This document shows, piece after piece, positions 1-40,745 of a DNA stretch of 40,745 nt (position 1 is the first letter of the stretch; each line of letters starts with the position of its first letter). Location of the stretch: positions 1 through 40,745 of IMG/VR virus record IMGVR_UViG_3300037427_000300; one strand, given 5' to 3'. The DNA comes from a virus. The notes beneath the pieces were generated by a model. That model saw nothing but the letters and a program-made list of their open reading frames with translations, was not told the DNA's origin and searched no databases. The translations under genes and the position numbers were made by a program.

Positions 1-317
1 GGAAACGACACTATAAAGTGGTCGCCCATTTATATTTATCAGAAACGCATTGTGCGTATTGCTGATTACGAGGGAATCATAAGTATAGGCATGAATTAGG
101 TTGTAGCATCAGGCTTTGGTAAAGATAATCTTTATCATCAGACGTGGCGGTGTACCAACATGCAATAACAGTAGTTACATTCCCTAAAAGCTATAACATA
201 GCGTTGTGTGAACAACGGAAACATCAGATAAACAAACATCATAGCTTGGTACGCTCCCCACGTGCCAAGCTTTTTTTATGGGGAAACACAATCACGACTC
301 ATCAGGAGATAAGCAAC
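1..317. other. Structured non-coding region at left edge
   Basis: I see no supported gene here. A long open frame across it has no ribosome-binding site until the ATG at 318. The stretch holds an interrupted hairpin at 38-66 (ATCAG/CTGAT outer arms, ACGCA/TGCGT inner arms), a perfect 15-base palindrome at 120-134 (TAAAGAT-A-ATCTTTA), and the terminator at 243-277. It may be an untranslated leader, a small RNA, or the end of a rightward unit lying left of the window. No convincing sigma-70 promoter is visible. Confidence 0.5.
243..277 (+). terminator. Rho-independent terminator, rightward
   Basis: An 11-bp stem (AGCTTGGTACG against CGTGCCAAGCT, one G-T pair) closes a 7-base loop and runs straight into seven T residues. 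That is a textbook intrinsic terminator for + strand transcription. It sits about 40 bases before the first gene of the arm, so it either ends a unit from the left or attenuates the early transcript. Confidence 0.85.
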
Positions 318-464
318 ATGATTAAAGAAATCAAAGACATCTTATCACGTATGACGTGGGCTGAAATAATACAAAGTATAGTTGGTTCGATCTGCGTCTT
401 TGGAACGATCTATGTTCTTTTATTAATTGCATATGGGTTGGAGGGTATTAACTATGTTCATTGA
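318..464 (+). CDS. Small single-pass membrane protein
   Basis: A 48-residue protein of unknown function. The ATG is preceded by AGGAG at good spacing, which is why longer upstream starts were dropped; those would run through the terminator. Residues about 16-40 form one hydrophobic segment (SIVGSICVFGTIYVLLLIAY), so it is probably a single-pass inner-membrane protein with a short charged N-terminus in the cytoplasm. It overlaps the next gene by 11 bases. Early phage arms often carry such membrane peptides, but no family could be recognised. Confidence 0.6.
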   Translation: MIKEIKDILSRMTWAEIIQSIVGSICVFGTIYVLLLIAYGLEGINYVH

Positions 465-729
465 ATATGTAACTGCCCTCGTAATTTCATATAACATTTC
501 GATTGATGGGGAACTTCACGACGTGACTTCACACATTTGGTTTAAAAACCAAGACGAGTGCCAAGAAGTATTCCAGTATAATGCTAAACTAAGTAAATCC
601 GTCGACAACCTGTACGCACATTTACGTAACATCTACGGCAAAGACATAATGATGGGTTGTAGGCAAACAGAGATAGTAAGCAAACCTTTAAATGTTCCAC
701 CACCACGACCAAAAGAATTGGAGAATTAA
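454..729 (+). CDS. Hypothetical protein with hydrophobic N-terminus
   Basis: A 91-residue protein. The start is the ATG behind GGAGGG at 439-444, not an earlier GTG/TTG start. The first 13 residues are hydrophobic and could be a weak signal or membrane segment. The rest is mixed charged/polar with two cysteines (in DECQ and GCRQ) and a proline-rich end (PPPRPKE). Two cysteines with a possible export signal would fit an exported disulphide protein, but this is inference. It lies between two membrane-protein genes in a small overlapping cluster. Confidence 0.5.
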   Translation: MFIEYVTALVISYNISIDGELHDVTSHIWFKNQDECQEVFQYNAKLSKSVDNLYAHLRNIYGKDIMMGCRQTEIVSKPLNVPPPRPKELEN

Positions 730-730
730 T

Positions 731-1141
731 ATGCGACAGATAATTGGGTCAATACTAGGGTTCATTAGCTTTGGTATTTTAATGCTAACGTATATGTGCA
801 TTATGTTTGACACGACTATAAGTACCGACACCGAGACTCTATTGAATATGGGAATTGTAGGTTTCGTGGGCTTTATTGTTTCTTTGTATTTAGTATTCGT
901 CGCGTCACCCCGGCCGCAGCTCTACTACGACGACATAATCAGAGATGCGATTGTACTAAGCAAAGTAGAAGGTTGGCTTGAGGAAGAAGTCATAGAACAT
1001 CAGGACTGCGCTGATGCTTATGAGAATGGCGAAGAACCTATTATGTCTGACCATACTGACGAGATATGTGTTGGCAGACATGAAGTTGCTGAAGGTTTAT
1101 TAAATCAAATTAAGAATTGGAGATCAGACTTATGCAAATAA
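731..1141 (+). CDS. Two-TM membrane protein with acidic cytoplasmic tail
   Basis: A 136-residue protein beginning at the ATG after GGAGAATTAAT; it starts one base after the preceding stop codon. Two hydrophobic helices are visible, at about residues 4-27 (IIGSILGFISFGILMLTYMC) and 40-58 (GIVGFVGFIVSLYLVFVAS). They are followed by a soluble, acidic, histidine- and cysteine-containing tail. The layout suggests an inner-membrane hairpin with both ends on the same side. No family recognised. It overlaps the next small gene by 10 bases. Confidence 0.55.
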   Translation: MRQIIGSILGFISFGILMLTYMCIMFDTTISTDTETLLNMGIVGFVGFIVSLYLVFVASPRPQLYYDDIIRDAIVLSKVEGWLEEEVIEHQDCADAYENGEEPIMSDHTDEICVGRHEVAEGLLNQIKNWRSDLCK

Positions 1142-1308
1142 AAGTTAGGCAATCACCTGATCGTGCCGAGTTTAACGAGTGGTTAAACAACAAACCTAAA
1201 GGTGTATCTATAACTAAGCAAGAAAACTACGCACATGGATTTGTAGAATTGCTTATAGAAATTAATGACGAAGGCGAGGGGAAGGAGTTTGATTCTTTTT
1301 TAAATTAA
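1132..1308 (+). CDS. Small hypothetical protein
   Basis: A 58-residue soluble protein starting at the ATG behind GGAG, with its first codons inside the end of the previous gene. It is charged and ends in a serine/phenylalanine-containing acidic tail. No motif recognised. It is the last gene before the intergenic promoter region at 1309-1420, so it closes the first small early cluster. Confidence 0.55.
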   Translation: MQIKVRQSPDRAEFNEWLNNKPKGVSITKQENYAHGFVELLIEINDEGEGKEFDSFLN

Positions 1309-1337
1309 CTTACGCAAACTGTTTAATTAATAACGTG

Positions 1338-1366
1338 TTGACAGTTTAGGTATTTACGTGTACATA
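1338..1366 (+). promoter_or_regulatory. Putative sigma-70 promoter for the AAA+/VWA operon
   Basis: TTGACA (1338-1343) is followed after 17 bases by TACATA (1361-1366), a consensus -35 with a four-of-six -10. Downstream, at about 1378-1398, GTTTAC-type sequence is repeated in tandem (GTTTACGCAC, GTTTACACAC), which could be regulatory. The gene starts at 1421 behind GGAGG. Host RNA polymerase recognition is inferred from the hexamers only. Confidence 0.6.
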
Positions 1367-1420
1367 CATGTAGTATCGTTTACGCACGTTTACACACACC
1401 CACAATTTATGGAGGTAAGT

Positions 1421-2428
1421 ATGGGTTCTATTAATCAAATAATCAATACTTCTGTTCAGATGTATAAGAAGTCGCCCAAGGTTGTCGTCGACATCGTTGG
1501 TAAGCCTGGGGAGGGTAAGAGCGACGCTTGTATACAGATTGGGCGGAAACTAGGGTTCGCAGATGATCGTATCCTAGTGGTGCATATCAATAACCATGAC
1601 GTCGTTGACTTCACGGGCGTCCCCAGTGTGACCGACGGAATGACTATCTTTAATCCATCAAAGATGTTCTACGATTTTCGTGAGGGTACTGGTGGGGGCT
1701 TGATTGTCCTTGAAGAATTACATCAATCGTCGTCGCATCACCAGACGTGGGCGGCAGGCTTCATGCTAGAGCGTAGGACACCATGTTTTGAGTTAGATAA
1801 AAATGTTAGCATCATTGCAACTGGTAATCGTGCCGAAGATCGGTCAGGGGCTAAGCCATTGTTAGGACACCTTAATGATAGAATGTATCATTTTGATGTT
1901 GAGACATCGCTTGACGACTGGTGCGAATGGGCGCTTGCACATGACGTAAATCCACTTGGTATCGCGTTTCTGAGACTACGACCTAATCTGTTAAATGATT
2001 ACGATCCCAACAGACGTAGTAACCCAACGCAGAGATCATGGACTAAGGTGTTTCAAGAAGTGCCTATGGATTTGCCAAGTGATCTTTATCTCATGGCATG
2101 TGAAGGAAAGGTTGGTGAGGGTGCGTCGGCTGAATGGGTTGCGGCTAAGGATATGATGGCGAAGATGCCTAGTATCGACGTTATTAGAATGCATCCCGAT
2201 ACGACGGAGACACCGAAAGAACCTGCCGTACGTTACGCAGTAGCTACGTCTCTGTCCGTGACATCTACTGTAGATAGCTTTGAAAGTGATATGAAGTATG
2301 TAACACGATTGCCAAAAGAATTTGCAGTTGTGTACTTAACTGACGCTCTCAAAATTAACCCTGCAATACAAACCACTAAGGCGTTTACAGACTATGCAGT
2401 TAAGAACGCTGATCTATTCAAATCATAG
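1421..2428 (+). CDS. MoxR/CobS-like AAA+ ATPase
   Basis: A 335-residue AAA+ ATPase. Visible motifs: Walker A GKPGEGKS (27-34), Walker B LIVLEE (94-99), sensor-1 ATGNR (133-137), and LNDR (151-154), which could supply an arginine finger. This is the MoxR/CobS style, whose members act as chaperone-like remodelling rings working with a VWA-domain partner. That partner appears to be the 3703-4875 product in the same operon, with the 2441-3487 protein between them. The ATG at 1421 follows GGAGG at ideal spacing; an upstream GTG in the promoter was rejected. CobS-like ATPases are sometimes named cobalt chelatase subunits in phages, but nothing here supports cobalamin synthesis. Confidence 0.85.
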   Translation: MGSINQIINTSVQMYKKSPKVVVDIVGKPGEGKSDACIQIGRKLGFADDRILVVHINNHDVVDFTGVPSVTDGMTIFNPSKMFYDFREGTGGGLIVLEELHQSSSHHQTWAAGFMLERRTPCFELDKNVSIIATGNRAEDRSGAKPLLGHLNDRMYHFDVETSLDDWCEWALAHDVNPLGIAFLRLRPNLLNDYDPNRRSNPTQRSWTKVFQEVPMDLPSDLYLMACEGKVGEGASAEWVAAKDMMAKMPSIDVIRMHPDTTETPKEPAVRYAVATSLSVTSTVDSFESDMKYVTRLPKEFAVVYLTDALKINPAIQTTKAFTDYAVKNADLFKS

Positions 2429-2440
2429 GGAGGACTATAA

Positions 2441-3487
2441 ATGAATATGTTATTACAACAAGCCTTGGCTGATGCGGTAAGATCGAGTGAACACGACTCA
2501 TCACCTGCGCCGTCTTCTCCTGCTGCTGCAAGCAACGACGCCACGAACGTCACAGATGTTATTACTGAGGGCCCTGAACAGGAACTACCAACTGAACAAC
2601 CCGTGCGTCAGTTAGTAGAGGTCAAGCCTCTTAACGAGAAAGCAATTCTTGTTACACTAAAGCGTGGTATGTATCGACCATATATTTCTGACGTGTCTGC
2701 GACAGAGGAGTATGGTGCAGGCACAGTTAACAAGCATTTGTTTGATGGTAGAGATAACCTAGTTAAGCGAACAGTTGCTAAGTTTACCGCGGTATATACT
2801 TACGTCAACGACAATACTGTCCCGTGGGCGGTAGGACAACGTATGTTAAACATGATGAACTGGAGTGATTTTACTACTGGTTTACGTGAACTTGTCGACG
2901 ATGCTCATGCGTCAGTAAATATTCTATGCCATAATTGGGATAGCGTATGGCGTAATGATCTTGCTCGCATACATCAAATCGGTATTGCGAAAGGTAATCC
3001 TGATCTTGCAAAAGAGAGCGACTACCCCGACGTAGATGATTTGCGGTCTCGTTTTTCAATCGACGTACAATATAGCCCGATACCCAAGGTTGATGACTTT
3101 GACCCACGTTTCGGCATGAGCGAAGAAGAGAAGTCGTCGTTGCAACGCCAGCTGGACGATGTGCAAACATCTGCATCAAACCATGTAATTGAACAGATGA
3201 TTAAGCCGTTAGGGGAAGCGGTTAAGAAACTGTCAGTACCTATTGGTACAGATGGCTCTGTGTTCAGAGATAGTCTGATTGACAATATGGTAGAAGTAGC
3301 TGACCGAATGAACCGAGTATGTCTGAGTGATGATCCATTAATTAGACAACCGATTGCTGAGTTAAACGCACTCGCTTCAGGGCTGGCAGGAAACAAGGAA
3401 GTCATACGACATAGTCCTAATGCTAGATCCCAAGCCAAGAATGATATTGAAAGCTTGATGGGTAGAATGAAAGGGTTGGTATTATGA
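2441..3487 (+). CDS. DUF3150-like partner of the AAA+/VWA module
   Basis: A 348-residue soluble protein starting behind AGGGAGGA. Residues about 15-65 are a low-complexity Ser/Pro/Ala/Glu linker. The remainder is mainly helical, with a coiled-coil-prone stretch around 220-260. Position (between the MoxR-like ATPase and the VWA/HExxH protein), size and helical character match DUF3150 proteins that accompany this pair in other phages and plasmids. The family match is from memory of context and style, not from an alignment. Function is unknown; it could bridge ATPase and VWA protein or act as their substrate. Its TGA overlaps the next ATG. Confidence 0.6.
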   Translation: MNMLLQQALADAVRSSEHDSSPAPSSPAAASNDATNVTDVITEGPEQELPTEQPVRQLVEVKPLNEKAILVTLKRGMYRPYISDVSATEEYGAGTVNKHLFDGRDNLVKRTVAKFTAVYTYVNDNTVPWAVGQRMLNMMNWSDFTTGLRELVDDAHASVNILCHNWDSVWRNDLARIHQIGIAKGNPDLAKESDYPDVDDLRSRFSIDVQYSPIPKVDDFDPRFGMSEEEKSSLQRQLDDVQTSASNHVIEQMIKPLGEAVKKLSVPIGTDGSVFRDSLIDNMVEVADRMNRVCLSDDPLIRQPIAELNALASGLAGNKEVIRHSPNARSQAKNDIESLMGRMKGLVL

Positions 3488-3651
3488 GTAAGTATAGTAA
3501 CTATCTTGTCGATCTTGAAGATTTATTAGGTGGGCTTCTTGAAGATATGACAAACGAGCAAGCCTTAGTAGAAGTAGAAAAACTACGTGGCACAATAGCT
3601 AGAAACGACGCAGAATCCATACTTGATAGATGGGAAAGAGAATTTGCGTAA
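3484..3651 (+). CDS. Small acidic helical protein
   Basis: A 55-residue protein beginning with MSKYSNYLVDLEDLLG; its ATG overlaps the preceding TGA (ATGA), which implies translational coupling. It is acidic and probably all helical (heptad-like leucines through the middle, ending in ILDRWEREFA). No family recognised. Its place inside the AAA+/VWA operon suggests an accessory role there, by context only. Confidence 0.6.
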   Translation: MSKYSNYLVDLEDLLGGLLEDMTNEQALVEVEKLRGTIARNDAESILDRWEREFA

Positions 3652-3702
3652 TTAAATTTAAATGCTAACCTAAACAATACTGATAATAATTGGAGGAATA
3701 TA

Positions 3703-4875
3703 ATGTTTGACCAAGCGTCAATGGAGAAACTTTCTCCCGAACAACAGAAAGAAATAGAGAAGAAGGTTATCAAGGCTAAAGCACGATTGATACTTGATCA
3801 TCCTTTCTTTGGTATGGCAGTGAGCAAGCGTGATATTATTTATTGTTATAATACACCAACCGCGTCGATGGATGCTGTGGGGCAAATGCGTCTGAATCCG
3901 CATTTTGTTTCGAAGCTTAGTCAACGGAACGTAATCTTTCTGTTAGCCCATGAGGCGATGCATTTTATGTTGTCTCACTCAACAAGGCGTGGTGTACGTG
4001 ATCCTGAGATGTGGAACATAGCCGCTGATCAGGTTATCAACGACACTCTTATCGATGCGAAAGTTGGTGACTTCATAGAAGGGGGTTGCCACTTTGATGG
4101 GGCAAGAGATAAATCTACTGAAGAACTGTACAATGATCCTCCGCCCGACGACGGAAGCGGATCTGGAGGCGGTATCGGCCTCGACATTGGTGACGCAGTA
4201 GATGAACACGGCAACCCTCTTGACGAGAGTAAGATCAAAGAACTAGAAGCCAAAGCAAAAGTTGAGGCAATACAATGTTCTGCCCAAGCTAAGAAACGTG
4301 GTAAGTTGCCTGCTTCACTCGAGCGTATGATCGACGAGTTAGTTCATGTAAAGACGCCTTGGTATGATATACTTGAGCGTTATTTTAATGGAAAGATTAG
4401 AGATGGTTGGTCATGGAAAAGACCTAATCGTAGGTTCGTCGGTCGTGGCATTTACCTCCCAGGCGTCGACTACACGCCACGGATGGGGAAATTTGTAGCT
4501 ATTATCGATACATCATGTTCGATTGGACAACCAGAGTTAAATGTATTTGGTGGACACATTAATAGGATAATCGAGCAATGTAATCCTGAGTCTATAACTG
4601 TTATATACTGTGATGCGGAAGTAAATCATGTTGATACGTATGAGCCTGAAGATCTTCCCTTAAAGCTGACTCCACATGGAGGTGGGGGTACGGCTTTCAA
4701 ACCTGCGTTCGACTACATTGACGAACATAATTTAGACCCCGAGATCGTTGTATATTTAACTGATGGCTACGGCGATCAGAACGATTTCACATCCAAGCAC
4801 GACACAATCTGGCTTACTACTGCATGCTCTGAGTTTGAGTGGGGAACAGTAGTTGAGTTTGACGTCGATGCGTAA
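3703..4875 (+). CDS. Metallopeptidase-like (DUF2201-type) and VWA domain protein
   Basis: A 390-residue two-domain protein. The N-terminal half has an HExxH zinc-site motif (HEAMH, 83-87) followed by a WNIAAD motif (104-109), typical of DUF2201 putative metallopeptidases. A glycine/aspartate-rich linker follows at about 146-165. The C-terminal half is a VWA-like domain with a full MIDAS set: DTSCS (269-273), Thr330 in GGGGT, and Asp354 in LTDG. In known MoxR/VWA systems the VWA partner docks substrates on the ATPase ring, so with the 1421-2428 ATPase it likely forms a remodelling or proteolytic machine. The start follows GGAGGAATATA. Whether the zinc site is active is unknown. Confidence 0.85.
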   Translation: MFDQASMEKLSPEQQKEIEKKVIKAKARLILDHPFFGMAVSKRDIIYCYNTPTASMDAVGQMRLNPHFVSKLSQRNVIFLLAHEAMHFMLSHSTRRGVRDPEMWNIAADQVINDTLIDAKVGDFIEGGCHFDGARDKSTEELYNDPPPDDGSGSGGGIGLDIGDAVDEHGNPLDESKIKELEAKAKVEAIQCSAQAKKRGKLPASLERMIDELVHVKTPWYDILERYFNGKIRDGWSWKRPNRRFVGRGIYLPGVDYTPRMGKFVAIIDTSCSIGQPELNVFGGHINRIIEQCNPESITVIYCDAEVNHVDTYEPEDLPLKLTPHGGGGTAFKPAFDYIDEHNLDPEIVVYLTDGYGDQNDFTSKHDTIWLTTACSEFEWGTVVEFDVDA

Positions 4876-4899
4876 CCCTCTAGCCAAAAGGAGAAATTC

Positions 4900-5604
4900 A
4901 TGGCTTATGTAAGAAAGACTGATACACTTGTGCATGAGATAGTAAGTAGAGTACAAGATATGTCACGAACTGCACAAAAACCCTACGACGTGGATACTGT
5001 AGTAGAAGGTAGTGTAGAATATAAAGCTATCTTAGATGCAGTAGAAACTGTTTCGTGGAAAAGCGCACCTGAGTTAAAAGATAAGATGCCTAAGTCTTGG
5101 GTAAAGCGTTTAACAAAAGCAGAAAAGGTTGAGGTTAAAATCCCTGCACCTAAATCTTGCCCTTCAAGTGGTTCGTTAAAGGTACAAATAGAGAATAAAG
5201 GTAAGCCTTTTTTCTTATCACCTCTAAACTTTGACCCGAATGCAAATAGTTATTATAGCTACCCATCCATATCTTTTGCTGAAGATGATATACCGCCAGT
5301 ATTAATGACATGGTTTCAGAGTGGTAAAGCTAATGAAGCGACTAAAGCAGGCATAAAAACTAAATTTGAGAAAGTTGAAGAACAACTCAAAAAGTTCATG
5401 GGGCAACATGCATCCTTGAATACGGCGATCAAAGCTATGCCAGAGATAGAGCATTATGTGCCTGAAGAATATATACAGAAACTTCATGCGCCGTCGCCAC
5501 CACGTGGTAAAGCGTCTGCTCCTGCGGTTAAAGAGGAATTAGATATAGACGTTGACGAGCTAACGAGTGCGGCAGTTGCACATCAAATCGCTTCAGCAGG
5601 TTAA
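4900..5604 (+). CDS. Hypothetical protein downstream of the AAA+/VWA module
   Basis: A 234-residue soluble protein behind a clear AAAGGAG. The N-terminal part is lysine-rich. The centre (about 95-140) looks beta-rich with many aromatics, followed by a helical stretch at 150-190. The tail is proline/alanine-rich and then acidic (ELDIDVDEL), resembling interaction tails. No family recognised. It directly follows the VWA gene with a 24-base gap and may be part of the same module, for instance as a substrate or adaptor; that is inference. Confidence 0.55.
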   Translation: MAYVRKTDTLVHEIVSRVQDMSRTAQKPYDVDTVVEGSVEYKAILDAVETVSWKSAPELKDKMPKSWVKRLTKAEKVEVKIPAPKSCPSSGSLKVQIENKGKPFFLSPLNFDPNANSYYSYPSISFAEDDIPPVLMTWFQSGKANEATKAGIKTKFEKVEEQLKKFMGQHASLNTAIKAMPEIEHYVPEEYIQKLHAPSPPRGKASAPAVKEELDIDVDELTSAAVAHQIASAG

Positions 5605-5607
5605 GTT

Positions 5608-5904
5608 ATGGAATCATTGCAGTATGAAATGTTTTCAGACGAAACTTTAGATGAATTAAAAACTGGAAAACTTAAAGACAGAGACCAATCGGGCAAACTA
5701 ACCGAACGAGAACTTATCATCATTAAGATGCGTTTTGGTATCGATATGCCTAACCAACAATCTTTGACATTAGATCAAATTGGTAAGATATTTGGTCTTA
5801 CTAAAGAACGCGTTCGCCAATTAGAAACGAGGGGTATGCGAAAAATGCGTAACAATGCAGATATGCAGAAACTTAGACACTTAGTTATTGGAGATGTAAC
5901 ATGA
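5608..5904 (+). CDS. Stand-alone sigma-70 region 4 protein
   Basis: A 98-residue protein whose residues about 31-90 closely resemble domain 4 of a housekeeping sigma-70 factor. LTERELIIIKMRFGIDM matches the start of region 4. LTLDQIGKIFGLTKERVRQ (53-71) then leads into LETRGMRKMR, which matches the region 4.2 helix-turn-helix and its C-terminal helix. Regions 1-3 are absent, so it cannot act as a full sigma factor. By analogy with domain 4-like phage regulators it could bind the beta flap of host RNA polymerase, compete with the host sigma, or direct polymerase to phage promoters. Its last bases overlap the next ATG. Confidence is high for the fold, low for the exact role. Confidence 0.85.
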   Translation: MESLQYEMFSDETLDELKTGKLKDRDQSGKLTERELIIIKMRFGIDMPNQQSLTLDQIGKIFGLTKERVRQLETRGMRKMRNNADMQKLRHLVIGDVT

Positions 5905-6263
5905 AAAGAAACAAAGCTGAGAAGGTATGGAAGTATTTACTGAAGAACAAGTTAGCCACGCCTACGCAAGTGGCGAAGGCTACCGGTGTGTCTTACGGCT
6001 ACGTTCATAAGCTGATGAGTACCATAGGTACACCACGTGAGGTAATTGAAGCTGAAGAACGAGCAAAAGAAGATGCACGTACAGTTAAAATGCTTAAAGC
6101 AAGAGCTAAGAACCAAAGTACTTTCGACACGGCTATTGCTAATGCGCCTATTAGAGAGCCATTCATGGGTGGATCTTTATGGGGTAGTCGCTATATGCAA
6201 GCAGTAATCTTTCTCGCTATAGCAGGCATAATCGGACTCTGGCTATATGTATCTTGGATATGA
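5901..6263 (+). CDS. HTH protein with C-terminal membrane anchor
   Basis: A 120-residue protein coupled to the sigma-4 gene by an ATGA overlap. Residues about 12-40 look like a winged or MarR/GntR-style helix-turn-helix (ATPTQVAKATGVSYGYVHKL). A charged helical linker follows (50-72), and then one strong transmembrane segment at 101-119 ends the protein. DNA-binding and membrane domains in one short polypeptide suggest a membrane-tethered regulator or a protein that ties phage DNA to the membrane. Both readings are inference. No family name is offered. Confidence 0.65.
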   Translation: MKRNKAEKVWKYLLKNKLATPTQVAKATGVSYGYVHKLMSTIGTPREVIEAEERAKEDARTVKMLKARAKNQSTFDTAIANAPIREPFMGGSLWGSRYMQAVIFLAIAGIIGLWLYVSWI

Positions 6264-6403
6264 GTAGAGATGAAAAAGAAGTTGAAGTTATCTTAGCGTT
6301 TGATCGTATTGTTGCAGACTTAAGATACCTGAACCATGAACAACTGATTAATTTAAATATTATTATTGGAGATCGACTAAATGACCGACAAAAAGAAGAT
6401 TAA
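6260..6403 (+). CDS. Small hypothetical protein
   Basis: A 47-residue protein starting MSRDEKEVEVILAFDRIV, with ATGA coupling to the previous gene and a 23-base overlap with the next. It is predicted all helical with a charged C-terminus (DRLNDRQKED). It keeps an uninterrupted frame between two coupled genes, which is the main reason to call it. Function unknown. Confidence 0.5.
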   Translation: MSRDEKEVEVILAFDRIVADLRYLNHEQLINLNIIIGDRLNDRQKED

Positions 6404-6677
6404 TCGTTGTGACCTATTGGCAGAAGCTTCTGCTTTAACCTCACAAGACCGCAATAAAGAGTATGGTGACCCCATTGATAACATGACCCATATAGCAAAT
6501 ATCTTTAACGCTATAACTGGTCATAAGCTTAAACCATCAGATGTTCCCATACTTCATGTAGCAACTAAATTAGCTCGTAAGCGTACAAGCCCACTTAAGA
6601 AAGATCATTACGTCGATATCATGGCGTACACGGGTATCGCTTACGAGTGTGAACTAGAGGAGAATGGGAATGAATGA
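6381..6677 (+). CDS. DUF6378-like phage protein
   Basis: A 98-residue protein that resembles the DUF6378 family of phage proteins: a conserved DRNKEYGDP near the start, a central helical part with ARKRTSP, and the terminal KDHYVDIMAYTGIA block. Family members are small helical proteins related in style to MazG-type nucleotide-binding proteins, but no enzymatic activity is established to my knowledge. The ATG follows GGAG. The family assignment is from recognisable motifs, not a database search. Confidence 0.7.
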   Translation: MTDKKKINRCDLLAEASALTSQDRNKEYGDPIDNMTHIANIFNAITGHKLKPSDVPILHVATKLARKRTSPLKKDHYVDIMAYTGIAYECELEENGNE

Positions 6678-6822
6678 AGAAATAGATATCGCAGAAGCAG
6701 TAGTAAGAATCGTTAAGCGTTGCACCGAAGAAGTATTAACTTGTTCTGGTTCTGCTCCAACTAGCGTACTTGCGAAAGAAATTCTTGAAATAATACGCAA
6801 TATAAAAGTGAACTCCCCCTAG
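6670..6822 (+). CDS. Small hypothetical protein
   Basis: A 50-residue protein starting MNEEIDIAEAVVRIVKRC, inside the last bases of the preceding gene and with GAGGAG just upstream. It looks helical, with two cysteines and a short Ser/Gly/Pro break at about 26-32. It fills an otherwise empty 150-base interval with a good ribosome site, so it is probably real. Function unknown. Confidence 0.55.
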   Translation: MNEEIDIAEAVVRIVKRCTEEVLTCSGSAPTSVLAKEILEIIRNIKVNSP

Positions 6823-6834
6823 AGGAGAATAAAA

Positions 6835-7083
6835 ATGGATATAGAGGACGATGATTTTTGGACTCCATTAGACCCTGTTAAAAAAGGTAATAATAGACCA
6901 AAGGTAAAACCCACAAAACAGAAAAAAACTAATCACTATAATTTTTGTAGGGACGATGATTCTGAACCTATGGATGTGTTGGACGGCGAGGCAGATGAAT
7001 GGCTATATAGGATGTTCAAGCCAACACCAGAGTGGACTAGGTTTCAGTCTCCTTGGGTAAAAAAAGAAAGAAAGAAAAAATGA
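6835..7083 (+). CDS. Hypothetical charged protein upstream of the polymerase
   Basis: An 82-residue protein behind AGAGGAG. It begins with an acidic segment (DIEDDDFW), has a lysine-rich middle and a tryptophan-containing C-terminus that ends in a run of lysine/arginine. It looks partly disordered. Its TGA overlaps the polymerase ATG, so the two are likely translated together. No family recognised. Confidence 0.55.
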   Translation: MDIEDDDFWTPLDPVKKGNNRPKVKPTKQKKTNHYNFCRDDDSEPMDVLDGEADEWLYRMFKPTPEWTRFQSPWVKKERKKK

Positions 7084-8999
7084 AAATAGCAGTAGTCGAC
7101 TTAGAAACTTATTGGGCAGTTGGTCACTCGCTTACTAAGATGTCCCCTATTGCATACTGTATGCACCCCGACACGGAGATAATCTCTTGCGCATTTAAAT
7201 TTGGCGAAGAGAAAACCGTCGTCGCGTTCGGGGAGCAGCATGTGCGGGACATCTGCGACAACGTCGATTGGTCTGACTATTGGGTAGTTGGGCATAATCT
7301 CTCTGGCTTTGATGCTATGATACTATCATGGCGACTTGGCATTAAGCCTAAACTATGGGGGTGTACCCTCGCAATGGCTAGACCTATCCACGCAAAAGAT
7401 GTGGGGCTATCATTGGCAAAACTTGTCGAGCATTACAAGTTAGGTACGAAAGATCAATCGGCGTTGGTTGCCACAAAAGGTAAACGGCTTGCGGACTTTA
7501 CTGACGACGAAGTTGCAGAGATGCGGCATTACAATATCGCCGACGTTGATCAGTGTCACGAGTTACTGAGACGACTCATCAGGCAGACACGCAAAGATGA
7601 AGTCAGATTGATCGATATGACAATACGTATGTTAATCGAGCCTCAATTTGATATTAACATGGATTTACTCATTAACACGTTAGCAGATGAGAGTGCTAGA
7701 AAGCAGGCACTTTTAATAGAGGCGTCCGAAGTAATGGGGGTACGAACTCCCGAAATGACAGACGAAGAAGCCTCACAAGAAAGCTTGACAGTGTTATCTT
7801 CAGCGAATAAATTTGCGGTGTTCTTGGAGACCTTGGGGGTCGACGTTCCTACTAAAGTCTCCCCGACTACTGGTAGGGAGATCCCTGCTCTTGCTAAGAC
7901 GGATGAAGATTTCCTTGCTCTCCAAGGACACCAGAACGCGCTCGTCGCTACAGCTGCTGCAGCGCGCCTCGACGCGAAGTCTACTATCCTACAAACACGT
8001 ATTCAGGCATTCATGGACGCGACTAACGCACATCCTGATAAAAAAGTACCAATACCACTCAAATACTATGGGGCAGATACAACTGGTCGGTGGTCGGGTT
8101 GGGGGTATAATCCACAGAATTTACCACGTGTTAACCCTTATGAACCGAAGCCGTCAGACGCGCTACGGTCGTCGTTGACTGCACCCCCGGGGTACAAGAT
8201 CGTCGTCGCTGACCTGAGCGGCATCGAGCTACGCGTCAACCATTTCTTATGGCAAGTACCTTCAAGCATGAAGATGTACCAAGATGATCCTGAGAAAGCT
8301 GATTTGTATAGAGATTTTGCAAGTAAGTTATATGAGATACCTCCAGATCAGGTATCAAAAACGCAAAGACAAGTGGGTAAGGTAGCCCACTTAGGACTAG
8401 GCTTTGGGGCAGGGCATGTCACATTCCAGAAAGTTGCCAAACTTATGGGTGGGGTGGACATTACTGAAGATGAAAGCCGTGACATAGTTGATAGGTGGAG
8501 ATATGAGTACAATGAAATTTGTACTGGTTGGCGTATATGCCACAAAGCACTACCTACAATCATACGAGGTGCAGAAGGCGCATCCGTTGATCCTTGGGGG
8601 TTTGTAACCCCCGTAGAAGGCGGTTTAAAGACGCCTAAAGGTATGATACGATACCCAGACTTACGTATAGAGTACGATGATGAAACAAACCAACAAGAAT
8701 TCTGGTACGGCAATGGTCGTAATCGTGCGAGAATTTACGCTGGGAAGATCGACGAGAACATCGTTCAGCATCTTGCCCGATGTGTAATTGCCGACAACGC
8801 ACTAACTGTACAACGTGATATGGGTTTAAATCCTGCACTTATGGTACATGATGAGCTCGTTTACGTCGTCGACGAGCATGCAGCCCAGGGAGTACTAGAC
8901 GACGTGCAAAAAATTATGCGAACCCCTCCTGATTGGTGGCCTGAGTTAGTCACGTGGAGTGAAGGGGATATTGCAGATAACTATGGTGATGCAAAATAG
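7080..8999 (+). CDS. Family A DNA polymerase with 3'-5' exonuclease
   Basis: A 639-residue replicative DNA polymerase of the PolA family. The 3'-5' proofreading domain shows Exo I (D7-L-E9), Exo II (GHNLSGFD, 71-78) and Exo III (Y151, D155). The polymerase domain shows TGRWSGWG...NLPR, motif A DLSGIELR (378-385), motif B beginning R430/K434 and ending GFGAG, and motif C HDE (590-592). There is no 5'-3' nuclease domain, as in T7-like and other phage Pol I enzymes. The ATG at 7080 overlaps the previous TGA; an in-frame TTG at 7053 lacks a ribosome site. It should work with the primase-helicase at 14297 and the SSB at 13455. Confidence 0.95.
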   Translation: MKIAVVDLETYWAVGHSLTKMSPIAYCMHPDTEIISCAFKFGEEKTVVAFGEQHVRDICDNVDWSDYWVVGHNLSGFDAMILSWRLGIKPKLWGCTLAMARPIHAKDVGLSLAKLVEHYKLGTKDQSALVATKGKRLADFTDDEVAEMRHYNIADVDQCHELLRRLIRQTRKDEVRLIDMTIRMLIEPQFDINMDLLINTLADESARKQALLIEASEVMGVRTPEMTDEEASQESLTVLSSANKFAVFLETLGVDVPTKVSPTTGREIPALAKTDEDFLALQGHQNALVATAAAARLDAKSTILQTRIQAFMDATNAHPDKKVPIPLKYYGADTTGRWSGWGYNPQNLPRVNPYEPKPSDALRSSLTAPPGYKIVVADLSGIELRVNHFLWQVPSSMKMYQDDPEKADLYRDFASKLYEIPPDQVSKTQRQVGKVAHLGLGFGAGHVTFQKVAKLMGGVDITEDESRDIVDRWRYEYNEICTGWRICHKALPTIIRGAEGASVDPWGFVTPVEGGLKTPKGMIRYPDLRIEYDDETNQQEFWYGNGRNRARIYAGKIDENIVQHLARCVIADNALTVQRDMGLNPALMVHDELVYVVDEHAAQGVLDDVQKIMRTPPDWWPELVTWSEGDIADNYGDAK

Positions 9000-9012
9000 G
9001 AGGTATAATGCC

Positions 9013-9186
9013 ATGAGTATGAAAGATATAGAAGAACAATTTAAACTAAAACCAATAGCAAGAGATAAATCAACTGTAGGTAAACGTCAGCAGAGTATAC
9101 GCGTCAAACAAGCGCGGGCAAGCAAAGACGGAAAGTACAAACTTATTAAAAAAGGCATCCTATCAAAGCATGGTAGTTTGTGGTAA
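9013..9186 (+). CDS. Small basic protein
   Basis: A 57-residue, strongly basic protein starting MSMKDIEEQFKLK. AGGAGG lies upstream, with an unusually long spacing of about nine bases. The middle is rich in Lys/Arg/Gln (GKRQQSIRVKQARASK), suggesting nucleic-acid contact. It is the last gene before a promoter-like intergenic gap. Function unknown. Confidence 0.5.
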   Translation: MSMKDIEEQFKLKPIARDKSTVGKRQQSIRVKQARASKDGKYKLIKKGILSKHGSLW

Positions 9187-9277
9187 TTTTAAAATAAACT
9201 TGCCAAAAACCTTGAAATATGTTTACATGTGTGCATATAGATGTACTCAAGTGTAAATACATTAACGAGGTAATACT
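9187..9277 (+). promoter_or_regulatory. Intergenic regulatory region with TGTTTACATGT and degenerate repeat
   Basis: This gap contains TGTTTACATGT (9220-9230), a half-site of the palindrome found at 12284-12305, and TGTAAATACATTAACG (9252-9267), a degenerate member of the same motif group (four of six arm pairs). Its last base is the first base of the GAGG ribosome site for the gene at 9278. A TTGCCA at 9200 might be a -35 element, but no good -10 follows at the right spacing. Confidence 0.45.
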
Positions 9278-9943
9278 GTGGAATTAACTAACCCTTGGAG
9301 CTATTCAGCCCTAACCGCGTATGAAACTTGCCCTAAGAGGTATCAACTTACAAGGGTGACTAAGCAAGTTATCGAATCTCAAACCGAAGCTACAAGGTGG
9401 GGGAACGAAGTACATAAAGCATTAGAGTTATTCGCCAAAGGTCAAAAGCCTTTACCCTCATCAATGGCAGAGTATGGTAGATATGTACGCAAAATACAAA
9501 AGCTTGAAGGCAAGCGCGTCGTAGAGGAGCGAGTAGCACTTACTAAAGATTTTAGGCAGACTACATGGATGGCTAAAGATGTATGGGTACGAGGTATAAT
9601 TGATATAGGGGTTATTGGTTCAGATACTGCGTATTTACTTGACTGGAAAACGGGAAAACACCGCCCCGATAACGACCAGTTGAAGTTATTCGCGGCTCTG
9701 GCATTTGCTATGTATCCGTGGGTGTCTAAAGTTGTAACGGGATTTGTGTGGTTAAAAGTCCATAAGTTCGACAAAGAAAAGTTCACTCGAGATCAGCTTA
9801 CAGATATATGGAACGAGTTCTTACCTCGTCTGTCTAGGCTTGCGCATTCTTACAACGACGATAAATGGCTACCTAAACCATCAGGGCTTTGTAAAAATTG
9901 GTGTCCAGTAGGTCGCTCTTTATGTGAATTTTGTGGGGTATAG
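9278..9943 (+). CDS. PD-(D/E)XK nuclease, Cas4/RecB-like, with cysteine cluster
   Basis: A 221-residue nuclease of the PD-(D/E)XK superfamily. Catalytic signature: H46 in GNEVHKALE, D109 in GIIDIG, D122-x-K124 in LLDWKTG, and Q134 in DQLKLFA. One cysteine lies near the N-terminus (C18, ETCPKRY) and four near the C-terminus (C205, C209, C216, C219). This is the arrangement seen in Cas4 and AddB nucleases that bind a 4Fe-4S cluster. Such phage enzymes process DNA ends during recombination or replication. The start is a GTG behind GAGG. It sits directly before a VRR-NUC nuclease and near an SNF2-type helicase. Confidence 0.88.
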   Translation: MELTNPWSYSALTAYETCPKRYQLTRVTKQVIESQTEATRWGNEVHKALELFAKGQKPLPSSMAEYGRYVRKIQKLEGKRVVEERVALTKDFRQTTWMAKDVWVRGIIDIGVIGSDTAYLLDWKTGKHRPDNDQLKLFAALAFAMYPWVSKVVTGFVWLKVHKFDKEKFTRDQLTDIWNEFLPRLSRLAHSYNDDKWLPKPSGLCKNWCPVGRSLCEFCGV

Positions 9944-9945
9944 TT

Positions 9946-10251
9946 ATGGCAACAACTCCTGAAGGAAAAGTTAAAAAGAAAGTTAAAGAGTATCTCAAGT
10001 CTATAGGTGCGTGGTATTACATGCCAGTATCTAATGGTATGGGCAGATCAGGGTGTCCTGATATACTTGTGTGTTTTAATGGTCAATTTATGGCGTTTGA
10101 GACGAAAGCCCCCGGCAAGATCAACAACGTCACACCAAACCAACAACGCGAGATTGACGAGATTATACGTGCTAATGGACTAGCATATGTGGTAGACTCA
10201 GTAGATCAAGTTAAATCAATTATTAATGGAGTAACACATGAAATGTATTAG
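9946..10251 (+). CDS. VRR-NUC domain nuclease
   Basis: A 101-residue single-domain VRR-NUC nuclease. The core is visible as GCPDILVCFNGQFMAFETKA: PD at 38-39, E52-x-K54, then Q66 in NQQREI. Stand-alone phage members of this family act as Holliday-junction or structure-specific nucleases. The ATG at 9946 was chosen because it begins the family-like MATTPEGKVKKKVKEYL; a start upstream would lie within the previous gene. It overlaps the zinc-ribbon gene that follows. Confidence 0.9.
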   Translation: MATTPEGKVKKKVKEYLKSIGAWYYMPVSNGMGRSGCPDILVCFNGQFMAFETKAPGKINNVTPNQQREIDEIIRANGLAYVVDSVDQVKSIINGVTHEMY

Positions 10252-10423
10252 ATGCGGTTGTGAAGGACACACTATTTTTGTTCATGGACACGAACAATGT
10301 TCACACTGCCATTCTGTAATTGAGGATTGTTGTCAAGGAATCACGGTTCAAGAGACCTCTAAAGATAACTACTACGTTACAAGACAAACATGTAAGTACG
10401 ATGTAAATCGAGGTGCCAAATGA
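10238..10423 (+). CDS. Small zinc-ribbon-like protein
   Basis: A 61-residue cysteine/histidine-rich protein. CIRCGC (3-8) and CSHC (21-24) form two CxxC knuckles about 14 residues apart, with extra His, the double Cys of EDCCQ and a late Cys (QTCKY). This is a zinc-ribbon or rubredoxin-like knuckle layout. It lies between VRR-NUC and HNH genes, overlapping both, so a DNA-processing accessory role is plausible. Start behind TGGAG. Confidence 0.65.
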   Translation: MKCIRCGCEGHTIFVHGHEQCSHCHSVIEDCCQGITVQETSKDNYYVTRQTCKYDVNRGAK

Positions 10424-10689
10424 CTAAATCATCTAAAACAGAACTTGCTACTAAAGCTAAATATAATAAAAGACCAAGCGTTCAGAAGAAACGCGTCGTC
10501 AACAACAAAGCGCGGCGGCAAGCACTACGCGACGGACGAGCTACTAAAGGGGATGGTACGCACGTTCACCATAAAGTACCACTCGACAAGGGGGGAAGTA
10601 CTGCAAAATCAAATACAAAAATTGTAAAAGCAAAGGTAAATAAAGGTTGGCGTAAGACCCACCCATCTATGTACACCAAGAAAGGTTAA
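10420..10689 (+). CDS. HNH-like protein
   Basis: An 89-residue basic protein with a KGDGTHVHHKVPLDKGG block (44-59) followed by N65. This is the HNH-type motif of small phage proteins (basic N-terminus, KGDG...VHH...GG..N). The final catalytic His/Asn of a full HNH site is not obvious, so it may be a divergent or inactive member. It has ATGA overlap with the zinc-ribbon gene and lies just upstream of the helicase, forming a nuclease/helicase cassette. Confidence 0.75.
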   Translation: MTKSSKTELATKAKYNKRPSVQKKRVVNNKARRQALRDGRATKGDGTHVHHKVPLDKGGSTAKSNTKIVKAKVNKGWRKTHPSMYTKKG

Positions 10690-10691
10690 AA

Positions 10692-12263
10692 ATGTTAGTA
10701 TGGCAGGATAAGCAGGCGTTAATACTAAAGACTAAAAACCCAGAAAAAATTCTAAATATCGTACCAAGTGCTAGACAAATTAGTGTCAAAGGCAAGTCTC
10801 TTATCGCTGTTCCACATAAAACACGTGAGACAGTTGCATTACGCAATTTGGGGTTTAACGCCCCTGCCCCGATACGCACCTATTATAACTGGTCTGGGCA
10901 GTATACTCCTTTCCAAGCGCAGAAGGAAGCGGCGGCATTTCTATCGACGCAGAAACGTGCATTTAATTTAAGTGAACTTGGTACTGGTAAATCATTAGCG
11001 TCATTATGGGCGTATGATTACCTAAAGAGTGTAGGACAACTGCATAAAGCGTTAGTTATTTCTCCGTTGTCGACGCTCGAACGTACCTGGGCTGACGAAC
11101 TGTTCAACCATTTTCCGCATTTAACATTTGGGGTGTTGCACGGCACTCGACAGAAGCGACTACAATTATTAGAACAAGACTATGATGTGTATATTATTAA
11201 CCACGATGGCGTAAATATAATTGAGCCACATATCAAAAATAGAAAAGATATAGACTTAGTCATCGTCGACGAAGTAGCTCAGTGTGCTCGCAACGCAGGC
11301 ACGACAAAGTGGAAAGCCATTAATACTGTAGTCAATCGTCACGCAGAGCCTCGTGCGTGCTGGGCTATGACGGGAACGCCGACACCAAATGCGCCAACAG
11401 ATGCATGGGCGCAGTGTAGGTTAGTGTCTCCACAGAATGTACCACCCTATTTTGGTCGGTTTAAAGCCCAAGTTATGAAACAGTTAACACAGTTTCAGTG
11501 GATACCAAAACCTGAAGCAACTGACATCGTTCGCAACGTCATGCAGCCTGCAGTACGGTTTACACGCGACGAATGTTTAGACCTTCCACCAGTTATGTTT
11601 GAAACACGTACTGTTAAGTTAACTAACGAACAGAATAAAGCCTACAAAGATATGGTTACTAAGTTACGCACCCAAGCAGAAGAAGGAGAAATAACTGCCG
11701 TTAACGAAGCAGTTAAGATGGGTAAGCTAGTACAAATAGCTTGTGGCGTCGTTTACGCCAATGACGGCACTGAAGTGGCACTACCGACTGCACCACGTAT
11801 CGAAGAAACCAAATCTATAATTGAATCTGCCGAAGGTAAGGTTATCGTCTTTGTACCTTACGTGTCCTCAGTCCACATGTTAGCGACGGAACTAAGTAAA
11901 GATTTTACTATTGAGGTAATTCATGGAGGGGTAAAAAAAGCTGAACGTGATCGTATATTTAAAGCGTTTCAATCTGCAAATGATCCTAAAGTTTTAGTCG
12001 CTCAACCTGCGGCTATGTCTCACGGACTTACATTAACTGCCGCGAGTACCATAATATGGTATAGTTGTGTAACAAGTAACGAAGTATTTGAGCAAGCCAA
12101 TGGTCGTATTAATCGGCCGGGGCAAAAAATGAACAACTTTATTATCATGTTAGAGGGTTCACCAGTTGAACACCGCATCTACAGCCGCCTGCAAAAGAAG
12201 CAACGACTGCAAGGTGCATTATTGGATGAAGTAAAAGCACATCGTGAACGTCTAATAGCTTGA
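10692..12263 (+). CDS. SNF2-type SF2 helicase/translocase
   Basis: A 523-residue two-lobed SF2 helicase of SNF2 style. Motif Q/I: FNLSELGTGKS (91-101). Motif II: IVDEVAQ, with DEVA (193-196) in place of DEAH. Motif III: MTGTP (226-230). Motif VI: QANGRINRPGQ (468-478), with asparagine where the QxxxR arginine finger series is usual but R472 and R475 present. Phage members are found beside VRR-NUC and HNH genes, as here, and are thought to act in recombination or DNA repair. About 90 N-terminal residues precede the helicase core. Confidence 0.9.
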   Translation: MLVWQDKQALILKTKNPEKILNIVPSARQISVKGKSLIAVPHKTRETVALRNLGFNAPAPIRTYYNWSGQYTPFQAQKEAAAFLSTQKRAFNLSELGTGKSLASLWAYDYLKSVGQLHKALVISPLSTLERTWADELFNHFPHLTFGVLHGTRQKRLQLLEQDYDVYIINHDGVNIIEPHIKNRKDIDLVIVDEVAQCARNAGTTKWKAINTVVNRHAEPRACWAMTGTPTPNAPTDAWAQCRLVSPQNVPPYFGRFKAQVMKQLTQFQWIPKPEATDIVRNVMQPAVRFTRDECLDLPPVMFETRTVKLTNEQNKAYKDMVTKLRTQAEEGEITAVNEAVKMGKLVQIACGVVYANDGTEVALPTAPRIEETKSIIESAEGKVIVFVPYVSSVHMLATELSKDFTIEVIHGGVKKAERDRIFKAFQSANDPKVLVAQPAAMSHGLTLTAASTIIWYSCVTSNEVFEQANGRINRPGQKMNNFIIMLEGSPVEHRIYSRLQKKQRLQGALLDEVKAHRERLIA

Positions 12264-12283
12264 CCAATAGCTAAAATACGTTT

Positions 12284-12305
12284 ATGTGTTAACATGTAAA
12301 CACAT
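12284..12305. promoter_or_regulatory. 22-bp near-palindromic operator-like site
   Basis: Ten of eleven base pairs are symmetric around the centre of AACATG; the core is TGTTAA-CATG-TAAACA. It lies 22 bases upstream of the AlpA-like gene start and just downstream of TTGACC (12260-12265). This is a position expected for autoregulation, though no clean -10 is seen. The core matches the perfect palindrome at 36542-36557 in 15 of 16 positions. Confidence 0.6.
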
Positions 12306-12327
12306 ATCATTTAAAATAGGTGAACTT

Positions 12328-12546
12328 ATGATTCTCTTAGACACAACACAGCTATCAGAAAAACTAGGGCTTTCAAAAGGAGCTTTGCACCAACTACGAA
12401 GACGAGAGGCTAGTTTCCCACCTCCCATCAAGGTCTCTCAGAAAATTCTACGATGGGATGAAAACGACATCAATAAATGGTTAACCACAAAAAAGAAGGA
12501 GAGTAAAAATGCAGGCGAAGGAGAAGTTGAAGGTGCCAGATCTTGA
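12328..12546 (+). CDS. AlpA/excisionase-like HTH protein
   Basis: A 72-residue DNA-binding protein of the AlpA/MerR-like HTH group: DTTQLSEKLGLSKGALHQLRRR (5-26) is the helix-turn-helix, followed by FPPPIKVSQKILRWDENDINKWL, the typical wing and exit helix. Such proteins are small transcription regulators or Xis-like accessory factors. I chose the ATG behind AGGTGA; an upstream GTG lies within the palindromic site. The adjacent palindrome suggests it controls its own operon. It overlaps the next gene by 38 bases. Confidence 0.8.
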   Translation: MILLDTTQLSEKLGLSKGALHQLRRREASFPPPIKVSQKILRWDENDINKWLTTKKKESKNAGEGEVEGARS

Positions 12547-12925
12547 CGACGCGTCGCTATTAAAGATCTTTATAGGATTACGCGACAGACGTGCACAAAG
12601 AAAAGCATCATACGAGGCTGATGACGCAACTGATAGGGAGAAACAGAATGGTATTGAGGTAGAGTTTCTCCGTCGATTTAACGAACGGGGTATAGACAAT
12701 GTATCCTCACGTGAACACGGTACTGCGTATAGGTCTACAAGATCGTCAGTAACAGTAGATGATTGGGAGATTTTTCTTGGTCATGTTGTTAAGAACGAAG
12801 CATGGGAACTACTTGAGCATCGAGCAAATAAAAAGTCTGCCCAAGAATACGCTGAAGTACACGGCGAAATAGTTCCTGGGACTAAATACAGCGAAACTCA
12901 AGTTGTTAACTTTAGGCGTAAATGA
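12509..12925 (+). CDS. Conserved phage protein of unknown function
   Basis: A 138-residue protein with a helical, charged N-terminus (LLKIFIGLRDRRAQRKASYEA) and then a compact C-terminal part (YRSTRSSVTVDDWEIFLGHV...EHRANKKSAQEYAE...PGTKYSETQVVNFRRK). This order is familiar from a conserved phage protein commonly encoded just upstream of an SSB gene, as here. The role is unknown. GGAG gives the start, and the gene is coupled (ATGA) to the next. Confidence 0.7.
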   Translation: MQAKEKLKVPDLDDASLLKIFIGLRDRRAQRKASYEADDATDREKQNGIEVEFLRRFNERGIDNVSSREHGTAYRSTRSSVTVDDWEIFLGHVVKNEAWELLEHRANKKSAQEYAEVHGEIVPGTKYSETQVVNFRRK

Positions 12926-13434
12926 TGTTTGACCCTGCGGAACTCCCCATTGAAGCAATTATAGTAAAGGCTTTCGATAACATGAGAACCTATTACTCAG
13001 ATAATGAAAAGATTATCTGTGCTTCAGCTGATGGTAACACACCATCAGAAAAGAGTTTTGCTCCACAATCAAAACAATGCGCCGCGTGCCCTCAAAATTC
13101 ATGGGGGTCAAGAATTACACCTAACGGAAAACGTGCAAAGGCTTGTACCGAATATGCTACTCTTAGGATATTAGTACTCGATGATCCGCACTATACTCTG
13201 TTACGTGTACCATCGACTTCTCTACGTTCGTTTCGTGATTATGAGAAGTCACTTTCGAGCAGAGGTTACGGTCTTCAAGGTGTTGTAACGTATATAAGTA
13301 TACAACCCAAAGATAACTTTGACCTAATTACATTTAAGGTTGTTCGTTTTTTACGAGACGACGAACTTAAATCAATAAATCTATCTGCACACGCTCGACC
13401 GATATTCGAGAAAACAGATGGGTACGTTCATTAA
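12922..13434 (+). CDS. Conserved phage protein with zinc-knuckle-like cysteines
   Basis: A 170-residue protein with cysteines spaced CAACPQN...WGS...GKRAKAC (residues about 51-74), a pattern seen in a conserved phage protein that accompanies SSB and primase genes. The rest is probably alpha/beta, with a histidine near the end. Function is unknown; zinc binding and a replication or recombination role are inferred from cysteines and neighbours. It starts with two consecutive ATGs overlapping the previous TGA. Confidence 0.65.
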   Translation: MMFDPAELPIEAIIVKAFDNMRTYYSDNEKIICASADGNTPSEKSFAPQSKQCAACPQNSWGSRITPNGKRAKACTEYATLRILVLDDPHYTLLRVPSTSLRSFRDYEKSLSSRGYGLQGVVTYISIQPKDNFDLITFKVVRFLRDDELKSINLSAHARPIFEKTDGYVH

Positions 13435-13454
13435 AACTTAAAAAGGAGACTACT

Positions 13455-14222
13455 ATGGTTGATAAACCTGCCAATATAATTGTCACTGGAGCTACTGCGC
13501 TCTACCCTAGACTAAATCAAACTTATAAGTTTGTTAAAAACGGAGATAGGCAAGAGCGTGTTGCCTGCCCCCCTACCGACGATGGTGCGGAATACACCTT
13601 AAACCTTGTTCTTACTAAAGCACAAGCTGTGCCTCTCTATAAGGCTATGAAAACAGCTTACACTAAAGGTAAGAAAGACAACTGGCCTGAATTTCCTTCT
13701 GCGGAAGAAACTTTTGAAGTCAACGATAACGGTGAATATATCGCCCGAACTAAGCTTAAAGGGGCGTTTAACAATGAGCCTACATCTATTGCTCAGTTTG
13801 ATGCGAGTAACAACGAGTTACCGAAGGACTTCATGTTAACAACGGGTTCTAAGATAAATGTTTTAGTTACTTTTGTTGTGTACGATCCTTCTCGTTTAGA
13901 TGGTTCAGGTGTGTCGCTTAGATTACGCCAAGTGCAAGTTATCGAGTTAGCAGAATTGAAAAAGAGATCTGCTTTTGACGCCGTTGAAGGTGGGTTTAAT
14001 TCTCAGTCTGATGGATTCGCAACTGGTTTCGAAGCGCCTGCTGACGACGCCGCGAAAGCGCCTGAAGGCCCAGGTTTTGACGGCAACTACGAAGAGGATG
14101 CCCCAGAAGGAAAAAAGTCTAAGCCAGCGGATAAGGCAAAACCGAAAGCGGATACAAAAAATGTTGAAGACTTTAATGACATCGATGATGCATTGGACAA
14201 TTTGGACTTTGACGACGCTTAA
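13455..14222 (+). CDS. Single-stranded DNA-binding protein (gp2.5-like)
   Basis: A 255-residue protein with a beta-rich OB-fold-like body (about 1-165) that closes with GVSLRLRQVQVIEL, a recurring element of gp2.5-like phage SSBs. A long disordered Ala/Pro/Lys/Asp linker follows, ending in an acidic tail (DALDNLDFDDA). The acidic C-terminal tip is the protein-docking element in T7 gp2.5 and bacterial SSB. The role would be coating ssDNA and recruiting the polymerase and helicase of the same arm. The start follows AAGGAG. Confidence 0.8.
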   Translation: MVDKPANIIVTGATALYPRLNQTYKFVKNGDRQERVACPPTDDGAEYTLNLVLTKAQAVPLYKAMKTAYTKGKKDNWPEFPSAEETFEVNDNGEYIARTKLKGAFNNEPTSIAQFDASNNELPKDFMLTTGSKINVLVTFVVYDPSRLDGSGVSLRLRQVQVIELAELKKRSAFDAVEGGFNSQSDGFATGFEAPADDAAKAPEGPGFDGNYEEDAPEGKKSKPADKAKPKADTKNVEDFNDIDDALDNLDFDDA

Positions 14223-14236
14223 TCACTCGCAAGATA

Positions 14237-14261
14237 GGTAGCCGGAGCAACTTCGGCTACC
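14237..14261 (+). terminator. Hairpin after the SSB gene (weak terminator)
   Basis: A ten-pair stem (GGTAGCCGGA against TTCGGCTACC, one G-T pair) closes a five-base loop just after the SSB stop codon. There is no T-tract, so it is more likely a partial terminator or mRNA-stabilising hairpin than a full stop. Downstream, GGAGG at 14286-14290 serves the primase gene. Confidence 0.5.
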
Positions 14262-14296
14262 GCACTATTAACACATAACACATATGGAGGTGTATT

Positions 14297-17113
14297 ATGG
14301 AGACCCTAGAGTTCTTCGAGTGGTTGTTGCCGTCGAAGGGGCACATTGTGCTAGGCGTCCCAGAAACAAACGACAATGGCAGAAGTTGGTGGAAAAATAG
14401 AAAGTTTACAACCGTAGCAGAAGCTGCGTTGGAAGCTGTACAACTTGACGCAACGAATGAAGTATACGTTGCCATTAACTCGTTTAATGACTGGTACAAA
14501 GACGGCAATGATAAATTTAGGATACGTACCCAAGATAACGTCGCGTGGTGTAAGGCCCTGTACGACGATTACGACGTAGATCCTGATGAAGATAAAAAAT
14601 ATAATAGTAAGAAAGAAGCTATCGCCGACGTTGCAAAGCTAGCTCAGGCGTTGCGATTAACGCCCACTGTTGTTGATAGTGGGGGTGGGTATCATACTTA
14701 TTTCCACCTAGACGAAGAAGTAGACAAAGCTACATGGCTAGAACTTTCTACGCTTAAGCGTGATGTAACTACATTTCTCGATATGAAAACTGATCGTGCA
14801 GTAGATATGGATTCCGCTAGAGTACTTAGACCTGTTGGCACGCACAACAAAAAGTATGGAAGTCCGTTAACAGTAAAACTTCTTAAGCAGGGAAAGCGTT
14901 ACTCTGTGGAGCATATGCGCCAAACAATGCTTAGTTTTATTGAGGAACATGAAGTTCAACGTACTATAAAGAAGGGTGGTTTTGGTGATTTTATTGAACA
15001 CACAGACAAACTAGATCGTAATCAGGCACGCGAAGCGGTAATGAACGGCGAAGAATGGCATAATAATATGCTAAAGCTAGTCGCAAGTTGGGTTACTAAA
15101 GGAAACACGGATGTTGAAATACATGGACTAGCCAAGGAATTAACTCTCGAAGGGTATTCTGCAGAAGATACGTACGACGAAGTCCAGAAAATGATTGAAG
15201 GTGCAAGGGGTAAAGGTTTTTGCCCCCCTGAGATTGCCCCGTCCGTCGTAACGGAGACGGCCGCCGCAGCAGCTGACGACGAAGACGATGCGCAAGCTAA
15301 TAACGCGGTGGTGATTGAAGGACAGACTATTCCTTGGATAACTAGAACTTGGTGGGATAAAAACTTTAGATGGAACGGCGTCGCTCTTAGCCGGGCCTAC
15401 ACCGACGAAGACGGAGCGATTTCATGGAAACCCTTTTGCCGATCCTTTGTATATCCTATCAACCGTATTAGAGACAGTGAAGGTACATGGGTTATCCATT
15501 GGCGAGCAAAAGAGAAAAATGGTCAATGGCGAGAGTTTTTTATGCCGACGTCAGAACTAGCATCCCCTATTCACATGGCGGAAACACTAGCTTCCCATGA
15601 AGTATTTTTAACAAGAACAAGAAACGCGAGGAATGATATGGCAGAATTTGCTGAAACTCTTATCGAAACATTACAAAAATATCGCGTCGAAACGAAAACC
15701 TATGGGCAGTTTGGTTGGACAGAAGATCGTACGGGCTTTGTAATGGGTACTAAAATGATTACAGAGAAAGGAGCACACGAAGTTCTATGTGACCCAAATA
15801 TACCAACAGACGTAGCAGTTGACTTTGGGCGTAAAGGTACACTCGAAGAATGGATCTCTAACATCGACACCCTTTACAATAGAAAAGGGGCTGAACCTTT
15901 TCAGTTCGCCTTGTGCCATTCAATGGGTTCAATTCTTGTCGAGTTGATGGGTTCATCAAACTGGCATGGTCTTCCGCTTGCGTTTACGGGTCATGGCGGT
16001 ACAGGTAAATCAACGGCGGCGAAAATAGCATGTGGTTTCTACGGCAAACCCGAATATATGGAACGCCAAACTGGCGACCAAGGTGCGACTCTTAACGCAG
16101 TAATTAAACGTATCGCAATAATGGGGGCGGTTCCTCTTCTCCTTGACGAATTTTCTGGTCGTACGCCTGAAGAACTGACACGTACTGGCTACGCTCTTGC
16201 AAACGGCAGAGACAAGGAAAGACTGTCCACCAGTGGCAAGTTCGCAACGGTCGGTGGTCAATGGTTCAAAAACTCTTTTATCACCTCCAATGACTCAATT
16301 TTGGAGTCTATAGCCAAGCTTCCAGCAGGGTATAAAGTAGAAGCAACGCAACTACGATTCTTTGAGATACCGCTTGCAGAAGGTTTTGTTAGGACAAACT
16401 TTTCTGATGTGACTCAAGCCTTTGTGGAACACCATATGGACAACGTATACGGGGAAGCATGTTTGCCATACATACGATTCATTATTAAACACAGAGATTG
16501 GGTTCGACGACAGATAGTCTCCGCACGTAGTAAGTTTAATCCTAAATCAGAGGACGACAACAAAGAACGTTTCTACCGCGACACAATTGTAACGGCGTTG
16601 GTTGCAGGAAAGATAGCCGAAAAGATTGGTTTGATATCCTTTGACGTAAACGCTATGAAAAATTGGGCATCAGCGCAAGTACTGAAGATGCGTGAAAGCA
16701 GACGCGAGGTTAACACAGATATACGTGAGCACTTAGCCGCGTTTATCAGTACATTACACGGACGACTCATCGTGACGAAGCGCCTAGGCTCGGCTAATAC
16801 AAGCAAAGAAGATACCTCTACGCCATTGCGAGCGCCCCCTGCAGGGCGTTTGTGTACTGAAGATAAGAAAGCTTTTATAACAGTTAAAGCCCTATCCGAT
16901 TGGTGTAAGGAGAACTCTGTGACAGCCGCGGCAATGCGCGACGAGTTGGACAATGCAGGCTATCTTATCATGCAACCAACAGGTGAACCAAACAAACGAA
17001 TGTATATTGGACAAGGATCGACCATTCCAAGTGGTATGTCTAGGTGCTATGAAGTAAAGTACCATAAGTTGATGGACGGTGTAGGAGTAGACTTAGACGA
17101 ACAAAATTCTTGA
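14297..17113 (+). CDS. Primase-helicase: AEP-like primase fused to DUF927 helicase
   Basis: A 938-residue fusion. The N-terminal part looks like an archaeo-eukaryotic primase (AEP) domain: a DDYDVD acidic pair (90-95), SGGGYH (128-133) and DMDSARVLRPVGTHN (170-184). After a helical linker, residues about 350-800 form a DUF927-type helicase: Walker A GHGGTGKS (565-572), Walker B LLLDE (614-618) and an ITSND sensor near 664. The combination should prime and unwind at the phage fork, replacing a DnaB/DnaG-type pair. It works with the family A polymerase and SSB of this arm. It is the last rightward gene. Confidence 0.9.
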   Translation: METLEFFEWLLPSKGHIVLGVPETNDNGRSWWKNRKFTTVAEAALEAVQLDATNEVYVAINSFNDWYKDGNDKFRIRTQDNVAWCKALYDDYDVDPDEDKKYNSKKEAIADVAKLAQALRLTPTVVDSGGGYHTYFHLDEEVDKATWLELSTLKRDVTTFLDMKTDRAVDMDSARVLRPVGTHNKKYGSPLTVKLLKQGKRYSVEHMRQTMLSFIEEHEVQRTIKKGGFGDFIEHTDKLDRNQAREAVMNGEEWHNNMLKLVASWVTKGNTDVEIHGLAKELTLEGYSAEDTYDEVQKMIEGARGKGFCPPEIAPSVVTETAAAAADDEDDAQANNAVVIEGQTIPWITRTWWDKNFRWNGVALSRAYTDEDGAISWKPFCRSFVYPINRIRDSEGTWVIHWRAKEKNGQWREFFMPTSELASPIHMAETLASHEVFLTRTRNARNDMAEFAETLIETLQKYRVETKTYGQFGWTEDRTGFVMGTKMITEKGAHEVLCDPNIPTDVAVDFGRKGTLEEWISNIDTLYNRKGAEPFQFALCHSMGSILVELMGSSNWHGLPLAFTGHGGTGKSTAAKIACGFYGKPEYMERQTGDQGATLNAVIKRIAIMGAVPLLLDEFSGRTPEELTRTGYALANGRDKERLSTSGKFATVGGQWFKNSFITSNDSILESIAKLPAGYKVEATQLRFFEIPLAEGFVRTNFSDVTQAFVEHHMDNVYGEACLPYIRFIIKHRDWVRRQIVSARSKFNPKSEDDNKERFYRDTIVTALVAGKIAEKIGLISFDVNAMKNWASAQVLKMRESRREVNTDIREHLAAFISTLHGRLIVTKRLGSANTSKEDTSTPLRAPPAGRLCTEDKKAFITVKALSDWCKENSVTAAAMRDELDNAGYLIMQPTGEPNKRMYIGQGSTIPSGMSRCYEVKYHKLMDGVGVDLDEQNS

Positions 17114-17160
17114 AACAAACCTATTCGCTCTCATGTTGTTCCTCCATACAACTGAGCGGA

Positions 17161-17190
17161 GCGTTGGCTATAGCTCCATGTAGCCAACGC
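17161..17190 (+). terminator. Perfect 10-bp stem-loop after the primase gene
   Basis: GCGTTGGCTA and TAGCCAACGC are exact inverted repeats around a 10-base loop. They lie 48 bases after the last rightward stop codon. The following bases are AAACC, not a T-run. It may slow or end rightward transcription or protect the 3' end of the message. Confidence 0.55.
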
Positions 17191-17217
17191 AAACCTTTCC
17201 CCACTTTTGTAGAGTTA

Positions 17218-17273
17218 GGGGGTACATCATCCCTTAAACGGGATTCGTTTCATTTTCTTTTAGATGTACCCCC
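17218..17273. other. Nested long-arm hairpin, possible structured RNA
   Basis: Eleven-base perfect arms (GGGGGTACATC and GATGTACCCCC) enclose 34 bases that contain a second hairpin (ATCCC/GGGAT, 17229-17244) and a pyrimidine-rich stretch. The arms are too exact to be chance in AT-rich DNA. It could be a terminator structure, RNase processing site, or small RNA. Confidence 0.55.
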
Positions 17274-17350
17274 TTGTTTAAATACGCAAGATTACAGCCA
17301 ACAAAACCACAAAACCTATAACACAGATTGCGTAAAACAAGATTAACATT

Positions 17351-17384
17351 AAAAAAAGCCCCCACTCGGGAGGGAAGTGGGGGC
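17351..17384 (-). terminator. Strong intrinsic terminator of the leftward late operon
   Basis: Read on the - strand, a 9-bp GC-rich stem (GCCCCCACT/AGTGGGGGC) is followed by seven T residues. It lies 50 bases past the last leftward stop and so ends the virion gene transcript. For rightward transcription the same stem lacks a T-tract. Confidence 0.92.
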
Positions 17385-17434
17385 AGTTGGTTGGCACACA
17401 GGCGATAGAGCGGTTGCCAACAGGGAGGTAACTC

Positions 17435-17638
17435 TTATAATCCGTTTTCTCTTAACGATTGTAATCTTATAGCCACAGCATCCTCATTACAAACATTGCA
17501 GATTTTATTAGGCTTACTTGCCAATGGTTCAGGATCGTGACTATCCATTATATTATTTATTTTTTTACCACACAAGTAACACGTTATAGGTTTAACTAAT
17601 TTTTTCTCTTTTTTAAAACTGTTAAAAAGTACTTCCAT
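17435..17638 (-). CDS. Small zinc-ribbon-like protein, last late gene
   Basis: A 67-residue protein with CYLCGKKI (20-27) and CNVCNEDA (47-54): two CxxC knuckles about 24 residues apart, the layout of a treble-clef or zinc-ribbon domain. The N-terminus is basic (KKEKK). The ATG directly follows the stop of the giant protein gene, so translation is probably coupled; there is only a weak ribosome site. Function unknown. Confidence 0.65.
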   Translation of the reverse strand: MEVLFNSFKKEKKLVKPITCYLCGKKINNIMDSHDPEPLASKPNKICNVCNEDAVAIRLQSLRENGL

Positions 17639-20600
17639 TTAATCTGCTAACTTTGCTTGTTCTTTTTTCTCAAGTTTTGCGCGCGTCCGTGGAGCTTTAA
17701 TTAACGCACTTACACTTTGTCGTTTCAACACTCCAGAAACATTATTAAAAAACGGCCGAACACGGTCTTTACCTTTTTGGAGCTCTCGCCAATCTTCACG
17801 TAATTCTTTCATAGCGCTTCCATCACGAGCTCTGAACGCCTCAATATAGTTTTTACGAATTTTCGAAGACTCGTTACTAAAGTATTGCTCTAACTCATAC
17901 TGCTGACCTCTTGTCCATTTAATACGATTAACCTCAGTGGAAGGAATACCCATTGCGTTTACAAGAAGGCTGTATGTATCTATTTCACGCGGATCAACAA
18001 GAACAGTTCCCGCCCGAGTAGTGTAACCTTCTGTTGCTAATCTATAACTTTCTGCAACAGATCGAATACCTTTAGGCACTGAATATTCAATGCCTTTTAA
18101 AAGGTCTCCCTGCTTATAGTACTCCGCTGCTCGGAAAAAATTAACACCAGTAGTACCTGCAGGGCCAACAAGCCCCATTAAAATATCTTGAGCACCCGCT
18201 TCACCAGAAGTAAAATCAGTATATGGTAGAGGATGGAATATTTTTGACTGATTCAATTTAGTGCTTAAGTCTAAACCAAACGTAGTAAATACCCCACGAG
18301 AAAGAATTGTTCCAAGTACTCCATCATCTATATTCTCTTTAATCCATCGTTCCATATCTTGTGGTTCATCATCCCCCCCTGGGGTTAACATTGTAGCAAC
18401 CCAGAAAGCAAACCCAGAAAGCGGAACCCCTGTTGCTCCTGCGCCCATTGCTGCGTGCGCTAACGAATACCCTAAAACTCGTCTTCCGGCGGCTTTCATT
18501 TGTGGTGTTTCCCCACGGAAAGTCTGATTAAATCCATTGGTGTAGTGCCATGCCATAAGTAATTGATACTTACGATACTGTGTTACAATTTTTGGCGCCC
18601 ACTTAATTAATAACGGAGCGTCGAGTTGAGAAAAATCACCCTGTGTATCTTCAACAACGGCTATTGCGTATTCTTCCGCAGTCATATTCATTTCAGCAAG
18701 TTTAGTAGGGTTGGCTTTTGCCATATCATACGCCGCTACTGCAGTAGAAATACGATTTTGGGCTTCAACAAACTTGGCTACATTGTATAACTTAGAAGTT
18801 ATAGTCCCTAAAGTATCTGACGCTCTATTAAGACTTTCGTACCCTGTGTTGAAACGATCAAATGTTCCATCTTCCTCCATACCTTGGTCGATTAAGTTTC
18901 TATTCCGCATTATTTCAAGAATACGTTTGTATTGCGGAGCTACTTTCGTAAGATCAATATTAAGTTCTAGGTTTGCTCCTATCCCAGTAGCTTGTCTAGC
19001 TTGCTTATAACCTCGGAATAACCCACTCCACGTACCAGTGTAATCAGCAAAGTCTCCTGCAATACGTGGAACAGTCACCATAGCAGGCTGAGTTGCGTTT
19101 GTTAGGTGGTATCCGACACTTGTAAGCAACATATACACCGAGTTCATAACTGTAATACGATCTTGTATCGGAGTTTCAGCTCGGGTTAACATGCTATTGT
19201 AGTGACGAGATATTGTATTAAACGCGAATTGTTTCTCACGATCAACATCATTATTTTCGTCAACAACTGAGTTTTCTGCGTCTCTAAAAGCGGTGTTAAT
19301 TTCAGCACCATTTTCCATATGTGCTATCATTGTAGCTTCTGAAGTAGCTTGGCTTAGAAACGACCGCACCATATTTGGTTCGTAACCCGCTCGATTTAAA
19401 CGTCTTGCCCCTGATGTTCTTGCGCTACGCTCATCTAAAGATTGAAAATACATATTTTTTATCATAGCTCTAAACGCAGTCTTTGCAGTCGCATCCATAT
19501 CTGCATCTTTACTTGCAGCAAGAGCCCCCATGACTTTTTCGTATACTTCTGGGCTAGAAACTCTGTCACTATCGTGCGATGGTTTTCTTTCTGACCAACC
19601 TGAAAATATAAATTTTGATTTATTTGCCTCCGCAAATTGTTTAGCCATAGCAGAAGTATCAAAGAAACTTATTACATAATGATCAGGATCGGATTTTAGC
19701 TTTTCGTACTCGTCTTTTGCTTTTTTAGACGCCCCTTTTACTTTTGCCTTTGTCTCCGCTTGTTTAAGCCTAGCAGATTTTAATTCTCCGACATAGTTTC
19801 CAAACCTTTTAAGCGGCGCATATGGCCCTTCTAAACCTGCGTCTGAAAAGAAAGAACCCCCCACACCTAACATTTTAGCTAGAGCAACCTTACGTTGGCG
19901 CATGCGTTCTCCGTGCGCAAAAATATTTGCTACCAGCTGTTTTTCTTCTTGGGAAAACTTATTAAACTGTTCTTGTTTGGTTGGGTCTATTTTTACTTGT
20001 TTATCAACAAACACATCAGGGTGAAACTCTTTAGGATCGTATCCCCATTTCTGATCAAAAGTAGACTCTCCAAGAAATTTATTAACAACAGCTAGTCGTC
20101 CTTTACCAAGTTCCCTAACTTGTTTTCTAATAGGCTGAAACAAGCGTTTAATTTCATTTCTTGTCTCTTCTATTTTTAGCATGCCATCGTACCAACGCCC
20201 GAGAGCTGGCATTATATCTCTGTTCTCCCGAACAATCTGATGAACAAATTTCACAGACCGAGAAGCGATACGCCCTACTTCAGCGGCGTTATCATATAAA
20301 CTAAGGGCAGTTTTCCCCCCTAAATTTTCTCCTACCCAATCACGCGCTACACCAAGATTAGTATTTGCTACTGCAGACGGAGATGTAAAAGGTTTTTGTA
20401 TATGTGTTGGCGTTTGACCATGCATTAACTCGATACGCGCGGCGCCAAATGCTAAATCAACAACGTTTTGTGTAGTTAAATCCGCAGTTTCTATTCCTAA
20501 CTTATTCAATGCAGCTACAAATAAGTCTTTAAGTTGTTGTAAGAACTGCCCAATAGAGCTATCTACACTTGGTTCAATCCCCGCAAGTGACGCTTCTTCT

Positions 20601-23600
20601 AAGAAATAAGCAATAGCTTCAGAAATAATTTCACTATCAGATAAGTTACCATCTTTATTTGCAAAATTAACTCGCGCCATAGCTCTTCGTGCGATTTTAC
20701 TTTCAGTTGAATTGTTGTTTACATCAGCCCAATCAAAAATTTGTTGCGCAAGTTCAAGTTGTTGATCAGGATCAATAATACTGTCAATGCCGACGTGCCC
20801 GCCAACCTCGTGCATAAATGCTGCTAACTCACCGCCTTCAGGAATACGATCTAGTATAAAATGTGCATGCGGATCGCCTGCATTATCTTCAGTTACAAAC
20901 CCAAACGGTTTGCTAGCTTGTATTTTTTTGACGTCTGCGGGAGGAACCGTTCCGTTGTTAATAGCTGCGATAGCTTCTGCTTCCGTATTAAATACATGAA
21001 TACGTATATTTGATTTCTCACCTGTTAACTTTTTAATTTGTGTTTCAAGCGCATTACGGGTTGTTGGTTTAGTTATTTTTGAGGTATTAGTTAATTGAGT
21101 GTTAGAAAATTTAGCTTTAGCCAAAGCCTTTTGCGCAACTGTAGGCTCAAATATTTCTTGAGTAACCCCAAGTTTTGTAGGCTTATCCCCAGTTTTTGTA
21201 AGTACTTTCTTTTTCCTAGTTTCTATCGGGACGTTGACTCTGTTTTCTCCCGCTGTGAAATCTCCAGTGTTTCCTGTTGCTGGGGCGTTAGTTTGAGGCC
21301 CGCTTTGAGCATTTTCTTGTAGATCGGCACTAGTTTGGTTTTGATCAGTTGTTTGAACTTCAGTTCGTCCGACTTGGTTATCTTGATTGTCATTGTTATT
21401 CCCTTCTGTAGTTGGCCCTGTGTCTGTAAGTTGCCGTAAGCTCTCCGCTTTATTAACTACTGTATTAAAATCATCTTCAGTTCGTTGTGACCCAAGAAAT
21501 TTGAATATAGTATGCATCCAATCAATTTTATTTTCCATTGACAAGTCATCGTAGCTTGGGCCATCTTTAGCTGTGTTTTCTGTCCACGTTTGGCGTAAAA
21601 GTTTATCTGACCTTTCTACAGCAAACCTCGCATTTTTTACTTCTTGTAATATAAAATCTGCTTGCTCGTTCTCAAGATCAGCGGCGGTCTTATTGTCAAT
21701 AGCGTTAATAGCCTCATTTGACATGCCTGCTTTTTTAAAAGCTTTCTTTTCTTCCTGTGTTACTTTGGTTTTAGATCCCGCACCTTCAGTTTGAGTTCCA
21801 CCAGGCGAGTTAACAGTTGCGACTTCACCCCCCGTTTCAGAAAGAAATTGTTGGGTTTGCTGGTTTGTAAAAGTTTCACCAACTCCAGTTGTAATCCCTG
21901 CTTGCGCAAGTGCTTCACGTACTTGTTCTGGGGTAAATATCTTTTTAAATTCTCTTACAAAATTAGTAGCCGATGTTTTTGCGCTACTTGGATTTTTAAT
22001 ACCAGAACGTTTTCTCAATTCAGGAGTATTAAAAGTTATTTCAAAAGTTCTTGAGCCAGTTTTTCTAGGATCTTTTTTAACTTTTCTTAAACCTATAGCA
22101 GAAAGTTTTTTACCTTTTGCTTTTTCCTCTGGGGTTAATGTTGTTTTTCTTGGGTCATTTAATTCTTGTTGAGCATCAAACTGTACATTAATAAGATCAT
22201 CTGCCGTTTTATTATTTATGGCTTCTAAGAATGTATCGTAAACTTGGTTTTGTTGTGGAGTTAATTTACTTCTTAATTCTTCATTATTTAATAACGCGTT
22301 AACAGGTTTCTCTGTTGCCGTCGTTACTGCTGCCCCCGGGAGTTGCGTCGTCGTTGCTGCTGCGGCCTGGGGCTGCGCTGTCGCTGTTACTGGTGGCTTT
22401 GGACTAACAATTTTATCAAGCTGTGTGTTAAACTTTTTAACATTAAACTTCTTAGCGTTAATTTCAGCGGCTAAATCAGCGTAATCAGGGTTGTTAATAA
22501 AATCTTCGCCGAACAAGGCTTTAGCTTTTGCTATCGCAGTCTTTTGAGTGCGCACTGGCATAGCCATAGCTGTTTGCGTCTTTTCATCTTGCGTCTGTTG
22601 ATCAAAGTCTAATTCTATCTGACCTTCGTTCTTAACTTTCTCAGCTACACGACGCGAAAGTTCTGCTTCATACGCAGTATTAAATCCACTTGCTTGTTCT
22701 TCTTTTACGACTTTGATAAATTCTTTTCTGGCAGTTTTAATATCATCATCGTCAAGTAGACCACGAGGATTATCTTCGGTTGGGGTATTTAAAATTTCAT
22801 TAAATCGTTTTCCCAACTCGGAGGTTTTATCATCAATAGACAATTCTAAACCTGCGTCCATCTGCTTCTTAAATTCTTTTTTAGAAAATTCTAAAGCCTC
22901 GACTCGCAAAACTTCATTTTCAGCGTCTTGTTGTTCTTTCTGATTTTCTGCCTCTTTTTCTGCTTGGGCGCGAACTTGTTCTTGCTGAGCTTTATACTGT
23001 TCGACTGAATTAGGATCGTTAAGATCAAGCCCTAATTGTTCCCCAACTTCAGTTTTAACTTCTTCTTTAATTTCATTTAAGTCAGTCTTACTCTGTTGCG
23101 GACGTGTTAAAACCCCACCTGCAATACCAAGTTGCCCACCACCAATGACACCTGCAGCTACTGCTGTAGGATCAAAAAATCGAGCTTCTTCAGCAGAGTA
23201 CCCTGCTCCTAAGTCTTCAAGACCTGTTTGTATTCCTTCAGTAACACCTTCAACAATTGCGCCTTGCGTTCCGCGCACAGCTGCAGTACCTAAGCGACTT
23301 TTTCTAGCGGTCTTTATTAAATCTTTGGCAGGCCCAAATCTTGCCAAACCAAGTGTTGCAACGTCTGAAAGACCTTCTGCCATACCCGCAAGAGTACCGT
23401 ACCCATAGACAGGAGCAGTATTTATACTATCGACACTTCCACCTTCTGCAAGAGTTTTGTCAACTGCACCCCCATAAGTGGCTCCAAGTTCAGTTGTTAT
23501 AGCTTGCCCACCAATACCTGTGTAGCCACCGATTTTGCCACCTTTGTTAATTGATTTTTTAGACGCATCAGAAAGAAGATCCTTCCCCGCCCGTTTTATA

Positions 23601-24064
23601 CCTTGTTTGACAATTTGTTTGCCTATTAAGCTTCCTAGCCCTCCTGATGCAAGAGCTTGAGCACCTTGTGCTAACCCGTAACCAGAATAGTATTGCGTAA
23701 AATCAAGAGCATCACCGAAACTATTTATACCTTCTATTGTGTCTGTTGGGCGAGCTCTTTGCGCAACTTGAGCCATATTTTTTTGGTAGCCTCGGATCAT
23801 ATTATTTCTGGCGTCATCAGCGCCAAAGGAATCAGCAACTAATGCTCCTGCGGCGTACCCCATAGCTTGTGTAGAGTCGATTGCAGAATCTATACCTCGA
23901 CCAAAATCGCCTTGATCTGGGTCGTAAACACCAAGCATCTCTCCTACTTCTTGCCTGTCACGCCCTGTTGAATCCGCAAGCCAGAGCGCTACTTCTTCAT
24001 CACTGTATCCATATTTATCTAAATCTGGAAATTCTTTTCGAATTCTTTGAATTGCTTCGGACAT
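17639..24064 (-). CDS. Giant internal virion (ejection) protein, gp16-like, with HEVGGH motif
   Basis: A 2141-residue protein, last of three internal-virion-like genes and so comparable in position to T7 gp16. About 60-330 is Ala/Gly-rich with amphipathic or hydrophobic runs. About 330-1010 is charged, Gln/Glu/Lys-rich and low-complexity. At 1085-1090 there is HEVGGH, with Glu1145 and Glu1149 in SEIISEAIAYF downstream, a zincin-like arrangement. The C-terminal third is large, helical, with hydrophobic stretches near 1865-1895, and resembles large polyvalent protein domains of phages. No lytic transglycosylase (SLT) motif was seen, unlike T7 gp16. It is likely injected with the DNA to form a channel, with a possible protease activity. 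Confidence 0.75.
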   Translation of the reverse strand: MSEAIQRIRKEFPDLDKYGYSDEEVALWLADSTGRDRQEVGEMLGVYDPDQGDFGRGIDSAIDSTQAMGYAAGALVADSFGADDARNNMIRGYQKNMAQVAQRARPTDTIEGINSFGDALDFTQYYSGYGLAQGAQALASGGLGSLIGKQIVKQGIKRAGKDLLSDASKKSINKGGKIGGYTGIGGQAITTELGATYGGAVDKTLAEGGSVDSINTAPVYGYGTLAGMAEGLSDVATLGLARFGPAKDLIKTARKSRLGTAAVRGTQGAIVEGVTEGIQTGLEDLGAGYSAEEARFFDPTAVAAGVIGGGQLGIAGGVLTRPQQSKTDLNEIKEEVKTEVGEQLGLDLNDPNSVEQYKAQQEQVRAQAEKEAENQKEQQDAENEVLRVEALEFSKKEFKKQMDAGLELSIDDKTSELGKRFNEILNTPTEDNPRGLLDDDDIKTARKEFIKVVKEEQASGFNTAYEAELSRRVAEKVKNEGQIELDFDQQTQDEKTQTAMAMPVRTQKTAIAKAKALFGEDFINNPDYADLAAEINAKKFNVKKFNTQLDKIVSPKPPVTATAQPQAAAATTTQLPGAAVTTATEKPVNALLNNEELRSKLTPQQNQVYDTFLEAINNKTADDLINVQFDAQQELNDPRKTTLTPEEKAKGKKLSAIGLRKVKKDPRKTGSRTFEITFNTPELRKRSGIKNPSSAKTSATNFVREFKKIFTPEQVREALAQAGITTGVGETFTNQQTQQFLSETGGEVATVNSPGGTQTEGAGSKTKVTQEEKKAFKKAGMSNEAINAIDNKTAADLENEQADFILQEVKNARFAVERSDKLLRQTWTENTAKDGPSYDDLSMENKIDWMHTIFKFLGSQRTEDDFNTVVNKAESLRQLTDTGPTTEGNNNDNQDNQVGRTEVQTTDQNQTSADLQENAQSGPQTNAPATGNTGDFTAGENRVNVPIETRKKKVLTKTGDKPTKLGVTQEIFEPTVAQKALAKAKFSNTQLTNTSKITKPTTRNALETQIKKLTGEKSNIRIHVFNTEAEAIAAINNGTVPPADVKKIQASKPFGFVTEDNAGDPHAHFILDRIPEGGELAAFMHEVGGHVGIDSIIDPDQQLELAQQIFDWADVNNNSTESKIARRAMARVNFANKDGNLSDSEIISEAIAYFLEEASLAGIEPSVDSSIGQFLQQLKDLFVAALNKLGIETADLTTQNVVDLAFGAARIELMHGQTPTHIQKPFTSPSAVANTNLGVARDWVGENLGGKTALSLYDNAAEVGRIASRSVKFVHQIVRENRDIMPALGRWYDGMLKIEETRNEIKRLFQPIRKQVRELGKGRLAVVNKFLGESTFDQKWGYDPKEFHPDVFVDKQVKIDPTKQEQFNKFSQEEKQLVANIFAHGERMRQRKVALAKMLGVGGSFFSDAGLEGPYAPLKRFGNYVGELKSARLKQAETKAKVKGASKKAKDEYEKLKSDPDHYVISFFDTSAMAKQFAEANKSKFIFSGWSERKPSHDSDRVSSPEVYEKVMGALAASKDADMDATAKTAFRAMIKNMYFQSLDERSARTSGARRLNRAGYEPNMVRSFLSQATSEATMIAHMENGAEINTAFRDAENSVVDENNDVDREKQFAFNTISRHYNSMLTRAETPIQDRITVMNSVYMLLTSVGYHLTNATQPAMVTVPRIAGDFADYTGTWSGLFRGYKQARQATGIGANLELNIDLTKVAPQYKRILEIMRNRNLIDQGMEEDGTFDRFNTGYESLNRASDTLGTITSKLYNVAKFVEAQNRISTAVAAYDMAKANPTKLAEMNMTAEEYAIAVVEDTQGDFSQLDAPLLIKWAPKIVTQYRKYQLLMAWHYTNGFNQTFRGETPQMKAAGRRVLGYSLAHAAMGAGATGVPLSGFAFWVATMLTPGGDDEPQDMERWIKENIDDGVLGTILSRGVFTTFGLDLSTKLNQSKIFHPLPYTDFTSGEAGAQDILMGLVGPAGTTGVNFFRAAEYYKQGDLLKGIEYSVPKGIRSVAESYRLATEGYTTRAGTVLVDPREIDTYSLLVNAMGIPSTEVNRIKWTRGQQYELEQYFSNESSKIRKNYIEAFRARDGSAMKELREDWRELQKGKDRVRPFFNNVSGVLKRQSVSALIKAPRTRAKLEKKEQAKLAD

Positions 24065-24073
24065 ATTTAAGCT

Positions 24074-26329
24074 CTACCTGTCTTTTAGTAAATCAGCAAC
24101 TAATTTCCGTAAGGCTTCTATTTGTATTTCTCGTGCATCATTTCGTTTTTTAAGCAGCCCTGCTTTATCCATTCCTCTGGCGGGGCCAGTCATATTGCTT
24201 TCTATTTCAGCAATAACGATATTAAGAATGCCTGTAGGATCTTCGCCAAAAGCGTTTGCTATCTGCTGCGCTTTTTCTTGTTCTTCTAGGGCGTTCTTCC
24301 TTGCGGGGCCCTTTGCGAGTGGCTTAGTAGCATCCGCATCAACCTTCTCCAAAAACTTTTGTAGGTCTTCTGCCGTTATCGGGGTATCCTTTTTGTCTTT
24401 TATGTCTTCTAAAAATTCTTTAGCCGCGTCTAATTTAGTTCTAGTCGAAATCAAAACTCCAGGTTTGTACTTCGCAATAAGAGTGGAGTTTTCTTCAAGG
24501 TAAGATTCCAAATCATCTATTGACATAGCATTTTCTGAATCTGGTTGCAGAGAATTATTCAAATTATTAATAACCGCCTCCGCACTAAGCGATTCTTGTT
24601 CAGTTTTAGGGGCATTCAAGTCGACAACAGGAGTTACTTTCGGGCCTACTTCAGAATTATTGTTCTTAGCTGTATCAACTAACTCTTGTTCATTCATCAT
24701 CTGAACCATTTGAGTATACGCTTCGGGGTTATCTTTTAAAGCTAATGCTAAAGCTAGTTGTTTTTCATATCTTGTAGACTTCTTATTTGTTAATATTGAC
24801 GTTGCCCATTGATCCATAGTCAAAGGTTTTTTTGCTAAAGCAGCTTTAGATTGCGCGTTACTAAACTGTGTTAATGCTTCTTTATACTTTATATCTGCTA
24901 AACTCTTAGAGTACTCCAACAGACTAGCAGGGTCTGAAGCGGCGTAAAGATCCTGAATAAACGCTTTTTCGTCAGGCCCTTTAGCTATTGTACGAACAAC
25001 TTCTGTTTCTTGCCCGCCAGGGCCAGCGGGTCTAGTTTCAACCATTTCAAACCCCCCATCTTCAGTTTCTCGTATCTGAACCCCGAATTTATCTCCATTA
25101 TGTTCATCTAAAACTCTCATAGCTCCGCGTGCACCATCTGTTTGCATAGCGTCATTAAGTTTCGCTTTCATTAACAAAGAAGTATTCATAATTTCCCAAA
25201 GTTCATGCTCGCCATAATTTTTCTCAAGCTGCATAGCATATTCAGGGTCAATCGTTTTTAAACCCTCTATAAGTCGGTACATGGAAGTTGGATCTTCTGC
25301 GTTAGCTGTTTTGCGCCATTCCTCTATGTAAGTGTTAATCCTTAATGATTTCTCAGCCAACAATTTTTGCTCTTGGGAGCTAAGTAATTCAGTTTCTGAC
25401 CGAGTTATCCCAGTTTGAACTTGGTTTTTCATAACGTTCTCATCTGTAGAAATTGCAGCAAGCACCTGAGAATTTGCAAGTAATGCATTAGAGTTATTTA
25501 CATCCGTCAGTAGTTGGTTTTTTGCTATTTCAAATGTCCCAGGGTCTTGTGCTATCGCTAACTCAATTTCACTCATTGTCTTAGTTCGTTTTATCTTAGC
25601 TAATTCGTTACCGATATAGTTGTCTTGATATTCTGGGCTCTCTAAAACAGCACGGTTTATTTCAGATTCCACGAACTTTCTTTTATTTTCTGCTGTATCT
25701 GCTAAACCTTTAGAATTTAAGTAGTTCTTATATGTATCAGAGCTAAAATAGTCTGCCTGAGCACTTGCCTGAGCGGCATTTTTTTCTTGCTCAGCTATTT
25801 TACTTGCAGGAAAAGATTCATCCTCATATGCTTTTGCTAGTCCTATATTTTCTGCTGTTTCCGCACCGAACTTAGCTTTAGCAGCGACTACTTCTTCCTC
25901 TTGGCTTAAACCTCTTATTTTTGTAGCTAATTCTCTTGATTTTGTGTTAGCTACGTTAAGACCTGTTCGAGATCGAGTATTAGCCATATCAACTTTCATT
26001 TTCTGAGTTTTTCCAAGCCCCCCTTGCCAAACTCGTTCATCATAAGTGTCAGTTAAGTAATCAGTTTGAAGTTTATTTTGCCCTAGTGTTTCAACACCCA
26101 TACGCATTCGTAGAGCTTCCATAGGATCACCCCACTTTTGCTCAGCCGCGGCGTAGTCATCCGTTCTTGCACGATCAAGAGCTACACCTGATAGCTTATT
26201 ACCTTCCTCGTCTTCATAGTCTTTAATCGCAATACGGCCTGCGTCAAATGCCTGCCCAAGTTGAGTTCCAGCGTTATAAACAGCGTTAAATGCGTCTCCA
26301 AACTGTTTCCATCTATTGACTCTAGCCAT
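24074..26329 (-). CDS. Internal virion protein, gp15-like
   Basis: A 751-residue protein that is nearly all helical, Ala/Glu/Lys/Gln-rich, with long coiled-coil-like stretches and no enzymatic motif. Size and position between the gp14-like and giant proteins match T7 gp15, which forms part of the ejection tube. Sequence similarity cannot be claimed by eye. The ATG overlaps the end of the upstream gene by one base (TAATG), implying coupled translation. Confidence 0.65.
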   Translation of the reverse strand: MARVNRWKQFGDAFNAVYNAGTQLGQAFDAGRIAIKDYEDEEGNKLSGVALDRARTDDYAAAEQKWGDPMEALRMRMGVETLGQNKLQTDYLTDTYDERVWQGGLGKTQKMKVDMANTRSRTGLNVANTKSRELATKIRGLSQEEEVVAAKAKFGAETAENIGLAKAYEDESFPASKIAEQEKNAAQASAQADYFSSDTYKNYLNSKGLADTAENKRKFVESEINRAVLESPEYQDNYIGNELAKIKRTKTMSEIELAIAQDPGTFEIAKNQLLTDVNNSNALLANSQVLAAISTDENVMKNQVQTGITRSETELLSSQEQKLLAEKSLRINTYIEEWRKTANAEDPTSMYRLIEGLKTIDPEYAMQLEKNYGEHELWEIMNTSLLMKAKLNDAMQTDGARGAMRVLDEHNGDKFGVQIRETEDGGFEMVETRPAGPGGQETEVVRTIAKGPDEKAFIQDLYAASDPASLLEYSKSLADIKYKEALTQFSNAQSKAALAKKPLTMDQWATSILTNKKSTRYEKQLALALALKDNPEAYTQMVQMMNEQELVDTAKNNNSEVGPKVTPVVDLNAPKTEQESLSAEAVINNLNNSLQPDSENAMSIDDLESYLEENSTLIAKYKPGVLISTRTKLDAAKEFLEDIKDKKDTPITAEDLQKFLEKVDADATKPLAKGPARKNALEEQEKAQQIANAFGEDPTGILNIVIAEIESNMTGPARGMDKAGLLKKRNDAREIQIEALRKLVADLLKDR

Positions 26330-27372
26330 TACGCCATCTCCTTAAATTCTATACCGAGAGCACCGTAGTCGACTGCTTTAAATCCTAAATCTGTATCGAC
26401 AACTGCATCTGGGTAACTAAGTTCTACTTCATCGGCCATTACGCCACGGAAACGACGTTCGGTATCTCCAACATAATTAAATTCATAAAGCGTTAATGCT
26501 GTGCGCTGATCGACTCCGACTTCTATAATATTTTCTTTAATACGTCGGTCTGACATTGTAAAAATAGATCCAAATCCTCCGCCTTTAGCAAGCGCACCTG
26601 CACCGCCAAGAGCAGCACCAAGATCACCCAGAAAACTATCATTAGAGTTAATATATGTTTGTGTTTGTGAGTTAAGCACACTACTTAACCCGCTAAGTTG
26701 CATTTTTTGACCTGAGCCTATTGTATTAGCCCCTGCAACCATATTACCCATGTAATTCTGACCTGCTGACTGCGCACTTTGACCGCCTGCCGAACCTGCT
26801 TGGCTTGCTCCGCCGTACGCCGCAATAGAAGCTCCTGCTAATCCACGACCAAGTCCAGCCGCGTCTAGTTTTCTTGCATACCCCATCTGTTCTGCTTGGT
26901 TTCGAGTGTTCGTCATAGCGTTTGCGCGTACAGCCGCTTGTTGTAACCCCGACGCGTTTTGCATTCCTGCAAATCTTCCAGAATTAGGGTTTGCCCCCAT
27001 TGACGCCATAGCTCTTTGATTCTGTTGTTGTGATATACCGAACGCCCTTCCAGCGTCCGCCGCAGCTTGCGATGCAAGATCATTTCGATATGCTTCGGTG
27101 TTCATCCGTTGCGCATCTTGTACAATAGAACGCTCAAGAGGGCGGTATGTATCTTTTTGATAATTATAATAATCTCTAGCTTGCGCCATTTGTTCGTTTT
27201 GGGCGTCTACTTGTTGCCGTGCTATACCTTCAAGGATAGGGGCAGAACGATCATATTGTTGTTTTGCAAAAGCTAATTGTTCCCGACCTAATCCAGCTTG
27301 AATACGAGCTGCCTCCGCGCTAGCTTCTGCTAGTGGAGCGTAGTCTGGAGCGGCAATTTTGTTTTTTCCCAT
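26329..27372 (-). CDS. Internal virion protein (gp14-like) with C-terminal S74 chaperone
   Basis: A 347-residue protein. Residues 1-270 are Ala/Gln/Gly-rich and helical, then Gly-rich, like T7 gp14-type internal core proteins. Residues about 274-341 form an intramolecular chaperone (peptidase S74): SDRRIKENI at 274-282 with the Ser-Asp cleavage pair, LYEFNY (295-300), GVMADEV (310-316) and the closing FKAVDY. S74 domains usually trimerise tail fibres and cut themselves off, so one on an internal protein is unusual. The start follows AGAGGAAAG and overlaps the acetyltransferase gene by 43 bases. Confidence 0.8.
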   Translation of the reverse strand: MGKNKIAAPDYAPLAEASAEAARIQAGLGREQLAFAKQQYDRSAPILEGIARQQVDAQNEQMAQARDYYNYQKDTYRPLERSIVQDAQRMNTEAYRNDLASQAAADAGRAFGISQQQNQRAMASMGANPNSGRFAGMQNASGLQQAAVRANAMTNTRNQAEQMGYARKLDAAGLGRGLAGASIAAYGGASQAGSAGGQSAQSAGQNYMGNMVAGANTIGSGQKMQLSGLSSVLNSQTQTYINSNDSFLGDLGAALGGAGALAKGGGFGSIFTMSDRRIKENIIEVGVDQRTALTLYEFNYVGDTERRFRGVMADEVELSYPDAVVDTDLGFKAVDYGALGIEFKEMA

Positions 27373-27794
27373 AGTCTCTTTCCTCTGTTATAATTTTCCG
27401 GCCAAAGTACAAGTATTAATAAATCTTGACCGGACGACCCGGCTCCTCTCATTACAGCTTCAACTCTGAAGCCAATATGTAAATCTAGGTGGATAGCTTT
27501 AGTATGGTCGGCTTCCACCAGCCCAGTTAATCTTTGAAGCCCACATGTCTCAAACGCATAAATAAAAGCGTGGTCAAGAAGCTCCAAGAACAGCTTGGTG
27601 GGTTTGCTAACTGCAATATGGACATTGGCATTAAAACCGTTCATGTTCTCAAACACGATTCCGCTTACCAAAGTACCATTCGCTTCAGCGCCCATTGCGT
27701 AGTAATCATGCCAGGATGCACCGTCAGGCATATGCTCGGCTACCCACTCGCCCACCCGATACTTATCATCGAATATTAGTCGAGGTTCAGACAT
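27330..27794 (-). CDS. GNAT-family acetyltransferase
   Basis: A 154-residue GNAT-like protein. The central strand-helix pattern (GIVFENMNGFNANVHIAV, then FIYAFETCGLQRLTGLVEADHTKAIHLDLHIGF) is typical of N-acetyltransferases that read like the RimJ group. Phages of the T7 type often encode such a protein beside the internal virion genes. Target unknown; a virion or host protein is possible. The ATG at 27794 follows AGGAG, so an upstream GTG was rejected. Confidence 0.75.
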   Translation of the reverse strand: MSEPRLIFDDKYRVGEWVAEHMPDGASWHDYYAMGAEANGTLVSGIVFENMNGFNANVHIAVSKPTKLFLELLDHAFIYAFETCGLQRLTGLVEADHTKAIHLDLHIGFRVEAVMRGAGSSGQDLLILVLWPENYNRGKRLWEKTKLPLQTTLH

Positions 27795-27945
27795 AAATAC
27801 TCCTGCTGACACGTTAACACATATAACCTTATTTTGACAATGATTTTTCTTATCCTTACTTAATTAACAGAAAACTAGGTTCCCAGATAAAAGTTAATAG
27901 CCACATAAATATAATTAGCAGTATAAATATATCCCTTTTAATTTT
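27795..27945 (-). promoter_or_regulatory. Upstream region of the internal virion operon
   Basis: An AT-rich gap of 151 bases. Read leftward it has TTGTCA, then ATATGTGTTAACG, and a degenerate motif copy at 27804-27819 (TGTTAA-CGTG-TCAGCA). The motif's last base is also the first base of the AGGAG ribosome site. A -10 hexamer at the right distance from TTGTCA is not convincing. A 16-codon frame (MWLLTFIWEPSFLLIK) lies here but lacks support. Confidence 0.4.
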
Positions 27946-28290
27946 TTAAGCATTTCTATCATAATGTACGACCCAACTATCCATACGATTTGTTTTTATA
28001 AGCTCTGGTTGGGACTCTAACTCAATTTCAAGTTTATCTTGTGTTGTCATACCAACGGTAAGCCACGCTTCTATATTGTCGTTCGTTACTTTATCTATAT
28101 CGACCCACGTATCTCTAGTAATATCCTCAATTGGAAGGTCTTTAGTTAGATCATAATTTTTAAAACCTTTTGGGTACTCTGTGTTTGTAATTTTCCAATA
28201 AGCTTCAACACGGGCAATTGCTTTAACCCAACCATGAAAATCATCAATTACATATATTTTATCTACTATAAACTCTCTATTGTATGCCAT
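27946..28290 (-). CDS. Conserved-looking phage protein of unknown function
   Basis: A 114-residue, acidic, aromatic-rich protein behind AGGAGG. It begins MAYNREFIVDKIYVIDD and contains ARVEAYWKITNTE and DNIEAWLTVGM, a beta-rich pattern like small tail-associated proteins in marine phages. It follows two tail proteins and precedes the acetyltransferase. No family name is offered. Confidence 0.55.
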   Translation of the reverse strand: MAYNREFIVDKIYVIDDFHGWVKAIARVEAYWKITNTEYPKGFKNYDLTKDLPIEDITRDTWVDIDKVTNDNIEAWLTVGMTTQDKLEIELESQPELIKTNRMDSWVVHYDRNA

Positions 28291-28298
28291 ATTACCTC

Positions 28299-29387
28299 CT
28301 AACTAATTCCATAATAACTTTTATCTGTTACCATTAAATTTTGTGACCTTCCACTTTGATCAAATACCGCATCATTATCGTATGCTACCAAAGAAGGTGT
28401 ACTTCCAACCGTTAAATTTCCAACTGCAAACCCTGCTAACGCCCCACCAACAAGACCAATAAGAGTTAATGCAGCTCCAAATGTAAAAAGGGCAAGGAAA
28501 CCACCAATCAAAGCACCCAAAAATCCTCCTATGCCACATCCTCCTTCAGCGTATTGGTACGCAGAACCGCCAAAATCGCTTTTCCAAGTAGCAATATGTG
28601 TAGCTTGGTTTTGTGGGTGACGAAGCACACCTCTAAAAGATGCCCAGGATTTATACGCCCATGAATAATTACGACTAAAAAAAATACCGCATGACTTAGA
28701 ACCCGTACCACTATTGTTATAAGCCAATCCGCCATAAGCAGATGGTACTATATGGTAAAGTTTACCTGATGTGTTATTAAGAGTTCCGGAAGTAGAAGTT
28801 GACTGGTCAGCCGTATAATTAATGTGGCAAGTACCCCCACCATTAGCTGTACCCTGATAACCGCATGTTCCTCGAGCGCCAGTTTTTATTGAACTTGGGT
28901 GCGTAATAGTTACAACATCATCAATTCTTAGAGGTCGCCTACTGTCCGTAAATACAAGTTGGGAGTTTGCGTCATATACAGCAATACCATGACTGTTGAG
29001 AGGAATAGACGAACCTATTTCTGATATTGGGCAGAAAGCATACAACGAAGGATATTGAGTTGATGAGCCACTATAAAGCACGTTAACAATCCAAGTCGTA
29101 CTTTCATTTACTATATCTATAATTGCAATTTCTTGATTGTTAAACGCAGGACAGTAAAAAGGGATCATATAATCTACGTTTAAAGTGATAGAGTATTGTA
29201 TAATCCACCCCATATCATAGTTACTATCCTTTACAGAACTAGTAATAGCCATATGATAATCCCCAGTATAAGTTGGGCGAACGGCAGTTGTCGTCGTAGA
29301 CAGTGCTCCGTAGTAAATAATCGACGAGTAATCGCTATGAAAAGTTAGTTTTCCATCAGCCCCATATGCCGCCACACCATAGCTCAT
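28299..29387 (-). CDS. MSYG-type tail protein with glycine-rich hydrophobic segment
   Basis: A 362-residue protein starting MSYGVAAYGADGKLTF. The body is beta-rich and Ser/Thr/Tyr-rich with paired cysteines (GTCGYQ, GTCHIN), like a tail tip or adhesin protein. Near residues 285-325 lies a long Gly/Ala/Leu hydrophobic run (GGFLGALIGGFLALFTFGAA), unusual for a fibre; it could be a membrane-inserting segment. It shares its start with the smaller protein upstream, suggesting duplication. The ATG overlaps the previous TGA. Confidence 0.6.
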   Translation of the reverse strand: MSYGVAAYGADGKLTFHSDYSSIIYYGALSTTTTAVRPTYTGDYHMAITSSVKDSNYDMGWIIQYSITLNVDYMIPFYCPAFNNQEIAIIDIVNESTTWIVNVLYSGSSTQYPSLYAFCPISEIGSSIPLNSHGIAVYDANSQLVFTDSRRPLRIDDVVTITHPSSIKTGARGTCGYQGTANGGGTCHINYTADQSTSTSGTLNNTSGKLYHIVPSAYGGLAYNNSGTGSKSCGIFFSRNYSWAYKSWASFRGVLRHPQNQATHIATWKSDFGGSAYQYAEGGCGIGGFLGALIGGFLALFTFGAALTLIGLVGGALAGFAVGNLTVGSTPSLVAYDNDAVFDQSGRSQNLMVTDKSYYGIS

Positions 29388-29656
29388 CGACCAAGCACCA
29401 AATATTGATGATTACTTCCATTACTGGGCTGAGTAATTGTTATAGCCGTAGACGTTTGAGAACTAGTTGGGCGAACTTCTTCGCTAGAAGTGTCCCTAAT
29501 ACCAATGGGTACAAACACTACTTTAAACTCTGTTACATCAGCATAATTGCTTTTAGTAAGAGAAAACGATGTTGCAGAAGTTAAAGAACCTTTAGTTATA
29601 ACACTTAAAGCACTGTACGTTAGATTTTGACCATCAACCTGTATTCCATACGACAT
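29384..29656 (-). CDS. Short MSYG-type tail protein
   Basis: A 90-residue, Ser/Thr-rich beta protein beginning MSYGIQVDGQNLTYSALSV, the same kind of opening as its downstream neighbour. The remaining sequence ends in NGSNHQYLVLGR. It is translationally coupled on both sides (TAATG, ATGA). It is probably part of the tail tip or fibre complex. Function not proven. Confidence 0.6.
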   Translation of the reverse strand: MSYGIQVDGQNLTYSALSVITKGSLTSATSFSLTKSNYADVTEFKVVFVPIGIRDTSSEEVRPTSSQTSTAITITQPSNGSNHQYLVLGR

Positions 29657-31332
29657 TAAGACAGATCTCCTATCTTAACTCGAAGCGTTGACCCGTCGTA
29701 AACCTCAATTTTTGTAGATGATATTTTTAATCTGTCACCTGAAGATGCATTAGCTACATCTAAAGTTCCACGAAACGTTCCACTATTAAATTCTGCGTTA
29801 CCTGATTTTTCAATTTTCCATCCAGCAGACCCAGAATAATTGGTAGACTGTATAGTGTTAGCAATCTTAGCATCAGTAATTGTGCCGTCTTCAATAAACG
29901 CTGTTTTTATGTACACATTGTTGTTTACTACCTGAAAAGGTGTACTGCCATTGCCATTACCACCATTAGAAATGTAAAAAGAGTTAACATCAAATATCGC
30001 TATTCCAATACCCCGTAATTGAATAGCTGGGTTAGATATTGAAGATATTCCAATATTATTTCCATCTGAATCTGTATTATAATTAACAGTTCCTCCTAAA
30101 GAAATATCCGAGCCAGCGATCTTGTTGCCGTAAAAATCAACCGTATTTAAAAGGCCAGAATTAATTACATCTGCTGTAAGAGTTCCAAGTTTTGCTTGTG
30201 TAATTGATGCGTCTTTTATTATAGCCGTGTCGATAATTACGTTTCCGCTATCTACAATAAACGGAATACTGGCTTTGGCTATTTTTGTACCAGCATTAGA
30301 AGCATCCGAGGGCGCAAGATAATTTAACTCTCCATCGTTAACAATTTTTAAAGCAGGAAAACTAGAGTTTATAGGAGTATTACCAGAAATAGTTGTGTTA
30401 TCTACTATTGTGTAAGATTGTGTTGAATCCACATCAGGATGATTTAGAAAAACTATACTGTCGCCTATGTTAAAACCTGAAGGAACAGCAGTTTGGTAAC
30501 CAAATTGTATCCACATAAAATTACCAGCGGCAATACTTCCTTCGGCTGTCGTACTATATACCGAAACTTTAGCAGTTGATGGATTAATAATACTAAAACG
30601 GTCAGAACGAATAATAAATTCGCTTACAATATCACCATTTACATTTTCTGAAGCTAAACCAAATCCAGAGACATAACCGTCGTTATCAATTTTAACAGTA
30701 TATTGAGCTTTTAGAGGATCAGCTTCTGTTTTTATTCTTGCATTGACAGACCCGCTGACGGTATCGGCTGCATCAACTAAATCAATTCGAGTACTAAGAG
30801 AATTAGCAAGGTTACTAGCAGTAATCTCCCCAGTAAGCACTGATAGCAAGTACGCAGCGTCCTGCCCAGTCGTGCCTTGAGTTCCGTTTGTAGCATTGAA
30901 AGCACTTACTCCTCCATTTCTATTTACGTTTCTTACCCAGTAATATCGTGTAGCTGACCCACCAATATTGTGGGAAAAGTTATTTCCAGCTGTCATTCCA
31001 ACAAGCACAGCATCACCTATAACATCAGATGTATGCGCCCAAATTTCAGTATAGGAATGACCTTTATATGTTGGAGCATTCCAACTAACTATAATACTAG
31101 CAAGCGCACCTGATGCTGTTAAGTTCGAGGGAGCTCTTGCGGTTTCTACAGTTCCGGCAATAGGAGCAATATCTCCCGTTGTTCCTTGAGCTACAAGTCC
31201 TGTTGCAATTAGCTGTCGTGCAGTAACAACGGCATCTGCTCCTCCACCGTCTAGTGCCTCACGAACACGTTGTACAAACTGTTGTAAATCACGGGGTAGG
31301 GGAGAAGATACTGTTGGTAAATTATTAGCCAC
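29656..31332 (-). CDS. Tail protein with fibronectin type III domain
   Basis: A 558-residue protein beginning at a GTG whose bases overlap the upstream stop codon (GTGGCTAA); GGAG lies at good spacing. A longer frame from 31410 would run inside the nozzle gene and was rejected. Residues about 67-146 are an FN3 domain (APSNLTASG...SWNAPTY...YYWVRNVN). The C-terminal region has repeated beta elements ending in NSGTFRGTLDV and LRVKIGDLS, like central fibre or host-specificity proteins. Likely a tail tip or fibre component. Confidence 0.75.
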   Translation of the reverse strand: MANNLPTVSSPLPRDLQQFVQRVREALDGGGADAVVTARQLIATGLVAQGTTGDIAPIAGTVETARAPSNLTASGALASIIVSWNAPTYKGHSYTEIWAHTSDVIGDAVLVGMTAGNNFSHNIGGSATRYYWVRNVNRNGGVSAFNATNGTQGTTGQDAAYLLSVLTGEITASNLANSLSTRIDLVDAADTVSGSVNARIKTEADPLKAQYTVKIDNDGYVSGFGLASENVNGDIVSEFIIRSDRFSIINPSTAKVSVYSTTAEGSIAAGNFMWIQFGYQTAVPSGFNIGDSIVFLNHPDVDSTQSYTIVDNTTISGNTPINSSFPALKIVNDGELNYLAPSDASNAGTKIAKASIPFIVDSGNVIIDTAIIKDASITQAKLGTLTADVINSGLLNTVDFYGNKIAGSDISLGGTVNYNTDSDGNNIGISSISNPAIQLRGIGIAIFDVNSFYISNGGNGNGSTPFQVVNNNVYIKTAFIEDGTITDAKIANTIQSTNYSGSAGWKIEKSGNAEFNSGTFRGTLDVANASSGDRLKISSTKIEVYDGSTLRVKIGDLS

Positions 31333-33901
31333 TAGCAAGCTCCGACATAGAATTTGCAATAGAAAGCGAAAATACTTCTTTTGACCCTTCGACTTGCATT
31401 TCCCAGTCACGCCCGACTTTAGCAGGGAGTCTAAAAGGATCTCGATTTTGCACAGTTTGAGTGTGAATTAAGGTGTTATCCGCATAAAATTTTAAAGTCA
31501 TAGGATACGCTTCAGCTTCTAACTGAGCACAAGAAAACCCCATAACTTGAGGCATAGTAAACTTTTTAGATTTCCATGTATAAGACTTCGATGCACCACC
31601 CGCCCAAGGTTTAACTTTGTTTCCACTATCGTCAATAACAAGAAAAAGTTTATCTAAAAGTAAATCATGGTATCCAGCATCTGCATAAATATCATGGAGA
31701 ATAAATTGTCCGCTACGAACATCAAAAACAAACCCACCACTCTGTGTACCGTTATTATAAAAAGCTATATACTGATTGTCTTGTTGGTAGGCGTGGATTG
31801 ACTCTGGTTTAAAAAACGTCTGCCATTGCTGGTAATCAAACAAACCTTCGGTAACAATCCTAGACCCGCCTGGAGAAAGAAGCATCAACCCATCAGGTGC
31901 GGCGTATAACACTCCCCCCATAAGACTTACAATACTTCGTTTAGAAACACAGGCTTGCTCAAGATCAGATTTTACCACCGCCATATTAGCAGGGTGCGTG
32001 CCTTGAATAAGATAAGGTGTGCCTTTGGTAAGAACCGCAAGCGTTGTATCCATACGACCTAACCCTACAACGGGGTAATCAAGCGTTTGTATATAATTTT
32101 CAGGCCAAGCATGTGGATGATATGGATCGCAAAAGTAAACATCACGCCCTGTAAATCCCGCCATAATACCATTTGGTAAATTAAGTAACCCTGTAAGCGT
32201 TTGGGGTGGTTCATTCCACGTTAGCGTAGGAAGTTCTTCCCCTAGATCATCTGGTTCAACATCATCGGTAAAATTAGCATCTGCTATCGGAATCTCTTTT
32301 ACAAATAGATAAATTCCTGAAACTGAACGATATATTCGACGGTGCGTAGTTATGTATCCTGCGCTTGGAACCGAACCAAAACCTGATAATGAAACAGTTT
32401 GACCGTCACGTACATCAACAGAACCTGACGCAGCTGACGGGGCAGATTCAAACTCAAAACCTGATTCTTTATTTACAAAAGTATAAGCATAAACACGCGT
32501 CTCTAATGTTTCATCTTCATCTGCGTAACCTGTACTCTGTTGCTCCGTGTATACAGCTGTATTTGGGTAAGTTCCTCCACGTATTTCTAAAGATGCAGAA
32601 GTACCTACAGCAGTTGTTTCAATAACCGCAAATGGATTAATTGCTCCATATACTTGAGTTCCAATCCCGTAGGACGAAAGCGTAGCAAATGTGCTTACAT
32701 ACGCAGTAGTAGAAACAGGTAAGATAGTAGCAGCGCCGTTAACAGTAAGCCTTAAATATTTTCCCTCTAAGTTATCAACGTCTGTTTGCGTTACAAATAA
32801 TCTAGCGGGCCCTGCTGACTCAGAACCACTACTTGTAAGTTCAGTTACAGCAACATCATTGGCTTTACGGCGGTAAGTTATAGTTCCACTTGCACCTGTA
32901 CCACTTTGATCTGGAGTTAAAACAACACATGAGCCATAAGCAGTTGCTTCGACGTGGGTTCCTAGCTGTGTATCAAGATACGTAGCAAATGCAGACGCTG
33001 TTAAAGTCCCGGAAAAAGTGTAAGTTACATCATTTGCATGTGTTCCATTATTTGTACTGACAAATATTTTATCGCCAGAAGTAATTGAACCTATCTCAGA
33101 GTCATCAATAACAACAAAAGCCTCATTGTCAGACGTACCTGAAGCCGACAGATTGGGGTTAGTTTGCAAAGTAAACGTACCATCTGTATTTGGATTTGTT
33201 CCTGTTTGAAACTTAACAAAAAGTTTAGCCGCATCTCCAGTTCCAGTTGATTTTATTTCAACGCTCCCGCTTGTTTCTGTTGCAGTAACTGTAGACGAAA
33301 GCGCCGAATTTATAGCAGATGTAACACTAGTTGAAGTAATAGTTCCTGAAAGATTTACAGTTGTATAACTTGGAGTCCCCGAAGCTGTGGTACTAATTAA
33401 AACACCATGCGCTGTAGTTAAACTATCAATATGTTCCTCAGTAAGCATAATAAGTGCTGGGTGCGCTGTCGCAGTAAATGTATCTGCTGATGCAACAGGA
33501 GGAGAAGAAGGGATAGGTAGTCCTAAAGGTCTTGAATTTGCAGGGAAGTTAGACCCTGTTAGTGCAATCGCATTGTAGGTAGCCTTTGGCCCACCATCAC
33601 CTGTAAAAAATGTCCACTCAGAAACATCACCTGCTATTTGTGAACGGCATACATCAACGTCAGACGTCCAGTGGAACCAGTAATTGTTTTCTGAGACAGT
33701 ATCTTGCCCGAAACGATATAAAGAATTAACAGTTCCAGTTTTAGCTAAAGTAACTATAGACCCGCCAACATCCGAAAGAGGTTGAATACTTCCTTGAAAT
33801 ACAGGACAATTCATAGCTGTTTGTGCTTGATTGTCTTGCAAATATCTCGCCGGAACGATAGGCGCTATCCCCCCAAATGATTTGATGGAAAAGACAGCCA
33901 T
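31325..33901 (-). CDS. Tail nozzle-like protein (T7 gp12-like)
   Basis: An 858-residue structural protein. The N-terminus (FSIKSFGGIAPIVPARYLQD, then QAQTAMNCPVFQGSIQPL) resembles the start of T7 gp12, the tail nozzle, in spacing and key residues (SIK, GGI, N, G.L). Residues about 150-480 are Thr/Ser/Gly-rich beta repeats. The C-terminal part, with GRDVYFCDPYHPHAWPEN and later short blade-like repeats, looks like a beta-propeller. The start follows AAGGAGG. The homology call is by eye only, but its place downstream of the lysis genes and before fibre proteins fits. Confidence 0.7.
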   Translation of the reverse strand: MAVFSIKSFGGIAPIVPARYLQDNQAQTAMNCPVFQGSIQPLSDVGGSIVTLAKTGTVNSLYRFGQDTVSENNYWFHWTSDVDVCRSQIAGDVSEWTFFTGDGGPKATYNAIALTGSNFPANSRPLGLPIPSSPPVASADTFTATAHPALIMLTEEHIDSLTTAHGVLISTTASGTPSYTTVNLSGTITSTSVTSAINSALSSTVTATETSGSVEIKSTGTGDAAKLFVKFQTGTNPNTDGTFTLQTNPNLSASGTSDNEAFVVIDDSEIGSITSGDKIFVSTNNGTHANDVTYTFSGTLTASAFATYLDTQLGTHVEATAYGSCVVLTPDQSGTGASGTITYRRKANDVAVTELTSSGSESAGPARLFVTQTDVDNLEGKYLRLTVNGAATILPVSTTAYVSTFATLSSYGIGTQVYGAINPFAVIETTAVGTSASLEIRGGTYPNTAVYTEQQSTGYADEDETLETRVYAYTFVNKESGFEFESAPSAASGSVDVRDGQTVSLSGFGSVPSAGYITTHRRIYRSVSGIYLFVKEIPIADANFTDDVEPDDLGEELPTLTWNEPPQTLTGLLNLPNGIMAGFTGRDVYFCDPYHPHAWPENYIQTLDYPVVGLGRMDTTLAVLTKGTPYLIQGTHPANMAVVKSDLEQACVSKRSIVSLMGGVLYAAPDGLMLLSPGGSRIVTEGLFDYQQWQTFFKPESIHAYQQDNQYIAFYNNGTQSGGFVFDVRSGQFILHDIYADAGYHDLLLDKLFLVIDDSGNKVKPWAGGASKSYTWKSKKFTMPQVMGFSCAQLEAEAYPMTLKFYADNTLIHTQTVQNRDPFRLPAKVGRDWEMQVEGSKEVFSLSIANSMSELASG

Positions 33902-33920
33902 ATGTACCTCCTTAATCTGC

Positions 33921-33938
33921 TAACGTATTACCACGTTA
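33921..33938. repeat. Inverted repeat upstream of the nozzle gene
   Basis: TAACGT-ATTACC-ACGTTA is a perfect 6-base inverted repeat lying between the endolysin stop and the AAGGAGG ribosome site of the nozzle gene. It resembles the TTAA-based sites at other starts but has a different core. It may be an mRNA hairpin or a regulator site. Confidence 0.4.
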
Positions 33939-34391
33939 TTACATTAGTTCAAAATGTGGGCCGTCAATAAAAGGTCTACGCCCTTGGCTTCTACGCAAAT
34001 CTATATAAGCGTTCATAGCTTCTTCCATAGTTCCTTCCCATTCCCGTACATCATTAATATGCCAAGCAGCCCCCCAACGTATCTGTACGTCGTTATCTAT
34101 AGCAGCTTGCTTCATCGCATCAGCAATATCGTCATAAAGATTCAACTCCCACGATCCTCTCGAACCAATATAAGCCATAAGATCGACAGCGTCGCCTGTA
34201 AGATGTTTCGACTTCATGGTCTGCGTCGCACCCTTCGACAAAAGGGCTTTTTGTTCTTCTTCCGTTCTTAAACCACAAATCACTCCGAAGTCAATATTTG
34301 AGAGCTTTATGGCCGAGCAGACAACAGTATGGAGACTATTTTTAACTCCATCCATTCTACCTAAACTTCTTTGAGATAGTTGAAATGTCAT
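33939..34391 (-). CDS. Peptidase M15 endolysin (VanY/CwlK-like)
   Basis: A 150-residue L-alanyl-D-glutamate or D-Ala-D-Ala type M15 peptidase. Zinc-site residues: H63 and D70 in SKHLTGDAVD, and H146 in DGPHFELM, with E148 as likely catalytic partner. It cleaves peptide cross-links of the cell wall at lysis. No signal peptide is visible, so release needs a holin; the three-TM-like protein and other membrane proteins just upstream could supply it. The ATG overlaps the upstream TGA. Confidence 0.9.
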   Translation of the reverse strand: MTFQLSQRSLGRMDGVKNSLHTVVCSAIKLSNIDFGVICGLRTEEEQKALLSKGATQTMKSKHLTGDAVDLMAYIGSRGSWELNLYDDIADAMKQAAIDNDVQIRWGAAWHINDVREWEGTMEEAMNAYIDLRRSQGRRPFIDGPHFELM

Positions 34392-34528
34392 TTCTTTTTT
34401 CCTTTCAGATATTTTGGCACAACATCCTTAAATTGATGCCTTTTCATTTCTAAATAAAGTCGGTAACAATTTACAATTGTGTTTAACCCGACGGCACTAA
34501 ATAATAATATCCATTGCCACATACCCAT
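34388..34528 (-). CDS. Small membrane protein upstream of endolysin
   Basis: A 46-residue protein behind GGAG: MGMWQWILLFSAVGLN, with one hydrophobic N-terminal segment (4-20), then basic residues (MKRHQ, KGKKK at the end). The layout, membrane anchor plus basic tail with ATGA coupling to the endolysin, would fit a holin-like or spanin-like accessory, but no lipobox is present. Function unknown. Confidence 0.55.
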   Translation of the reverse strand: MGMWQWILLFSAVGLNTIVNCYRLYLEMKRHQFKDVVPKYLKGKKK

Positions 34529-34551
34529 TTATTTATTCTCCAAAAAGTTAG

Positions 34552-34752
34552 TCATGATTTTCCGCTTACATACCCTGCAACAATCCCAATTACACCTGTG
34601 ATGCTCATTTGTAGTAACTCAATAACCGAATTATCTAATTTACCACCGTGCTCATTTGCCATCATAAATTCGTCGATAACAATTAAACCTAGCAGACTCA
34701 TAAGCCCAAGTGCCATAATTAAAACAACTATATCTTTTATACGTGACATCAT
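34552..34752 (-). CDS. Small two-TM membrane protein of the lysis cluster
   Basis: A 66-residue protein (MMSRIKDIVVLIMALGLMSLLGLIVIDEF...). The first TM helix is about 7-27 and a second about 48-62 (MSITGVIGIVAGYVSG), with a soluble connector. It is coupled to the upstream holin-like gene by ATGA. It could be a second holin or antiholin. This is inferred from topology and place only. Confidence 0.6.
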   Translation of the reverse strand: MMSRIKDIVVLIMALGLMSLLGLIVIDEFMMANEHGGKLDNSVIELLQMSITGVIGIVAGYVSGKS

Positions 34753-35135
34753 TTTCGTCCTCCAAAAAATTGTTTCCCGCCCCTAATTCCTATCGCAGCA
34801 CTACAGACGGTAAAAACTAGCCACGTATACCATTCAGGAAGCTCAGCAAGACGATCAAAACCATTTTGGACAGTCTGTTCTAAGCCTGGAATAAAACATA
34901 GAATTACAGGTACGAGAACTATAACAGTAACGAACTCGTCCTTGAGAGAGTTTTGCGTACCTTGAGCCATAATCCGCTCCCAGTCCGCAGTTGATGTTTC
35001 TTTAGAAAGCAGTATTTTAGCTTTCGCTTCAGCCTCTGTCAGCTTCAGTTTTGCATTTGCAGCATTAGCATCGGCTCGTCCTTGGAGCCAAGATCCTGCC
35101 AAATTAGCTACAGGGCCAAGTATAGTACCTAACAT
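34749..35135 (-). CDS. Holin-like membrane protein (three-TM family)
   Basis: A 128-residue protein that resembles the 3-TM holins found in gene-transfer agents and marine phages. It has an amphipathic N-terminus (MLGTILGPVANLAGSWLQG), an Ala/Lys/Glu-rich helix at about 22-50, and two clear membrane segments at about 69-86 (FVTVIVLVPVILCFIPG) and 103-118 (WYTWLVFTVCSAAIGI). It likely forms the pore that lets the M15 endolysin out, and lies three genes upstream of it. The start follows AAAGGAG, with a perfect palindrome just before. Confidence 0.7.
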   Translation of the reverse strand: MLGTILGPVANLAGSWLQGRADANAANAKLKLTEAEAKAKILLSKETSTADWERIMAQGTQNSLKDEFVTVIVLVPVILCFIPGLEQTVQNGFDRLAELPEWYTWLVFTVCSAAIGIRGGKQFFGGRK

Positions 35136-35148
35136 ACACTCTCCTTTC

Positions 35149-35164
35149 TATTAACGCGTTAATA
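35149..35164. promoter_or_regulatory. Perfect 16-bp palindrome at the holin-like gene start
   Basis: TATTAACGCGTTAATA is fully self-complementary. It begins two bases upstream of the AAAGGAG ribosome site of the holin-like gene and has the same TTAA-N4-TTAA layout as sites at 12284, 36542 and 40583. Confidence 0.6.
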
Positions 35165-35184
35165 ACTTATAGCACAAAGATAAA

Positions 35185-35421
35185 TTATTTTCCAGTACCG
35201 TTAGGCGCTCTATCAGTTTTAGCTTCTTTATTAAGAAATACTGCGAAACAAGCTGAAAAACACCCAAAAATTACAGAACATAAACCTGATTGTTCTAAGC
35301 TTAAATTCTCTAACGACATCGCCCATTGCAGAACTTGAAAACACATTATAGTTATAGCTATCATCATCAAACGTGGAATAATTTTAAGTTCATCAAGCGT
35401 TCGCGCTGTTTTATGTACCAT
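35185..35421 (-). CDS. Small two-TM membrane protein
   Basis: A 78-residue protein with two hydrophobic segments, about 16-32 (RLMMIAITIMCFQVLQW) and 45-63 (GLCSVIFGCFSACFAVFLN), joined by a short acidic loop. Its ATG shares one base with the stop of the cysteine peptide gene upstream (TAATG). It belongs to the cluster of lysis-like membrane proteins. Function unknown. Confidence 0.6.
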   Translation of the reverse strand: MVHKTARTLDELKIIPRLMMIAITIMCFQVLQWAMSLENLSLEQSGLCSVIFGCFSACFAVFLNKEAKTDRAPNGTGK

Positions 35422-35498
35422 TAATATTTACACTTACACTTAGATTTTAACCGACCGCATTTTTTGCACTTAGCGGCTTTTTTCTTAACTGGTTTCAT
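35421..35498 (-). CDS. 25-residue cysteine/lysine-rich peptide
   Basis: A very small gene, MKPVKKKAAKCKKCGRLKSK then CKCKY, with a strong ribosome site (AAGGAG, five bases before ATG). Cysteines are spaced CxxC-x6-CxC, enough for a zinc knuckle. The TAATG overlap with the next gene argues that it is translated. Similar tiny basic Cys peptides are common in phages but have no known function. Confidence 0.65.
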   Translation of the reverse strand: MKPVKKKAAKCKKCGRLKSKCKCKY

Positions 35499-35634
35499 GG
35501 GATCTCCTTTTCTTAGTTAGTTTCATAAACTTTCCAGCCATATTTCGATCATGCGTTATTATAACAATTTTATTATTATCGTCGTACACAACCCAAACAC
35601 TACCTGACTTTCTCTTAACTTCCTCAAGTCTCAC
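35485..35634 (-). CDS. Small basic protein (GTG start)
   Basis: A 49-residue protein, MRLEEVKRKSGSVWVVYDDN then KIVIITHDRNMAGKFMKLTKK, ending HETS. It reads as a compact beta-beta-alpha unit. The GTG start has only a weak GGAAAAG upstream. Its tail overlaps the Cys peptide gene by 14 bases. It fills a gap that otherwise has no gene, so I favour it, with moderate confidence. Confidence 0.45.
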   Translation of the reverse strand: MRLEEVKRKSGSVWVVYDDNNKIVIITHDRNMAGKFMKLTKKRRSHETS

Positions 35635-35643
35635 TCTTTTCCA

Positions 35644-36129
35644 TCATAATCTTCCATCTCCTAAATAGCTAGCAACATAAATCATTCCTGTAATTCCTAT
35701 TGCAAAAAATATAACACCTATAATAAGACCTACTATATAAAATATTTTATCTCTTCTAGCCGCCGCTTGCTCTAAAGCTTCTTTCTGCCTAACACGAGCC
35801 GCAGCTTGTTCCTTTACGACCATATCCCAAAGTCCTGGTGCTCCGTATAGTTGACACGTACTGCGAAGCTCATCTTGAGCCTGCTTATGCGCCATCTTGG
35901 CTTGGGCTATTGCAAATCCTTCTTCTTCAGAAGATGTTAATCCTTTTGTGAGACGACTAAACGGGTTTTTGTGTTTCCCAGATTCAGCAAGATTAATATC
36001 GGCTTCTAGTTTTGCTAGCTTACCAACTTTAGGAAGCAAAGAATTAATATCTTTACCTGCCTTTACAGCTGAACTAACTGAACTAGCAATTTTTGTTACC
36101 GCACCTGCTAAAGCTAGTACCTCAATCAT
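35644..36129 (-). CDS. Membrane-anchored helical protein
   Basis: A 161-residue protein, with an Ala/Ser/Lys-rich helical N-terminus, a long central helix (AQAKMAHKQAQDEL...KEALEQAAARRDK) and one strong TM segment near the C-terminus (about 129-153). The layout, coiled coil plus membrane anchor, suggests a phage membrane accessory protein. An extended -10 promoter with inverted repeats lies directly upstream. Function unknown. Confidence 0.6.
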   Translation of the reverse strand: MIEVLALAGAVTKIASSVSSAVKAGKDINSLLPKVGKLAKLEADINLAESGKHKNPFSRLTKGLTSSEEEGFAIAQAKMAHKQAQDELRSTCQLYGAPGLWDMVVKEQAAARVRQKEALEQAAARRDKIFYIVGLIIGVIFFAIGITGMIYVASYLGDGRL

Positions 36130-36145
36130 CTCTAATAAACTCCTT

Positions 36146-36170
36146 CATACAGTATTATACCAACTGTATG
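36146..36170 (-). promoter_or_regulatory. Extended -10 promoter inside an inverted repeat
   Basis: On the - strand TGGTATAAT (36162-36154) is a perfect extended -10. It lies inside perfect 8-base inverted repeats (CATACAGT 36146-36153, ACTGTATG 36163-36170). No good -35 is seen, as expected for extended -10 promoters. The repeat could be an operator over the promoter. It precedes the gene ending at 36129 by about 25 bases. Confidence 0.65.
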
Positions 36171-36266
36171 GCAGAGCGCCGCAGTCGTAATAACAAGCTT
36201 TATAATATTAGCTCGTGTAGCTACTTAAAAATAACAGCTCGTACACTACAGATACAAGCGTAAATA

Positions 36267-36506
36267 TTATCTCTCCAGTATTCGATCCATCTTGGCATCG
36301 AGAGCATCTAAGCGTGTTATAACGCGGTCTAAAGAAGTATTGCTTTCAATTTTTGTCGAATATTCCTTTGCGAGTTCCTCCCTTGTTCGGTTTAGAAGAA
36401 TTTGAACGCGCTTTAGCTCATCGTGGTGGAACTTAACCCACCACATAATGAACCCTAGCCCGCCAGTTAGTCCAACACTCCATAACGATTCCATCTGCAT
36501 TTCCAT
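36267..36506 (-). CDS. Small TM plus coiled-coil protein
   Basis: A 79-residue protein: a hydrophobic N-terminal segment at about 9-24 (VGLTGGLGFIMWWVKFHH), then a long charged coiled coil ending in a heptad run (VITRLDALDAKMDRILER). This is like XhlA/haemolysin-type or spanin-like membrane proteins of phage lysis clusters. The ATG overlaps the previous stop (TAATG). Function is inferred only. Confidence 0.6.
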   Translation of the reverse strand: MEMQMESLWSVGLTGGLGFIMWWVKFHHDELKRVQILLNRTREELAKEYSTKIESNTSLDRVITRLDALDAKMDRILER

Positions 36507-36721
36507 TAACTTGGAGCTTCTTCTGGTTTCGATAATGATTGTGTTAACATGTTAACAAATGCACCCCTGCCAACATTCAACTGATCGAGGTTGAACTGGG
36601 TCGCACCTATTTTCCGGTCGAGGTCGCTTACGTGATTTACCATAATTTTTTGCTCATCAGTAAGCTGATCCTCGGTATATTCTGTACCGTCAATCGTTAT
36701 GGTTTTTTTATTTTCTGCCAT
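36506..36721 (-). CDS. DUF6447-like small protein
   Basis: A 71-residue protein with an N-terminal ITIDGTEYTEDQLTDEQKIM and a coiled-coil region (VSDLDRKIGATQFNLDQLNVGRGAF). This pattern is the DUF6447 family as I remember it, common in cyanophages and related phages near fibre genes. Function is unknown. A perfect palindrome (36542-36557) lies inside its coding sequence. Confidence 0.6.
   Translation of the reverse strand: MAENKKTITIDGTEYTEDQLTDEQKIMVNHVSDLDRKIGATQFNLDQLNVGRGAFVNMLTQSLSKPEEAPS
36542..36557. promoter_or_regulatory. Perfect 16-bp palindrome, TGTTAACATGTTAACA
   Basis: The 16 bases are fully self-complementary and match the core of the 12284-12305 site in 15 of 16 positions. 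It lies inside the DUF6447-like gene (encoding part of VNMLTQ), 36-51 bases upstream of the next gene start. Confidence 0.55.
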
Positions 36722-36754
36722 TTTGATCTCCTTTCGGGTTGGGGTTAAAGTTCT

Positions 36755-37939
36755 TTAGTCGGGAAGCTCCGCATCAAATGCTACATAGCCTGAAGTGTTG
36801 TTTGAGTTTCTAACGTAGTACGGTCTATATATCGTTAAACCACTACTTACAGTATACTCAATATGGGCTAGAACATTAGTATGAGTGCCACCTGAAATTG
36901 CTGTACTTGTGCAATCAATAGCTGAATTAACACCATCAGCCACTTGAATATCATTGGTAGATACATCTGGTGCGATTCTCATAGGAACAAATAAAGAAGT
37001 TGTAGCCGTAACTACAGTGGCACTTTTAGCAACACCAAATTCTGATAGTACACCATAAGATGCACCACCGCCAAACTTCTGATAATACCTCTGACACAAC
37101 GCTAGTTCTTCACCATAACTGCGATATTCAAATGGAGTAGCAACCGTTCCCACTTCTAATTGGACACCTGTAAGTTGCCAAGTGTCACCGTCTGTATCAA
37201 TCTGAGCTTCATGTCCTGCCCCCCATAAAGAAGATGCGTATGACGCCCACCCGGCTGCAGGAGTCCCTGCAAAACCTGAACCTACAATAGTAGGAAATCT
37301 GAGGGTTAGCCCTTCCCCATTATCATTATTAATTGTTGTTCCCCCGCTTAAAGGTGGAATAGAAATTGTTTTGTACTCCCAAGTATTAGCTACATTTACA
37401 GTGTAAGTTGTTGAAAATATTTTAACAGTATTATCTAGTGCAGTTAAACTAACAGAAAAAATTCCCCCTTTACTAGACTTTACCCAGAAACTTGCTGACA
37501 GAGGCTTTGCTGACGCTGATCCAACGGCTAGTGCTTGGCAATCCCGTGCTTCAATATACGTGGCAACAGCCAAGTCCTCATCAGATGCAATAGCACTTTC
37601 TGTGGTCGTTACCTCAATCTTTAAACTGTTAAAGAACCCTGGTGGTGCATCAGTCGATTGCGTTACAGTGTGAGCATAATTATCCAAGGCATCAGTCTGA
37701 AACTTCCATCTATCTAGGGTGTAATCACTTATCGTAGTATGGCTAGTTGCACGTTGAGCTATTCTCATATCACCATTAATAATCAGATTTTTACGCCCTG
37801 CACCAATCAGGTTAAACTGTTCTTGTGGTGTTTCAGCCCGAAGCATAGCCTCTCCAGCTATGCCTGATGGTTTTTTCAAGGTAGCTATTTCAGAGCGAAT
37901 ACTTACCGCAGGTTTTGAAATATCAATTCTTTTTGTCAT
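36755..37939 (-). CDS. Tail fibre-like protein
   Basis: A 394-residue protein of tail fibre type. The N-terminal 50 residues are a short helical stalk (PQEQFNLIGAGRKNLIING). Then comes the recurrent phage motif NLIINGDMRIAQRATS...DYTLDRWKF, a beta-sandwich region like CBM-type adhesins (about 55-270), and a C-terminal beta-rich tip with CQRYYQKFGG. Proteins with this NGDMxIAQR motif are typical receptor-binding fibres of marine phages. The start follows TAGGAG. Confidence 0.7.
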   Translation of the reverse strand: MTKRIDISKPAVSIRSEIATLKKPSGIAGEAMLRAETPQEQFNLIGAGRKNLIINGDMRIAQRATSHTTISDYTLDRWKFQTDALDNYAHTVTQSTDAPPGFFNSLKIEVTTTESAIASDEDLAVATYIEARDCQALAVGSASAKPLSASFWVKSSKGGIFSVSLTALDNTVKIFSTTYTVNVANTWEYKTISIPPLSGGTTINNDNGEGLTLRFPTIVGSGFAGTPAAGWASYASSLWGAGHEAQIDTDGDTWQLTGVQLEVGTVATPFEYRSYGEELALCQRYYQKFGGGASYGVLSEFGVAKSATVVTATTSLFVPMRIAPDVSTNDIQVADGVNSAIDCTSTAISGGTHTNVLAHIEYTVSSGLTIYRPYYVRNSNNTSGYVAFDAELPD

Positions 37940-37951
37940 ATTTGCTCCTAA

Positions 37952-40570
37952 TTAAACGTCCGTACACTCTGCCACAAGGCCATTACTTGCACTAATAGCT
38001 ATCTCAGTGGCGCTGGTTGTATTTGCTGTTCTTACTAATCCTTGAAAAGTAGACCGCCCTGCAGAAGTTCCTACATGAAGTTCTTTAGTAACATCGTCAT
38101 GGGCTAAAGCTGTTACTGTATCACTGCTACCATATAAAGTAGCTTTGGCATTTGTTTGGAAAAGATGTTTTTCGTCTTCGTATATTTTTTTAATTTGGTC
38201 TGGCGTTAGAATCCCTGCACTTACTCGCAGTAATGCTAAAGAGCCTTGATGGTAATTAATATTTCCACTGTATCCACCTACTCTTAATCTCAAATCATCT
38301 TTACCAGAAGAATTAAGATTGTAAGCGTGATTAACTTCAAGAGCGTTTCTCCCATTAATATAGACTTTTTTAGTTGATTCATCATCTGTAAAAACAATAC
38401 ACTGCCATTCAGTTGAGTGAAGACCAGCAGCAGTATAAGCTGCTCCATTTTCTTGGTCATAAGTATAGTATTTACCATCGCTCGCATTTATAGCTAGACC
38501 ATAATGGTAATCTGTATCATCTGTTAAAGACCAAAGATACTGATAGTAACTGCCAAGTGTGGATTTTGACCAACAGATAAAAGACCTTTCTTCTAAATTT
38601 AATATATCTGAATTGATGGGCTGTATTAAAGTATTACCACTAGAATTAAATCCGCTATAGCCTACTAACTCTGCACCAGTAGCCACGGCTGTTTTTGTAA
38701 TTGTACCAGAAGCTCTAAACCCTTTGGCATACAAGCTACGGTCTTTTTCTGCTAGACGTACTGATACGTCATCAATGTACATATCTGTATCATTACCACT
38801 CCCACTTTCAGTAAAACTGAGGTATAGGGTTGTTGATGTAGCGGTAAGTGTACCCCCAACGTGTGTCCACGCTGTAGTGTTAAATGCTGAACCTTCAAAG
38901 TATTGGTTGCCACCAGCAGACGTTCCAGCTTTAAATGTTTGATTAGAAGAATTAGCGACATAAACCCAAGCGGAAATCGTGTAGGTTTTACCTACTACAA
39001 CAGTTACATTGGTGTGTGCCATACCGCCAGCACCATTTGCTACAGCGTGTAAACTGTATGTACCAGAGTGTGCTTGTGTATTTGATGTTGCAAAAGTTCC
39101 TAAACTAGAAGCTGTCCAACCTGTAGTCGCATTTCCCTCAAACGTACCATTTGTTACTAGCTCACTACCAACAAGATTTGTAGTATCAGTGTCAGACATA
39201 GTACAAGCTTTAATGTCACCAGGCATCCATCCTGTATTGTAATCAGAGGTTACATACGCAGCCATCCCATGAGAATTGTCTGTAATATCACCTTCACCAA
39301 GCTCATGTATATTTAGACCTGCTCGCCCAATAACACTATTAACAGTTTGTGCAGTAGTTGAGGTAACTATAGTTCTAGGCTCAATCGTAATTAATTTGTC
39401 AACATTACCAAGTGGTCTAGGGAAATTGTAAGCCCCACTACCAAGAGGACTGGCATCATCAGCCCAATAATAATTAGCGTCAGACGTGTTGCCCAGATAA
39501 GACGCGGATTCTTCTAGATGAATATCTTTGTAAATACCGTAATAGAGAGGAGCTACGCCAACTAGGTTATTGCCTAAAAACCGTGAAAAACTCCCAATAG
39601 CTGCCGTTGTTCCCTTGTTTACAACCGTATTATCAGGGTGAATAATGTCAAATCCTTTTTCAAAGCAAATAGCAATAGTGGGGATTGGTAAACCAGTAGA
39701 GGGATCAGTTGGTGCGTTTGGAAAAACTTTTACATCAACATCGTTTAAATAAATCCAAGTTAATTTTGCTACTGAATCATGCACATACATACTAAGAGCA
39801 TCATTTCGTTGAGCAATATTTCCATTGTAGCAATATTGACCATTAGCCATATCCCACATTCTTCCCTTTTCATTAATAAAATTTATGGCGAAGAGATATG
39901 GAGAATAACCAGATAGGCTTGAGATAAATAATTCACCATTTAAAGCCTTAACTTTAGTTAGCCATGACCCCCCACTTGCGTGTTCGCCCCCAAGCATATC
40001 TTTAGAAGTACAATCAAATATCATCCACATAGATATATCTGGATCATCAGCATCGTAGATTGTAAGAAGAGTATTCGTTATAGCGATAATGGCAACAGCA
40101 GGAAATTCTTTGCGAGAACCTCTCTTAGCTCCAGATGATTCATTATACCACGATTTATCTTTAGTCCTATGTCTCCAAGCACCTCCATCACTATCTTTAC
40201 TAGTATCGTAGACAAATACATCTACATGAGTAGCTCCGCTACCTTGGACTGCACTTAATGCAGCTAGGTTTCCATCCCTAAAAGTAGGTTCATCAGTTGT
40301 TGCAAGTCCTTGATTGAGAGCCTTGACTGCTGCTAAGTTAGTAACCTCGCTGTCCATCAACGCACCAGCGGCTGTAACATTAGTTGCATCGGTAACGTCA
40401 GCGCTAGCTTCAATACCGTCTAATTTTGTACCATCAACAGATACATCCCGCCCATCGACATTTCCAGATGTAACAATACCTCCAACAGTATATGTACCCG
40501 AAGTATCTATTTCAGTAGGGCCGATCTTACTGTCGGCGATCAGATTGGCTAGATCTCGGGTTTTTGTCAT
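37952..40570 (-). CDS. Large tail fibre with CBM and LamG-like modules
   Basis: An 872-residue fibre. Residues 1-95 show a typical stalk (SGNVDGRDVSVDGTKLDGIEA). A body of beta repeats runs to about 460 and looks propeller-like. A carbohydrate-binding module begins near 470 (ELVTNGTFEG...GWTASSLG) and runs to about 605. A LamG/concanavalin-like domain lies at about 640-805 (FICWSKST...KKVYINGR...). A short stalk ends the protein. It should bind host surface glycans. It is the first complete gene of the leftward arm, behind AGGAG. Confidence 0.78.
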   Translation of the reverse strand: MTKTRDLANLIADSKIGPTEIDTSGTYTVGGIVTSGNVDGRDVSVDGTKLDGIEASADVTDATNVTAAGALMDSEVTNLAAVKALNQGLATTDEPTFRDGNLAALSAVQGSGATHVDVFVYDTSKDSDGGAWRHRTKDKSWYNESSGAKRGSRKEFPAVAIIAITNTLLTIYDADDPDISMWMIFDCTSKDMLGGEHASGGSWLTKVKALNGELFISSLSGYSPYLFAINFINEKGRMWDMANGQYCYNGNIAQRNDALSMYVHDSVAKLTWIYLNDVDVKVFPNAPTDPSTGLPIPTIAICFEKGFDIIHPDNTVVNKGTTAAIGSFSRFLGNNLVGVAPLYYGIYKDIHLEESASYLGNTSDANYYWADDASPLGSGAYNFPRPLGNVDKLITIEPRTIVTSTTAQTVNSVIGRAGLNIHELGEGDITDNSHGMAAYVTSDYNTGWMPGDIKACTMSDTDTTNLVGSELVTNGTFEGNATTGWTASSLGTFATSNTQAHSGTYSLHAVANGAGGMAHTNVTVVVGKTYTISAWVYVANSSNQTFKAGTSAGGNQYFEGSAFNTTAWTHVGGTLTATSTTLYLSFTESGSGNDTDMYIDDVSVRLAEKDRSLYAKGFRASGTITKTAVATGAELVGYSGFNSSGNTLIQPINSDILNLEERSFICWSKSTLGSYYQYLWSLTDDTDYHYGLAINASDGKYYTYDQENGAAYTAAGLHSTEWQCIVFTDDESTKKVYINGRNALEVNHAYNLNSSGKDDLRLRVGGYSGNINYHQGSLALLRVSAGILTPDQIKKIYEDEKHLFQTNAKATLYGSSDTVTALAHDDVTKELHVGTSAGRSTFQGLVRTANTTSATEIAISASNGLVAECTDV

Positions 40571-40582
40571 AAGTTATTCTCC

Positions 40583-40598
40583 TGTTAACACTTTAACA
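40583..40598. promoter_or_regulatory. TTAA-arm inverted repeat at the fibre start
   Basis: TGTTAACACTTTAACA has perfect 6-base arms (TGTTAA/TTAACA) around CACT. On the - strand its last base is the first of the AGGAG ribosome site for the 872-residue fibre. Confidence 0.5.
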
Positions 40599-40601
40599 TA
40601 T

Positions 40602-40745
40602 TTATTCTGGTTTACTATCTTCTAAATGTTTAGCATAAGCTGTCTTGACTGCGTCCGTATGAACTACACCACAGATTGCCTTGACCTCATCCGACTCTCC
40701 TGAGATGTCTGCATCTGGTGCTACAACATGACGATGAAAGCTACG
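40602..40745 (-). CDS. C-terminal end of a gene cut by the window
   Basis: An open frame enters from the right edge and ends at TAA, leaving the last 47 residues, beginning RSFHRHVVAPDADISGES and ending AKHLEDSKPE. The upstream part is missing. The composition is that of a soluble phage protein; the neighbouring gene order suggests a tail or head completion protein, but it cannot be named. Confidence 0.6.
   Translation of the reverse strand, partial: RSFHRHVVAPDADISGESDEVKAICGVVHTDAVKTAYAKHLEDSKPE

Follow-up and report, generated by a model that had tools for sequence, protein, structure and literature searches.

A MoxR-class ATPase, a DUF3150-like protein and a metallopeptidase-like vWA protein as a candidate remodelling module among phage replication genes

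We analysed a 40,745-base stretch of marine phage DNA (IMG/VR record IMGVR_UViG_3300037427_000300, hereafter the window), in which ORF calls place four plus-strand ORFs at 1421-4875, encoding an AAA+ ATPase, a middle protein, a 55-aa protein and a vWA protein. The features of this locus, with the evidence for each in brackets, are as follows.

1421..2428, + strand: MoxR-class AAA+ ATPase, 335 aa (PHROG 1297 and profile matches)
1499-1522, + strand: AAA+ Walker A, GKPGEGKS (sequence motif)
1709-1717, + strand: AAA+ Walker B, LEE (sequence motif)
within 1421..2428, + strand: AAA+ sensor 1 N136, arginine finger R154 and sensor 2 R205 (conservation)
2441..3487, + strand: middle protein, 348 aa, DUF3150-like, proposed adaptor (homology and predicted structure)
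3484..3651, + strand: 55-aa protein, ATGA-coupled (homologues; dN/dS 0.26-0.30)
3703..4875, + strand: DUF2201_N metallopeptidase-like plus vWA (DUF2201) protein, 390 aa, N4 gp25 family (Pfam, PHROG)
3949..3963, + strand: HEAMH (H83-H87), putative zinc-binding/catalytic motif (conservation; on helix 74-89)
3976..3978, + strand: H92, candidate third zinc ligand (invariant, 112/112)
4027..4029, + strand: D109, alternative third zinc ligand, on helix 101-118 (invariant, 112/112)
4399..4485, + strand: predicted beta-hairpin 233-261 (SWxRPNRRF...YLP), candidate pore 'finger' (model strands)
4507..4521, + strand: MIDAS motif DTSCS, D269-S273 (D269, S271 and S273 in 112/112)
4690..4692, + strand: MIDAS T330 (112/112)
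4762..4764, + strand: MIDAS D354 (111/112, one gap)
4900..5604, + strand: 234-aa protein, possible accessory (regularly downstream of the vWA gene)

A preliminary description of this DNA had read the four ORFs as consecutive genes behind one promoter-like site. The arrangement itself is real: GGAGG-type ribosome sites precede the AAA+, middle and vWA genes, and the ATG of the 55-aa ORF overlaps the TGA of the middle gene as ATGA. Compared with locus L029, dN/dS is 0.06 for the AAA+ gene, 0.11 for the middle gene and 0.09 for the vWA gene, and the 55-aa ORF is the least constrained of the four at 0.26-0.30 (0.30 against L029); all four ORFs are therefore under purifying selection. The promoter found no support, as a consensus scan lists no match in 1309-1420 and consensus sites are not above chance (16 against 18.2 +/- 4.2 in shuffled sequence). 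The 55-residue protein is indeed coupled to the middle gene, but its clear homologues are limited to close relatives, which marks it as a local addition.

The first protein matches PHROG 1297 ('ATPase') at 1.9e-58, and its best solved relatives by profile are Midasin (1.9e-22), MoxR 2r44 (3e-6) and CobS (1.5e-3), in agreement with the MoxR/CobS-like identity first proposed for it. A Pfam scan of the window protein itself gave no match, and AAA_5 was found in 26 of 46 relatives. The nucleotide motifs are intact: K33, N136, R154 and R205 are kept in all 108 relatives compared, and the acidic pair of Walker B, which is EE in the window protein, is EE, DE or DD among them.

For the middle protein, the DUF3150-like label is borne out by several lines of evidence. 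It matches a cyanophage MinM2 'DUF3150 domain-containing protein' at 2e-6 (tblastn), and its predicted model (mean pLDDT 89.6) matches the viral DUF3150 protein A0A6J7WV52 in BFVD with an E-value of 9.1e-16 and TM-scores of 0.61/0.71. The Pfam family itself (PF11348) is matched by 4 of 62 homologues, at best 9e-4, and a Pfam scan of the window protein gave no match to it at the curated cut-off. A fold search against solved structures returned only generic helical-bundle matches. The model is mainly helical, as had been described, but short strands are present too. Between the middle and vWA proteins we detected no significant similarity (hhalign probability 6.4).

The 390-aa protein combines PF13203 DUF2201_N (7e-42) with, further along the chain, PF09967 DUF2201 (3.5e-18), both above curated cut-offs, and matches PHROG 1314 at 1.3e-86. 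In its predicted model (mean pLDDT 89.9), vWA domains can be aligned with the C-terminal part at a Z-score of about 12, and Foldseek matches include NorD, in its complex with NorQ, and the MIDAS domain of MDN1. PHROG 1314 carries the label 'HNH endonuclease', which we rejected after Pfam found no HNH family at E<=0.1; RefSeq applies the same label to the family (NC_008720 gp25 and many other phage records), and it is probably a propagated misannotation. To assess conservation, we compared 112 distinct phage and plasmid relatives and a further 45 bacterial ones. H83, E84 and H87, the residues D269-T-S-C-S273, T330 and D354 had been placed exactly in the preliminary description and are near-invariant, the HExxH and MIDAS motifs being kept across 24-80% identity. 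N113 is likewise invariant in the 112 relatives.

This pattern bears on what the N-terminal domain does. One reading takes the HExxH domain to be a metal-binding or structural element instead of a protease, and the machine to insert a metal or assemble an enzyme in the manner of NorQD or CobST. The best-studied MoxR/vWA pairs are indeed metal-insertion or activation chaperones, NorQD itself inserting iron into nitric oxide reductase, and the third zinc ligand of the window protein is ambiguous between H92 and D109. In addition, Agrobacterium phage Atu_ph07 (L163:8271-9560), the only phage relative with HQxxH, keeps both histidines; judged from its sequence, its peptidase domain is a natural candidate for an inactive one, so some phages may do without catalysis. 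Against this, both histidines occur in all 112 phage and plasmid relatives and E84 in 111 of them, and HExxH is intact in 44 of 45 bacterial relatives, a retention of the glutamate that metal binding alone hardly explains. We regard the non-protease reading as quite doubtful.

The comparison with NorQ and NorD also suggests how the AAA+ and vWA proteins may meet. In both systems a MoxR-class AAA+ protein is paired with a vWA partner that has a finger hairpin, predicted in the case of the window protein, before the MIDAS strand, although the N-terminal domain of NorD, unlike that of the 390-aa protein, is not of the HExxH type. In NorQD, the vWA protein inserts its finger hairpin into the AAA+ pore; the proposal there is that the target is bound by the MIDAS and that a linker is stretched as ATP turnover makes the vWA domain rotate (PMC13036017, PMC9976466). 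In the window protein, strands are predicted at 233-241, 253-261 and 264-269, the last of which joins the hairpin to the MIDAS aspartate, and hairpin residues N242, R243, R244, F245, Y251 and P253 are conserved at 93% or more. Since hairpin 233-261 lies in the same topological place as the NorD finger, we propose the same mode of docking.

To examine co-occurrence, we searched IMG/VR with the vWA protein, which gave at least 558 loci, and used the 80 closest of these, a set that is therefore biased towards kin. Within these best 80, the AAA+ gene lies upstream of the vWA gene in 41 of the 43 loci with at least 4.5 kb of upstream sequence, the middle gene lies between them in 37 of the same 43, and a DNA polymerase gene lies downstream in 46 of 47. 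The genes thus co-occur in related phages, the absence of which had been named beforehand as an argument against a module; gene order by itself is no proof of joint function. Of seven complete phage genomes, five have both the AAA+ and the vWA protein and two (Rollin and KPP25) have neither. The middle protein was detected in 1 of 10 phage genomes. N4, LIT1, Presley, PT15-A5, phiFa, S-TIM5, Munch, Atu_ph07 and others have the pair with no middle protein detected, and it is also absent from CRP-7 and phage G. Its absence from N4, CRP-7, S-TIM5, phage G and others means that it is not needed everywhere, and we therefore take the pair to be the core and the DUF3150 protein to be a lineage-specific third part.

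The pair has been seen in phages before, so that what the preliminary description had presented as an undescribed phage version is in this respect already known. N4 gp24 and gp25, which belong to the schitovirus core, are likewise an AAA+ protein followed by a DUF2201_N-vWA protein (about 25% identity) and lie near DNA polymerase and helicase genes; N4 lacks the DUF3150-like middle protein. Both are middle-transcribed core genes of N4-like phages without assigned function, two of the five such genes in the 14-gene core (PMC4193335). The preprint on N4 lysis does not mention gp24 or gp25, and the genome-wide screens of the CRISPRi-ART paper covered T4, T5, SUSP1 and PTXU04 only. The same two proteins, with the N-terminal metallopeptidase domain fused, form a pair in group 2.2 jumbo phages such as Munch (Iyer and colleagues 2021, PMC7824862); the accessible part of that account mentions no third component and proposes virion assembly with proteolysis.

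Virion assembly or processing, with structural proteins as the substrates that the machine folds and trims, is thus a published idea, drawn there by analogy with the tail chaperones of Acidianus two-tailed virus (PMC7824862). Several neighbourhoods are consistent with it: the pair is preceded at about 5 kb by a head-completion gene in Munch and at a few kb by virion-structure genes in S-TIM5, and virion genes lie near the gp24/25 homologues of RPP1. In the window, however, the plus strand up to about 17.1 kb carries genes for DNA polymerase A, an exonuclease, an endonuclease, a helicase, an ssDNA-binding protein and a primase/helicase, and beyond that point nearly all large ORFs, including virion, lysis and tail-fibre genes, are on the minus strand. 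The module therefore sits in the replication half, among replication genes, a point of difference from the jumbo-phage pair, and on the strand opposite to the identified virion genes (26329-27372, 31325-33901 and 36755-37939). Helicase and polymerase genes also adjoin the pair in LIT1, Presley and PT15-A5. This siting of phage copies beside DNA polymerase and helicase genes is new here. Together with the middle transcription of N4 gp24/25 (PMC4193335) and the bacterial and plasmid cassettes described next, which adjoin genes such as those for a retron reverse transcriptase, a T2SSE-type ATPase or RNase H, it leads us to consider a virion role unlikely.

The cassette is not specific to phages but occurs on plasmids and in bacterial genomes too. 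The AAA+, middle and vWA genes are present on plasmids of Simplicispira, Cupriavidus and Rhodovastum, whose middle proteins match the phage-built profile at 5e-77, 9e-58 and 1.5e-62, respectively. A contig search with the plasmid proteins as query yielded 47 bacterial loci, comprising 30 with all three genes in order, 14 with the AAA-vWA pair only and three that are partial. The triads occur in Acidobacteria, Burkholderiales and others, and their genes often overlap or come close to it. For two of the triad loci we examined the neighbours, which include Sipho_Gp157 and RNase H in one and a T2SSE-type ATPase in the other; this suggests mobile elements. Six pair-only loci on MAG contigs (L207, L210, L211, L212, L213 and L220) have a retron-type reverse transcriptase adjoining and upstream of the pair, 975-1025 aa long where complete; the five scanned best match PADLOC retron RT_XIII/RT_X, at 1e-62 or better. 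No retron-type reverse transcriptase was found within the flank of any triad or phage locus. As a side observation, L210 and L211 additionally hold an N6/N4 DNA methylase (PF01555).

These settings raise a function in conflict, in which mobile elements would use the machine as weapon or shield (counter-defence, superinfection exclusion, plasmid/phage competition) by remodelling or cleaving a host-defence or rival protein. Besides the plasmid carriage and the six retron-linked loci, the DUF499 ATPase directly downstream of the pair in one of them (L211:7207-10296, from a Spirochaetales MAG; PADLOC DUF499 5.5e-179, HmaC-like) is BREX-related, and rIIA/rIIB genes neighbour the pair in PT15-A5. 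Known conflict systems of the MoxR-vWA ternary kind (PMC7159879) resemble the window module in joining MoxR and vWA proteins to a dedicated third protein, and peptidase domains can be fused to their vWA protein, as here. Their third component is VMAP or iSTAND, unlike the DUF3150-like protein; no VMAP or iSTAND model was matched when the middle protein and its relatives were scanned against Pfam, and fold comparison was not specific. PADLOC models gave no match to the module proteins themselves, and near-universal core status in N4-like phages with strong purifying selection looks more like a basic function. On balance, a conflict role seems improbable to us.

The explanation that we put forward instead, tentatively and as close to an even call, is that the module is a MoxR/vWA remodelling machine with a metallopeptidase-like domain and a separate adaptor, acting at the replication or takeover stage. 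By family resemblance and with its nucleotide motifs intact, the AAA+ protein would form an ATP-driven hexamer, on which the vWA protein would dock, as in NorQD, via the hairpin just before the MIDAS strand. The MIDAS, aided by the DUF3150-like middle protein, may then grip a specific target; ATP-driven twisting of the vWA finger would strain or open this target and offer it to the N-terminal HExxH domain, whose conserved residues suggest that it probably cuts once or a few times. A host or virion target may be processed, as the preliminary description had envisaged. Action would most likely fall in the stage of replication or host takeover, and not in virion assembly alone, because the phage copies sit with replication genes and plasmid and bacterial cassettes exist.

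Two elements appear to be new in addition to the address of the phage copies: the DUF3150-like middle protein as a recurrent third component, and the homologous cassettes in Burkholderiales and Acidobacteria and on plasmids, together with the pair beside a retron-type reverse transcriptase. In the literature searched we came across neither the DUF3150 third component nor the retron-linked pair, which is weak evidence of novelty. The recurrent third protein, the near-invariant HExxH and MIDAS, the replication-gene address and the plasmid and bacterial cassettes make a testable machine of what had been an orphan core module, and the same evidence weakens the assumption that virion assembly is its sole role. 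More speculatively, and with little expectation that the whole holds, MoxR, DUF3150 and metallopeptidase-vWA proteins might constitute a separate class of regulated, ATP-driven proteases that passes between phages, plasmids and bacteria. Bacteria would couple the form with two proteins to retron-type reverse transcriptases as a defence, and phages would use the form with three to cleave a protein of the host or of replication in takeover.

The 234-aa family lies downstream of the vWA gene in 54 of 60 related loci within the best 80 of at least 558. Pseudomonas phage Rollin, from which the module is absent, has a homologue in fragmentary form, so the protein is not a strict module component. 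In six loci (L056, L063, L071, L085, L093 and L099) a homologue lies between the AAA+ and vWA genes, and in five of these no middle protein was detected. This replacement led us to suspect a common origin of the 234-aa and middle proteins, which we rejected at an hhalign probability of 0.5. Elsewhere in the window, a strong intrinsic-terminator-like hairpin with a T run lies upstream of the early genes (243-271, + strand), and a 2141-aa ORF (17639-24064, - strand) probably encodes a very large internal virion protein.
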